Shown here: one piece after another, positions 1-64,000 of the stretch
Layout: each line of letters begins with the position of its first letter
Numbering within the stretch: the stretch's first letter is position 1
NCBI GenBank assembly: GCA_963377175.1
Contig: CAUJNA010000486.1
Coordinates: forward strand, 153,566 to 217,565
Source: Effrenium voratum
Lineage: Eukaryota > Sar > Dinophyceae > Suessiales > Symbiodiniaceae
Length of the DNA: 64,000 nucleotides
Reading direction: 5' to 3'
The notes under the pieces: model-generated
Databases searched by the model: none
What the model saw: the letters and a program-made list of their open reading frames with translations, nothing else
What the model was told of the DNA's origin: nothing
Made by a program: the position numbers and the translations under genes

Positions 1-207
1 GCCTCGAATACGCGCAAACGCGTGACGCGTGCACGCACAAATGTGCACACACCTTGGCTGGCTCTCATCAACTGGCGGGTCCACTAGAGGGCTTGTGGAG
101 GGAATTTCCCCCAGTCAGGCTCCATGTTGGGGTCTTGGCGGCCCAACCAGGATCCCCCCAGTATGGTTCCCTCTCGATGGCAGGGTGGTATCGAATTTGC
201 CGGCAAG

Positions 208-269
208 CTTCACTGAGGGCGATCTTCCGATACTTCGACGAGGATCGCGACGGCTTCCTGTCGCATGAG
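208..269 (+). CDS. Exon: first half of EF-hand (REI1-like gene)
   Basis: Reads SLRAIFRYFDEDRDGFLSHE and ends at GAG before a GC donor (GAG|GCCAGA). Joining to the next exon gives the loop DEDRDGFLSHEE, with D1, D3, D5, G6 and E12 all in place, a canonical calcium-binding loop. The splice is needed to supply E12. Acceptor is probably the AG at 206-207. The upstream part of the gene is unclear. Confidence 0.6.
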
Positions 270-3200
270 GCCAGAAAGGGGTGCCTGCCGCCATGTGTTC
301 AGCTGACCATATGTAGTGGTGATGCACAATTTAGAGTAACATTTTGCAACAGATTGAATGATACTTGACATTTGAAGTACAAGGTGGCGCTACTGTTTCA
401 AACGCTTCTGAAGAGGGCCCTAAAGAAGGTATATATAAAGTAAAGTTAGGGTTTGTCCACGTAATTCAACAATACGTAGTCGTATCTTTCAATCGGGTTT
501 CAAGACGTTGACATGTTGGTCGCTGCTTCTCCCCCAACCCGCAGGAGCTCTCCGCTTTGCACCTGGCCACCTCGGGGGAGGAGCTGTCGCTGCCGAGGTT
601 CCGGGGGGCCTGCGCCCAGGCGCGGAAGTTCAGAGGGGAGAGGGTTCCATTTTCTGACTAGCCCTTAAACCTTAACCCAGCGGTAAAGGGGGGAGTCAAC
701 CATGGGTTTAAGTCTACCTTGAGGAAATGAAGCTGTTGGTGCCAACCATGGTGCTCTACGTATGAGTCGGCCTTCCATCTCAGAACCCCCCCCCCCCCAC
801 TGCCCGGCCCCGGGCCAGGTGGATGCCAACCCCAAGGAGGGCTTGGACGTCCAGGCCACGGAGGGAACGGCAGCACATCACCGGCTTTATCTGAACAAAC
901 GGAACATTTGGACCCTCACAGCTGGAGGTTGTTCCTTGGGTTTTCCCGAAGAACCACCCAAAAATACAGTGCCATCACAACAAGATAGACCCAGTTAGAG
1001 GATGCGAATCCCTGCAAATCCGACAAAAAGCGGGCGGTTTTTGGCTGCATCCTGCAAGGAACCCTGAGTTTGCCTGACAGATTAGAAAGCGGCAGACGAG
1101 CCAACTGGGAGGATGATTTCGGGGGCCCATTCCAGTTCGGACCCCGAACCTTCTCACTAGCCCATGTTTCACCTTTAGCTTTCTCCTATTGTCGTCGCAT
1201 TTTTGGTCCCTTCACGTTTTTTCCCTTACTTTGGGTGCATCCTTTGTCAAACCCCAAGCACCCGAAGGTGTTCGCCGGCTCTGGCTTAGCTCGTGCCAAG
1301 CTCCGAGCTTTCGAGGCGCTGGGCCAGCTCTACGCGGAGGGCTTTGCGGAGTTGGAGAGCCACTTCAAGGTGCTGGAGGACTTCCGAAGTGAAGCCGCGG
1401 GGCGCGGGGCGGGGTGGGGTTGGGGGGGTTGGGGGGGGGTTGGGTGCGTGAGTCAAATGGACCCACAATTCTGGGAGGGTAGTCCTAGGACTAGCTGGTT
1501 GCGACTCACTTGGCAGTGAATCAGGCTGGGGGTGTCCCTTCGGTTGATATTTAAAGGGAAGCCAAAACGAAAGGAGACTAAGACATTAAAGGTTCAAGGA
1601 AGGGGGCCGGCCGTGAGAAGCACTCAAATGGGGGTTTGGAGCCCAACGACAGGAGACTAAGACATTAAAGGTTCAAGGAAGGGGGCCGGCCGTGAGAAGC
1701 ACTCAAATGGGGGTTTGGAGCCCTAAGATGGCGTTTCCAGTTGTTCTCCCCTTTGTAATCTGGCGGAGTTTTGTTTTGACCTACCCGTGGGGATGCTGCC
1801 GGCAAGGAAAACCTAGACCGAGTGAAAAAGTAGATGCCTGAATCCACTTGGGAGGTTCTTCCAGGCGCAGCCCTGCCTCCGCCAGGAACTCCTGGCGAAG
1901 AAACTGGCGAAGGGCCGCAAGAAGGCGCCCCCCCCCGCATGGGTCGATGGCGGGGCTTCCGGGCAATTCGCGTCGCTTGGGTTGGTCCCTAAAAACTGAG
2001 TGTGGAACCTTCCAAAGAGGTTGTCTAGAGGGAAACCAAAGGGAACGGCAAGAATTTTAGGGTTGCCTCCCTATTTTGGCACGTCAAATATGTGATGGCG
2101 TGCAGACAAGTTCGTGGGGCCTTCCTTACCGCGGGCTGACGCTTCTTGTGCTTTTTGTCGGATGGGAGGCAACATTGAGTGCGCATTTACACCCAGAGAA
2201 GCCAGAGAAGCTTGGAACAGGTTCACACAATTCTTGTTCTTTGGACGTGGCCTGAGGTGGCCCGGGGTCTTCACAATTCCGTGATAGTCTCATTGTGCCC
2301 CAGATGGCCAGATGGGGGCCAGCGACAAGACATTGGCCTTAAAAGAAGGGATGTGCGCTTGTAGGAGGAGCAGGAGGCGGGCGAGGATGAGGAGGATGAG
2401 GATGAGGAAGATGACGAGGACTGGGCCCACAGGGAGTTGGGCTTCATCATGTTTTTTTTTTTTTTTTTTTTTTCTCCCCCTTTTTTCTTCTTCTCGGATA
2501 TCCAATGTCCAAGTGTTTTTTTGTGTGTGTTGCAGGTCTCTGAAGTCAGCATCGAGTCGTTTGTCAGAAGCACCCTTGAGAGCAAATGGCGTGTCCTGCC
2601 TGTCCAGAGTCGTCAAAGTCGACGTGTCGTGGAAAAGTGAGCTCTAAGAATGAAGGCCGCGACACATATGTATATATATATATTATAATATATACACATA
2701 TATATATATATATATAGAGCACCCCTACACACATCTCTCTTGATCTCTCTCTCTCTCTCTCTCTCCATGTAGATATGCATATGTACAGAACCCAACACCA
2801 TGGGCCCAGAACAGGATCTTTCTCATGTTCCTTTCATGTTCCTTGAAGCTTTTGGGCAGGATTCGGACGGAAGCTCTACGGAGATTGCCGCGCGGCAGCA
2901 TGATGTTGACGTGAACACGAGGCAAAAGTGGCATCAAGGACCGTGTTCTCTACTTGGGAGGAACCTTGTGCTTTTTGCTTTGTGGGCTGTACTGATTCTT
3001 GAGACATACGTTTTTGGGACGTGCTTGAAAGCACCGCGGCGGGACGTTTGCCGTTCTGCAGTTGTTGATCAAAAGTAGATTGTTTGCGTTGATAGGTTTC
3101 ACAGCATTCTTCTTGTGCTTGCCAGGGTCCAAGCCCCCTCCCCCTTCCCCCCCCTTTTTTTGCAGCTGAGGTCGAGTGCGACGACGAGGCCGAGTTCGAA

Positions 3201-5900
3201 GAGGCCAGGAATGTTCATTTGGGTCTAGTTGTTTGGCGACCCGAACCTAAAAACCCTCCTCGCTCTGGCTCCACACGGCCCGTGGCGCATAAGCGCACCC
3301 GAGTGCATGCACCTCGGGATGCAGGTTTGAGTCCTGCCGGTCTCACCAAGATCCAGCAGCATATGCTGCGGGTGCCTCTTTAAACAGAAAGTGGGCTGCA
3401 ACCAATGAACATTGATGGCCACTCAGGCCTTCTATATGTTCCGATTCTGACGAAAGGCGACTGGTCCAACGAGACTTTTCGGGTCGGAAGAACTGAGCGC
3501 TTTCTCTGGCGAACATGCGAACAGGCTTGGAGCTGCTGAAAGGGATCCAGGGAGCTTCCGCATGAACTCCAGGTCATGCGGATCCTCGGGCTGCAGCCGG
3601 CCACGGTTCTGGAGAACGGCGACCTCAGGCGAGCGGGGACGCGGCCGGGTTTTGGACTTGGGCGCGTGTTCCGGGGAAGTTGGGTATGAATTCTGATTCG
3701 GGAGGCTCTGGTGGACATGCGGAATGTTGTTTTCTGTATTTCCCATTCAAGTTCATAGCCAATGTCTGAGGGGGTCCTGATATTTTCCTGACACGTGGGA
3801 AGGGATCATTGTTTCGACTGTTTGGGCATCCCAACCACGGCCCCTAGGTTTGGACCAAATTGGGGACGTGGTTCATGTGGGAAATGTTGGCAACGGATGC
3901 AGCATCTCACGTCACCCCACGAGTCGTATTTTCTTTTTCTGGACAAGACTCGGTCGGGTCCACCTGCGTGGGGTAACGAGACGTGGCGGAGAAGAAACCC
4001 CTGGATTGCCTTGTTTCGGGATTCACTCGATCCCAGCAGATGGGCCTTGCAGGCCTTCCCACAACCCTGCGGGCGGGTCAAGCTTGGGATCAAACCGCCG
4101 CCCGATCCAAACAAATCGAACGAGTTGGTTTGGCATTATGTCGATTCCAGCACCCATCAATGAGGGAACACTAAACGGGACGCCTCTAAGGCAAACGGGT
4201 TTCAGCTTGCACCAAAGGACGATGATGTGCATCCCGGCACCCATGTGTTAGAACCCAATTTAGCAGCAAATCAACAAAGGCGCCTGCCCCCCACCAGCCC
4301 ACCCCCGGGTGGAAGCTTCGGAGGCTCCCGAGCGGCATGGTGGCAACCAACCGGGACGTTGCGCACATCTGGAAGCAGAGAGGAGGGGGGCTGGCGGTGA
4401 CAGGGACTGAGTGAAAACTTGGGGCGATCGAGGGAAGGTTTTTGCTGGGGGGGGTTACGACCCCAACGCTTCCGTTCCTTGCTTCATTGGTTTCCTCTGA
4501 AGTCTGCAGAATCTAAGGCAGAACCAAATCAAGGGTGGTTCCCAAAATATTATTCCACTAGCACCTGACCAAGCATTCGCCTGCATAGGCTTTTGTGAGG
4601 GTTTCGTGCCCCAGACCTCCACTTTCGATCCTTTGCCCTCCTTTTCTCATTCTTTTTTCTGGAGGGGGTCCGTGCCCTTTTCGGCTTACTTTGGGAAGCC
4701 AAAAGGAACTCATTCATTTTGAGCGTCACTGTTTTGACACGTACAAGGCCGGCCGTTTTCCCATCTCCGGAGATCGGCTTCCGGTCTCCAGGCACACGCA
4801 ACCAGCTGGCGCTGGCTGGAGGCAGGTTTTGGCTTAGCTTTTCGGATGATGCTCAAGCCATTTTGACGGAGCCAAGCGTGGCGTAGAATGCCGGGCCAGT
4901 TTGGGCATGCTGACAAATGCGGCCTTCTTGATATGCCCAGGCCTGTTTTGCCGCAGGTGGCCGCCCTAAGAGCGTGAGGGCCCACCTCATGTTGGCCAAC
5001 GACGCGGCGGGCAAGGCACATCGGACGCTGCGACTACGCTGCGAAGAGAATGTGAGCAATCTTGCTGGTTCATGCTGCTTTGCGGGAAGCACCTGTTCGT
5101 TTTGCAGTTAGAATCAGCCGTGGGAAATTGCGGCAGTCTACGCGTCTCCTTCCTTAATCCTCCTTCGAATTGTCATGGTTGGCATAGTTGTTTGCTTAGT
5201 ACAGTTGCTCGCGGAATGTCAGGCCACTCTTGATGCTCCCTTAGGCCGTCCTCCCTTTTTCTGGCCTGCCAGGTTGAGCTTAGCCGCAGGTGGGCGGATT
5301 GGGAGCGGCGGAAGACTGGTTCCCCTTGCAGCGGGGGGTCGAACCATTCCATCACAATTCCGACTGATCAACAATATCCGAGTCATTTTTGGAACCAAAT
5401 GACGGCAAAACCAACGTTCAACATTCAAAAAGAGCATATGGGTTGTCTCTAAGTAGGGACACCCTCAGAATGAGTGGTTCACTCTTGGTGTCCATCTTAA
5501 GCAACCCCAACAAGGGTACGCTTAAAAAAGACACGCCCATACAAGGAACTCAGACACCGAATTGTGTCTAGGGTTTGCTACGGGGAGGCTGTATTGCCTG
5601 GCATTTTCTTCCTTGACGCGCTTCAACCACGAGGACTTATTGCGGTAGCAGAACCTTGGTTAGGATTTTTAGATGTCCACCTTGGCGCCAAATGAATTTG
5701 ACTACCTTGGAGCCTTGGGGGGGGGCAATCTTTTGTTTTTTTGGGCCCTGCGGAAGTTTCCGGCGCGGAATCCGCGACTCCGGCGGTATGTCGGGCTTGC
5801 CAGGGAGCGGCAGCGGGAAGGCAAGCGCGTCATCGCGGTGCTCAGGGAGAAGAATAAGCAGGACATGCGGCTCGGCGCCTTGGCATGCCAAGTTTCTTGA
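208..5900 (+). CDS. EF-hand plus REI1/ZNF622-like 60S biogenesis factor, 5' partial, 12 exons
   Basis: Twelve exons can be joined in phase: 208-269, 545-619, 1301-1393, 1871-1924, 2365-2450, 2536-2636, 2860-2880, 3166-3203, 3573-3628, 4324-4382, 4957-5051 and 5757-5900 (TGA). The product starts with an EF-hand, then a helix-rich part, then QELLAKKLAKGRKK followed by an acidic run ending in DEDW. It ends with KLYAEVECDDEAEFEE and LPSGMVATNRDVAHIWKQR and a basic C-terminus. The order basic helix, acidic block with W, LY..., LPSG-x5-R-x7-KQR is that of REI1/ZNF622, a cytoplasmic factor that helps release export factors from new 60S subunits. The two C2H2 fingers that lie in this half of REI1 are not visible, and no REI1 relative I know has an EF-hand. 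Family call is by motif recall. The 5' end lies at or beyond the window edge, so N-terminal fingers may be missing from view. Confidence 0.62.
545..619 (+). CDS. Exon: second half of EF-hand (REI1-like gene)
   Basis: Follows a pyrimidine-rich acceptor (cccccaacccgcag). Reads ELSALHLATSGEELSLPRFR then GACAQ, the exiting helix of the EF-hand and the start of the next one. A GC donor (CAG|GCGCGG) closes it in phase 0. The same frame stays open for a few more codons (ARKFRG), so the 3' edge could be later. Confidence 0.55.
1301..1393 (+). CDS. Exon: helical segment (REI1-like gene)
   Basis: Reads LRAFEALGQLYAEGFAELES then HFKVLEDFRSE, strongly helical with Leu/Phe spacing. Acceptor gtgccaag|CTC, GC donor GAA|GCCGCG, phase 0 at both ends. 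A GT donor at 1389 is the alternative but would break the frame of the next exon. Confidence 0.5.
1572..1725 (+). repeat. Two tandem copies of a 79-base unit
   Basis: The stretch beginning AGGAGACTAAGACATTAAAG recurs after 79 bases almost unchanged, within the third intron of the REI1-like gene. Near identity points to a recent slippage or duplication. Confidence 0.9.
1871..1924 (+). CDS. Exon: basic helix QELLAKKLAKGRKK (REI1-like gene)
   Basis: Acceptor caggcgcag|CCC, donor AAG|GCGCCC. Codons are AAG/CTG/GCG rich. The peptide PCLRQELLAKKLAKGRKK leads directly into the acidic exon, the same succession as the AKKLAK plus acidic block of ZNF622. Confidence 0.6.
2365..2450 (+). CDS. Exon: acidic block ending DEDWAHRELGFI (REI1-like gene)
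   Basis: Acceptor cgcttgtag|GAG. Thirteen of the first nineteen residues are Glu or Asp, and the block ends with a Trp, as in the acidic linker of REI1 proteins. GT donor at 2451 directly before a T tract, phase 2. Confidence 0.6.
2536..2636 (+). CDS. Exon: serine-rich segment (REI1-like gene)
   Basis: Acceptor tgtgttgcag|G and strong donor gtgagc at 2637. Phase from the previous exon gives SLKSASSRLSEAPLRANGVS then CLSRVVKVDVSWK. A C2H2 finger would be expected about here, but there is no CxxC pair. A second frame (VSEVSIESFVRSTLESKWRV) is also open but does not fit the phase. Confidence 0.5.
2672..2765. repeat. AT and CT microsatellites
   Basis: About 45 bases of TA repeat followed by a CT run in an intron of the REI1-like gene. 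Confidence 0.9.
2860..2880 (+). CDS. 21-base microexon, FGRKLY (REI1-like gene)
   Basis: Acceptor tttgggcag|GA, GA donor at 2881. Phase demands two bases from the left and gives one base to the next exon, producing RFGRKLY|AEVECDDEAEFEE. ZNF622 has K-L then an acidic stretch at the same place. A longer exon reaching 2920 in another frame cannot be excluded. Confidence 0.4.
3166..3203 (+). CDS. Exon: acidic EVECDDEAEFEE (REI1-like gene)
   Basis: Long pyrimidine tract then ttttttgcag|CT. GC donor GAG|GCCAGG. Only this frame avoids a stop and gives the acidic peptide. Confidence 0.55.
3573..3628 (+). CDS. Exon: VMRILGLQPATVLENGDLR (REI1-like gene)
   Basis: Acceptor gaactccag|GTC, donor CTCAG|GCGAGC (GC). 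The end ENGDLR runs into LPSG of the next exon, resembling the E-L-x-LPSG approach in REI1. Confidence 0.55.
4324..4382 (+). CDS. Exon: LPSG core motif (REI1-like gene)
   Basis: Reads LPSGMVATNRDVAHIWKQR. LPSG, the Arg six residues later and the KQR ending are the most conserved stretch of REI1/ZNF622. The acceptor is the AG of cttcggag and the donor is GA (AGAG|GAGGGG), giving phase 1 as the next exon needs. Confidence 0.6.
4957..5051 (+). CDS. Exon: basic C-terminal segment (REI1-like gene)
   Basis: Acceptor gttttgccgcag|GT, strong GT donor gtgagc at 5052. Reads GRPKSVRAHLMLANDAAGKA then HRTLRLRCEEN, Lys/Arg-rich with AAG, CTG and GCG codons. Confidence 0.6.
5524..5538 (+). repeat. Intronic motif AAAAAAGACACGCCC, one of six copies
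   Basis: The same motif, with up to three changes, is found near 11717-11728, 36974-36990, 48469-48479, 49694-49707 (reverse) and 55089-55103, each in presumed intron. It is often close to a TTTCCCTTTAAACCAACC-like stretch. Looks like part of a dispersed intron-borne element. Confidence 0.5.
5757..5900 (+). CDS. Last exon and stop (REI1-like gene)
   Basis: Acceptor ctgcggaag|TTT in phase 0. Reads FPARNPRLRRYVGLARERQR and on through EGKRVIAVLREKNKQDMRLG to ALACQVS and TGA. A short basic C-terminus followed at once by the stop fits REI1 length. If CAA|GTTTCT at 5892 is instead a donor, the gene would go on. Confidence 0.6.
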   Translation, partial: FPARNPRLRRYVGLARERQREGKRVIAVLREKNKQDMRLGALACQVS

Positions 5901-6411
5901 GCTGGGAGATGCCCATGTATTCAGGGGAGGGCAACAGTAGTATCCCGGTTCTTGGATCTACAATCTGGGGATTTCATGCTTTTTCTTTACCGATTTGATT
6001 GCTCACATGATTTGGGAGTTTCCGGTGCGATGTGTGACGCGAACACTCCCCCAAGCCTTGCGCCAGCCTGGTCGCTTCAAAGGCAATGCGACAATCCTCA
6101 ATCCTTACCTTGGGTTCTGATAGGGTGCGTTTGTAGTGGTTTCTCAATAGGGATTATGAATTGGGGTTGTGTAAACAGCCCAGCCAGGCAGTTCGACACC
6201 CTCAAATGGGCGTGAGTTTCCGTGGGAAGCTGGTTTCCTTCAGCCCCCAAGCCTGCTTGGAAGGGTGGATCCCTTCAACTGAACGCTTGTGGGCGGGGTT
6301 TGTGGAGTTGGACGGGCTCCCCCCTTGGCTAGCCCGTGTCAACCCCAAAAAGGAGTACCCTCACAAAAGAACCCTCCCCTAGCCGGGAACCCCCCCCCCC
6401 ATCCCAACTAG
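5901..6411. other. Probable intergenic gap
   Basis: Between the stop of the REI1-like gene and the next coding signal. No AATAAA-type signal or hairpin stands out. Weak open frames show no coding style. It contains the stretch aaaaaggagtaccctcacaa, which resembles the intronic repeats elsewhere. Confidence 0.4.
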
Positions 6412-6595
6412 GAATGCAGATGAACCTGGTCCTCAAGGGCAAGCCCAAGAAGTTCCGGACGCTGATGGGCGACGCCAGCGGCGCTCGATAAGTCGGCGCG
6501 CCCGACGTCGGCGCGGCTGCAAGCCTTTGGCTTTGCCGAAGGCTTGGACCGAGGCGCTTGGGCAAGGGGGGTTCTGGAATTATTGGATATCCAAG
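6412..6595 (+). CDS. Exon with apparent frameshift, possible start of a second gene
   Basis: After ctag at 6408-6411, ATG at 6414 opens MQMNLVLKGKPKKFRTLMGD with AAG-rich codons, then stops at TAA (6489). One frame over, DKSARPTSARLQAFGFAEGL and then DRGAWARGVLELLDIQ run to a perfect GTGAGT donor at 6596. Both halves look coding, so either one base is wrong or lost near 6475-6487, or this is a decayed exon. No family recognised. The AG before an early ATG could be a trans-splice acceptor. Confidence 0.4.
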
Positions 6596-9500
6596 GTGAG
6601 TGCTTCTGAAAATGGCTTCTGACTCCTTTTGGGAATTCATGCCTTTTTTGGCGTCTCGCTCTGGCCCGGCGCAGGCCGCAAGAGTCAGTCCCGTCAATGA
6701 CACGGGCCTCCCGGGCCAAGTGCCTGGGTTGCCTAAACCAGGAATTGGATGCCGGCTTGGGTTGTTTGATTCTAGCTTTCATGGCCTGGCACGTGCCGAC
6801 GACGACGGCAAGCCGAATAGCCAACGGGTTTGCATGGCGGCATCTCAGAGCACACGGCAAGGTGCAGACTCCTTTGAGAGGCGAGGGCAAGTCTTGAGCC
6901 ACCCAGCCCAGGGATCCGAAAAAAGCACATATGTAAAAATGTGTATATACATATATACTGTACACAATTATGTAGAGAACATGTATACGTACATCGCAAC
7001 CGTACTGGCACTCGGGTTTGATAGTGATTTATCCTTTCTACGAGTTTGACGTTGTGTACAGGGCGAGATGGCCGGTTTTTGCCCGTGCTGAGGCGCTTGT
7101 TCTGTGAATGCGGCAAACTGCACGGAGTCACTTGTGCGTTCAGAGAACCAATTCTCCAGAATTTGTCTAGAAACACTTTCGCGCTTCTTGCATGGTCCAC
7201 ACACACACACATATGTATAATATATATATATATAATCCATATATTCTATATGTGCTGGCTGTATGTGTGTATATATATATATATAGACATGTATGTTTAT
7301 TTTTTTGCACAGGTCAGATAACTTCTCACACCCTGGGGTCTGCACGATGCCCCGATGAGACTCTGAAGAGCCGCCTTGGCATTTGTCCATAGCAGGATGT
7401 GGTGCTTTCCACATTGGTGGATGTAGCTGCGTCCGTGTCCTTTCCGACGTGTCGATCGGTACGGCCAGGAAGCTGTACAGAGTCTCAGGTTTCACGGCAA
7501 GGGGGGCGTTCCTCCGAAAGGTCTTAAGTGACTCCCCCCGTATCCATATCCGAGCGGAGGGGGGAGCCATCAGCTCTGTACAGCACTCAGCGGAGAAAAA
7601 ACACGCACACACACACACATCCGTTCGCAGAGGGTGTTGCCTCAAGCCGAAGCCAATTGGGTTTTGGAACTTCCAAATGGTTTGCGTTTTTACTGGTTTC
7701 CGCTCTCTGGACTTAATAGGCTGGCTTCTTCACCAGCCACAACCACGGGTAGTCTGTTTTTGTTGGGCTTTGAATCTTCAATCGTCTTCACTTTGGCATT
7801 ATTTATGAAGCTGCCCGAGTTTCATTTGCTTGGTTTCCTTGTGGTTTGACTGCAACAACCGCTCAACATGGAGAGCACCCCATCTTTGAGAGCACGCATT
7901 TTTTCAATTGTTGGCAAGGTTGGAGCCGGCTTTTGAAGGGCAGATGCCCTTTTTCAGGTTGGTTTGAATGGGCAAAACAACAGCATTTAGGGGTCGCTCG
8001 ATTGTGACACAGACCCCATTTGATGACTGTTGCGCAGAGGAAGACATGGTGCAGGGATCAACTTGTTGTGTCAGCGAGACCGTGGGTCATTTGGCCGGGG
8101 ATCCTAAACTTCTGTCTGGCAAGAAATGACCACACCTGCGGCTCCGTTCTTTTTCTTTTTGTCCCAGTCGGTTCGTTCGGGCTGGTGGGCAATCAGGCTA
8201 CGGGTATTTCCTGACATCATAAGGACCCCTGTTCAAGAGGGAAGCCAAAATGGGTCAATTGAAAGCGGACGTTGCATTTTTGTCGGCGCTTTCTGCGTTG
8301 AACCCTTGCGCCGTCCCTTGACACCCCACGCGCCCAAGTAGGCTCCATCGCGCTCCGAACGCTGAGGCCAGTCGGATTAAGCGTCCGGTTCCATGCGGCA
8401 AGGGTGACAACCGCGTGACAGGCGGGAAGGGCCCTTTCATTGTTCCCAGGAGAAACCGCCAATACCTTTAGCCACGAGCCCTTTGAAGAGGGACCGTCGC
8501 CCCATGCCAGAGTAAGGACAGAGCAGTGGTGGCCTTGTTCCCGGTGGGTTCTAGATGACGGTCGTGATCATGTCCGGGGATTTGCGCGGTCAGGATTTAT
8601 GTCAGGGCGCTATCGGGATCTACCTGTTCAGCAGAAAGTTGGGCTTGTTTTCCACGGTTTCTTCGAGGCAATAAACTGTAAGTTTTGGACAGGCGCCCCC
8701 AACAGCTTCTTGTGACATGTTCCAACTAGCTGGGTGCCCCCCCCCCCTTCTGAGGCGTTGTAAGGTTTAGGGATAGGCCGCCCTCCTATCCCTTGTTCAG
8801 TGAGGGCAAAAAGGGGACTTGGGTAACCTCCACCGCGTGTTTTGGACGAGCGTCCCCCGAAGGCTTCTTGTGACGCGCTGCAATTTCTGAAGCGTTGACA
8901 GCTTCCAATCCCTTGGCCCGAAGGGGGAAAAGGGGCTCGGGTCGCCAGTTTGGCAGAGAACATGCTTTTCATTGCAGTTTTTGTTACGGAAGTGAGAGGT
9001 GTGTCTGTCCGCGCAAGGCGGAGGTGGTCAAAGCAGGTCGCGCAGCGCTCGGGTTGCCGACAGTTTTTGAGTGGCCCAAATGGCTAGGTTAGGCTCTACG
9101 TTTCAGCCTCTTGGAGCCAATCCTCTTGGAGCCAAGCTCAAGAGAAAGAAGGCAGGTGCATGCTTGATGAACTGGTGCAAGCCTGATGAACTGGTGAGCC
9201 TGACCCGTGCCAATGTTGACCAGATTTGTAGAGGATGTCCTGCAACTGTTGCGCTTTAATTCCTGCGTGCGGGTGCACCTGGCAAGGGTATGCGTTCTCG
9301 GGTTGCCAACGCGGACGTGCGTGGTGCGCCCGGCAGCTTGCTGGAAAAAGAAGCCTCTCCGCTGCGAACCCACTCAGGGAGACGTCCAGTTTTGCGTCGA
9401 AACAATGTGACTTTTGCTGAGGCAATGGTTGAAGGGCTTCCCACGGCTAGTCAAGTATGTCGGAGCAACGCTCAGCAGTTTTTTCATGTCTCGCCAGTCT

Positions 9501-9795
9501 TTTTTGTACTTTGGGCAACGATCTTTGGAACACATTGCAGGCAGAAGGCTTGTGAAGCCGGGGAGTTGCTGTGGGCAGCAGTAGGGTTCAATCGTGTTGC
9601 CGTGCGAATTGCAAGGTAGACTTGAGCATGGGGCGCCCCGGGTTTGATTGTGAAGGCCTTTGCCATGCGCCCACGTGCCGCACGCCCCACACTTCACAAT
9701 TTGGCGACTCATTGGAACTGTTCCAGAACAGCCTCAAAGATCTTCTTGAGAAAAGGAGTCTAGTCAGCTTGCAGTCTTCGCTTATTTGCTGGCAG
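6596..9795. other. Presumed intron, no secure exon
   Basis: Holds AT-rich microsatellites at 6940-6980 and 7200-7290, a CA run at 7607-7621 and G/C homopolymers near 8738. A possible small exon after cccggcgcag at 6674 is too weak to call. Confidence 0.4.
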
Positions 9796-9850
9796 TCGCG
9801 GCCGCTGAATATCCTCCGCGAAGGCATCGTGGCCCGCGTGAGGCCCAGAA
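9796..9850 (+). CDS. Candidate exon, unknown gene
   Basis: Acceptor ttgctggcag, donor gtgagt at 9851. Reads SRPLNILREGIVARVRPR. Phase agrees with the exon at 10158. No family recognised. Confidence 0.45.
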
Positions 9851-10157
9851 GTGAGTGGGAAAGGGCTGCTTGGAGAGACTTTCAGCTTTTTGTCGAGGTG
9901 GTTCTTTGCCTAAAACATGAAGGTCGGCAGTCCTTTGCCTTGTCGAGGACAGCAACTCCCTTAGGGTCGAAGCGGACAGGATGGAAAAGGGGGGCTTCGT
10001 GTCCAAATTGCTCCGGAAATGCATCTCTTGGTCCTCCCAGCTGCTTTAGCTTGCCATGCCGAGTCTGTATGGATGTGGCTTGACGTTCCTGGTTGCGATC
10101 GTTACTTTTCCAGGAAGGATCTTTTGATGTTGAAGTGCGTGCTCAAATAGTTTGCAG

Positions 10158-10269
10158 GGCTTCGGGCAGCTCCGCTAACCATTTTGCGACACTGCCGCCT
10201 CTGCAGTTTCGATCCTGAGGCGCTGACTCGGAGCCGGTTCTGTTGGTGGGCCCGGCGCCCAGAGTCAAG
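10158..10269 (+). CDS. Candidate exon, unknown gene
   Basis: Acceptor atagtttgcag, GC donor (AAG|GCTGG). Reads LRAAPLTILRHCRLCSFDPE and then ALTRSRFCWWARRPES, basic with paired Trp. It follows the exon at 9796 in phase. Confidence 0.45.
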
Positions 10270-10419
10270 GCTGGTTTTGGGCGTTGGTGTCCTGGAGTAA
10301 AAAGAGCCGTCGCGGGGGGGGGGGGACGTTTGGCTTCACGCAAAGGAATTGCAGACTGTGCCTTGGCCCACTTCGCCCATTTCTCCCGCTCGGTCTGTTC
10401 GGCTCAAAGACCCTGACAG

Positions 10420-10457
10420 CGAAGCCAAAGGAGCTCGCTTTCCGGCGCGCGAGTCCA
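10420..10457 (+). CDS. Weak candidate exon, unknown gene
   Basis: After an AG at 10418, the frame left by the previous exon gives EAKGARFPARES before a GT. Short, no other support. Confidence 0.25.
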
Positions 10458-11731
10458 GTGCCCGGCCAACAAACCAACAAGGGGGCTTTTTGGGAATCCA
10501 GATCCTTCTGCGGCTTTCCAATGGCTTGCCACTAGCCATCGCCCAGTTCTTTGATCAGCGACCTTGTGCCTCCCTTGGCTATGGAGCTGCCTCCAGACTT
10601 TGTCCTGCAGCGTGGATGCAGGGAGTTTGGGAGTCAGTGACTTGAAGGCCCCACGTTGCGGTGTGCTTGGAGGTCCAAGTCCAAAACCCACGAATAGGAG
10701 ATGAGATGAATAGCAAATGAAAGAGAAGAAATGGTCATTTCACCCCACCCCCAAACTGCGGTCACCTGTCGGCAGGGGGACCTGGCACTATCACCCCCTT
10801 GCAACAAATGGAACAGGAGATCCTGACCCAAAAGCTCCTCGAAATGGATTGTGCAACACTGAGCAACATTTAGGAGTCCATCATTTCGATTGTTTCTAGG
10901 GGTTGTCAAGGACAAACACCAGTTTGTTGTTTCCCTTAAACTTGCATGAGCCTATGTTGAAAGCCCAAGCCGAAGCCCCCTACCCTTCTGAAGGTGGTCC
11001 ACCATAACCACATTTGGTTAGTTAGGGGGGGTTGACCTATGGCGAAGTCAAGGGGGGCCAGCCGAAGTCAAACCCAGCTGCGTTCGGGGGAGCAGGGTTT
11101 GGCCAGCCTCTTGTTTGAGTATCTTTTTTCAGGATTGGTGGATTCCGCGCTTTGATCAAACATGCTAACAAGCAATTCTAACTCCTTTTTCGCTTTCCCC
11201 TTTGCGGAATTGGAACAGAGGCCTGGTTGTTTACTCCCTTGCAATTCAACATGGAACCTAATACGCGCTCATTTTTACAGGAATCTCATTTTGGGGGATC
11301 CTTCTTTTTCGGGTTCGAACCCTTCAAGAAGCGGCGCCAGCCGGCTTCGGGCTCTAAAAAGGGTTCGTAGTCACAACTCATGCTAAGTTGCAGCGGTAAT
11401 ACTGAACCCATTTAGGGTTACCCCAACTGGACCTCGACAAAATATCGAGCATTGACGATTGACCAATTTTTGGCCCAGTGCTTCCGGGCAAGCCACTGTG
11501 GTAGGCGTTGTCTCTCAACCTTTTTCTTGCCAGGTTTTAGGAGTTGAACCAGGGATTGGACCGGGGCTTGGTTTCTCTCAAAGGACTGGGACCGGTTGGT
11601 TGCCCCTTGCAGGGAAGCCAAATGGACAATACCCATTTTGCAGCAGCTTTCCAACTGCCACAAGGTGGTCCGTTTGGTTTCCCTGCGAAACCGCCGAAAA
11701 AGCGAGTGCCCAAAAAGAAAGACACGCCGAG

Positions 11732-11842
11732 CTGATCCACCGGAGCCGAAGGCCGGACAACTTCGTGGGCACCGCCAAGGCCACGGCGGCTTCACGCCTG
11801 GAGGGCCAAGACCGGTGCCGGGATCTCGGGATGCCGCCCGAT
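11732..11842 (+). CDS. Candidate exon, unknown gene
   Basis: GC-rich, codon style typical. Reads LIHRSRRPDNFVGTAKATAA then SRLEGQDRCRDLGMPPD before a GT donor. The acceptor (ccgag) directly follows a copy of the AAAGACACGCC motif, so the repeat may supply the splice site. Confidence 0.45.
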
Positions 11843-12907
11843 GTCGGGGGTCTGACGGTCTGAGCTGAGCTTGGGGACTTGATAATTGGTTTTTACGCTC
11901 GATCTTGGTGGTGAGCCGTGTGCCAATTTGGAGAGTTGGTTCGAACCACCTGACAAGTGGTGGACATGAATCTGCGCATTTCGAGGTCCACGGAAGGGCC
12001 TCCAATTTCTTGTGGGGAGTGGGTCACGGGACCTGCTGAACGCAGGGTTCAAACCAACGGGGTCCCATCGCTAGAGGAGCAGATTTGGCACAGGCCAGTG
12101 GTGTTTTTCTAACATGCTTTTAAGGGCACCGCGTCACCTCGGTGTTGTTTGTTGTTTCGTTTCGTAGTTTACACCTCAGTGTTGTTTTCAGTGGCCCGGC
12201 TTGGATGGACTCTATGTTTGGCTTACCGCAAGACACATGGCTTGCCTTGTTGGACGCGCTTCCCGTAGTTTTTGGGTTGGGTTGGCATGTCTTTTTTTTG
12301 GGGCACTTCGTCGAGCAGATTCCAAATCAGCATTTGTTTTTTGAGGGGGGAGTGAACATCAAACAGAGCAGCCATTCATCATAGATATCCACGATCATCG
12401 TTGGAGACCGGCGTACTTCGCCCAGCCAAAAGCGGAAGATATTCCTGTTTGGCCGGATCGTTTGGTTGGTGGCTTTTAGCTCAACTTGGAGCCATTGAAG
12501 GGTTTGGGGCAACTGTTCCAGCAAGATAATGGTGGACATGATTTTGGCTGTTTGCCTTTGGAACCCACCATGGGGTGATTTGAACATGACAGCAAAAGGG
12601 AGCCACCCTAGCTGTCTGATGACCTGCAGTTTCCCGTTTTTGGCCAACTTCTAGCCACTGCAAAGGATACGATTTTGGAACCTTAACAGGTGGTGTTCCC
12701 CGAATGGAGATTACCTTACAAGGTACTTTGCGGGAGGGTAACGGCAACACCGAATGAAGAAGCTTTTGATTGATGAATAGGCTTGTCCCATTTAAGTTCA
12801 CTTTTGCTCGAAGCACCGCCCTAGTAAAGCACTTGCTCTTTATTCCGGGGCCCTCCCCCGAAAGTTCTGGTACCGGCTGCACCGACCGAGGCGCGGTGGT
12901 CCACGAG

Positions 12908-12958
12908 GAGTTGAGGCGGCTCTTTTCGAAGGGTTCCAAAGCAGCGGCGAAGCCCAAG
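12908..12958 (+). CDS. Candidate exon, unknown gene
   Basis: Reads ELRRLFSKGSKAAAKPK, phase 0 at both ends, GC donor AAG|GCGCGG. Could begin at 12891 (AVVHEELRR...). Confidence 0.42.
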
Positions 12959-14059
12959 GCGCGGTTTGGGCTCTGCGCTCCCGGCTCTCGTACTTTTTCG
13001 GTTCTCCGGGTGGACTTGTTCGCTGGCCAAGGCGTTTCTCCCTTCAAAGAAGGGTTTGTCCTTGGTCATCGTGCCATACTGTTTATCCCTTTGTTCCTTT
13101 TTTGCTGGGAAAAGGGGAAGGGAGATTGTGTGGCAATTTTGTGGTTAGCTGAACATCTCTGAAACAATTGGTGTTCTCCTATCAAACAGCGGTCCAGACC
13201 AGATCACTTTGGCCAAGTCCCCCCCAACATTAGCCTGTTCTTACAGCTTGACTTTTTGGCCAGAAGCAGTCGATCTTATTCTCAGGTTCGTTCCGGATGT
13301 GGCTTTGCAGTTCCGATCATGCTTTGCGAACTCTGCGAGGTAGAGGTAGCAACTCTGCTCATATGATTTGGTTATCTCCAGCTCAAGGGAGATAATGAGA
13401 TGCGCGTGGGCGTTGCTACTGCGGCCTTAAGGGCCGCGTCGAAGTTCCACTTTTCCTTGACTTCTGAGGTGAAATTGACGTCACCCATGCAGGGTCTCTT
13501 CTCCAGGGTCCCTGGTTTCCCACCGGTGGCAACTGTTTTTTAGAAGAAATGTCTGGCAAAGCAGAAAAGCCATTTTCTCGGGGCGGCAATTTAGTAGCAT
13601 GTGACTCTTCTCTTTGTTCCTTGTAGCATGGTTGTGGAGAATCATTTTTTTGAAAGTGATGAACTAGCCATGGGGATCAGACTCCAATCACTTCGGTAAG
13701 ACAGAGAGGGCCCGATTTGTCACAACCATGAGCCCTCGTTTGTTTTGGGTCTGCAAAAGTCATTTTACCCCTGTGCCCTGAGTTGATAGGGATCGGTTGT
13801 TTGATGATTCAATGCCCTGGCTTTTTGAATGGGAAGATGACCTTGGCTGTTGTTGGTCTGTCTTTTTTAAAGGGGACTCCCCAAGATGGTGGTGGTCCAG
13901 TTGTTTTTCTTGGCCCAAAAAGGGGCACCGCAAACACACCGACAGCCCCAGAAACTCGTCTTGGGACGGTGATTTTTTTTTCTTCCTCAAATAAACCACA
14001 AAAACGCGGGATACCGCCCCGAAAAGGCCAGACCTGTTTTGGTTGCGCCCTTCTGGCAG

Positions 14060-14190
14060 GCGCGGTCCTCCAGAGACGACGCTCCAGCGCTTCCGGCGGT
14101 TGCGGCGGCGGCAAGGCCCCCGCGGCCCGCGCCGTTGGAGGAGAGCTCCACGTGGTCCTCCCGGAAGTCGTCCTTCGCGTGCCGCGGCAA
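14060..14190 (+). CDS. Candidate exon, Ala/Pro/Ser-rich
   Basis: Acceptor cccttctggcag, donor CAA|GTCGTT. Phase 0 reads ARSSRDDAPALPAVAAAARP then PRPAPLEESSTWSSRKSSFA, a disordered linker. The opposite strand (LPRHAKDDFREDHVELSSNG) also has coding-like codons. I prefer + because of the splice sites and the neighbours. Confidence 0.4.
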
Positions 14191-14795
14191 GTCGTTGGGG
14201 TGGGTGGTTTTGAAGGCTTGTGGTTGCAGGTGGTTGTAAAGTGGTTTTAAGGTGAGGCAGCAAATGAGGCATCGGGGTTATCTGTTTCAAGAGCAAAGGA
14301 GCAAACGGGAGGCTTTCATGAGCCAAGAACTCCGAGGGGTTGTTGACGGTTGAACCCATAATACTCCGGACCCAACAGAAAAGGTTGGGAGTCAAACAAA
14401 AGCAGTCCTAGCTGTTAAGGCGTTCCTAGAATGTCAAGCCAAGAGGACAGATGTTTTAGTTTTGTTTGAACCCCCAAACTTTGTATGTACTGTTAGTCTC
14501 CATGGCACCCACCGGAATTCCGCTGGCAACCAATTTTCCTTTGGTGGGAAGGAAGGCTTGGTGGGGCACTCCCGGACTCCAGTGTGCCTCAGGTTAGGAT
14601 CTTATTTCTTTACAAATCGGCCGGCCTGGCCGATTTGCGCCTCCGAATTGGTTGGTTCCATCCATGACACCAAAGGGGAAAGTAGAGCACTCCTTCCCAT
14701 GGTTTTGTCACGGGCACAAAGTGTGCCATCTCCATTTTCACGGCGAGTGGTTGGTTCTCACCACCCTTTCTCTTCGAAGCCGAAACCTATCCGAG

Positions 14796-14836
14796 GCCTG
14801 AGCGCAGGCGCGGGAGATCTGAGAGACGTGAGACAA
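14796..14836 (+). CDS. Weak candidate exon, Arg-rich
   Basis: Reads PERRRGRSERRET between an AG and a GT donor in the phase left by the previous candidate. Small and low complexity. Confidence 0.3.
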
Positions 14837-15606
14837 GTTGTTTGGGGTGCGGCGCCATCTGGAAGACATCTGGAAGAATTGTTTTTGGGCTTGCGCCACA
14901 TTTCAACGATGGCTGCCTCTAGCAGTTGGCTGAGTGGCATGAATATTTGGCAAGGTCACATACTGCGCAGCTTCCAGTCTGTAGAGTGCCCTGGCACAAA
15001 GTTTATCGAACATGTGGTTTCTGAAAGACGGCCAACCACCCACAACCAACCCACCCACCGACCCAAAGACCGACTGACTGACTTAGCGACCAACCAGGCC
15101 CCGCTATGATGGACAGATGATGGATTGACTCTGACTACGAAATCTTGGTTTTTCAAAATATACCCCAAAACACTCTAGTTTCACCCCTCCTGTGGGCATG
15201 CTGCCATTCTGGCATCGAGTCGCGCCACGGCATCGGTCATGCTGTAACTGGGGCCAAAGGTCCCCTCTCGCTCCTTTGGGAATGGCAAGTTTTGGATGAA
15301 TGCCCGAAGTCGTTGCTCGGCCATCGAACAATGCGCTCTTGAACTGCCTCGATAGCTTTTTCGCAAGAAGTGCCATCCACAGAGGCCTGAGGCACACTCC
15401 CTTTGCAAGATCGGGCTGCGTTTGTCTGCTTCGGAGGCCGTCGAAGCCGCCCACGCCGCTGTGTGCTGCCCTGACTCTGTCGTCAGAGGAGGGGTGTCTG
15501 CGCTGAGCACGCAGGGTTCATCTCACAGGCAAGTGGAGTTGTACCAAGAATAATGTCGACTTCACATTATGTCCGCTTCACATTAGTAAACGCCCCCCCT
15601 CAACAG

Positions 15607-15630
15607 TTTTTTTTTTTTTTTTTTTTTTTT
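15607..15630. repeat. Poly(T) tract
   Basis: 24 uninterrupted T, directly upstream of the TAGTACTTG array. Confidence 0.9.
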
Positions 15631-15654
15631 AATTAAATGTTTTCCGGGCAGAGT

Positions 15655-15962
15655 ACCGTAGTAAAACAAAGTACTTGTAGTATTGCTTCTAGTGCTTGTA
15701 GTACTTGTAGTAGTAGCTATAGTACTTGTAGTGGTTCTTGTAGTACTGCTTCTAGTACTTGTAGTACTTGTAGTACTTGTAGTAGTGGCTGTAGTATTTG
15801 TAGTAGTACTTGTACTGCTTCTAGTATTTGTAGTGCTTGTAGTAGTGGCTGTAGTAATACTTCTAGTACTTGTGGTACTTGTAGTACTACTTCTAGAGTA
15901 TCTTGTAGTACTGCTTCTAGTACTTGCAGTACTACTTCTAGTACGACGAGTACTCGTTTATT
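15655..15962 (+). repeat. Degenerate TAGTACTTG array with a Ser/Cys/Thr frame
   Basis: About 300 bases of a degenerate 9-base unit (TTGTAGTAC with CTTCTAGTAC variants). One + frame stays open for 110 codons as STCSTCSS-type repeats, and a reverse frame reads VLQVLQ. Open frames in all directions are expected from a stop-free unit, so I do not call a gene. Confidence 0.85.
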
Positions 15963-16577
15963 AATGTGAAGCCTTTTACTAGTGCGGGTTTGGGGAGCTT
16001 GTGTGGGGTACCTCACGCTGGACTGTTGGGGCATCACTTTTACAAAGAGATGTCACTTAAAGCCAGACTTCCCCGGGCATGTATGTGTTTTGGAGATCTG
16101 AGGTCTGCTGGGGAGGCTCTGAAGGTTCCAGTTATGCAATTACCTGGCCTGGTGCGCTGCGCACTTGTTGCACGTGTCTCTGTGCCATCAACTTCTGCAC
16201 GCTACCTGCTTACATTTGAATCATTTCGGACTGGTTTGGCCCCTGTTAAACAAAGAAACTTGTTTGGCTTACCCCAGCGTTTGAGGAATTTCATTAATGT
16301 GAGTTTATTGGGTGGTTTATTACTGATGTGCTTTGGAGGATCGACTTGGGGGGGGGGGGTGTTGTATGTCTGCAATTAACTTTTGAATTAACCCCTTCTT
16401 AATTTAGTATTGGGTGAAAAAGCGGGTCCGGTGGCCCAGAATGTTATTAATACGGGCCCAATAATCAAACTTAGGTTGACATTAGGGATGCACAATCCCA
16501 ACCGGTGCAGCCAGTTACTTCTTTACATGCTTCCGGGTGGACCATTTTAGTACCTATCGGTTTTGATTCTGACTGAG

Positions 16578-16642
16578 ATGTCGCGTGGCCTGCGACAGGA
16601 GCAGCGGGGCTTGGCGCAGGAATACCAGCTGCGCTCGGAGAG
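16578..16642 (+). CDS. Candidate exon, MSRGLRQEQRGLAQEYQLRS
   Basis: ATG lies immediately after an AG at 16576-16577, so it may be either an internal exon or the first codon of a trans-spliced message. The frame continues as ERWGWKFHHLG to a TAA just before a GTGAGT at 16733. A GT donor at 16643 would end it earlier. Unrecognised. Confidence 0.42.
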
Positions 16643-17772
16643 GTGGGGATGGAAGTTCCACCATCTGGGTTGGGTCTCTTCCACGCGTGTGCCAAGTGAG
16701 CTAGATTTTGAGGAGCTTGCTTGGGTCCGATAAGGTGAGTGGTTGGTCCGTGTCTCCCTTCGATAAATGGCCTCATGCTTTACACGGAAGCCAATTTTAG
16801 TCTCATCGAATCCCTTCGCATGGTCGGTGTCGGGATTGTCTATAATAATGTTTATTGGGGCGCAGAAGAAGGGCCGCAGGCAATCCGATGTGGCGGGGGG
16901 GTCTTCGGCGGCTATCTTTGCAAAAAGTAGTTTCCTCTGATCGTTGCCAGGGGTTCCTGTTAATTTGTGGAGTACCTGCAAGTATTGTTTGAAGCCTTCT
17001 CAAGGAGGGAATTCTAAATCACCTACATGTAGAACCCCTTTGACACAGCTGGTATTCGGCTGGTTTCTAAATGCAACATGTATCCAAGGAACCCTCAAAG
17101 AGAGTTTCCCTTCTCTACCCCCAATATCTGGTACGGGTCCTTTTTTTGGGGGGAACCCCCTCCCTGGTTCAATTGTTCTCCTCCAGTATCTTTGTATCTT
17201 TGGGTTTCTTTTGGGGTGTTCCTCCCCGCAATCTGGGCTGGGACCTGGGGTTCGGTTCGATTCGAGGCCCTGGAGCCAGGAGGAGGAGAACCGCGCGGTC
17301 CTCAAAACGCCGCGTCTGAATCGGGCGGCGTTTTCACCGGGCGGCGGTTTCGGTTTTTCCCTTTGGTTCCCCGTTCTGAACCAACCTGCAAAGGTAGCCT
17401 CAAAAGACACACGCAAGTTTTCAATCGGCTTTTTTCGAGGGTAGCACTTTCGAGGCTCTTGTATGGCAACCACCGGCAACCCCGCCATTGAGAAGTTTCC
17501 CTATTTTGAGACAAACCTATACATTCGCCGATTGTTTTGGCCTGTTGCTCGTGTGCATTCTCCTTTCGGAAGGGCCAAGCTGAATGATGTTTCCCTTTTT
17601 CGGTGGGTCGATACTTTTACGTTGGACATATGGGAAACTGGGAACTCTGTTGTTTTGCCGCACAGTAGATGGCAGAATTCCCTCATTTGGGTTTCATTCC
17701 TGTCTTTGTCGATTCCCACGTCTGGAAAATCCTTGGCATACCCGAAAGCGCCCCTCTGCCAACGAGCGACAG

Positions 17773-17813
17773 GTGAGCTGCGGCGGCAGCTGATGAAGAT
17801 GGGCATCAACGAG
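17773..17813 (+). CDS. Candidate exon, ELRRQLMKMGINE
   Basis: Acceptor gagcgacag, GC donor GAG|GCGGGG. It joins in phase to the exons at 18345 and 19317, giving a coiled-coil-like run. Confidence 0.5.
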
Positions 17814-18344
17814 GCGGGGGCAATGGGGGGGGGTGATGAGGTGTCAAGAGGAGTCGGGATAGCGCGCCTTTTAGGCCGGCAACCTTTTTAAAGGAATGGC
17901 AACAAGAAGCCAACCGCACTGGATGGACGATAAATTTTGATTGGGCAAGGGGATGTGGTTGCGTGTTTGAAGAAGGGCGTTGCGCCGCCAAAGGCTTGGT
18001 TCCGCCCCTTGCTGACCTGAAGGTTGCAAATAGAGAACTGCGCTTTCTCGGTTCCCCTCTCGCGGGCTAACTTTAAATGAGTTTGGTTCGGGTTGTTTTC
18101 CCTTGACGTCCAAAATCCGGCGGTGATTTTGTCCTGTAAACTTGTTTTCCAAGTCGAACCTAGCAAAGTGGAAACCTCACAGGTGGTTTAGATTAGTTTG
18201 GGGATTTGCACTCCTGGTTCTTGTGGAATTGGGAAACCGTCAACCAAACCACCAATCTGCACCAACTAGGACTGTGACCAGTGTGTCCAGTGATGTGTTG
18301 TCCAAATCCATGGGCCTCCGTGTCAGGCCCGGCCTCACTTCGAG

Positions 18345-18380
18345 AGCCTTGCTGCGGAGAACCACTGGCTGCGCCGGCAG
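18345..18380 (+). CDS. Candidate exon, SLAAENHWLRRQ
   Basis: 36 bases, phase 0 at both ends, acceptor cacttcgag, GC donor CAG|GCGCGG. The combined sequence with the flanking exons has Leu spacing of a coiled coil. Confidence 0.5.
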
Positions 18381-19077
18381 GCGCGGCCGCTTTCGGCGCG
18401 GCGAGAAGTGGGGAAGTTGTCGCGCTTCCCTCGTTCTCTCGCTGGTTTCCTGGGACCAAAACCAATTCTCGTGTTTCCCACGTGTTCTGAATTGATTTCT
18501 TTGGGTTTCCTTGGCCAAAACCTCCAGAAAGCCGGCACAGGGGCGACAGATCGTGAGCCCAGCTTGATGTTGTGCTTTCCTTGGGTGGCCCACCAATTTC
18601 GAAGGTTTTCGTTCAGACCGCGGCTTGTAGGCCACCCCCCCGGCTTTTGCTTTTCGCCGTCTGCTTCCTGAGAACAGTTTTGGCTGGGGTGCCCAACCAC
18701 CAGGGCCCATGGAATTTGAGGGAGGTGTCAGAAAGAAACAGGGGCCCATTCCCGTTGTTTCACACCATTTGATGGCCGGCTTTGACACTTGACAAACAAG
18801 GCTGGCAAAACAATCTGATTTGTTTTTTGTTTTTCCTTCAACAATCAGCAGTTCACACAACCCCAACAGCATCTTGGGATCCCAAGACACCTGTTTGTAA
18901 GCAATCACCTGGTGGGGTTTCAACCAAAGGTAAATTCAATTCTCTTCACTGTTGTTGGCATGTTTGTAGGTTTAGGGTGTCTTTGTTTCTCTTCATTTTC
19001 CGTAGTGGGCTGCAAAGAAGAGTTAAAGTTTGTCCCGCAAGCTCATACCGAGGCTTCGCCAGTTGTGTAAGCAAAGC

Positions 19078-19211
19078 ATACTGTGGATGGATGAAATCCT
19101 GCACCTAAGAAACCCTGGAAGGATGATTCCCCCTTAAATACCAACAAACAATGGTTTCAACCATGGCTTCATTTCTTGGTGCGAACAGTTTTTTGCAACC
19201 ATCCACAGTAC
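19078..19211 (+). mobile_element. MITE-like element, terminal TACTGTGGATGG
   Basis: Starts ATACTGTGGATGGATGAAAT and ends with the imperfect reverse complement (GCAACCATCCACAGTACAT). The middle has AAACCCTGG, GGATGATTCCCC, TAAATACCAACAA and GGTTTCAACCATGG. Related copies are at 33205-33320, 54012-54168 (reverse) and 60358-60415 (partial). No coding capacity. Confidence 0.55.
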
Positions 19212-19316
19212 ATCCCAAAATCAGGAAAACAAATGACCACTGGATGTTGGACTAGAGACAAAGAAGTTTGCAAAGGAAATGACCGACACCTCTTGGCTCA
19301 CCGATGGCTCGGAGAG

Positions 19317-19419
19317 GTGACCGCGAAGCTCCTGAAGGCCTGGCTCTCCGAGGGCCCCAGCGGCGCATCCACCAGGCGCGGCCCGCGGACCACGGGCAGC
19401 CGCGTTCGGCGGATCGTTC
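19317..19419 (+). CDS. Candidate exon, VTAKLLKAWLSEGPSGAS
   Basis: Acceptor gctcggagag|GTG, donor gtgagg at 19420 (or gttcgt at 19416). The helix continues from the previous exon, then a basic Ser/Thr/Arg tail (TRRGPRTTGSRVRRI). The GC-rich block is sharply bounded. No family recognised. Confidence 0.52.
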
Positions 19420-20090
19420 GTGAGGCACTCGGCGGTTTTCGCGGCGGTTTTCGTGCTCGTTTTCTTTTTCTTTTTCTTCTTCTTTTTTCTCCCAGGGCCT
19501 AAAGAGAACGGAGGAGCTCTTCCTGAGTTGGTAGCCCTTCGTGGGGGGTCTAAAAGAAGACATGCCATGTTGCTCTTTGGTTTTCTCCGGTCGGCTTTTC
19601 TCGATGTGGGGTGTTTTGTGTTTTGTTTTTCAAGGGCCACAGTCAAAGGTGTTCCCTTGAACATGGCGAGGGAACTCATTTTTCCAGGTCTGAATTTCGG
19701 TCGGCCAATGGGGCCGTCCTTGGGTTTTTGCTTGTTTCCCAGAAGCATGGCAGTGGAGGGTGGAAGACTAGCAGCATCTTAGAAAGGATCTATCCGATCC
19801 ACGTCCATTGCTGGACAAAGGTGTTGCAGGAAACCATTCTTCAATAATGGTTGCTTTGTGTGTCAATTGTGTCCAACTTGAGTCAGGCCTGTCTTTTTCG
19901 AGGGTCCCCCTGTTTTGTGGTTCTAAAGGAAATCAACAGGAAAACCACATTTTTTTTCCCCCGTAGGCGGGGATCTAAAAACAGGCACACCCAAATAGGG
20001 GACCCCTAAGACGAGTTTGTGGCCTTTTGGTTTACCCCTCCACCCCCAGCACAGGGTTGCTCGCTGGCTGCGAAACGCCAGCATTGCCAG

Positions 20091-20147
20091 GGTCCCGACA
20101 CCGTCGAGTTGGACGGGCTCAGAGAGCAAGAGCCGAGGCGGCTCAGA
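20091..20147 (+). CDS. Candidate exon, GPDTVELDGLREQEPRRLR
   Basis: Acceptor gcattgccag, donor gtctgt. Phase 0 at both ends if the previous exon stops before gttcgt. Confidence 0.42.
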
Positions 20148-20644
20148 GTCTGTGTGTTTGGGTTGATTTTGGGCCGATTTGCGTTGATTTGGGTTGACTT
20201 GGATTAATTTTGAAGGCAAGGAGGAAGCAACATAATTTTGGGGCTCACAATCATTTTGAGACGCACCCGTGTCGGATTTTTTCGTTTGGGTTGGCTAGAA
20301 TCTAGCGGCTAGAAAACGGTGGGGTTGAATTCAATGTTCCCGAAAGGAGGCTTTCATGGGACCTGTGAGGAAAGCGTAAAGCGACAGCTTCAATCCTCAA
20401 AACGGAGATTGGGATTGAGGCAACCAGAGTCTGGGGCCAAATCCGGCAGATCATTGTTTGGTCAGATTCTACGAATGATTGCATCCAGCCTATCAATAAT
20501 CTGAACATTCGAAGCAATTCTCTCACACTCACTGAAAGGGCAGCAGATGTAGCCACTCTAAATTGCTGTGATACCTTGTGGGCCTTTGTCTCTTGCCAAC
20601 GGAATAGCCACAGCGGTTGATGCAAGTGTTTCCCACGAATGCAT

Positions 20645-21025
20645 AGGTGCCCCAGCCCGCGTCAGGTACTATCCCCTCCCGCGCGTCAGGTAGCTCCTAT
20701 CCCGATCCCGCCGCGTGTCAGGTACCTCCCACCCGCGCGTCAGGTACCATTCCCCCCCCCCCCTCCTGCTCGTCAGGGGCCTCCTGTCCCAATCCCGCGT
20801 GTCAGCACGTACCCCATATCCCGATCCCGCACGTCAGGGTAATATTCTCCTATCCCGCATCCCCTCCCGTTTCCTGCACCCGCTACTCCCGCACGTCAGG
20901 TACCCCCTACGTGCTATCCCCCCTCCCACACGTCAGGTACCTCCCATCCCGTGTGTCAGGCACTATCCCCCCTCCCGCTTGTCAGGGGCCTCCTATCCCG
21001 CTAGGTGCCGCACGTCACGTGCTCT
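20645..21025. repeat. Degenerate CCCGCGCGTCAGGTACCTCC satellite, block 1
   Basis: Units of roughly 25-40 bases built from CCCGCRCGTCAGGTACC, CTCCTATCCCGATCC and TACTATCCCCCTCC, in varied order. Frames are open but carry Pro/Ser junk. Confidence 0.85.
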
Positions 21026-21394
21026 ACCCTCTGCCACAGCATTTGCTGGGCCAGGTCGTAAACCAGTCGCAAGGTGCGGTGATGGTAGATCAGGGAGGCG
21101 GTCGAGGCCTCTCTCTTCTGCAAAGTTTCCGACTTGCGCTGAACCACCTTGAAAGTGCCCCATTTCCGAATAGCAGGCTAGGACGTGGATCGTTTGTCAC
21201 AGTTGTAGGTTGCTCCAGTCAAGTGCTGCTTCCTACCACATGGATGCGTTAATCAATTTGCTAACTCTGTGGTTTGAGGGCGAAGGTGCCTTTGGCTTGT
21301 CCAACTTGCTAGCTTTGTCCTGTCCCACGGCCAAGGCCAGCAGCAATATCAAAAGCGGGCACGCATTCAACAAGTAAGCAAGTATGTGAACCTG

Positions 21395-22168
21395 AGTCTA
21401 GCCCGCGCGTCAGGTACTATCCCCCTTCCCGCACGTCAAGTCCTCCTATCCCAATCCCGCTGCACGTCAGGTACCTCCTATCCCAGACCTATCCCAATCC
21501 CGCGCGTCAGGTGCTATCCCCCCTCCCACGCATCAAGCGTCAGGTATCTCCTGTCCTGATCCCGCACGTCATGTCCGCTCCCGCGCATCGGGTGGCTCCT
21601 CCTTGCAAGCCCGATCTTGCACGTTTTCCCGCGCGTCAGACCTCCTGTTCCGATCGCACAGGTGATCCCCCTCCCGCACGTCAGCTACCTCCCATCCCGA
21701 GGCCGCGCGTCAGGTGCCATACTCCTTCCTCGCATCAGGCGCTTCCTCAATTACTATTCCCCCTATTCCCCCTCCCGCGAGTCAGGTCAAGTACTATCGC
21801 CCTCTAGCACGCCCACGCACCTCCTATCCCGATCCCGCACACTCCCGCACGTCAGGTACCTCCCTATTTCAACCGCGTCAGGTCCTATTCGATCCAGTCA
21901 GGTACCTCCTATCGTAGTCGATCTCACGCGTCAAGTTCTATCCGCTCCCCGTGCATAAAGTACCGATCCTGATCCCGAGCGTCGGGTAATATCCCCCCTC
22001 GTGCTCAGGTATCCCAATCCCGCGTCCCCTCTCCTGCGGCAGGTACCTCCTGTCTCGACCGATCCCACCCGTCAGGCTCCCACACGTCAAGTGCCATTTT
22101 CTGTCCCACGCGTCAGGTGCCTCCCATGTTGTTCCCGCGCGTCAGGTGCCTCCCATCCCGATCCGAAT
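21395..22168. repeat. Degenerate CGTCAGGTACC satellite, block 2
   Basis: Same unit as 20645-21025 and more degenerate. Separated by about 370 bases of non-repeat DNA. Further copies at 25095-25230 and 25620-25650 mean at least four blocks over 5 kb. Confidence 0.85.
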
Positions 22169-22275
22169 GTAAAACAAATAGGATGATGTAGGTGCATGCT
22201 TATGTGTTTGTATGGTAACTACATGTTCGCTATAGGGCGGGTGTCCAACCCACTTCGATCAGTGGTAGGATTGAG

Positions 22276-23582
22276 AGCCAACTCGCCCACTCTTAGATGT
22301 CTGTGTGGCCGACAGGACATAGATCCCCAGCTTGAGTGATCGCATTTTGTAGCGACCGCGTTTGCAACAACGGCAAACGACAGCCGCGGAGTTCAGGGTC
22401 CCATTTTGTAAGAGAATTTGTTCTCCACACTTCCTCACTTTGTAAAACGCTTTTGCTAGAGCCAACTTCTTATACTATAGGTTGACTGCTCCAACCTTCC
22501 CCCCCTTAATGCACAGGGGGATCCATTTCCCGCTTTTGAATTTGGAGCCTCTTCGGCTGATTTGGCAAGACTGGACATCGCTGGGCGACATCCATCTTGC
22601 TGTACAGACGCTACGCGCATGCGTGAGCCTGTTCTCGCGCGCAGCACACTCATCTCAAGTCTTCTGCTTTGGTTGTTTGCTTGCCCAGCTGTCACGGGGA
22701 GGGCGCTCCACAAGGAGAAGCTTCCTCAAGCACTTGCAGAAAGCCATAGACCTGGAAGCTGCCTGGCGGGCTCACGCCCAAATTTCAGCCGCCTCCGAAA
22801 CACAGCGTCGCTGGCTGCGGCCGGCCAAACAGCTTCGCAGCCACAGAGCCGAGTGCTCAACGAGTCTGTTGTTGACAGCGCGGTTCCTGGCAAACTCTGG
22901 GACAGCGTCACGCGGGGCCGGCCTGTGACCCAATCCAATAAACAGTTCCAGGCCATTGCCCCTCTTCAGCTTCGTAGCTGCCGAGCTACTGGAAAAGCTC
23001 ATGCGGGACAGCCTAGGCCTTCGCCAACGACTGACAGTGGTGTTTGCCAGGCCAAGGCCTGTGAAGCGCTGCCTGAGAATTTATGGCTCCCTTTCTGTAT
23101 CCCACGATCAGGTGGAGTCTGCGAGGTGCGGCGCAGGCTCACACATTTGGGGAAGACAAAGGAGCTGTGTTTGCACCTCGAGTGGAGGATGGCGCCATGA
23201 CCGTAGTGCAAAACAACTCAACTTCCGCAAACAACAAAGGCAGAGAAGACTTGAGATGAGTGTACTGCGCAAGCGAGACCAGGCTCACGCATACGCCCGG
23301 GCGTGTGCCCAGTCCTGCCTCAGAGGCTCAAGTTCAAGAGCGGGAAATGGATCTTTCTGTGCGTTGAGGAACAGTCAGTCTGTGCTATAACAAGTTGGTG
23401 ATGGCAAAAGCCCATACAAAATGACGCAGTGTGGAGAACAAATTCTCTACAACATGGGACCCTAAATTCGACGGCTGTGAAAGCCAACTCGCCCAGCACA
23501 AATGACACTGAGAGGTTACTTGGTCATAGATCCCCAGATTGAGTAACCGCATTTTGTAGACGCCCGCGTTTGCAACAACGGC
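22276..23582. mobile_element. Fold-back element flanked by 100-base direct repeats
   Basis: Outer direct repeats of about 100 bases at 22276-22374 and 23482-23582 share AGCCAACTCGCCCA, CATAGATCCCCAG and CGCGTTTGCAACAACGGC. Directly inside are inverted arms at 22381-22667 and 23242-23477, for example AGCGGGAAATGGAT on the right against its complement on the left. The 570-base core has chance-looking open frames and no transposase motif. Probably a non-autonomous DNA element or a rearranged nested insertion. Confidence 0.7.
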
Positions 23583-24139
23583 GCAAATCCTACTAGTGTT
23601 CGAAGAGGGCTTTATCCATCCTAAAGAGAACAGGTAGTTTCCAAAGAAACCCACACCTAAGCACACACCTAGATTCTCCTTCATCTTCGTTTGACACGCT
23701 TTCGTTTTTTCCCCACACTCAAGCGGATTCAGCCGGATGCTATCGGCGTGCTACTGTTGGACACGCGCGCTTGCTTAAAGCGAGTGCTTCTTTGGGGCCT
23801 CGTGCATAAACGCTTGAAACGGCAAGGTTCCAACCAAAGGGCGTAGTTTTTGCCAACATGGCCGCCTGTACCTGCGAGCGGGGGAGCGCGTGCAGTTGGA
23901 AAGCAGATCTGCCACGCCCAATCTCTGCACAATGGCACAAGAGGCGCGCAGCTACTACAAAATGCATGTATTCGGTAGCAACCCATATGTAGACCAAATT
24001 CATCTCTCTACCAGGATTCGTTTAGCAGAGCTGGAGGGCGGAAGTGTGTAGAAAGGACGCGTGCCTATAGGAAGAGAAGCAAAGCATCCCCCGCGCAGCT
24101 TTTTGGTAGAGATAGTCGAGTTTGCAGGCGGGGCGTCCC

Positions 24140-24190
24140 TTGCTTTCTTTCTTTCTTTCTTTCTTTTTTTCTTTCTTTCTTTCTTTCTTG

Positions 24191-24234
<44 letters not shown>

Positions 24235-24355
24235 TCTCTCCCTCTCTCTCTCTCTTTCCATTTGTTCTATCTATTTAGCCATCTACTTATGCATCTATCT
24301 ACCTATCTATCTATCTGTCTGTCTATCTGTCCACCTACCCATCTATCTATCTGCG
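24140..24355. repeat. CTTT, CT and CTAT microsatellites
   Basis: CTTT to 24232, then CT, then CTAT/CTGT to 24352. A further CTCTTT run is at 24440-24510. Confidence 0.9.
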
Positions 24356-24359
24356 CCTG

Positions 24360-24925
24360 ACCTTTCGAAAGTGCTGCGCCTGCCACGAAATCTTTCCTCG
24401 ACCTTGCGAAACTTTCTTTCTTTCTTGAATTCGTTTGTCTTTCTTCATCTTTCTCTTTCTCTCTCTTTCTCTCTCTTTCTCTCTCTTTCTCTCTCTTTCT
24501 CTCTCTGTCTCTCTTCCATTCCACCATCTTATCTATTTGCGCGTAGCCCTGAGATGTGCTGAGCTTTCGAAAGTGCTGCGCCTGCCACGAAATCTTCACT
24601 CGAGCTTTCGAAAGTGCTGCGCCTGCCACGATACCTGTGCTCGACCTTGCGAAAGTGCTGCGCCTGCCACGATATGCAGAACTTGACCGTGAGAAAGCGC
24701 TGCGCCTGCCGCGAATTCTGCACTTGACCTTGCGAAAGTGCTGTGCCTGCCACGAAATCTGCACCTCAGAGTGGGAAACTCAGGCGCCGGCCACGCAATC
24801 GGCGCGCAACGCGATTCACAAACAGCGCTACTACCTTCCCAAAACGCTGCGCCTGTCACGAACTCTGATGCCCATGAGACCAAAATGCTGCGCCAGCCAA
24901 AGTGCTGCGCCTGCCACGCAATTCA
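24360..24925. repeat. 42-base minisatellite with core AAGTGCTGCGCCTGCCACGA
   Basis: About ten copies, the clearest between 24555 and 24770, spaced about 42 bases. The interval is interrupted by the CTCTTT run. The unit is stop-poor so several frames are open. Confidence 0.85.
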
Positions 24926-25094
24926 AAGCTAGCGAAAACCTTGTGTGGCCGTGCCATTGACTTTCCGAACCCGTGGCGAGACCGCGGCGAGACCGTGGCG
25001 AACCACAAAACAAGGCTATCTTTCGCGTGTTTCGCATGTGGGTAGCTCCACTTTTCGTATTGCAGCAGTTTGCTAACTAAATGTGCAAAGTAGG

Positions 25095-25650
25095 GGCCTC
25101 CTACCCCGATCCCGCGCGTCAAGTACTATCACCTCTGCCGTGCGTCAGGCGAATCTTCTGCACGAACTAGCTCACCCCCACGCGTCCCGCGCCTCAGATA
25201 CTATCCCACCCCCACGCGTCAGGTTTTTTTCTCCGAATAACTAAGCGACTACAAACTGACTGACTGACTGACTGACTAACTGACTGACTGGCAAACTAGG
25301 CAACCAAGCTAACTAACTAACTAAACTAACTATGCGACCCCAGCCTCTCAAGGACACGACCGTACCGCGCATCAAACACTAGCTGACTTACTAACTACTC
25401 ACCACCCCTCCACCCTGCGCGTCAGGAACTATCTATCTCGATCCCTCAAACAACTCAGTAACTTGTTAAGTGACTTCTAACTGACCAACTGGCTATCTGA
25501 CTTACTGACTGACTAACTAGCAAACTAAACAAACAAAAAAACAACTAACTAACTAACCAACTAACTAACTAGCTGACCCCAGCCCCCCCCCACCCCGCCG
25601 GCGAGGAAACCACCATACCGCGCGTCAGGTACCTCCGTACGTCAGGTACC
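25095..25650. repeat. CGTCAGGTACC satellite with TGAC and TAAC simple repeats
   Basis: Satellite copies at 25095-25230 and 25620-25650 enclose (TGAC)n and (TAAC)n runs at 25250-25330 and 25490-25575. Confidence 0.8.
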
Positions 25651-26296
25651 TCTGGTATAGGGTTAGAGGTTAGCCGAGGTACAACCTGCATGAAAGACGA
25701 GCGGGACTGATTCAAAAGTGTGTACATTGTGCTTTGAAGTGTTCACGCAGGTGTTTCAGACTTCATGGCACCAATGCTATAGTTGTCTAAACGGGTTACT
25801 GGATTGCGACCGATACAAGGAATCGTCGAGAGTTGAAAGATCCTGGAATCATTTTTCTGCTTGCGGGTTTGCAGGCTGACTTGTTGCGACTGACTGACGG
25901 AGAGCCTGACGGACGCGGCGACTCCATCCACATTGTCGCTTGGAGGCTTTGGGACCAGCAAGTAACAAAACATGCCCCAAAACCAAGCAGCTTGTAAACA
26001 GAATATCGCAGAATTCGTTCAGGTGGCCCATTTATGGTTTCTGGCAAGTTCCAGCTTGCGTCACATGACAATAACATATGTAGTGTCCTAGATCCAGTTT
26101 GTTCGAAACCATTTGGGCCACACTACCTGGGTCTCCAAATCAGGAGGCCCCTGGCCGCAGATTCTCCGCGACCTGCGCCGTAACACGACCTTTTCAGCTT
26201 CTTGAAGTGTCCTGTTGGCGTTTCTAACCAGGGTACCCCTTTTTGCAGCTTGGATTTGAACTGGGGAAATCCTCGTTTTCTTTTTGTCTTTGGCAG

Positions 26297-26352
26297 ATTT
26301 GCCGCGCAGCGCCACATGGCCCGATTCCAAACAGGAGGCGCTCAGGCGCGCG
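26297..26352 (+). CDS. Weak candidate exon, LPRSATWPDSKQEALRRA
   Basis: Acceptor gtctttggcag, GT donor at 26353. One frame has coding-like codons, but the other two are open too. Confidence 0.35.
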
Positions 26353-26939
26353 GTGTGAAGAGTCCGGCTTTGTAGGAGGGCCATCAAGGTGGCCATGGGT
26401 CGACCGCGTGCGGTGCGCGGTGTGCCCGGGATTTCTCTGAGTGAGCTGCATGCGGACTGATCTGCGAAAAGGAAAGCGCCGGGATGTCTACCTGGTTTGG
26501 GGTGAAAGGGGAATCAACCTCGGTTTTTTCTTGTTGAAGAGCCAGCGACCTGGGGCGGGCACCTCCCAGACACGTAGAGGCTGTTGGCAGCTGGCTCCGC
26601 GCTTTGCGCGGTTTTTGTTTTGGGCTCAGAAGGGGCCCCAGAATTCAGGTCGTAAAAAAGCGGGATCCAGCAGGATGTGTGTCTTGCCGGCGAATAAAGG
26701 CCTGGTGGATGTGGATTGGGGCGTGCCCCGTTCCCATGTTTTCCCCCTGTTTGCTCACGGTTTTCCAAATGTGTTGGGTGCTGACGCCTGTATGGGACCC
26801 TGGGTTTTTGGCACTTTTGCTACACACTAATTACACCGTTTTCCCCTGCAAATATAGGTTCGTTCGGGACAGGCGTTCATGCTATTTCGCTCCGCGCGCT
26901 GCCGACCGCACGAACACATTTGCACCACGGACTGGTGGG

Positions 26940-27160
26940 TATCGAGGTGCGCGCTCTGATCTGGAGGCAGGCATGCTGAGGTGTGCGTCTGACGGAACAT
27001 CAAGTTTTCTCCGTCTGGAGGCGTGCACTCTCATGCGAACATGAACATTCTTGTAGCATGGGGCAATTGGGCGGTCTGGAGGTGTGCGCTCCGATGAGAG
27101 CGTCAAAATTTCTGCGCCACTCACGGTTATTCTGGAGGTGCGCGCTCTGACGAGAACGTT
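26940..27160. repeat. Four copies of TCTGGAGGTGCGCGCTCTGA
   Basis: Copies near 26943, 27014, 27076 and 27130, the last three starting TCTGGAGG and followed by a gAGAACGT-like tail. Spacing is 55-70 bases. Confidence 0.7.
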
Positions 27161-27356
27161 GTTGTGCCATGTTTGTTTGACGGGAATTATGACCTTGGCA
27201 TGAACGCATGACGCATGGACCATTTGGCCAGTCGGTGGCTTACCTTTTTGTTCCGTATTATCGTTCTTTTTTTTTTCTTCTTCTTTTTTTCTTTTTGTTT
27301 CTCTAAATTTATGTGGCTGCGATTTTCCGCTCCGCTACTCGTGTTTCTGTGGTCGA

Positions 27357-27793
27357 ATGTTACGAGTGGACCGCCCATTTGCTGCCCAGCTTGTCAGATT
27401 CGTGCAGTTATTGTTTGCGTGGCCGTGGAGACAAGAGCGTGCCAGTAGAGACTTGGTCCGTCAGTTAGTCCTGTCGCAAGAAAGCACCGCTCCCAACCTC
27501 AGCAAGCTTGAGCTTGAAGAGGTCGCGCAGTTTGTATTTGCGTGGCTGGGGAGCAAGGGGTGTTGAATTCAGACTTGGCCCCTGAGTTCCTAAACCTCAT
27601 CAAACAGGAGCTTCAGGAACCTGTGCAGTTTGTCTTCGCGCGGCTGATCCGTTGGGCACTTGGCGCGCAAAGCCCTAAGCCTCTACACGCTTATGAGTCT
27701 GAAAAGTTCGTGCAGATTCAGGACGCTGTAGAAATTGCAGTCTTGCAAGGCGAAAAACACGCCACCCACTTTTCGATGGGGCCGCCGTTGTGA
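27357..27793 (+). other. Unrecognised open frames with repeated QFVFAWL-like peptide
   Basis: Two overlapping open frames (27357-27566 and 27542-27793) read RFVQLLFAW, VAQFVFAWL and VQFVFARL at 27397, 27526 and 27625. The DNA repeats and the peptide repeats agree. Could be a decayed repeat protein or a minisatellite. No splice context. Confidence 0.25.
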
Positions 27794-28158
27794 CTTCCAT
27801 ACACGCCATCACAATCCGGCCATGCAAGTTTATTTCAGCTTGCGATGCTCAAGTTCACGGCTACGGGGGGGTGGCTTGGACGTACGGGCGTCGTCGCTGT
27901 GTTTTTACAATTGTTCCATTTCCCCATGGTTTCGCATGGTGTCTCATGTTTGCACCCATGCTGTTCCGCATGGCTTCCAGTGTTTTCCAATGTGTTTCCC
28001 CACGTGTTTCTCATATCACGACAGGCGCCAATTGTGTCCGCCAAAGCTCGCTATTTAAACTTCATGCCAATTCGCCTTGTGAGTTCTAGCTGAATCATTG
28101 AATCGGGAGAGTCCCGCCGGGTGCGTGACGCGTGGGAAATCTGATCCTTCTGCCTTAG

Positions 28159-28211
28159 GCCCCGTCATCGGCCGTGTGACCGACACCACGGCATCCTTCC
28201 TCTTGGAGGCC
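28159..28211 (+). CDS. Exon: GPVIGRVTDTTASFLLEA (PhoD-like gene)
   Basis: Acceptor tctgccttag, GT donor at 28212. The GPVxGxVTxTTAxxLxE motif begins the N-terminal beta domain placed before PhoD-like phosphatase domains in many protists. Confidence 0.65.
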
Positions 28212-31200
28212 GTGGGTTTTCGAAGTCGAGAGGTTGGACAAAACGGCGCCAGCGGACTCAGGCAAGCCGCGGGTTGCACAACTCCATGGTCCCAAAGTGC
28301 TGGGCTCCTATGGTGGACCCCTGTGGTTCTTCTGGGACACTTGTTGAATGATCAGACTAGCTCTCCCTTCAAGTGGGTCAATCTGTATCGATTTGGCTTC
28401 GATGGGAAGTGATCGCCTACGAACTGCTCCCTCTCTCCCCCCTTTCGTTTTCTTTCTTTTCTCTCTCGCTCTTTCTGTCTCTGTCTCTGTCCCTGTCTCT
28501 GTCCCTTTCTCTGTCCCTGTCTCTGTCTCGTCTCTGTCTTTGTCTGTCTCTGTCTCCGTCTCCGTCTCTGTCTCTCTCTTGGCAGCTTCCAAGATAGCAT
28601 GGAGGGACAAGGCAATGGTGGACACAAAGAATGCATTTGTCCGCCATGCCACGTGTGAGGGTTATTGTAACCTCTCTGGGAAAGAGGGAGAGAGAGAGAG
28701 TGAGCGAGCCAGGTCAACGACGAGATCGATGTAAACATCAGCATTGCTCAGGCCAGTATGGCGGGATACGCCCACATAGGAAACACGATTTGCCAAAGAG
28801 CAACAATGACTTGAATGCCAAGCTGAGGAGACCCCGTTCCGAATTTCGCTGAAAGACTGTGGGAGGCACTCCCGTGTCTTGCCTCACGCCCAAACTACCT
28901 TGCCTTTGTGACACCATTTGAATGCTCGATCATAGAGTTCCAACTTGTCTTGCGCTGTGACCAACTTGTCTGCCTGTCACATCGTGGAGCTGTTGCTTTC
29001 TTTAGTGAGGTACCGTTTTACAGGAACACCGTATTACAGTTGGCTTCTATACGGTCCAAAAGAGGCTGTGATTCGGGATGATCTATGAACTGACTTTAGC
29101 GGCCAACGAGCGTATGTGAGAGATACTGCGGGGACGGGGGGGGGGGGCAGAAATGATTTGTTTTGGGAATCCAAGTTTCTGTGACACAGGTAATCCCAGT
29201 GAACGTGACGAGGAGTGAGGATGCGACCCCCAGCGAATCGGGAATGTTGTTCCCGGACTTTCAATCTGGCAGAGTAGGGCCCCATCCAAATCAACAAGAG
29301 GTTTGTCGCATCAGCATGATCGCAGAAACCGACCTGTAGCCATTTCTTTGATCCAGTGGCCTTCCTGGCGCCTCCCATTGGATAACCAGCCCATTTGGCA
29401 AGCGGTCAAGGTTAACACCCTGTGTCAAGTCCTCCAGGAGTCACCCTACAGTATACAACACACTTGAGGGAGTTTTCAACTGGGGTTACTGATTATTCGG
29501 ATAAGAGGTGGGAGCCGGGGCTCGTGAGGTGAACGGCCACAAGGACCGCTTCGACCGGCAGATGGTGCTCTTAGGGCAGGCGGGGGACTCCGGGACCTGT
29601 GATGTTTCGTGGGCCCCCAAAAGGTCTGGCTTTCTTAGCGTTTCAAATGTGTGATGGTAGGTGGACGTTTGAAATGGCTGATGACCATACATCTATTTGT
29701 GTCAAAGATGATCAATGGCCGACTAGAACAGGTTCTTTCAGATAGTCAATGGCAAAAACTTCCTTGAGAGACTGACATTGCGACCTTGCCTGCAACGAAG
29801 ACCCCCAAGGGCCATTTGTTGCGCGTTGGCATCCTGGTTGCGAGTGGCCTGTTTGCAGTCGGTACGTGACGATGAGCAAGCATTCTGCCAGCGTCCATTC
29901 AACTCAGCGCATGATGGGAAGGGCTATACCCCTTAAGCATCTTCACCTCGGCCCCCCCCCAGCCTGCATCCCTTCGCAGGATCTTCCAGAGCAACCGTCG
30001 CTGATCTCCCTAGAGCCGGGGATCCCGGAGAGAGGTGTCAAGCCTTCCCCAACTGGAGGTTTTTCGGGGCTTAGCGATTGTTTCTTTACACGAAAAGGGA
30101 AGGGGTGATGATTCCCACGTTTTGAGTTTGGCAACACGAAAGTAGCACTTAGTTTGCTGCCTTGGCTGTACTTCCTTGCGTGAACAATGCTTGTGTCAGT
30201 TGCAAACCCTTGATGTTTCTGACCGACCCCCCCTTTGCAGGCTTGATGCCTGGTTCACCGCTTTGGTCTTCTCTCCACTCTTATTCGGACGCTCTTCTCG
30301 TCCCTTTTATCTCCACTCTTTGCTCTCTTTTCGCTGCTTTCCCTTTTCTTCGCTCTGTTTTTCGCTCTGCTCTTCTCTGTGAACCTTGCCCCCAAGAAAG
30401 GGTGAGAGTCCTGTTTCGATCCTGCGTTTTAAGGCTGCTCCTAAACTCACCCTAAACACATTCAATCAAGTATAAGCCCCCTTACCAACCTTAAACCTAC
30501 CTGACGCCAACCTCAGCCCACCCCCAAGCCCATCATAAATAAGAACCACCCCAAAGCCACACTAAACACACCTAAACAACCCGCCCTAGTAAACCCATCT
30601 AAGCCTGCCCTAAAACCAGCCTAAACCCACTAGACCCAGCCTAAACCCGACCCTCAACACCCATAAGCCCGCCCCAAACTCACTGCAACCCAACCCTAAA
30701 CACACACACACACAAAGCCTACCCTAGCCCTCAACATCCGGAAAACTAACTGGGGAGAAGCATGCACAAAAAAGGGGGCCGGGGGCTCATCCTCCTCGAG
30801 TCTATTTTGCCCTTGAGGCCGCGCTTAGGGATACTTCGCTACTTGCATGGCCGGCGCAAGTGCCCGAAACGTGATGCGGACATCGTGGAACACATCCACA
30901 CCTCCGATACCCGGCTCAACCAACCCTGCCGCCCTACCTATCCTTCCGCACGAAAACTGCCCTAATCCTGCCCGATTTCCGCACGTTCTAGCACGCAGAC
31001 TCCAATGCTCCAAGAAGATGTCAAAAGAGTGACTTTGGTGCTGAAATCGAGCTCCGATTCTTTCGACCCGGCGCCCATGGGTGTATGACATGTCCCGAAA
31101 CAAGGTCTCAAAAGTGGGCCGACTCCACGCCCTGTTTCTGCTTTGGGTGCGCGCGTAACAGTTGACTATCTCCACATCTCCACACCTTGCCTACTTCAGT

Positions 31201-34200
31201 GCCACAAATTGTGCGCAAATCATCGACCCTTTTCTACCTCGGGTTTCCCCTTCAAGCCCGTTCTGGCCACTAACCTTCCACCTGGTCGCAGCCTGATTTG
31301 TCTCTAAGCACCCCGCTGAGTGTGTTCCCTTTTCGATTAACTAATTTCAGGTTAGGGTGCAGATCTCCATTTCCCGAAAGGTCTCTCTGGTGTGTTCTTG
31401 GTGCAGAGCCGCTAGCCACAAATGATCACACGCTTGCCTGGGGCAATAACCCACCCCAAGGCCCCAAAGAGGCATCCCTTAATGTAGCTTGGTAAATAGG
31501 AGGGTCAGGCATAGCAGCCCTGTCGGAAATTGCAGGCGCCTGGTGTCGGTTTGAGTTTGTGCCTACTTTTCTCAGCGGTATCTCTAGGGCTGCCCTTTGG
31601 GAATCCCCCAGAGATGCCGCCTGATTTTTGGACCCCAATCCAAGGCGCGACTTGTTTGGGGACCCCAGAAATTTTGGTGTTCCTTTTGGTCTCCCGTGAA
31701 ACACCTGAAACAAGGCAAGACAAGGGGCGCTCCTGGAGAGAGACACGATCCATCTGACCTCGCATCGGACCGCAAAGGCTGGACCGGACCTACTTCTCGG
31801 CCCGGTCGGCGGTGTGCACTGCCCAGAGGCACGGGGTGGAATGCAGGGGTACGCCACGGTTTTCACCTCGTTTTTTTTGGGTGACGCAACTAATTCAAAA
31901 CTTGGAGCCAGCAACAGGCATCAAATCTTTTTTGCTTTGAAACGAAGAAACTAAAACAACTGGTAAGCAGAGGACGCTTGGACAGTTTGCGTAGCTGATA
32001 GGAGAGGCCAAGCAGAAAAAATGGGAGTTTGAACTATTTTCCTGGTGATGGTTCTATGGCTTGTTTCTTACAAAACAAATTGACATGTTCCGCTACTCTC
32101 CAGTTTGTTGGCGATCGTCTGTCGTTTTGCTCACGTTCGCTCTTTCTTGCCCCCGAGTATTGTCGCAGGCCAAGGTTCGACTGAACTTCAGTCGATTTTG
32201 TTTGGGCGGTTCATGTTTTGGCTGCTCACAAGTACCCTTGCCTTAAAATCCATTTGCTTCGGATGTTGTTGCTTTGACCTGATTGGTTTTGCATGCAAGC
32301 TGTTGCTTTACGTTTGTTCTTTTTGCTGGGTGTTGGTGTCTGTTGCAGTTGTCCCTGATAAGTGCCACCCACTTGTCACTCTTTTTTTAAAATCAATATG
32401 CCTTTCTGTCCTGGTCCTGAAGCGTTTTTCCATGCCAGAGCCACATGTGTCTCAAGGCTGCGCCCCGGGCTGCCGGTCACCTTCCAGCTCCAGAACCTGA
32501 AGCCGGACACCCCGTGCCGGGGGAAGACCCGCATGGAGATGGGGTGAAATTGAAGAGATGGAGCCCAGCGGTTGGCCGGGCCCCAGCATTTTGAGGGCGT
32601 CCAGCCAAAGGGCCCCGCATGACGAACTGACTCACCCATGGATCTGCCTGGTAAAACGAGCAGGTCTTTCAATGGGCTTAAGATTCAAAGCCACAGCCAC
32701 GTAGGCTGTGAACAATAGCAAGTCGGTTGGCTAAGAGCGCTTTGTCCGGGTGTTGCCACCTACTGCTTGGGGACGATCTACAAGCAACAAGAACAGTTGG
32801 GTTGGGGAAGCCCTTTTTCCATCATTTTTTTTTTTTGCGACTAGCCCCACCCTTCCGCGAAGTTGGGGCCGTGTTGGAGGGTGCATGGGGCAGGCAACGC
32901 TATCACCCACTGCAGTGGGGCTCTTCGTCTTAGCGTCTAGCGGTTGCGTGTTTCTCGCATCCTTTCCCCCCACGTGAAACGTAACTATGTTTCAGAGAGA
33001 GCCACGTTGAAGTGACTGCCCAAGCTATGTTTAACCATGTGTGGATTTTGACGGGTGCCCGGACCCAGCCATCTAAGGGGACTCGTTTATTTAGAACCGC
33101 TAAACGGGACGGAACAACCCGACAGGTACATGGTCTTCATCAGCAACATTCCCGAGGCTGGTTCAAGATCAATGAGGGCGGGCTGATCAATCTAGTGTGG
33201 TACTGTGACCACCTAAGAATGCCTGGAATGATGATTCCCCTGTAAAGACCAACAACCACCTGAAGCCATGGTTTCGCAGTGGTACAGGATTTCGTCCATC
33301 CACCATAGTATCGAGGCACTTTTCTCTGAAGGGGTTGATGGATATTAGCTTGTTCTGACATTTGTTGCGTATGTTGCAACTAGATTGGCATCTAGCGCAA
33401 CATTTTCGTGCACTGGGTGCATCATGACGTGGGAGGCAGGGCAGGACGTGTTTATTTTGGCGACAATGATCTGCTTCGCCTCAGAAGGACATCAGTTTCA
33501 GGAGTCATCTCTTCAGCAAGCAGACACATATATCTAGCTGGCCGCTTTCGGAGTTGTTTGCTTGTGAGAAGCAAGCTACGTACGTCACAAACGACCCAGG
33601 AAGGTAGGACTAGCATGAAACACTGCATTCTGATTGGCCAGCTCATTCACCAAGATGCAGGTTGGCCACGTCGAATGCCACTTTTGCGGGATGTTTTCAA
33701 GGATTTCCTCATGAGCTATGTGAGGAGCAAACAAAGCCCTCTCGTGGTTGGTCTCCTGTTGGTGTCCCTTTAAAACCAACCAAAAGTATTCCCCAAAAAA
33801 CAAACAAATATACATTCAATCATATGTACATACACACATACTCATTCATACATGTGTCCAAATAAATAAGTATATATATATATGCAAATACACCCATGTA
33901 GATTTCACTTGATTTCGGGATCTCCCGCCCCCTTTGCCACCCTCTGTCCAGGCAGAGATGCGCAGCCCCCTGCGCTTCCGCACCCTCCCCACACGCCGCG
34001 GCCTCGGGCAGGGGGATGTGGAGGGACGGAGGGATGCTGTTTGAAGGCCGCACTGGGGGAAACAAGGGTTTAGGATGTTTTAGGCCTATTTTCGTTTTCC
34101 CAAGTACAAGGTACTCATGACGGGAACCGATACCTGGACGAGCTGCATCCTCCTTTTTCCATGAAATCCGCGGTTGTCACGCTCGTGGAATTCCGCTGTT

Positions 34201-37200
34201 AGAAGCCTGCCGCGCCGGCCTTCGGGCCCGGAGCCTCCCAGATTTTCTGGTTTTCTCCGGCAGTTTTTCATCGGTTGGATTTGGACTTGGGGGGTTGAAT
34301 GGAGGTGGCTTGCTTAGGCTCAAAGGCCTTTTTGACGTGTTCGAGGAGGTCATGCAATTTCGATCCAACTGGATCTGATGGTGCCCCTTCGCAGACACCG
34401 GACGCAGAGTCGAGCCATCCACCAGCTCGCCTTGTTTTATGATGGAGTGATGCCATGGGCAGCCTGTTCGATTCTTCAATTCGGCTGAAAGCTTTCTCAA
34501 ACGCGCGGCCATCAGAAGGCCCACTTGGGCCAGCACTCTATTTCGAGACGGGCGCTTCATCGCTGGCCACATGCCTTCGCCTGGGGAGTTCCTCCGAGTG
34601 GCGTGCACCGCCAATCTGTTGCCCAGGCATGGAGTCCCTCCGAGTGGCCCGGCGGCCCGGCGCCTTCGGGTGTCCAGCACGCGTTTTCCAAGCTGGGGTC
34701 TGCTCTTCGATGTGGGTTGTCAAAATACGGGGCACCCAAGAATGAGCGGTGTCCCCAGATCAGCAGCAGCAGCAGCAGCAACTCGGGCATCCAAAAGAGC
34801 ACAAAAGCCCATGCAGGGTGCGGTTGAGCGCCCACGCGCCAGCATCAGGTCGTTCTGGGGGACTATGCGACCGCGAGCTTCGGCAGCGGCTGGCAGGATG
34901 TGCCGCCCTTGGCCTTCAGCGATGCGAGCCTTCTCGAAGTGGTCGGTGTTGAACAATGGATTTACGGTTGCATAAATCCCAATGTGTTCTTGACGTCCAC
35001 CAATGGACTCTGGTCCACCAACATTTGTCATCAGATAGACAGGTCATCGGGGGAGCATGTCGAAATTGGGGGGCCCTTCACACGTGTCCCCATCCCTTAA
35101 TTCATTACAGCAGGAGGCTTCTCAAGTAAGACCCCATGACCATCTCTCATGGAGTGACCCGTCTAAACTGGCCGTGGCAAGTCAGTTGCATGGTTGCAGC
35201 CAGAAATGGCTGATGCAAGGAGGGAACACTGAAGTGCCATTTCTCAGTCGACTTAAATATCAAACCAAAGACCTCACTCCCGCCTTTGTTTTTTCTGGGT
35301 GCTTCTCGAAAGTAAGGACCCCACCAGGTCGGTTTTCTTTCGGTTTCTTTTCCAAGCATAGACAGAGTGTCCCCAATCGTTTTGGTCGAAACCCATTTCC
35401 TTCCGCGCCCATTTTTTCTCCCGGGCCACTTCTCGCTTCGCTTCGATGGGTTCACCGGGTCACCGGGTCACCGGAAGGCTCCCTTCGGCAAGGACTCGGA
35501 CCCCTGGAAAGAGCTGCAGAAGTCCGTGGCCTCCGGGCTGGAGGCGAAGAACTCGGCCCGCACTGGTGGAGTAGTTGAGTGGTCTTGGGGCCGGGCACGG
35601 GACCCCAAATCGGGGGAAACCAGAGCACGAATGGGGGTAAGCCCAAAATGGTGGACGCCTTCTTGGTATTGAGAATTGAAAGGGAAGCCAGCCGTTGTAG
35701 GGGACCAAGAGTGAATTTCTGTGGATGACTAACATGTTTTTGTTGCGCCAGTTAAATGGATGAACCCTTTGAAACCTGGGATACCAGCACCGAAGTCCAA
35801 CTGGTAAGCGGATATTGTCCATCTCCAGGGGCCCAAGACCTGGGACATTGAGTCCCAGGTCACTGTTGCACCTGGGCGCATGCGTGTGGCTGTACTGCCT
35901 AGTGAGTTTCCTCACAACCCTCAATGGCCACCCAGGAAAGCCGAAAGGAGGTTGATGGGGTTTTGCTAGGATGACCAGACATTGAGTTACCCAGCGACCT
36001 ATGGGTAAGTCCCTCCACAGAGTGCCCAACAGTTCACTTGGGCATGGTTGCATGTCTCTCAAGGGAAATTCAGTTTGGTGAATTCCAACCGTTTCAAGCC
36101 GCCACCTTTTATTGAGGGTAAACCAATGAGCCACGTGGCACTTGGCTTTTTCGCGGTTGCACCGGGCACGAGGCACCTGTCAAAAGCTTGCCCCCAAAAA
36201 CAGCGCCGCTTGAGCGTGTTCCCTATATGGGTATATGGGTAGCTGATCCTTTAAGGTTGGACCACCCAAAATGTGGTTTCGTCTTGGTTTCCCAAATCAA
36301 AACCAAGCAAAGATAAGTGCCCTCAAGAGCACAAATCCATGTGTCCTTTTACTTGGAATCACCGCCTTACGGAATGCCAACAAAAACACGAGTTTCCGTT
36401 CAAAGAGGAAATATGAGTATGTGTCAAACCAGGGCACCCCCAAAACAGGTGGGCTTTCCCTTTGGTTCATGGGAAACCATCCAAAAAGGGGACCTTTGGA
36501 GAAACACCCGTGCGTGCGATCAAACGTTTCCTTTTCTTGGGCTTGGCAGAGATTGTGCCCTGGGCTTTAAACCAAGTATCTTAAGGGAACCACCATGACC
36601 ATAGGTGTCCTTTTTGGTTGCTGTGGTAGAACATGATGGCGATTCCTGGTTTGGTTGTAACTCACAATCTACCAGGGAAATCCATCCGAAACTCAACCAA
36701 AGCGACATCTCTATTTTCTTATTTTCCCCTGAGAGTCGACACCTGCAAAAGGTTTTCCGCATCGCCAGGTGCAGGTGGCGCTGCAGGTGGGCCGCAGTTA
36801 CGCCGCGGAGATCTTCGACCAGGTCTGGAGGGAGCAGGAAGCCTGTTTGGCCATGGGTTGGCACTTCTGCCTTCGATCAATATATATATATATATATGTA
36901 GGTTTTCCTTAGAGTCGGAGAGCCCCCAAGATCGGTTTCCCGTTGGTTTCCCAAGCTAACCCAAGGCTAGCTGCAAAAAAAGACACACCCAGTCTCCTTC
37001 GTGGATTTCCACTACTCATGGCCCCTGCCTCCTTTCAGCTTGGACATGGATATGGGCCATGCGCAAACGGCGGTCTTTCGGAACCTCCCTGCTAGCTTCC
37101 ACGAGTGCAGAAAAGTACGGTAAGCCCGCTATGATGCGAGGCACCTCAGCTTGGCCAAAGGAGCACGCGCACATCCTTCAGGGCGGTTTACTTGTTCCAA

Positions 37201-37242
37201 CGTAGCCACGTTGGGCGGGTAAAACATCCCACTTGCCGGTCG

Positions 37243-37340
<98 letters not shown>

Positions 37341-40300
37341 TGTTCTTCCTTCCTCAGCTTGGTTCCATGCTCAAGGTAGGGCGACATGTGGGATTTGTTC
37401 AGTGTTTGTTTCTTTTTTTAGGGGTTGGGTCTGGTGAAGCATACATCATGTCGGGTATCCATAGTTGGGGATGTGACCGCCTGGTTCTTCGGTAAGAAAA
37501 AGCCAACCCGCCAATTGGAGGGCTGATGGGACCCTTGTCATTTCCAGGACAGGTCCGGAGCCCAAAAGGATAGGCCCGGAGGCAACTGGGACAGCAGAGA
37601 TCCTGGATCGTTGTTCAATGATCTGGCATAGCTTGTGACTCAGCGCTCAGCTGTTTCGTTTTCCGATGAGAAGAAACAACACATGCCGACTGCCAACTAG
37701 TGATTTGGGTTGGCAGGATTTGGGCCTGTTTCAACACACGCCCAAACCTCTCCTTTTTGACATAGTCTCAATCGTTTTTTTGGCTTTGATGCAGCCCCGT
37801 GCCACGGATTTCTTGATGTGGGGTGTGGTGTGAGGGCTGCCCCTTGAAATTCAGAGTGCAACCAGGCAACGGGAGCTCCGAAGTCTCACATGGACAGCGA
37901 CGGGTGCTTTTCAAATCGGGAAGTACTCAAAGTGTTTGTCTAAAAACAAAAACCAAAGAAACCTTTTGAACAACTACAACTCCAAAAAAAGGTAGATGTG
38001 TGCCGCGAAAAAAGCGAACCTCCGACTTCCGTCTTGCGCCTTCAGGTCTGTGGCAGCCTCCAGGAGCATCAGAGCTTTTGCGAGGCGCCTCCGTGAAAGT
38101 GCCACCGCTTTTGGAACTTTTGGAACTTTTGGAGGAGTGAGGGTCAGCAATATTTGACCTAAATTGATTTAATTTGTTTAGTTTAGAGAGGGGTTTCGGG
38201 GCTGGTAGGGCATCAAAGGGGGTGGGGGTGGATGGGGGTGGGGTTGGGGTTGGGGCAGGGTGGTGGGTGGGTGGTGGGTGGGTGGGGTGGGTGGGGGGTG
38301 GGGGGGGGGTGCGTGGTCAAATCTAGCAATCCATCCATCCAAACATCCATACATCAATCTGCAAACAACATGGCCGGCTCTTCTGGTTTGTGCCTTGGGC
38401 CTTCACGGTGCTTGGCATGGAGAGGCTTCAGCAACTGGCGTGGCAGCACAGGGAGACAAATGAAGGCACATAGTAAACGTGCACACTGGCGAGCATGCGG
38501 CCCGGCACTCTGGCAGCACTGGCGAGCGGTGTGTGTCTCAAAATTTGGGAATCTGCTACATGGTTGATTCCCTTGTGGTTTCATTTTTTATTGAAAGGTT
38601 CTTCCGGCAATGTCGTTGCGTTCTGCACAGCTCAACTGCAGAGGGAAAGTAGACAGTGAAATGCATAGAGGCACGCGCAACGCACAGAGAAGGTAGACAG
38701 AGTGAAGTGCACAGATGCATGCGCAGGGAAAGTTGACAATGAAATGCATAGAGGCAGTGCCTTGGGTTTTGGCTGCCAGGGCCCGAGGCAGCGGATGCTG
38801 AAGGAGGCCCGGAACCTCCTGCGGGAGAGCTACCGCATCACGCGCGGACCTCGACCCATCGGTCGAAGCGGCTGGGAAAAAGTTGGGCCCAAGGGTTTGA
38901 GGGGGGCAGAGGCCCCTGGAAGTTTCATCCTGGGCAGAATGGATGTTTTTTTGAGCCGCCCAAGTTGTTCAAACATCACCTTTTTAGTTGCCAACTTTGC
39001 TCGAGTCTTTTGGGTGGGGTGATACTTACGGCCCGGTTGAACAGATGGCTTCTTTTTCTCACTGTCATCCAAAGTTGAAAAGCAGAGGCCAACTTTTCCG
39101 AGGACTTGAGGTGTCAAAACGAACCCCACTGGACGCATATCCCACAAGGGAGGCTCACACAGCATGTCGCAGCTTGAACAATTTCCAGGATCCTCAGGTT
39201 AAGTGTCCGAGAGTCCGAGGATCTTGCAACCCTCATAACTTTTGAATGCTGCCTCTTACAATGAAATGGTCGACGAGACCGAAGCGCCATCCAGGATGAG
39301 GGGAGGATGAGGGGTGTTGGTTCCAACAATTTTAAGACACACCCAGAATGCGATTCCATGAGAAACAGCAGCCCAATCCAAGGGAAACATCTCTAAATAG
39401 GCGAACCCCATTCCTCTATTCCCCTAGTGTCTTTTTAACCCAGCCCAAAAAAGGGTTCCCTCCAACAACACCCAACACCTTTGTTTGCCCCGGCGGCGTG
39501 CTTTTGCTGTGTCCGGCCCGAAGCAAGGCTGGGGGGCCACGTGCAGCTGCGGTCCGCGCTGGCTCAGGCCTTCGCACTTTGCTGCGGATGGGCCGGGAAG
39601 AGATGTGAGACACGGTGGGGGACCCAAATAGCCAAGCGAATGACACAAGCTTGGAGGTTCTCCGCAAGGGAAATGCGGCCGTCCTGTTTTCGAGGGTACC
39701 CCTTTTGTTTGGTTTTGTGTTCGTATTTGAGAGGGAAGCGCAGGGAGAGACATGATTTTGCAGGGTCCCTATTTAGAGACGCCCGTGTGGTCTGGCGCGC
39801 AGTATTTGAAGGAATCGACAGGGAATCCAACAGGAAAGCATCTTTTTTAGCGCTCTTTTGAAGTACATGGATTATGTCTCTGGGACCCCTGTGATCAAGA
39901 AGGTCACGCATGTTAGTTCGAAGTCTGAAGGCGCACGGGACCCGTTGCCTCTTGTGGACAATGCCATGGTCAAGGGCAAATTATTCACTGGCGGGCTACA
40001 CCTGTTCCAAAGGCTAATCAGAGAACCAAGTTATACGAGAGCGTCCAACAATCTTCCGGATTTTGCCGCTTGAAGAGCACAGCGCCCCAACGGGCCCAAA
40101 CGACTCGCCCGTGGAACCCGCTGGCGAGATCTGCAGCAACTTGAGCGTGTTCCAGGCCCCGCTGGATCTTCCGTGCGGAGGCTCAGAGGAGGGGTGGATT
40201 CATCGGAACATTTAGAAACCAACCAACCAGGTGTAGACTCAGGACAGACTTTGCATTTACCAGTGCCTCAAAGTGAAACAAACAGCAAAATCAAAGTATA

Positions 40301-42365
40301 CATTCTAGAACTGGGCCAAACACGAATCATGGGATGTTCCCGAGTCTGAAGCAATCAGCAAAGAAGCAGAGGATCTGAAGATCCTTCACTTCTCGCCGCA
40401 TCGCCTAAAAGACTGTCGCCGGCCATGTGAGGGGTTTCTAAGGTTTGGGCGCTCACTTTTGGCCTGGCAATAGATTTGGAACCGGGGAGCCCACTCCTCG
40501 TGATGGGTATGTTATTTGTTTTCAGGCTCGGTGCCCTTCTAGCGAACAGCATGCTGTTTTTGGGAGGCCAAAAGGACAGCCGCCATCTTGGCAGTCTTGT
40601 CAAGGACTTGAAACCAAATGTGGAAGGGTTCGGAGCACCACCTTTGGGGAGTTTTGGAACATGTCCCGATTTTGACACAAGCCCATGTCTGGAGACCGCT
40701 AATGGGTTCCCTTCGAATCCCGGTTGCCATGTGGGTTCTCTTGATGCTTGTGGCTTGGTTTTTCATTTTGCACCCATGTGTTGTCGTTTTTTGCGGATTC
40801 GCCTTTTGAAGTTGGTGTAAAGGGGAAATACCAAAGGAAAACCACAACTCTTTTCCCGTTGGATTCGCCTATGAGACAACAACCCATGTCAGGTAGCTCT
40901 GAGACCAACAATTAATGTGTGGTGGAGGGGTCTCAACTTTTTGGGGTGCAGCTCTCCTGCTCTCCTTCGCGACGTTCCGACTCTCAGGACCCTTTTGCAG
41001 CGTGCGCACGAGCTGGACGAACAGGCTGGAGCTCCAAGCAGTTTGCGGATGGTTTGGCTTGGCTCCATCCAATTCGGCCATTCAGGACTTCGAGCCACTT
41101 TCAGCATTCTGGACAGAATTTAGCCATAGTCAAAGATAGCTGCTGAATAATTTCCGTCGTGCTGGACCAAGTTGAGCTGTACCGTCGAAGTGTCTTGCAG
41201 CTTGTTTTTTTTGAACCACCATTAAAATCCAAACATTCGAATGTGCTTGGGCCAAAACGTTTGAAGGTTGCTGGCGATGGCCGTCAATCTTTGCTAGAGA
41301 TGCTAGGCAACAACAAGTCAGGCACTTATATATATAATATGTAAACGCATTAACACACATACATATATATATATATATACACCCAAATGTCCATGTGTTC
41401 ATTTGTCTTCATTTGTGATGCACACTGCATCTGACTCTGCAAAAGGGAAAGACACTCCAACTCAACCGTTTAAACCGTTTGAACCCTTTCTCAGAGGAAA
41501 GGTTTGGGCCTACAAAAGGTTTACACCGTTTGAACCGTTTCACCCGTTTAAGCCCTTTCTGAGAGGAAAGGCTTTCCCAGAGGAGAGGTTTGGGCCCAAC
41601 ACCTTTTAAACCGTTTAATTCGTGTGAACCGTTTGAACGCTCTCTCGCTCTGGTAGAACCCTGGGGAGGGGCTTTCCTTTGAGATAGGGTTTAAACAGTT
41701 TAAACGATTGCTTCGGTGTTGGGCCCTTGAACCTTAGGGTCTGATCTGTTTAAACAGTTCAAGTGGTTTAATGGATTTTGGGCCTTGAGCGGAACGGTTA
41801 AAGCGGTTCAAGCGATTTTGGGCCTTGACGGGGTCTTTCCTCTGAGAAAGGGTTGAAATCGTTTGAACGGTTCAAACAGTTGTTGGCCCTGACCCTTTGA
41901 AAAACCTTTCCTCTAAGAAAGGGTTTATACGGTTTAAAGGGTTTAGATCCAAACCGACTGAAGTTTGATTCGGTCCTGGGTTCAAGATTCCCTGGAAAAA
42001 TTGGAGCCTGAAGCTTCCAGATTGTCTTTGGACATACTCCCTTTTTTGCTGCTTTCCCCAAGGCAACACAACAACGGCTAGACTTTGAAGGCGGTATCCT
42101 TTACTTCTTTTCAATGTAATATCGGAATAATCCTAGTGTAATTTCCAGTTTACAGAGAAACAATTTGCCTTTTCAACAAAGATTTGCAGTTGAACGTCTT
42201 GTTTGAAATTCGATGGTTTTCCCTTTTTGTATTTTTGTTTTTTGGTCAGATTTTAAGTAGAACTTAATAAGGAAACACTTCTAGTAGAGTTCCTAGTTTT
42301 AACGTTAATTCAGGTAGGCGTGCGTTTTTAAGATTCTATAGGGGGTCGCTTTTTCTAGGATTGAG

Positions 42366-42396
<31 letters not shown>

Positions 42397-45300
42397 ATCT
42401 ACTTGAAATTTAGATAGACAGTGAACCATCCGTCTAGTTGTAACCATGGTGTAAGTGGGATTTCCATTGGAAGACTATGTCTGATTGTGAGTAGAGTTCA
42501 AGGAGGACTTCCTGTCACTTTCCATTTTTTACCTATAGTTTGAATAGATTTCAATACGGCACCCTTGCTTGCTGCTTTCCCCAAAGCACAACCAAAGGCG
42601 GAAAACTCCGCAAATACACTTAAATTCTGAACAAGATGGGTATTTCAGGGGGTAGTCCTGATATATATATATATATATGTATACATATTTGTATATATGG
42701 ACCCCCTCCCCTCCCCCATGCACCTGCGCCCTGGCCAATGATACTCGAAATTACGGTTCCTTTCCGGCATCTTTCCTGCCACTTTTCACCCCTTGAAAAA
42801 ATAAGAGTCAAACGAGGTTCCCAGATCGAATAATAAGGGCCCGCAGGTGTAAAACAACTTCAAGCCTTTGGACACGACTGTATCGGTTTTGGGACAAGTG
42901 ATGGACATCGATTTTAAGTTGAAAGAACCATGCAAGGACATGGATCACTTTTACAATTCACTATTGTTTCAGTTTGAACTAGCTACTAGCAATTTAGATA
43001 TTGCGCTGCATGTTGTTACTTTTAACACAAGCGTTATCCGCGTCAAACGCGTTGGGAGCGATCTCAGAGGAGTTAATCGAGCGCGCAATGGACGGCCGCA
43101 GCAAACGAAACCGCTGAAAGCAAGACACAAACACAGCCAGCCACGTTTAGCTTGGTTAGCTACTCGTGCAAACGAGACTGGGCGTATGGCTTGGCGCCGG
43201 CTTGGGATTGCAACTTGTTTATCTGCGTTTGAATCGAAGTCCATCCCTTCAGAAGGTCAGTGCCGGTCACTCCGAACACACGATGATTGAACCCCAGGTC
43301 GTTGAATTTCCTTTCAGGAAATCTTCTGCACATGCAAGGGGCATTTTGCAAACCTCTCGTTCTCAGCCAGCACCGTCTTGCCCAGTTATTCTGTTTCCCT
43401 TTCCAGTATGCCAAGGGAACCATCGTTCAAGGACTAACCCATGATTGGTTGGTCACTATGGTAATGTCAAACTTGTGGGTTCCCTGGGCCGGGCTAAGGG
43501 GTTCTGCATGCTCAGCGCGTTCTGACTGGGGTTCTCCGGATTCCCAAGACGGGATCCGTTGCTCCTTCTTTGCTCCAGGGCGATGCCGATGCCAGCCCGG
43601 GGCTGAGGAACAATGTTTTTTCACCATTTTGAGGGGTGCCCAAGAATGCCTAGGGGTCCACCCCTGGTTTCCCCAAAAGAAATCCAGCCAAAGGGTAGCC
43701 TACCAATTTACGTCAAATCCTCAAAGTGGGTTCTGTTTTTTTGTTTGTTTCCGTGGGGTCAACTGAAGTCTTCCGTCACCTTGTTGGGGACTCCGCCGCC
43801 TCAGTCTCTGTCTTCATCCACTTGCACAGGCGGGGTATGAATCTGTTGCAAGGTTTCTGCATGTTATGCATGTATGCATTGTGTGCCTCTACATATGTGC
43901 AGACCTGCCTGGATGACTGTTTGTATTTGTCTTTATCTTTGTCTTTGTCTGTCTCTGTCTCTGTCTGCCTGCCTGGCCGCACGCCTGCCTGACCGCCTGC
44001 CTCCCTGAGGCTTAATTACCGAAATAAGAACAAGTGTCGCACATTACAGCAAAATCGGATGCAGCATGAAATTGCAATCATGAAGCATCGCTGTTCTGGG
44101 AGGCAAACTTCGGAGGATGGGAAGAAGCGAACTTGTTTTGAGCGCATTCACCCCTTGTAATGTGTTAGAATCAAGGGTAAGATTAGATCTGCCAGCCTCG
44201 ACGATGAGCGAACTCTGTCCCAACCGGTCCCAACGAATGCAAGCACCCTGAGAATCAACCAAGTAAATTCGATGAGTCCAAGAAGAGAGGGGCCCTTTTG
44301 CGGCGTTTGTCTTTTGTTGAGGACATATGAAGGGTATCGGCGTCCTCAACCCCAGTGCTTCCATTTCCTTAAGGTCACCCCTTGTATTCTTTACGATGGT
44401 ACCCTCTTTAGTTTTTTTTTTTTTTTGGGGGGGGGTTCCCTTACTGTAGGACACGCCCAAGTAGTCGTGTGGGCCTGAAAAGCCTCAGGCCTGTTGCTGG
44501 GCGACATCCACCAGCTCTTGTGCCTCGGATTGGAGGCGAGAGTTTCTCGTTCGCCTGGACCAAATGAGTGCTTCCAACAGTGGACAGCCCCTTTGGGATT
44601 GTGTTTCTAAAGAGCTCTCCAAGGAGACCAAACAGAGGGGACTCCTATTTTGAGAACGCCCCTCCCCAAGAAAAGCAAGCAAACAAACAACGACAATACA
44701 AAGGGGGGTCCGCTTTTTGCAAATTAGTGTCTCTGCTGCAAGAGATACGGATGGGGCGACCGATGAAATTCCTTTCAGAAGGAAGCTGAACGATTGTTAC
44801 AGAGATACAGGCTGGCCATCACAGTGGTTTTGCAGGGTTTTGCCACGAGCCATGTGTTTTGGGATCGTTTCAGGAACCTTGCCCCAAACTGCTCAACCAC
44901 CATGGGCACCGAGCTGCCTTGAACTTTCAACATGGAGCACCTGTGCCCTCCAAATGTGCGGGTGGTTGAGTAACGGTCTGAAGTATTCCAAAGCTGGGAA
45001 TTCAGAGTCTCGGACAGATTTCTGATTTATGTCTGAAGACTTGAATATTGCGAGAGAAAGGACGGGAGGAGACGGCATGTTGCACCACGAACGCATCTGG
45101 ACCAATACTTGATTGTTTGGAACACCATGGAGCAACAAGAAGGGAAAGAAAAAGAGAGCAAAGAAAGACGATGTGACTACAGCTTCCCATGAAACTTGGC
45201 TTGCCCCCCAACGCTCCCTGTACGTAGAAGTAAACCTACTCGCGGTGTAATGCATCTGTTTTGGTGGGGAACTTCAAGGGTCTCAAATAGCATATATTCG

Positions 45301-48300
45301 TGCCGCACGAGGGTGCGGTTTCCGTGTTCGCTTGCTTCATACAACTTAGCACCCTGACGCACCGTATTCTTGCGAGATAGGACATCAGCTGCGCCTGTGT
45401 CGCTTTCGCCTCCTCCTCCTCCGGAGGTCTATCGGGAGTACCAACGATCTCTGTGGGCTTGGCAGCCTGCCGGTTGGGGCTGGATGAGAGCGGAGAGCCC
45501 CATTCGTACCTGGCACACCCTCCCTTGAAGACACTAGGGGTCGACAGGGCGTGGAAGGGAAGCAGTCATGTTGCACAGGCTCTTTTGTCTTGGGTTGTGG
45601 ACTGCCCCCTGCATCATTTCGCATCATTGACTAAGCCAGGTGAGTTGGCAATATGAGATTTGCCTGGATTTGCAGTCCGCTTAGCTGGTCTTTGGGGACA
45701 GGAGCACTACTGGTATCCTCCTTTTCTATTGCTTGATTAGACAATGGAGGGGTCAATCCCAAAAGGAGGCCGGTTGTGGGCCATCATTCCACCGGTGACA
45801 CGAGCAATACGTTTCAGCACTGCAACCAGATGCAGGCCCTCCCTTTCGGGACATGCTATAGATCAACATGGCGGTTTGTATTTGATGTCGACGCTAGACC
45901 TAGCCACCTGAGCAGCGCCCGAAAACCCTGTCTACGGGCCTTACTGGGATTTCGCAATTCGGTTCATTATTTTGACACTGTTCGGGGGTTAACCTACCCC
46001 CAGGGTGACTTCGACCATGCTACAACCGCGAGCAGTTTGAGGAGATAGAATCGGGTAGACCATGGGACAGTTCGAGAGTCTTTTTTCAACCATGGGTCGG
46101 TGAATGCCCACTCATCGTTCACTTTACTCACCCTAAGGAACGGAGTTGGCACTTTTAGCCATCTTTACTCACCCGCCTCATCCTGGCCATCCGCTTCACT
46201 CACCTCACTCTCTTCACTTCACTCACTTCACCTGACTCACTTCACCTCGCTCACTGCACCTCACTCACTCACTTTACTCTCACTTTACTCACCTCACCTC
46301 CTTTGACTCACTTCTTTCAACTTCGCTCATCCACTCGTCGTGTACTTTCACGGCCGAGGACGGCAGCTTCCACGTCGGGCTGGCCACACAGGTGCTGGGC
46401 CAGGGCTGGCTGGATGCAGGGTCCCCCAGGCTGAAGGGCCTGGGTTGTTGTGTGGGTTCCATATGATCCGTTAGAAAAATGGGGCTTTCTGCCCCAAAAC
46501 GCAGCAACACGTCTGAAAAGCCTCCAGCAGGATTGTGGGTTTAAGTGGGACCCTACTTCTTAGCATGGCAGGTGCTGAAGAGGACATGAAGCTTGCGGAT
46601 CATTTGTCAACATGTGCAAGCATTCGGAAAGAGACGTGAGAAATGTCGCTTGGAAGAAAGTTGCAGTTTGGCTACAGGCCTTGCCCACGCCCCCAAATAG
46701 GTTTTTGATACCTTATTTCCCAATCCTTCTCTTGGTCCAAGTTAGCAAGTTGGGGGTGGCAAAAGCAGGCCCGCAAAGGGTGGACGCCTATGTGGTGTTT
46801 CTTGGTTAGGGGGGCTATTTTTTCCCTTTGGTTCCCGAAAAAGCACCAAAAGAGTTCATTTTGACAACGCTCCACGCGCCAAATGTTGGTTTGCCTCCCA
46901 GTCAAGGTTCCTGACAAGCCAGCGGCCGAACAGGAAGAGGCGGGGCAATCAAAACCCGGGTGGGGGCTAGTCAGGGACACTGACAGTCCCAACCATAAGT
47001 TGGTGCGGATATCCGCTCTTTTGAGTGTTGATTCTGAGCGACATGCCGAGCTCACTAGACTCTCAACCGAAAAACAAAGGGACCATTTGGATAGCGACAT
47101 GTTTTGACAGCGTTTGCATGTTTTGCTGAGCGGCGTTTCTGGGTTTCTCCCTCGAGCACTGGCGAGGCCCTTGGCTGGCTGAGCTGTAGCCAAAATGCTG
47201 CTTCCCCCACTTGGGAAGCAACGCCAAGGGGCGAAGATGTGCCAACCGCACTTGTTGCATGTGCTGTTCCAACCATCTACCACTGACATTTTTCCTATTT
47301 TTCAGACACGTGTCAGCCCAATGCAGACGCAGGCCCGAAGATTCATGTCAACCATCAGGGACCGTGACGAAAGGCTTCTTGAGCCTTAGGCTCCCAATGA
47401 TTGTTCCCCACTCTCCTCACTTCCCTTACTTTGGGTAATTGCCATGCAACACTCAAGTTAATAATTTGTTTGATGCACACTAGAGTGAAAGCAGATGGTA
47501 CAAATTCCTTGGGCAAGTAAAGGGGATGACAAGTGACCAACATGGGTTCGGATTGTACCCTCCTACTGACCCCTGATTTTCAGTGAGGCTCGCTTCTTTT
47601 TCCATAGTCTACACAAGTATCTACTCAAATCGACTCATGACTCCAACAGTGTCAAACAAGCCCCTAGAATCAGTCAAAGTATTGAACCGAACTGTAAAGC
47701 CTCAGTCCATGTTGCCATGGAACCCAACAGGGGGTCCCTTACAAAAAACATTTTTCAGGACCTCGTGAGGTTCCACGTATTTGAATAAGACAATCCCCAA
47801 GACCCGCGGTTTTTTGTGGGAGCGGCTGCGCATTCAGGAAGATGAGGCCGGCTTGGAGCCGGGCACTCGGATCAGCCTTGCCGATTTGACTTGGTACATG
47901 GGCCCGGGTTGAGATCCGAAACTCGCGGATTTTTTGAGGGACATGCAGTTTCTTATGACATCTTATTACAAGTTTGGCAAGGGACAGGATTTTGGTGAGC
48001 CCATGAAGCTGGGAAGGAGGACGCGCTTATTCTGCCTCGCCATGAACATCGGTACATCGGTACACGTTCGCCTTGAATCCAGGAAATGCAAAGGGAACCA
48101 TGGGTTCAGGTCTAGTAGTCTAGTGAGGTTTCTTCTCTTCTCTTCCAGAGCAACAAATAGCCGACCAGCTCGGGGCTTGGCAGGGCACTATGCATCATTG
48201 CATTGGGCCGGGCTGCCCTCAAGATTGGTTGGCGCACATAAACTTGCATGCCAAATGTAAATGGTGTCCACCAAGGGGTGCCTGATTAAACTCATCACTT

Positions 48301-51300
48301 CTTTGGTGCCAGCAACAGGATCGCATAGGTGTCCTTTCAGGTGAGTTTGGACATGATAACAAGCGTTTGCAAACCGTGTGTCCTAAAATCGAGAACATGT
48401 GAACTTGACCGGCATTCTTCTCTGACTTCCGTTTCAACGTTCACAAAGCAGTGCTTCCTGTTTTTCTTGGACACGCCCATCTATTTGTCCAGTGTTTTTC
48501 CCATTGGTTTTCCTTTAAAGCCAAGCTAAGCACGGGGAAAACCACCGCGCCTCAATCGGGACACGTCGGATGGGACCCCCGAGGTACTTGGTGGACGCCG
48601 GCGCGATCGCGGACTCCGTGGAGGCAATGGGAGCACAGCCTGCGGTCGTTTTGGGGGGACTGGGGGGACAGGGGTCGCTACATTGCTCACAAGATTTGGG
48701 GAGTCAGCAGCAGAGTACGCGAATTTGTTGAGCGTGATGAAAGCAATACCTTCAGTGGAACCGGGCTGTTTCGTTCCATGTCTGTTTCTTTCCATGGTTG
48801 GAAGTGGATGATGCGGACCTTCCCCGAAAGGAAATAGTCTTCCTGGAAGGGCAGGTGTACTTTGTGTTTTTTTCCGGCTCGATGCTTTGTTCATTGGTTG
48901 GGGAGGACAACAAAAGGAAAACCACCAGCTGGCTGGGTTTAAGGGACGAGCAAACAAGTAGGGGGTGACCTACAGCTCTGGTGCACTGATCACGCCAACT
49001 CGGCTGGGTCTTTGCCGCGTGATTCAGAGGGCAGAGCAGGGGGGTTGACCATTTACCCACTTGTCAATCAGCATTGAGGTTTCCAATCACCAGCCAGGCG
49101 GTGGTGGATCCATTTGGCTGTGGGTTAAATAGCTATCCAAAATGGAACTCTGGTAAGACACGAGGACTAAATCCCGGTCCCCTGGTGGTTGAATTTTGAT
49201 CCATACCCATTTTCTCTTTTCGACCCATGCCCACTCGCAGTTTCGCTTTCTGCGCGCCAGGAGTGGCACATCCACCGGTACGGCCCGGCCACGATTTTGG
49301 TGCTGGACACCAAAGGCTCGGGACGAATTGGACATGGTCCCCTGAAATTCCACGCGCCTGGTACCCCCTGGAATTCCGTTTGTAGTTCTGTGTTTTGTGC
49401 ATGGCTTGGCACGGGCCATGTCGCCTGCCGTTTTGTCCCAGCAACTTTTAGGCATGTTGTTGTCAAGAATTGCATGGTTTTTTCCTGGGCGAAAAACAAC
49501 AACGCGCGCAGCCAGCAGTTGATGGCAGAAGGCGACAGGTCATCTGAACACGGGGGATTTTGCCCACTCCGTTTGGAGCCGTTCGGGGCAAAACACACGG
49601 CCGTGGAACCCCGCAAAAGTGGGTTGCCTCAGACATAGGCCGGAACTCCCTAGTTTTACAACGCCCAATTGGCCTTGAATTCCTGGGGCCCATGGGCGTG
49701 TCTTTTTAAAGGGGCCTCCAAAGCAACCAAAAGGTAGCCTTACACAACTACATACTACATTTGCTCGGGACCAAGCGCTTTCAGCCAGGCAATGCGATGA
49801 CGGCTGCTGGGGCCTTGGCATCTCGGAACCTCAAGATGGGGTTGGCTCAGAATTGAGGACCTCCGCCCGCCCCCCAAAGAAGAAAGAGAAGAAGAGCAAA
49901 GCCCTGGTTGGTTGCCCCTGGGTCTCCCTTTGAACCAACCAAACACGGAACAAACAAAGTTTTGGTTGGTTTGATTTTGGTCGTCCTTTGAACCAACCTT
50001 AAGAAGGGTTTCCCCGTTTAGAAGACTCACTGGTCGGATTCCTGAAGGGTTCCCTCAGAGACACTTAAGGGTTGTTTTCAAGGGTTCCCTTCACTCAAGG
50101 AACTCCTTTGAAGAGAGAACAACCCGCATTTGAGGCTGTGCCCCTCTTATGCAGGGATGTTGGTCGTTTTTTGGAGATCTGCAGCTCCCTCAGCTGGACA
50201 TCGATTCCTCAACCGAGTTGTCATTCACCCTCAGCTTGCCTGCGATGTGCGTTGCTTGAAGCCGAGCGGCTTCCAGGCTTCAGGCAAGTCAAGGTTAAAT
50301 TCTGACCAACACTTCTTTTCACAGTACCATCCAACCAACTAACATGGAGCCTGACAGAAACCCAACCCCTTTAAAAGGAGAATCGTCTTCCATGTGAAAA
50401 GGGTTGGAGGGTATGTCCTGAAATTCAATCAGATGTCTTGTTCTTTAGACGTCCTCCCGGTTTGGGTGTGGGCAACCGAAGGGGACTTCAGCACCGCACG
50501 GGTGAATCCATGGCTTGAGGCACTGACCAGCACTTGGCGCGGGACCCATTTGGCCGTCAGGAAAGCGGGATTCAAATGCTGGGCCTCCCTTTGATTTCCC
50601 CCGACGCAAAAACGGCACCTGGCAAAAATGACACCCCCATTTGGGAGGGACATGGGAGATGCGCGCGCGGTCTCTCTCTCGCTCTCTCTATCTCTCTTTC
50701 TCCCTCTCTCTCTATATGTATATCTATGTCGTATATCTCTCTCTCTCTCTCTTATTTTCCATATCCACTAACAGTAAGTTGCGACTGCGGACAGCGAGGC
50801 TGCTGTGACTAAACGCAGTTTCTTGCATTCTTGAGGGACTTCTGCAGATTCGAAACACAGCAAGTCCACTGATGGAATTGCTTTTAGGCATTTGTCGGCT
50901 GCATTTGGTTTCTGGTTTGTGTTGATAGGGGTTGGCACAATCGCATCTATATCGTACATATAGATATCTTTTGAATCTATGTTTTGCTGGATGCCGACTT
51001 CCGCTGCCAGCCTTGCAAAATGCTCTGCGCACATTTGTTAGGGGTCCAGTCGCCTGGTCTGAGTAGGGAAATGAGGTCGGTTTGTGCGAGAACCTACCCG
51101 TGCCCATCGGCCTCCCATCAACCATTCCCGGGAATCATGCATACGAATCGCCTTTCAGCTCAGACTTCGAACGGACCCAAGCTGAAGTCCGGTGGGCGGT
51201 GATTTTCTTACCAGGAGGGGTTGCCAAGGTCCGTTTGGCCCCACCAAGCCTCCCTTTGGCTCGTGAATCCCCCCCTTAGATGCCCTCGGGGCCCTAGCAG

Positions 51301-52564
51301 CCCCCTTCTAATCCACGAAATTTGGGGGTTTGGAGCCGCTGAGCAGTGCCGCAAAACACTTCTTGGGTTTGTATCCCTCAAACGCCAGGCCGCAAAAGGT
51401 TCTCTCGGAGAAGCAGTGGGAGGCCATCGACGAGGCTGGCCAAAGGGGCGAGGAGGGCTTGGAGCGCGACGGGTTGCTCAGGTTTCAAAAGCGGAGGGGG
51501 GTTGTCGTGGGGAGGTCTTTGCGTGTGTCTTTGTTCTAACCAAACGATTTGGTTCGGCAAAGCCATTGAGGTCGCAGCCGATTGGCTGTGTTTCATTTTT
51601 CGGAGAAGTCCCACCTTTCGGGTATGGTTACACGGTATGGTTGGACATATAGCAATGGTCATCTACCTTACCGGACCTCGCCATCCAAGCCATTTGTCTC
51701 AAGCCACGGGCTCTGCGTAGGTCTCACGCTCGGCCCAGTTGAACGGCATGGCCATCGACGGTTTTGAGCTGCCCTGTGCTGTCACGGCAGTGTTTGTCTT
51801 GCACTTCGTTTTCGTGGACACGTTTGCCGTTGGGGCTGCTCGAACACCCTTTCAACTCAAGTATCCCTTCACTACAGAGCTGAATGACCCAAGGCAGCTG
51901 GAGCCATTTATTCGAGCGTTGCGTGCGCAACAAAACCAGGTGGAGCAGGCTTGGGCCTTTTTCCTGGCCATGTGGGTGTGCTCCTTTGCGCTGGATGCCA
52001 ACTTTGCTGGAGTCTGTGGCATTGTTTGGGTTCTGGCCCGGATGGCCTATGGCTACTTGTATCGGCTGAATCCCAGCCGGAACAAGTTGATATGGTGCAC
52101 CGCTCCAGCCTACGCTGCGCAGGCAATGTGCTGTGGTGGCATTCTCACCGGAATTCTGCCATATTCTTTGCCGGTGTCTGCCGGCATCTCCAGCATTGTG
52201 GTGATTTTCTTCGCCATCTATGGCTGGTTTGTATACCGCCCTTGGCTTCAACAGTACGTGGAAGAGGAGAAGAGCAGATACGATGCTCAGCTCATTTCGC
52301 GCTGACCAACGCGTCTGCGATGAAAAAAGCAAACATCCAAGGCACAACAGCCGGACATAAACTATGGTTATCACGTCTCAGTGGGTTGACCAAGGCACTT
52401 CCCCCCCCCCCCAACTCCACCCCAACTCCACACAACTCCTCGCCCCCCACCTCCCTCTCCACTCCCCCCTTGGAACTTGGGCCGCTTTGGTGCAGGCGCT
52501 GTCAGACGAGATGGCCCAAGCACTGCTGCTGGTGTCGGACACCCCGTTGGCGCTGGAGGAGTCG
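28159..52564 (+). CDS. PhoD-like metallophosphoesterase, many exons, probably inactive
   Basis: Best exons: 28159-28211, 29529-29579, 32457-32543, 35478-35543, 36769-36840, 38780-38861, 39547-39604, 45389-45489, 49261-49336, 51399-51434 and 52496-52564. Less sure: 40083-40180, 40952-41024, 44489-44535, 46359-46391, 47838-47907 and 48584-48623. The motifs follow the order of eukaryotic PhoD-like proteins: GPVIGRVTDTT with a VTFQLQNLKPDTP strand (N-terminal beta domain), DSDPWKELQKSV, the block where HxGDQxY should be (here LQVGRSY), SYRITRGPRPI, YREYQRSLW, HRYGPATILVLDTKG, LSEKQWEAIDEAL and LLLVSDTP. The usual Asp of HxGD and the DDHE block are not conserved, so catalysis is doubtful. Several junctions are in phase, others remain open, and the 5' and 3' ends are not defined. 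Confidence 0.6.
29529..29579 (+). CDS. Exon: VNGHKDRFDRQMVLLGQ (PhoD-like gene)
   Basis: Acceptor ggctcgtgag, GC donor CAG|GCGGGG, phase 0 at both ends and compatible with the previous exon. Confidence 0.5.
29580..32456. other. Presumed intron of the PhoD-like gene
   Basis: Contains the telomere-like tract. A short GC-rich open frame at 30762-30965 (GLILLESILPLRPRLGILRY) lacks good splice sites and is not called. An exon may be hidden here, because the phases of the flanking exons do not match. Confidence 0.35.
30427..30730. repeat. Telomere-like degenerate CCTAAACCC tract
   Basis: About 300 bases of CCTAAAC, AACCC and CCCTAAAC variants on a C/A-rich strand, like eroded interstitial telomere repeat (C-strand of TTTAGGG). 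A similar tract is at 53590-53880. Confidence 0.7.
32457..32543 (+). CDS. Exon: LRPGLPVTFQLQNLKPDTPC (PhoD-like gene)
   Basis: Acceptor tgtgtctcaag, GT donor at 32544. LPVTFQLQNLKPDTP is the F-x-L-x-x-LxPxT strand that ends the N-terminal beta domain. The tail RGKTRMEMG is less certain. Confidence 0.6.
33205..33320 (+). mobile_element. MITE-like element, second copy
   Basis: Shares CCTAAGAAT, GATGATTCCCC, AAGACCAACAA and CCATGGTTT in the same order as the copy at 19078, with ends GGTACTGTG and CCATCCACCATAGTA. More diverged. Confidence 0.45.
34177..35031 (-). pseudogene. Unrecognised antisense frame with a single internal stop
   Basis: One reverse frame is open for 285 codons from 35031 to 34177 except for a TGA at 34720-34722. 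The first part reads YATVNPLFNTDHFEKARIAE and GRHILPAAAEARGRIVPQND. Other reverse frames also look coding around 34560-34740 (DNPHRRADPSLENACW), so frameshifts are likely. A CTG run makes the Ala repeat. Could be a processed gene fragment lying antisense in an intron. No family recognised. Confidence 0.3.
35478..35543 (+). CDS. Exon: DSDPWKELQKSVASGLE (PhoD-like gene)
   Basis: Acceptor caccggaag, GC donor GAG|GCGAAG. DxDxWKEL...V with a short spacer precedes the metal-binding block in PhoD-like proteins, and the next exon supplies that block in phase. Confidence 0.6.
36769..36840 (+). CDS. Exon: substituted HxGD block (PhoD-like gene)
   Basis: Acceptor ccgcatcgccag, GC donor GAA|GCCTGT, phase 0 to 0. 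Reads VQVALQVGRSYAAEIFDQVW then REQE. Aligned with the family pattern D-L-V-x-H-x-G-D-Q-x-Y-A-D-x-x-F, the His is Gln and the Asp is Arg. Confidence 0.58.
37244..37336. repeat. (GT)n microsatellite, about 46 units
   Basis: Uninterrupted TG run. The long CVCV frame over it is an artefact. Confidence 0.95.
38638..38756. repeat. Three tandem copies of a unit of about 50 bases
   Basis: Each unit has GGGAAAGTAGACAGTGAAAT and GCATAGAGGCA-like parts. Directly precedes the next exon. Confidence 0.75.
38780..38861 (+). CDS. Exon: MLKEARNLLRESYRITRG (PhoD-like gene)
   Basis: Acceptor ggctgccag, GT donor at 38862. The pattern x-LLRE-x-YR-x-T-x-G-x-P is the segment after the metal-binding block, where relatives have YRxTW. 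Confidence 0.58.
39547..39604 (+). CDS. Exon: AVRAGSGLRTLLRMGREE (PhoD-like gene)
   Basis: Acceptor ccacgtgcag, strong donor gtgaga, phase 1 in and phase 2 out, which match the neighbours. Position and the AVRAGSxL start fit the block that in active relatives reads LRxGSNLMxxDDHE. Here the DDH is gone. Confidence 0.5.
40083..40180 (+). CDS. Candidate exon: APTGPNDSPVEPAGEICSNL (PhoD-like gene)
   Basis: Phase matches the previous exon. Continues as SVFQAPLDLPCG. Several possible GC or GA donors lie between 40155 and 40189. Confidence 0.42.
40952..41024 (+). CDS. Candidate exon near a triple-open stretch
   Basis: Acceptor tttggggtgcag, GC donor CAG|GCTGGA. All three frames are open. The frame SPALLRDVPTLRTLLQRAHE then LDEQ looks best by composition but not by phase. 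Confidence 0.33.
41455..41960. repeat. Large imperfect inverted repeat built from AAACCGTTTGAACC
   Basis: Left half (41455-41640) repeats CCGTTTGAACC, TTTCTCAGAGGAAAGG and TTTGGGCC. Right half (41690-41960) carries the inverse words GGTTCAAACAG, CCTTTCCTCTGAGAAAGGG and GGGCCTTGA. The units are themselves near-palindromic, so the whole can fold into a cruciform or long hairpin. Confidence 0.75.
42366..42390. repeat. Poly(T) tract
   Basis: 25 T in an AT-rich 300-base stretch (42090-42560). Confidence 0.9.
44489..44535 (+). CDS. Candidate exon: LLLGDIHQLLCLGLE
   Basis: Acceptor aaagcctcag, GC donor GAG|GCGAGA. Hydrophobic with a GDIHQ string. Placement in the PhoD-like gene is by position only. 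Confidence 0.42.
45389..45489 (+). CDS. Exon: PPPPPEVYREYQRSLWAW (PhoD-like gene)
   Basis: Acceptor aggacatcag. A Pro run then YREYQRSLW, which matches the YxEYQRQLW signature after the catalytic centre in PhoD-like proteins. The GC donor at 45490 keeps phase 0, but the 3' edge could be at 45464-45472. Confidence 0.55.
46160..46358 (+). repeat. TCAC-rich pyrimidine stretch ending at a splice acceptor
   Basis: About 190 bases of CTCACTTCA-type repeats with almost no AG after 46165, ending gccgag before the exon at 46359. It may serve as an extended polypyrimidine tract. Confidence 0.5.
46359..46391 (+). CDS. Candidate short exon: DGSFHVGLATQ (PhoD-like gene)
   Basis: Phase 0 in and out, donor CAG|GTGCTG. 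The frame continues as VLGQGWLDAG if this is not the donor. Confidence 0.42.
47838..47907 (+). CDS. Candidate exon: EDEAGLEPGTRISLADLTWY (PhoD-like gene)
   Basis: Acceptor tgcgcattcag, GT donor at 47908. It joins in phase to 46359-46391 and 48584-48623. Confidence 0.45.
48584..48623 (+). CDS. Candidate exon: YLVDAGAIADSVE (PhoD-like gene)
   Basis: Acceptor acccccgag, GC donor GAG|GCAATG. Phase fits the exons on both sides. Confidence 0.45.
49261..49336 (+). CDS. Exon: EWHIHRYGPATILVLDTKGS (PhoD-like gene)
   Basis: Acceptor ttctgcgcgccag, GT donor near 49337. H-x-H-x-YGP-x-x-ILxLDT[RK]G is a hallmark strand of PhoD-like phosphatases, and the Asp is kept. Confidence 0.62.
50650..50755. repeat. 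CT microsatellite cluster
   Basis: Alternating CT/CTCTAT runs in presumed intron. Confidence 0.85.
51399..51434 (+). CDS. Exon: VLSEKQWEAIDE (PhoD-like gene)
   Basis: LSExQWExxxE is the family motif before the LLVVSSTP strand. GC donor GAG|GCTGGC; joining to 52496 gives AIDE|ALSDEMAQALLLVSDTP with no gap. The exon may start at 51389 (PQKV...). Confidence 0.62.
51688..51703 (+). promoter_or_regulatory. Relic dinoflagellate spliced leader
   Basis: AGCCATTTGTCTCAAG against the conserved leader end AGCCATTTTGGCTCAAG: one base lost and one substitution over 17. It lies 44 bases upstream of the MAPEG ATG. Such relics arise when a trans-spliced mRNA is reverse-transcribed back into the genome. Confidence 0.6.
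51748..52305 (+). CDS. MAPEG-family membrane protein, intronless
   Basis: 185 codons from ATG at 51748 to TGA, without introns. The product has the MAPEG signature RAQQNQVEQ (R-x3-N-x2-E) after the first membrane segment, then ARMAYGYLYR. Hydrophobic segments are at about residues 8-28, 70-88, 93-107, 120-140 and 147-162, for example IVVIFFAIYGWFVY. MAPEG proteins are small ER or membrane enzymes acting on glutathione conjugates and eicosanoids, or have unknown substrates in protists. An in-frame TTG at 51739 lies just after cggcccag, so that AG may be the present trans-splice acceptor. No stops or frameshifts, so it is probably functional. It lies inside a PhoD-like gene intron. Confidence 0.85.
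   Translation: MAIDGFELPCAVTAVFVLHFVFVDTFAVGAARTPFQLKYPFTTELNDPRQLEPFIRALRAQQNQVEQAWAFFLAMWVCSFALDANFAGVCGIVWVLARMAYGYLYRLNPSRNKLIWCTAPAYAAQAMCCGGILTGILPYSLPVSAGISSIVVIFFAIYGWFVYRPWLQQYVEEEKSRYDAQLISR
52496..52564 (+). CDS. Exon: ALSDEMAQALLLVSDTPLAL (PhoD-like gene)
   Basis: Acceptor ctttggtgcag, GT donor gtattt at 52565. The LLLVSDTP strand matches the LVVVSSxP strand of PhoD-like proteins. If the donor is not used, the frame reads SVFCGRAAP and stops at 52591. Confidence 0.62.
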
Positions 52565-53589
52565 GTATTTTGTGGCCGCGCCGCGCCATGAACCCCAACA
52601 TCAAATGCTCTGGTAAACACGGGATAAACAAATGGTTGGGAAACTACAAGATGATGTTTCCAACATGGGAAAAGCTTCCCGTGGTCATTTGGTGGTCATT
52701 TGGGGACCAAAGAGAATATTGATCAACACCCATATGTTTGTCGAAGCATGGTGGTACTCCTGAGTTTGGCAAAAGTCTTATTCCAACCGTTTTGGACAAC
52801 CATGAGCCATGAGCAAGTTTTCTTCTAGTAAGCTAGAAGCGTAACTGATTTTTCTTCCCAAAGCACCTTTCGGTGCCATTGCCAGAGCGGCCGGATGCCA
52901 GCTGACAATATGACTTCCTGGTCTTCGGTTCCCAGCCATACCGGTAAGACTCTTTAGACTTTTGGAGGGACGGAAACAGAGTTAGGCGTGGAAGGGAGAC
53001 GGGAAAGGGAGAGTTAATCCTAGGTCATCTCCTTTCTCTCGTCTGACGGTTTATCCCCTGTCCACTTTCCTTTCGTACGCCATCAATAAGCCATGCTCCA
53101 CTAAAAGTTTAAGTTGTTGCAAGCAATGTCCAGGACCCGGTAAGCAGTGGTTCAACGCCGTGGTCCCCCCTGCCGTTCGGACAAGACATGTGACATGAGC
53201 GTAGGCCCTCCGTGACGTGGTTTCGAGTGGGTCTTGAGTGACCTTGGGAGGCAAGACTCTACCGCCTGCATGGGTAGGGTCCAAATTTAGAATTCAAGGT
53301 GGGGTCTCCTACGAGCATGGCCTTTTAGCTCAGCTTAGGGCATACACGACAATGGATTCAGTTGGGTTGTAGTCATTTACCAGAGGGCTAGACATTTCAA
53401 TGAAGGACCTGTGTTCAAGTCTTTTCGGAAACAATCCAAAACCGGGCCCCCAGTTTTTCCCGCCTAGGTTTGGCGTGCCGGGTCGTCGGTCGTTGGCCAG
53501 TCGGTCAGTCAGCGCTTTTTTGGTTTTCGCGGTTTTTGTAGCTTTGGCTTTCCACATCCTCAGCATCACCAGCAACCCTTAGTAGCATC

Positions 53590-53880
53590 ACTGCCAGGAT
53601 AGTGTTTGTAACCCACCCCAAACCACAACCACAAACCCTATGCCCAGCCGGACCAACCCTGAACCCGCCCGAAACCCACACTAAACCAGCAGGATTGCAT
53701 TCCTATGCCAGCCCAAACCTATCGTAATCCCACCCTTAACCAGCACTAAACCAACGCTAACCCTTCCCTAGCCAACCTAGACCAACCGTGAACACAGCGT
53801 ATAGAAACCCAAGCCCCGCCGAAACCCACCCAAGGCAATCCTTGACCCCACCCCAAACTCAATCTAACCCAAAGCTTCTG
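53590..53880. repeat. Second telomere-like degenerate AACCC/CCTAA tract
   Basis: Same composition as 30427-30730 (AAACCCTATG, CCTAACCC, AACCCACACTAAACC). Confidence 0.65.
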
Positions 53881-54011
53881 GTGATGCTGGGAGTGTTGAA
53901 ACGATGCCGGGAATGTTGACGGTGCTGTTGCAATGCAGGTGCGCTTGTTTTAAGCACATGCCGTGAAATGCGTCGTTTCAGCACCTACAAAACCCAGAGA
54001 AAAAAACGGCC

Positions 54012-54168
54012 CGCCATGGATGTTTGCGAAATCCTTTCGCACTACTTCGAAACCATAGTTGAAACCATTGTCACTGTTGGTATTTACAGGGTAACCATCC
54101 CAAACCAGGGTTTCTGAACGGCAGTTCGGAATGATTTCGTCCATCCACAATAGGATTTCCGCCTCCAA
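54012..54168 (-). mobile_element. MITE-like element, reversed copy
   Basis: On the reverse strand reads AGAAACCCTGG, GTAAATACCAACA and AATGGTTTCAAC in order, flanked by TGTGGATGGACGAAAT and its imperfect inverse. Lies in the long stretch after exon 52496-52564. Confidence 0.45.
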
Positions 54169-54937
54169 AAACGCAGGAGGCAGAGCCACGCGGTGTCGTG
54201 GAGACGAATGTGGCAGCTGGGTCCTCAGGTGCCAAGATTTGATCCTTGTTTGCCAAGAGTGTATGTGACTCTTACTTGTTTTTGTGGCTACATGGTGACA
54301 AGATGGTGGTTTACATTGCAGTATGCTTGGTGGTGGTTGGGTGACGGACTTTTGTAAGTTTTTTGATGTGCCCAACATTATCCTTCATACTTTCTTGACG
54401 CATAGCAATAGGTTAGACTTGAGAAGGCTAGACATTCCCCCTGTGCTGTTGCACAGGCTGAAGCCAACGCCCTTCGAACCCCCAAGTCTCATTGAAAAGG
54501 CTTTGAGTACCGCTTCGCAGCTGACCGTAAGGTTGCAAGTTGTGAGAAGCAGCATGTGAAAGGCCACTCGCCTCGGTTTTCCCAAATTCTATGACCACTG
54601 ACTCCCCAGGACTGACAAAACAGCTACTGGAACCTCGGACTCTCTGCTTGAAGCCTCGAGCGAATTTCAGCGCCGTTCTTTAGTGGGCCCCAAAGTAGTA
54701 TTGGTACAAGCCAGGGACACATCAGAGAACCGTTGGTTTTTGGGGCCTTGTGTTTGTGCTTGTGTGTGTTTGCCAAAAGAGAGACCTCCGAAATGAGTGG
54801 TTTCCTTTTGATTTCGCCTCAAAACAACTCAACTTGTTGGCACCACAAAAGCACCCACACCCACAAACACAGCGCAGGTTGCAAAGAGCCTCGCGATCGT
54901 CCGACAGACCGGGCTGCGGTCGTTTTCTTTTCCCCAG

Positions 54938-55025
54938 GCAGCTGATGTTGGCTTCGTTGGCGGCCACCGCTGGACCATGTCCTGGGCGCTCCCCGCCCGA
55001 TTTGGCCGTTCGACTTGGGCGATGG
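54938..55025 (+). CDS. Doubtful exon after tttccccag
   Basis: Good acceptor and GC-rich content, two competing frames, and no clear donor. QLMLASLAATAGP is reminiscent of the strand after the W-rich region of PhoD-like proteins. Confidence 0.32.
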
Positions 55026-55135
55026 GAGCCCACTTGGGCTTCTCTCAAAATCGGGTCCATTAAAGTTATCCGAAAGGAGGGTTCCCCGAAAAAGGACACA
55101 CCCATTTCAAGAGGACATTCAACTTGCCACAAAAT

Positions 55136-56680
55136 GAAAGGTAGGGGCAGCCATCCTGCGAATTCAGCAGATAAGATACCATATGTCCATCCTAACACAC
55201 TGACATGGATTCCTAAAAGGGGTTTCCATCCCGAAAGATGATTCCTCTTATGAGAACAATTTGGCTTGAATGCAGATTTTCGGTTCTGATGTTGGTTTGC
55301 TACTCTTCTGGTGTTGCTTGTTGCTCGCCGATAGGAGGGGCTTTCCCAATTTTAGCTTGCAACCCTTTATGTGCGCGGGTCTCAGGTACCTTTTCCCTTC
55401 CAGACCCAAGAAGGCCAATTACTCTGCAAAAGGCAAATCCTTCCCCAGCCTCCGCACACGCACGGCTTCCACGTCAGGAGATGGCGAACGCGCCGGCCGG
55501 GTCGCCTCGCGGATCACGCGCATCACGCGGATCACGCGGATCGCGCGAATCGCAGGCTGGGATGAGTTGCAGGGTTCAGGGGACACGTTCTCCACTTCCA
55601 TGAGATGAACCGTATGATTGCTGTTGGCAGAAGGCAGTTTTTTTTTGGGGTCCACGTGAAGGGGCAGTCATCAGACGTTGATGAGCATACGCAGGCATGT
55701 GTTGTTACAGGCCTTCGAGAAATTTGAATGCCTAGAGAGGGATACGTGCCACCAAAACTGTGGCCATACGTCAGCACGTAGTCGCACTGTCAGTGTTGAA
55801 AGGTAGGGGCCATCATGCGAATCCAGCAGATAAGGTCGGATATGTTCTTCCTTACACACTGACATGGATTTCCTTTTAATATAATATTTTTGGCATTCGA
55901 TGCTCATTTTCAGTTCTGATGTTGGATTGCTACTCTTCTGATGTTGCTTGTTGCTCGCCAATAGGAGGGGCTTTCTCATTTTTTTTTGTCTGATGTTGGT
56001 TTGCTACTCCTCTGATGTTGCTTGTTGCTCGCCAATAGGAGGGGCTTTCCCTTTTTTTTTTCCACGACCCTCTATGTGCGCGTGTCTTAGGCACCCTTGC
56101 CCTTCCAGACCCCAAAAGGCTAATTACTCTGCAAAAAGCAAATCCTCGCCCCCATTCAAGCTGGAGGCTCCGCACACACGGCTTCCATGTCAGGAGATGG
56201 CGAACGCGCCGGCCGGGTCGCCTCGCGGATCACGCGCATCACGCGGATCACGCGGATCGCGCGAATCGCAGGCTGGGGATGAGTTGCAGGGTTCAGCAAA
56301 CGGGCCCAAGCTTGCACCAAGGGACCATCCTGTGTGCAAGGGTCACCCAAAGGGTTTAGCAAGTCACGGAAGTGCTACGAAGAGTTTTGGAAGGCTACCA
56401 TCATCTTAATGAGGCCCCCTTTTCCACTTCCATGAGATCATATTTGCGAAATGGAGCTATCTTTTCCGACAATTAGCATAGAACCATATCATTGTGGGAT
56501 CTTCTGCCAACTGTTGGCAGAAGACATTTTTTGTTGGGTGTCCATGTGAAGGGGCAGTTATCAGACGTTGATGATCATACGCAGGCATTCGTTGTCACAG
56601 GTCTTCGATAATCTCAATACTCGGAGAGGGAACCATGCCACCAAAACTGTGGCCACTGGGCAGCATGTAGCTGCACAGAA
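55136..56680. repeat. Tandem segmental duplication of about 660 bases
   Basis: Copy 1 is about 55136-55796 and copy 2 about 55797-56680. Shared landmarks in order: GAAAGGTAGGGGC...CAGCAGATAAG, GATGTTGGTTTGCTACTC, GCTCGCCAATAGGAGGGG, GGAGATGGCGAACGCGCC, the ATCACGCG run, GTTGGCAGAAG and CATACGCAGGCAT. In copy 2 the TTGCTCGCCAATAGGAGGGG part is doubled again, and about 125 bases are added near 56297-56420. Confidence 0.85.
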
Positions 56681-57280
56681 AAAGGAGACCTTCGTGACGT
56701 CCCCAATTTTTGGCGTATGTAAAGAGGAACTCAAACTCAAAGGAACACCTTCATGTTAGGGGTCCCCCCAATTTTACACCACATGGATTGTGTCACAGTG
56801 TCTCCGTGAGGCATCCAAAACCGCGGAGGATGTCAAGGCGCTTGGCATGGGTACTGTGGCGTGGGTCGTTCAGCAAGTCAGCTAGCCCTCTTTGGACAAT
56901 GAACCGAGTGCTTGGTTTAAAACCCCAGTATTTGGAGGAAGGACCAAGCCAAGAAGGGACAGCTACTTGATACGCGCCAAAGCTTGCCCAGGCATATGTC
57001 TGGCCGTTGCGGCCGAAGTGTGCCTCTGCCTAGCACTGCAGGATGCAGCTGGCAGCGTCGGAGAGGACGCGCAAGTGACAGCCGCCAGTGCGGAAGAGGA
57101 CACGCAAGTGGTAGTTGCGGGGGCCTCAGGGTGTGTCGGACTGGCGTTTGTTTGTGTTCTCTCCGCCTGAACCCCTGGTTCTTGTAGAGGGTAAATGGGA
57201 AGCCACTCCAATCACCAAATAGAGGGAAGCTGACTTCCCCCTGGAATTGGATGCGCGCAAATCTCTGCAAGGCATCGCAG

Positions 57281-57330
57281 GGCAGCAAGGAGAATGGCTT
57301 GGAGACCGGCCTGAACACGGATAAGGTCAG
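57281..57330 (+). CDS. Candidate exon: GSKENGLETGLNTDKV
   Basis: Acceptor ggcatcgcag, strong donor gtgagtg at 57331. Phase fits the next candidate. The acceptor and first bases are repeated at 59288. Confidence 0.45.
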
Positions 57331-57599
57331 GTGAGTGTTCATTGGGCGTCTTGAAATTGGGGAGGCGGGGGAATTGGGTGGTTTCCTTTTGGGTTCGCTT
57401 TAAAACCAACCAAAAAAGGGTGCTACTCAGCCATGGGTTTTTCTGTTTTGAGACAGGCCAGGCGTCGGATCTACCAAGGAGCCTTGGACTTGCGGAACTG
57501 CGGGTGTCGTTTGGTGAACTGATGCGCAGACTGCAAGGTTCAATCTGCCCTGCCAGTGGAGGATTTGTGATTGGTTCAGCGCCAGCAGTTTTACCCAAT

Positions 57600-57905
57600 A
57601 TATACAGATATATATATATATATATATAATGTTATATCTTTGTATGTGTACAGAATATATTTCAATATTAAATTGAAATTCCTTTCAGCCCCCTCTTAAG
57701 AACATATTTGATCATTATGTCAAAGGCCTCTGAAACTGAAGGATCTGCTTTGCATCTTCAAGGTGGGTCCCGGGAGGCAGGGAGGGTAGCATGTGTATAT
57801 GTATATAGATCTATCTCTCTCTCTCTCTCTGGATACATGTAAATATAAATATGAATATGAATATAAATAAATAAATGAATAAATAAATAAATATATATAT
57901 ATATA
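57600..57905. repeat. AT-rich microsatellites
   Basis: TA runs at 57599-57628 and 57889-57906, CT at 57808-57831 and AAATATAAATA-type runs between. Confidence 0.85.
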
Positions 57906-58135
57906 TACATACATATGGGGCGCCTACCCCAGCAGTACCTGGTTGCGCCCGTGGACGATGGCCATCAATGGCGCCGTCTGGTGGAAACATAGACGGGTCT
58001 ACCTCCATGGCGCCCACAAGGACGGTTTCTTCCTGACTCTTTCCTCCAAACATGGGGATGGCCATTCAGGCTCCCTACCATTCAGGCTCCTAAGGAGGCC
58101 CGGTGGGTTGGGTTGGGGGGGGGAGGGGGGGCTAG

Positions 58136-58199
58136 GTTTTCCGCGATGGAGAAAAGCTCGCGCGAGGCGTCCGACGCCTCGGCCCAGAGCGAGCCGGAG
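58136..58199 (+). CDS. Candidate exon: FSAMEKSSREASDASAQSEP
   Basis: GC-rich block after ggggctag, GC donor GAG|GCGGGT, phase 2 in and 0 out, matching both neighbours. Polar, probably disordered. Confidence 0.42.
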
Positions 58200-58317
58200 G
58201 CGGGTGGCCTTGAAGGGGGGGGGGGTTGGGGTGACTACATGTCTTGCGAGAATGACGTGACAATCTCCGCTTGGGCTGGGTGTCACTCTTCTTCTTGCGC
58301 TTGGCCTTAGAAAGCGC

Positions 58318-58600
58318 GTACCTCCGTTGCAAGTGGCAGCTGGCTTTCGCTGTACTCCAGACCATGCCACCATGCCTGGAGCCACGCATGGCATGTCTTC
58401 GAGGGAAGCAGTGCAGCGTGCCTTACCGCTTTTGGGAACATGCCGACAGACGCAGACATACCCCTCAGCCTGCTGCGCGCTATCGCAAATGCCTGCATGC
58501 AGGGCACGCAGTGGCGTCAGGCTTTGGCTTGTTCCCAGGCCTTTACAGGTCTGCAATGCTTCTTTGCATGGTGTGTAAGCAACAGTAGCAGGTGTTTGCC
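58318..58600 (+). pseudogene. PPR-like relic
   Basis: KWQLAFAVLQTMPPCLEP (58337) and SLLRAIANACMQGTQWRQAL (58463) resemble the dinoflagellate type of pentatricopeptide repeat (ISACEKGxQWQxALxLLxxM). The two parts are in different frames and no longer reading frame joins them, so this looks like a decayed copy. PPR proteins bind organelle RNA. Confidence 0.4.
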
Positions 58601-59300
58601 TTTGCGCATTCCATGGATGGAGTGCAGGCGCCGCTGAGCTGTGCGTTTTGTTGCGGTTTCTGGTGCTTCGGGGTGGTGTCACGCCTTCTGCCTAGACTGC
58701 AGGAGACAGAGAGCGCGCGAGAAGGCTCCCAGCTTGCCGGCAGCTGAGATAAGACTCATGGACTTGGCAGCTTAGGTTAGATTTGGGGCTGGGTCTCAAA
58801 CTCGAGTGCGATTGGACGCAGAACTTTGGTGCCAGACTGGACCAAGATTTGACTCATGAGTCCAGATCTGATTCGAATATTCCCTGAGTCAGCGCTCAAG
58901 CCACCGTCATGTACCGCAGAAGAACTGGTGCGCAAGTCCATAGCCGTATGCGCTGTGCCGATCCAGGACGCTAGCGTGGGCGATCCAGGCACGCAAATCG
59001 CACGAGCCTGAGGGTGTGTAAGCAATGTGGACTCCGGAATCAACCTGGTGGATAGGGTGCATCTCCTTGAGAACTGCGTATTCTCTAAACTAAAATAAAA
59101 TGCCCCCCCCCCCCCCCACTCATCAATCTGAGATTTGTACTTGTGTGTGTGTGGGCGCGTGTCTTTTTGGGCGCCAGTTTAAGCTTGGCTTCAAGGGACA
59201 CCAACAAGGACACCGCCATGTTTCCCGAATTTTGACACGTGGAGAGTGTGAGGCCAGGCTCTCTTCAAGTTTTCATGGCCCTCGCGACAAGGCATCGCAG

Positions 59301-59345
59301 GGCAGCAAGGGTCTGGAGAGCGGCCCTGCGGCCTTCGCCGAACAG
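59301..59345 (+). CDS. Candidate exon: GSKGLESGPAAFAEQ
   Basis: Same acceptor context as 57281, GC donor CAG|GCCAGG, phase 0 to 0, so it can follow 58136-58199. Similar in sequence to GSKENGLETG of the earlier exon. Confidence 0.42.
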
Positions 59346-60107
59346 GCCAGGGAACCTGGCCTTGGAGAAGCCGCAGATGTGACGGTTCCATGTTCGGGAT
59401 CCGATGTGGCGGGTTATCGGGGATTTGGCGAGCTATCCGGCGGTGTTCTGCAGGCAGAAAGCGACCGAGAAGGTTCCCAGCTGGTCGGCGGCTCAGGTTT
59501 GGACTGGTGGACATAGACTGGACTCAGACTGCAGATTGGACTTGGATGACTTGCTTCCATTTGCTTAAGAATACGTTCTCCTGCCCTTCTTGGTTGTAAA
59601 TGGAATCTATCACTACGGGACAGATTTTCATTTTTTCCAGGGGGCTCAAGCTAATGGAAGCTTAGGTTGGATTTCGATATTCGTTGAACGCAGATCCCGA
59701 GGATGCAGGCAGCGGAGAGCAAGGCTTGCTGATGGCGTGGGCGCTCAGATCCTTCGGTTTTGCCTGGGTCTGATAAAACGAAGGCAGCGGGGCGTGGTGG
59801 GAGCATGTAATGCAATTCAAACACGCCCTGGAAAGGAAGGCTCTGGCGAATGATCATCGCGAACCAGATAGTAGCGGCTGCAGTTGGGAACGGTGTTAAA
59901 GCGAAACCACCACAAAACAACCCTTTGGTGGCCCTTTTCAGAGATAGACGGCAAAGCAAAAAGTGAGCGTTTGTCGTTTGTTGCCTTGCCAACTTTCTAC
60001 CCAAGAGGCACTTGATTTTGCGGGTTCAACCCCTGCTTTGCATTGGGCGTCTAGAGTGCTCCTGCACTTTAACGGGCATTCAAACGAGTGTGTATGATTG
60101 TGTACAT

Positions 60108-60210
60108 ACACGCGCACACGCGCACACGCGCACGCGCATACGCGTGCACGTGCGCGCGCGCACACGCGCAGACGCGCAGACGCGCAGACGCGCACAGGCG
60201 CACACCACGC
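60108..60210. repeat. CACACGCG simple repeat
   Basis: Alternating purine-pyrimidine CACGCG/CACACGCG units, potential Z-DNA. Open Arg/Ala/His frames over it are artefacts. Confidence 0.85.
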
Positions 60211-60797
60211 GCACACGCGCACACACCCACATTGCTTTACTCTTATTTCCACTAACACGGAAGCCACCTCAGGGTCCATTTGAAGGAACATGGCCTTCTA
60301 ACATGGACCCTTTAGTCAGGACTTCCATGTGAGACAGTTAAGCGCTGGAAGGATTCGATGTGGTTTCAACCATCTCAACGTGGTGCGAACGGATTTTGCA
60401 ACCATCCACAGCGCGCATGAGGCAGAGGGCAGCATCGAACAGGCGGGGCGTTTGGGTCAGTTTCGGTCGAACGTCGGTGTTTTAGTGTTTTGTTTGTTCC
60501 TCGGGTGCCCGTTTCGGGTTTTCTGGAAACCGAAAGGAACAGCAGCAGCATTTATGATTATGAGTGCGTCTGTGCGTCTTTCACGAGGCCCCCCCCGCAA
60601 AAAAAAACCAAGGAAACCAACAAACAACACGGTGGTGCTCCTTCCATATTTTTGGTTGTTCGACACCGCTGGCCGACCTTCAAGAGAGCGGCGGTTCATT
60701 GCAACAGAAGTTTTCGTCTGGACGAGCAGACCTGCTTTCAGCCGAGTGTCCCGTAGAATCATCCAAAAAGGGGGTGGGCGACAGGTTTTCTCTGCAG

Positions 60798-60870
60798 ATT
60801 CGCATGAAGCCAACAACGAGATCCCCGAAAAGCAGATTCCTCTGCACGGTTCCAGCGTTGCTTTGGCAAG
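60798..60870 (+). CDS. Weak candidate exon
   Basis: Acceptor ggttttctctgcag. Phase 0 gives IRMKPTTRSPKSRFL, another frame gives SHEANNEIPEKQIPLHGSSV. No strong donor. Confidence 0.28.
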
Positions 60871-61270
60871 GATTTCCGCATGCCGACCTCTCGATCGCTT
60901 GCAGTAGGTGCGCGCAAGCTAGGTTTGGGGGGATAGGTCCTGAAGGTGAAACGAGCTCACTATGGTCCGGGGGCAACCAATTCCTATTTGGGTTTGTCTT
61001 TTTTGAAGGCACTCCCCCGAAATAAGTGATTTCCCTTTAAACCAACCCGAAAAAGTGCACCCTCAAAAAGAGAGAACCATTTTCCGGTTTTCACTTTGTG
61101 ATTGGCAGATAGGTTGGAGCTCAAATTCGGCATTAAGCAGCCCAAGTTAAGGATGGCTGGCTTTCGCTGGTCCGATGGGAGCACGACGGTTTTCCGACGT
61201 CCTCCAATCGGCTATTTGGTTGCATGAACTGGAGCTGAGCAACGCTGATTCAAACAAACAGATCCTTGTA

Positions 61271-61292
61271 TGTGTGTGTGTGTGTGTGTGTG
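61271..61292. repeat. GT microsatellite
   Basis: Eleven GT units in presumed non-coding DNA. Confidence 0.85.
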
Positions 61293-61478
61293 AAAGAGAA
61301 GCCAGAGACACTAAGAGGAGGCTCGTTAAACCCAATGAGACCCTTATGAGTGTGTCAAAGAGAAACCACAGAAGCCAGGAGGATGTTCTTTTCACTACAT
61401 GGGGTGCTCAGCCACGTCTAGATATGGGGTTGACTGTTGGCTCCACCTGGGGGCTGTTGATTTGCCGAATTGCACGAG

Positions 61479-61511
61479 GCCGGCAGCAACCTGAGCGAGC
61501 TGCTGGGGAAG
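61479..61511 (+). CDS. Candidate short exon: AGSNLSELLGK
   Basis: Acceptor attgcacgag, GC donor AAG|GCACGT, phase 0 to 0, coding-like codons (CTG, GAG, AGC). Unrecognised. Confidence 0.42.
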
Positions 61512-61643
61512 GCACGTGGCGTGGGGCGAAGGGACGAAGGTTGGCGAAGGGTGTCACGGTTGAATGGGGGGACTCCGAAAGTTTGGACAGACCTGTTTTG
61601 GGATGGCTTCGCTTTTGTTGGAAATCCCTCTGGCTGCCTCTTG

Positions 61644-61644
<1 letters not shown>

Positions 61645-61693
<49 letters not shown>

Positions 61694-61785
61694 ATCTCTC
61701 TCGTTCTCTCTCTCTTTCTCTCTCTTTCTCTGTGTCTCTCTCTCTCTCTCTTTCTCTGTGTCTCTCTCTGTGTGTGTGTGAGTGT
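61645..61785. repeat. CT microsatellite, 140 bases
   Basis: CT with occasional GCTC, TTTC and TGTG interruptions. Confidence 0.9.
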
Positions 61786-62230
61786 ACGTCTGGTCGCAAA
61801 GACATTCGACGCAAATTGAGTCCGGAGACATGCTTGACCGGGCAGTTCCTGTTTAGTTTCTCTTCTTTTTGATTTGAGCAGTTCGACGACGTTGTTTGGT
61901 TTAGGAGTCCCACTCAAAACAGATACGCACTAAGGTCCGATGCTCGCACCCGTCCGTTTTTCATTGGAGCGGCGAAGCCGCGCAAGTTGGATCTGTAAAC
62001 ACGTTTGACAGCCCCTCTTTTTCGGTTTTCTTCCGTTTTCTCGGATCTGAGCAGTTCGGCGACGTTGGTTGGCTTGGGGCCCCCGCAAAAACAATACATT
62101 CGAACGCTGAGTTGGAGACCACAGCTTCCGGTGTTTTCCAGCAGGGGCGTCAGGCTCGCCATACCTACCTGACGCAACGAAGCTATGGTATGGTGAGGGA
62201 AACGATCAGCCCACGTGTACCTGCAGGGAG

Positions 62231-63804
62231 ATGCGTATGATTTCAGCTGTTGGTTCCCCAATCGGAGAAAGTGATGCTGTTCTGGCTGTTGCTTCCGCTC
62301 AGCTTGTCTTTGCCTCCAAAGTGTGCTTTGGCTCACCAGACTTTGCTTGTCGCATGAACATGGGTGGCTACGGGCTGATCCCATACTTCAAAAGAGATGT
62401 CAGAGGCCTCTGCAAGATGACGGAAGAGATGCAGACGGAATCAGACTACTTTCCTCTGGGTGTACCATTTCGGCAGGGGCGCCGCTCGCGGACCTGTCGT
62501 CACTCCAGTATCGACTGGGGGCCAAGTCGCATTTTCCAATCCTTGATCCGATCGAGTCGTGTAAAGGGACAGCCTTGTACAAATCCTTGATACCCACTTT
62601 TCTGAAGAAATGGTGCCGATATTCCAACCGAGATGACTAACCTTGACTTTTCAGCCTTGTTTTCCGCTCCGAGTCACTGTGCGACAACGCAGCCTTGATT
62701 CCACAACCTTGATCTCGCAACCTTGATGTCGCACCCGTGCTTCCCACTGAACAAGATACGGGCTCAATGGTTCTTCGATGGTGTTGCGCTACCTAAGCAA
62801 CATTGGCTCAGTCGACAAGAGCCAAAGTGGATTTTGACTTGAGCCAGCTAAACGCTGTGATCGCGTGGGTGAATCAGAGCACTTGCCCAGTTTCGAATCT
62901 GACCATAGAAGAGACGGAGCCAACAAAAAGACAGAGAACCGGCGTCCCAGTTTGTGGATCCTCCGCCGGGTGCTTGGCATGTGCCACAGCCGCAAAGTCT
63001 TTCAAACGCTCCAAGAAAGAGTTACCCAAACGGGTGCTCCATTTTAGGGTTTCCCTACTGTTCAGCATAGTCCCAGCATGGCTGAGCTGGATATTCCTAC
63101 CTACATTGGCAACAAGATGAACCAGCAACATGTCACCTCACACAGTTTCCTTCTGCGCATAGCACGCACACTTGTCAAGTCAAAGATGTCCGTGAAGGAC
63201 TGCGGCCCTGTTTGGTTCTTTGAGACAGACCCGTCAGAACGGCGCGGCGTTTCGCAGCCAGAACCCAACAACGTTTTCCGTTTCCAAATGCTGAAGCTTC
63301 CAGGGCTGCGCCAGAGAGCCGGAGCAGTTCCAGTGCCATTGCCCTCTCGAGAGTGTGCCCACTGTATGTTCGCGCACGCCGCAACACCAGGAGGCCTGAA
63401 AGGCATCTTGGACAGAGGCCGCGTTCTGCCAAGCCGCGCTCACTTCGACTGGTGGCAGTGCTGGGCAGTTAGTTGCAAAAGACGACCCCGCGAATGCTTG
63501 AGAATTCGGCCGGATCCTGTGCAACACCTGGCAGGCCGCCAAAAACGAGGCCAATCTTGTTGTGTCAGGGATAGGCTGGGGCAAAGGCTGCCCAATTCGT
63601 GGTGGGGAGGATGCCGCTTTGAGAATGGCTGAGGCCGCTGGGGCTCTGAACTACTCAGCTGGAAAATGCTGGGTCATACCCTGTGCTGCTCATGTTGCGC
63701 ACGGAGTTTGCTGGGAAGCGGGGGCAAAGCCCGTAGAGTCCTGGATTCATGATCGCCAGAAGAATCAGCCGAGAAAAACATTAGCTTTTCAGTCACTTGT
63801 CTGA
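62231..63804 (+). pseudogene. Decayed copy of an apparent multicopy dinoflagellate gene
   Basis: Coding-like text runs without introns but changes frame. Successive parts: FACRMNMGGYGLIPYFKRDV (62340-62460), LSSLQYRLGAKSHFPILDPI then ESCKGTALYKSLIPTFLKKW (62490-62630), VDFDLSQLNAVIAWVNQ (62830-62880), MAELDIPTYIGNKMNQQH (63078), HAATPGGLKGILDRGRVLP (63378-63435), and NTWQAAKNEANLVVSGIGWG (63520-63585). A stop interrupts the last frame near 63498. From memory, proteins with these strings occur in many copies in Symbiodinium genomes. The HAT-x-x-GLxGILxxG string resembles a short ADP-ribosyltransferase-type fold motif. Function unknown. Confidence 0.5.
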
Positions 63805-63919
63805 GGCTGCTCCAGTAGAGTTGATCTTGGCCAGAGTGCGCAAGACCATTCTCGTGTTCAGGGTGTCTTTTCGCTGTCCTCTGAAGTTTTTGGCTCGCAG
63901 TTGCAACGCGCTTGAAAAG

Positions 63920-64000
63920 ATGTCGTGGTGGTCTAGTACCGACTGGCAGTCATGGCAAGGATGGCAGGACTCATGGTCCCAACACCGTCAGCGCGACCCG
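63920..64000 (+). CDS. Start of a Trp-rich ORF, cut by the window end
   Basis: ATG at 63920 opens MSWWSSTDWQSWQGWQDSWS and stays open to the last base. The frame is also open upstream to about 63790 (LILARVRKTILVFRVSFRCP), so this Met may be internal. Trp-rich W-x-x-W starts are common in dinoflagellate repeat-family proteins. Could be the 5' end of another copy of the family at 62231. Confidence 0.4.
   Translation, partial: MSWWSSTDWQSWQGWQDSWSQHRQRDP

Follow-up and report, generated by a model that had tools for sequence, protein, structure and literature searches.

In the 64,000-nt stretch of Effrenium voratum DNA analysed here (hereafter the window), an intact, intronless gene of the MAPEG family lies whole between two exons that are joined in the protein of the surrounding host gene. 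It is preceded by a decayed relic of the spliced leader, is under constraint as judged by comparison with its orthologs, and has a second, decayed copy elsewhere in the genome of this free-living alga, a relative of coral symbionts. We consider it likely that a leader-bearing mRNA was retroposed into the host intron and that the copy was kept as a working, separately expressed MAPEG gene. The features concerned are as follows.

9628..61511, + strand: part of the host gene within the window, 46 exons covering 701 of the 858 residues of E. voratum P0016
51389..51434, + strand: host exon 30 (ends ...PQKVLSEKQWEAIDE), from the P0016 spliced alignment and the P0016 and P0020 sequences
51435..52495, + strand: host intron 30, guest-bearing, 1061 nt, GC-AG, phase 0
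51682..51689, + strand: CATCCAAG, candidate left target-site duplication directly before the relic; it could instead be the 5' bases of a full-leader relic
51690..51703, + strand: spliced-leader relic CCATTTGTCTCAAG, the best gapped match, to leader positions 8-22 (CCATTTTGGCTCAAG)
51704..51747, + strand: guest 5' UTR, 44 nt, resembling its counterpart on contig C3649
51748..52305, + strand: guest gene, intact intronless MAPEG frame of 185 aa plus TGA (Pfam PF01124)
52306..52333, + strand: short 3' UTR with A-rich end AAAAAAGCAAA, the A-rich part (52323-52333) read directly
52334..52341, + strand: candidate right target-site duplication CATCCAAG, an 8-nt repeat of the left flank
52496..52558, + strand: host exon 31 (starts ALSDEMAQALLLVSDTPLALE...), from the same alignment and sequences as exon 30

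Aligned with splicing to the window, the 858-aa E. voratum protein P0016 fell into 46 exons, with no residue skipped and, as derived from the alignment score, two mismatches. The host gene has at least 46 exons, and exons 2-46 have a median length of 40 nt. The alignment exactly reproduced the coordinates of intron 30, with the donor GACGAG/GCTGGC at 51434/51435 and the acceptor GTGCAG/GCGCTG at 52495/52496. In both P0016 and P0020, each named as E. voratum, ...AIDE is joined directly to ALSDE..., without MAPEG, which bears out the claim of the first-pass annotation that the flanking exons join gaplessly across the guest. The GC-AG form of the intron is ordinary for this gene, as 38 of its 45 introns start with GC (GT, 6/45; GA, 1/45), and in size it ranks 39th of the 45 counted from the shortest (median 686). 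The "PhoD-like" label first given to the host found no support, as Pfam searches with P0016, P0017, P0018 and P0020 yielded no PhoD or metallophosphatase profile match. Matches to DUF7800 were sub-threshold for P0016 (E = 0.0078), P0017 (E = 0.00059) and P0018 (E = 0.0067) and absent in Pfam for P0020, while NCBIfam (P0016, P0018) and PDB sequences (P0018) gave nothing above cut-off. The structure model of the host (pLDDT 33) was too poor for a structure search.

The guest lies on the same strand as its host. Its frame, read from 51739, matches PF01124 with 56.5 bits (E = 4e-15), well over the curated profile cut-off of 23.4, which places it in the MAPEG family; the description of an intact gene without introns was borne out by its 185 uninterrupted codons. 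Likeness to MGST2/LTC4 synthase-type members consists in the PF01124 match, in profile matches of the guest to both in the PDB, and in an all-helical predicted model whose best structure matches are LTC4 synthase and MGST2, although structurally the resemblance is weak (Foldseek E 0.016 and TM 0.38 at best). The segment RALRAQQNQVEQAW is kept and fits the RAxxNxxE-type motif of the family. Protein searching returned 15 homologues from 451 candidates, the best full-length one 73% identical, along with partial ones such as P0013 (75% over 51% of the query) and P0015 (79% over 21%). A bacterial origin was rejected, since the 15 include named Symbiodinium and Cladocopium proteins. Ten further window ORFs of at least 100 aa, scanned as possible conserved nested genes, gave no Pfam match above cut-off; one of them had a sub-threshold match to C19orf84 (E 0.00081). 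Among viral contigs, 23 stretches fit the pattern and none encodes a relative, in a set from which records of the window's own genome or of very near ones were possibly excluded.

None of the 15 proteins returned was near-identical, and this MAPEG therefore appears unannotated in E. voratum, though the host is annotated. The same result would suit a retrocopy that is not expressed and is intact by chance, as would a third-position G+C of 0.632, which falls between that of the host CDS (0.783) and the overall value for host introns (0.506). The host-codon score of the MAPEG frame also counts against a working gene, being negative (-14.5) while the best of six, with one antisense frame at -15.9. 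A silent retrocopy is nonetheless unlikely, given that the frame is intact although its closest full-length relative in the constraint comparison is 74% identical, that it is the sole intact copy of its subfamily found by protein and intron-DNA searches of the 1.16-Gb assembly, and that most amino-acid differences between the two copies polarise to the one on C3649. The protein query gave five matches. Two are the window copy and the C3649 copy (E 3e-4); the remaining three are weak, with E values of 0.46 to 9.4 and 25-38% identity, and were taken as chance. The intron-DNA query gave 59 rows (one for the window, two for the C3649 copy and 56 others), and the 56 match solely a C-rich stretch at intron positions 961-1036. 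Neither search found a spliced MAPEG parent in the assembly.

Of 73 codons aligned without gaps, 15 differ silently between the copies and 15 differ in the amino acid. Compared with 10 orthologs, the 15 amino-acid differences favour the nested copy in 13 cases and the decayed copy in one, with one tie. At 71 columns invariant in 10 other sequences, the nested copy alters four, and each of the ten alters 0-4. Both counts used 10 of the 15 homologues, leaving out P0005 (the same as P0006 in the tree) and P0012-P0015 (partial or misread), and the tree itself is mostly without resolution (one of eight inner branches starred). These comparisons indicate that the nested copy is under constraint.

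A gapped search of both strands of the 64 kb found its best leader match at the relic, which lies exactly 44 nt upstream of the MAPEG ATG, as the first-pass annotation had it. Gaps are needed: ungapped searches with up to three mismatches did not detect the relic, because it has lost bases. Matches as good as this turned up five times in 60 dinucleotide shuffles (0.083 per 64 kb, counting both strands), and 18 of 300 permuted leaders match equally well somewhere in the window; computed from the shuffles, a chance match of that quality on the right strand and no more than 100 nt upstream of the ATG has a probability of about 6.5e-5. The second MAPEG copy, on contig C3649 of the same genome, is intronless, frameshifted and truncated, and carries a leader-like relic at a matching distance, 45 nt before its ATG. 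Homology to the window copy begins within that relic and is absent over the 300 nt upstream (local score 16 against a shuffled mean of 17.3), so that segmental DNA duplication was rejected as the source of both copies. The likeness of relic and UTR between the two is modest, its score being reached by 7 of 500 shuffles. With leader relics before both copies and no homology beyond them, both copies probably derive from leader-bearing mRNA.

Alternatively, an ancestrally intronless MAPEG gene could have moved as DNA, with the 14 leader-like bases arising by chance or as part of a mobile element. Several relatives may be intronless, and the family may be largely so, which counts against retroposition; P0001, P0004 and P0008 are full-length proteins on long contigs. 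The MAPEG relative P0015 reads as though with two retained introns. Exact leader 15-mers number 2230 in the genome, with one for the reversed control, which speaks for the retroposition reading, although 50 of the first 100 listed, which were scored for pairing, occur in same-strand pairs resembling element ends. Thirty of the 2230 places were read, and in the three pairs inspected as whole elements (6.5-7.2 kb) the 15-mers lie within short terminal repeats. The C3649 relic taken alone is not rare, since 12 places in the window equal its full-leader fit and 11 its 15-base core, although its 18-base form with TAG has no equal match there. Relics at nearly the same distance in both copies, placed where homology ends, argue against a move as DNA, and by eye the bases around the window relic are unlike the repeat families. 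We regard such a move as very unlikely.

The flanks carry candidate marks of insertion. The + strand of the window has just two occurrences of the 8-mer CATCCAAG, and 0.007 of shuffles place it in the right-hand stretch, but some 8-mer common to both flanks is found in about 11% of shuffles and of real stretches. The A-rich stretch is a candidate poly(A) relic, although the guest 3' UTR would then span only about 17 nt. The earlier proposal of an mRNA copy inserted on the same strand into a GC-AG intron draws independent support from the C3649 copy with its relic, and the two candidate marks bracket the insert.

By the retroposition reading, a leader-bearing MAPEG mRNA would have been reverse-transcribed, with the copy starting near leader position 8, and this cDNA would have entered, in the same orientation, an intron of the large, many-exon host gene. 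The parent would have been lost, or is not found in the assembly, and the nested copy would have been retained as the subfamily's working gene. Host cis-splicing (GC-AG) would remove intron and guest together. The guest would most likely be expressed as its own mRNA from within the intron, with a new leader trans-spliced as its cap to an AG 9-58 nt before the ATG, for which the AGs ending at 51720 and 51738 are candidate acceptors. Host transcription reading through the intron could supply the guest transcript, or the TTT(G) motif in the relic could act as its promoter, a role proposed for the leader's TTT(G) in a review (PMC6050394).

Joined to the host donor at 51434, both AGs would also keep the MAPEG frame, which is open from 51721, as it would be if MAPEG were an alternative terminal exon that fuses the first 457 host residues to MAPEG. 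An in-frame acceptor is, however, expected by chance in one case in three, and the guest has its own ATG, which aligns with the ATGs of most orthologs. A fusion of this kind had been named beforehand as evidence against a nested gene, and none was found among 457 candidates (355-1129 aa): the one protein returned, a Fugacium gene model joining MAPEG to ABC1, is a different fusion, and the two E. voratum proteins skip MAPEG. We consider a terminal exon extremely unlikely. With the sole working copy inside the intron, each primary transcript would have to choose between host and guest splicing, and the nested retrogene might then act as a switch, with host output lowered or truncated whenever MAPEG is produced. 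This is quite improbable; if true, the choice would lie between cis-splicing from 51434 to 52496 and trans- or in-frame cis-splicing at 51720/51738.

In Suessiales, nested genes as well as leader-tagged retrogenes are common and already described in publications. In the review, which covers the DinoSL-tagged retrogene studies of Slamovits and Keeling 2008 and Song 2017, leader-tagged retrogenes make up 22.3% and 23.2% of genes in two relatives (PMC6050394). The guest resembles them in pairing a coding copy with a decayed upstream relic and, as for most there ("orphans"), no parent was found; on that account it shows no difference in kind, its relic being diverged, with indels, and its relic-ATG gap slightly under the usual 50-100 nt. 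In Polarella glacialis, also of the order Suessiales, 4898 (8.4%) and 3359 (6.5%) genes of two isolates lie within introns and are backed by full-length transcripts (PMC7245778). These share with the guest a whole gene in an intron of a multi-exon gene. The passages on nesting there state no link to leader relics, whereas the guest combines both and has a decayed sister copy. As these algae are already known to have nested genes and copies derived from RNA, the locus is a neat, well-marked example and not a new phenomenon.

The intact nested copy and its decayed sister present both fates of a retrocopy within one genome. With the host annotated and the guest apparently not, the locus suggests that annotation spanning introns can overlook real genes, and it suits study of the competition between cis- and trans-splicing on one transcript. 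Because no other intact copy was found, retroposition seems here to have replaced a gene and nested the replacement inside another.

We aligned the E. voratum host protein P0016 to the window (contig C486, 153566-217565, of a 1,155,904,702-base assembly in 3699 contigs), which yielded a + strand gene of 46 exons at 9628-61511, covering 701 of the 858 residues with 0 residues skipped and 2 residue differences (calculated from the alignment score); the source is thus E. voratum or a very close relative. Exons 2-46 have a median length of 40 nt, and the 45 introns begin with GC (38), GT (6) or GA (1). Intron 30 came out with exactly the boundaries placed by the first-pass annotation, and the flanking exons join without a gap, as it had also proposed: they are contiguous in P0016 and P0020 (both from E. 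voratum), as well as in the aligned Durusdinium and Symbiodinium proteins. The features discussed here, including those on a second contig, are as follows.

51435-52495, + strand: host intron 30, GC-AG, phase 0, from the P0016 spliced alignment
51682-51689, + strand: left copy of a candidate target-site duplication, CATCCAAG, adjoining the relic
51690-51703, + strand: spliced-leader relic CCATTTGTCTCAAG, leader positions 8-22, altered, from a gapped search
51748-52305, + strand, as the host: MAPEG open reading frame, 185 uninterrupted codons, PF01124 E 4e-15
52334-52341, + strand: right copy of CATCCAAG, directly after AAAAAAGCAAA
Contig C3649, 53846-54082 (stretch L006), minus strand: decayed second MAPEG copy, ATG at 54080, with its own leader-like relic

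The annotated host proteins imply that the host would remove the guest together with intron 30. The name "PhoD-like" given earlier to the host could not be upheld, as host proteins gave only sub-threshold DUF7800 matches in Pfam, P0018 (a host-type protein) had no match among PDB sequences, and the structure model was unusable. Exons 34 (55478-55555) and 35 (56194-56271) encode identical 26 residues (EMANAPAGSPRGSRASRGSRGSRESQ) and are a tandemly duplicated exon. Intron 2 (10250-28158) spans 17,909 nt against a median of 686; exon 1 may be a mispredicted gene start, because the host proteins of relatives have other beginnings.

The unbroken frame and PF01124 match bear out the earlier description of an intact, intronless MAPEG gene within the intron. 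Its family profile matches the solved structures of MGST2 (E 9e-07) and LTC4 synthase (E 2.6e-05), and its all-helical structure model (mean pLDDT 81.6) has the same two proteins as top, weak Foldseek matches (E 0.016, TM 0.38). From 451 candidates we found 15 homologues (best full-length identity 73%), none near-identical, so the guest appears to be unannotated in E. voratum. In one homologue, P0015, in-frame inserts judged by eye suggest introns. PF01124 has 14 matches genome-wide, 12 above the cut-off, the window's among these; some of the contigs concerned may be bacterial.

Ungapped leader searches of the window missed the relic. Once gaps were allowed, it outscored every other leader match on either strand of the 64 kb, and it lies 44 nt from the MAPEG ATG as first noted; 60 dinucleotide shuffles gave 5 equally good matches, and for 18 of 300 permuted leaders the window contained a match of the same quality. 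The two CATCCAAG copies, its only occurrences on the window's + strand, are modest evidence for a target-site duplication (shuffle rate 0.007 for CATCCAAG itself, about 0.11 for any 8-mer), and the left copy may instead belong to the relic itself, which would then be a full-length one with these bases at its 5' end (TCC-AAG for TCCGTAG). If the two are a duplication, the retrocopy would begin with position 8 of the leader, which is also one of two main transcript starts in Polarella, where 70.45% and 69.18% of leader-bearing full-length transcripts are reported to start at position 2 or 8 (PMC7245778).

The strongest support for the relic is the second copy on C3649, which is intronless and frameshifted, with internal deletions and a match ending after about residue 101. 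It carries leader-like CCTGTTTGACTCAAG, preceded by TAG, 45 nt from its ATG. Taken alone, this stretch is not rare (12 equally good places in the 64-kb window for the full leader, 11 for the 15-base core); only the 18-base form including TAG has no equal there. What gives it weight is where it lies. The relic-to-ATG stretches of both copies are modestly similar (7/500 shuffles reach the score) and the 300 nt upstream show no similarity (score 16 vs a shuffled mean of 17.3), the pattern expected of copies made from a leader-bearing mRNA.

Exact leader matches are not all retrogene relics, since the 15-mer CCATTTTGGCTCAAG also lies within short direct repeats, 99-100% identical, that flank stretches of 6.5-7.2 kb. 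Three such stretches, each in its own numbering, are:

L071, 276-376 and 7447-7547: direct repeats with CCATTTTGGCTCAAG, 101 nt
L072, 235-346 and 6792-6903: direct repeats with CCATTTTGGCTCAAG, 112 nt
L073, 343-469 and 6839-6965: direct repeats with CCATTTTGGCTCAAG, 127 nt

Same-strand pairs 4.1-7.6 kb apart occur at 50 of the first 100 places among the genomic matches listed. The 10 open frames scanned had no Pfam match above a cut-off; the stretches look like retroelements with the leader in their terminal repeats.

Across 73 ungapped aligned codons, the two MAPEG copies show 15 silent and 15 amino-acid differences; ten orthologs favoured the nested copy at 13 of the latter and C3649 at 1, with 1 tie, so the nested copy has stayed under functional constraint during the decay of its sister. 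At 71 columns invariant in ten other sequences it changes 4 (0-4 for each of those ten by the same test). Counting against a working gene are its third-position G+C (0.632 vs 0.783 for the host CDS) and a negative host-codon score. No further intact subfamily member turned up when the genome was searched with the guest protein and with the intron DNA: beyond the two copies, the protein gave three weak matches (E 0.46 to 9.4) and the DNA 56 further rows, all confined to a C-rich stretch. As the genome was searched in six frames, exon by exon, with only the best candidates scored, a parent with tiny or diverged exons could escape.

For expression, the guest would require its own leader acceptor within the intron; candidate AGs upstream of its ATG end at 51689, 51703, 51720 and 51738. 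Those at 51720 and 51738 are in frame with the host donor, and cis-splicing to either would yield 457 host residues joined to MAPEG. A dedicated search (457 candidates) found no such fusion, returning only a Fugacium kawagutii gene model (P0021, Skav218732) that fuses a MAPEG of the guest's subfamily with an ABC1 domain (PF03109); either the Fugacium gene has a different neighbour or the model was wrongly merged. The guest might be transcribed as part of the host unit, or else from the relic's TTT(G) motif, a promoter proposed for leader-tagged retrogenes (PMC6050394; PMC12014239).

For two Symbiodiniaceae, such retrogenes are put at 22.3% and 23.2% of all genes (PMC6050394). Transcript-supported intron-nested genes are put at 8.4% and 6.5% in two Polarella isolates (PMC7245778), the only relevant paper listed by our literature searches on dinoflagellate nested genes. 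The E. voratum genome paper gives introns as on average 92% of a gene, and its main text has 0 occurrences of "nested" (PMC11114475). With both kinds already published, the nested MAPEG exemplifies two established categories together, as a probable leader-tagged retrogene and as an intron-nested gene.
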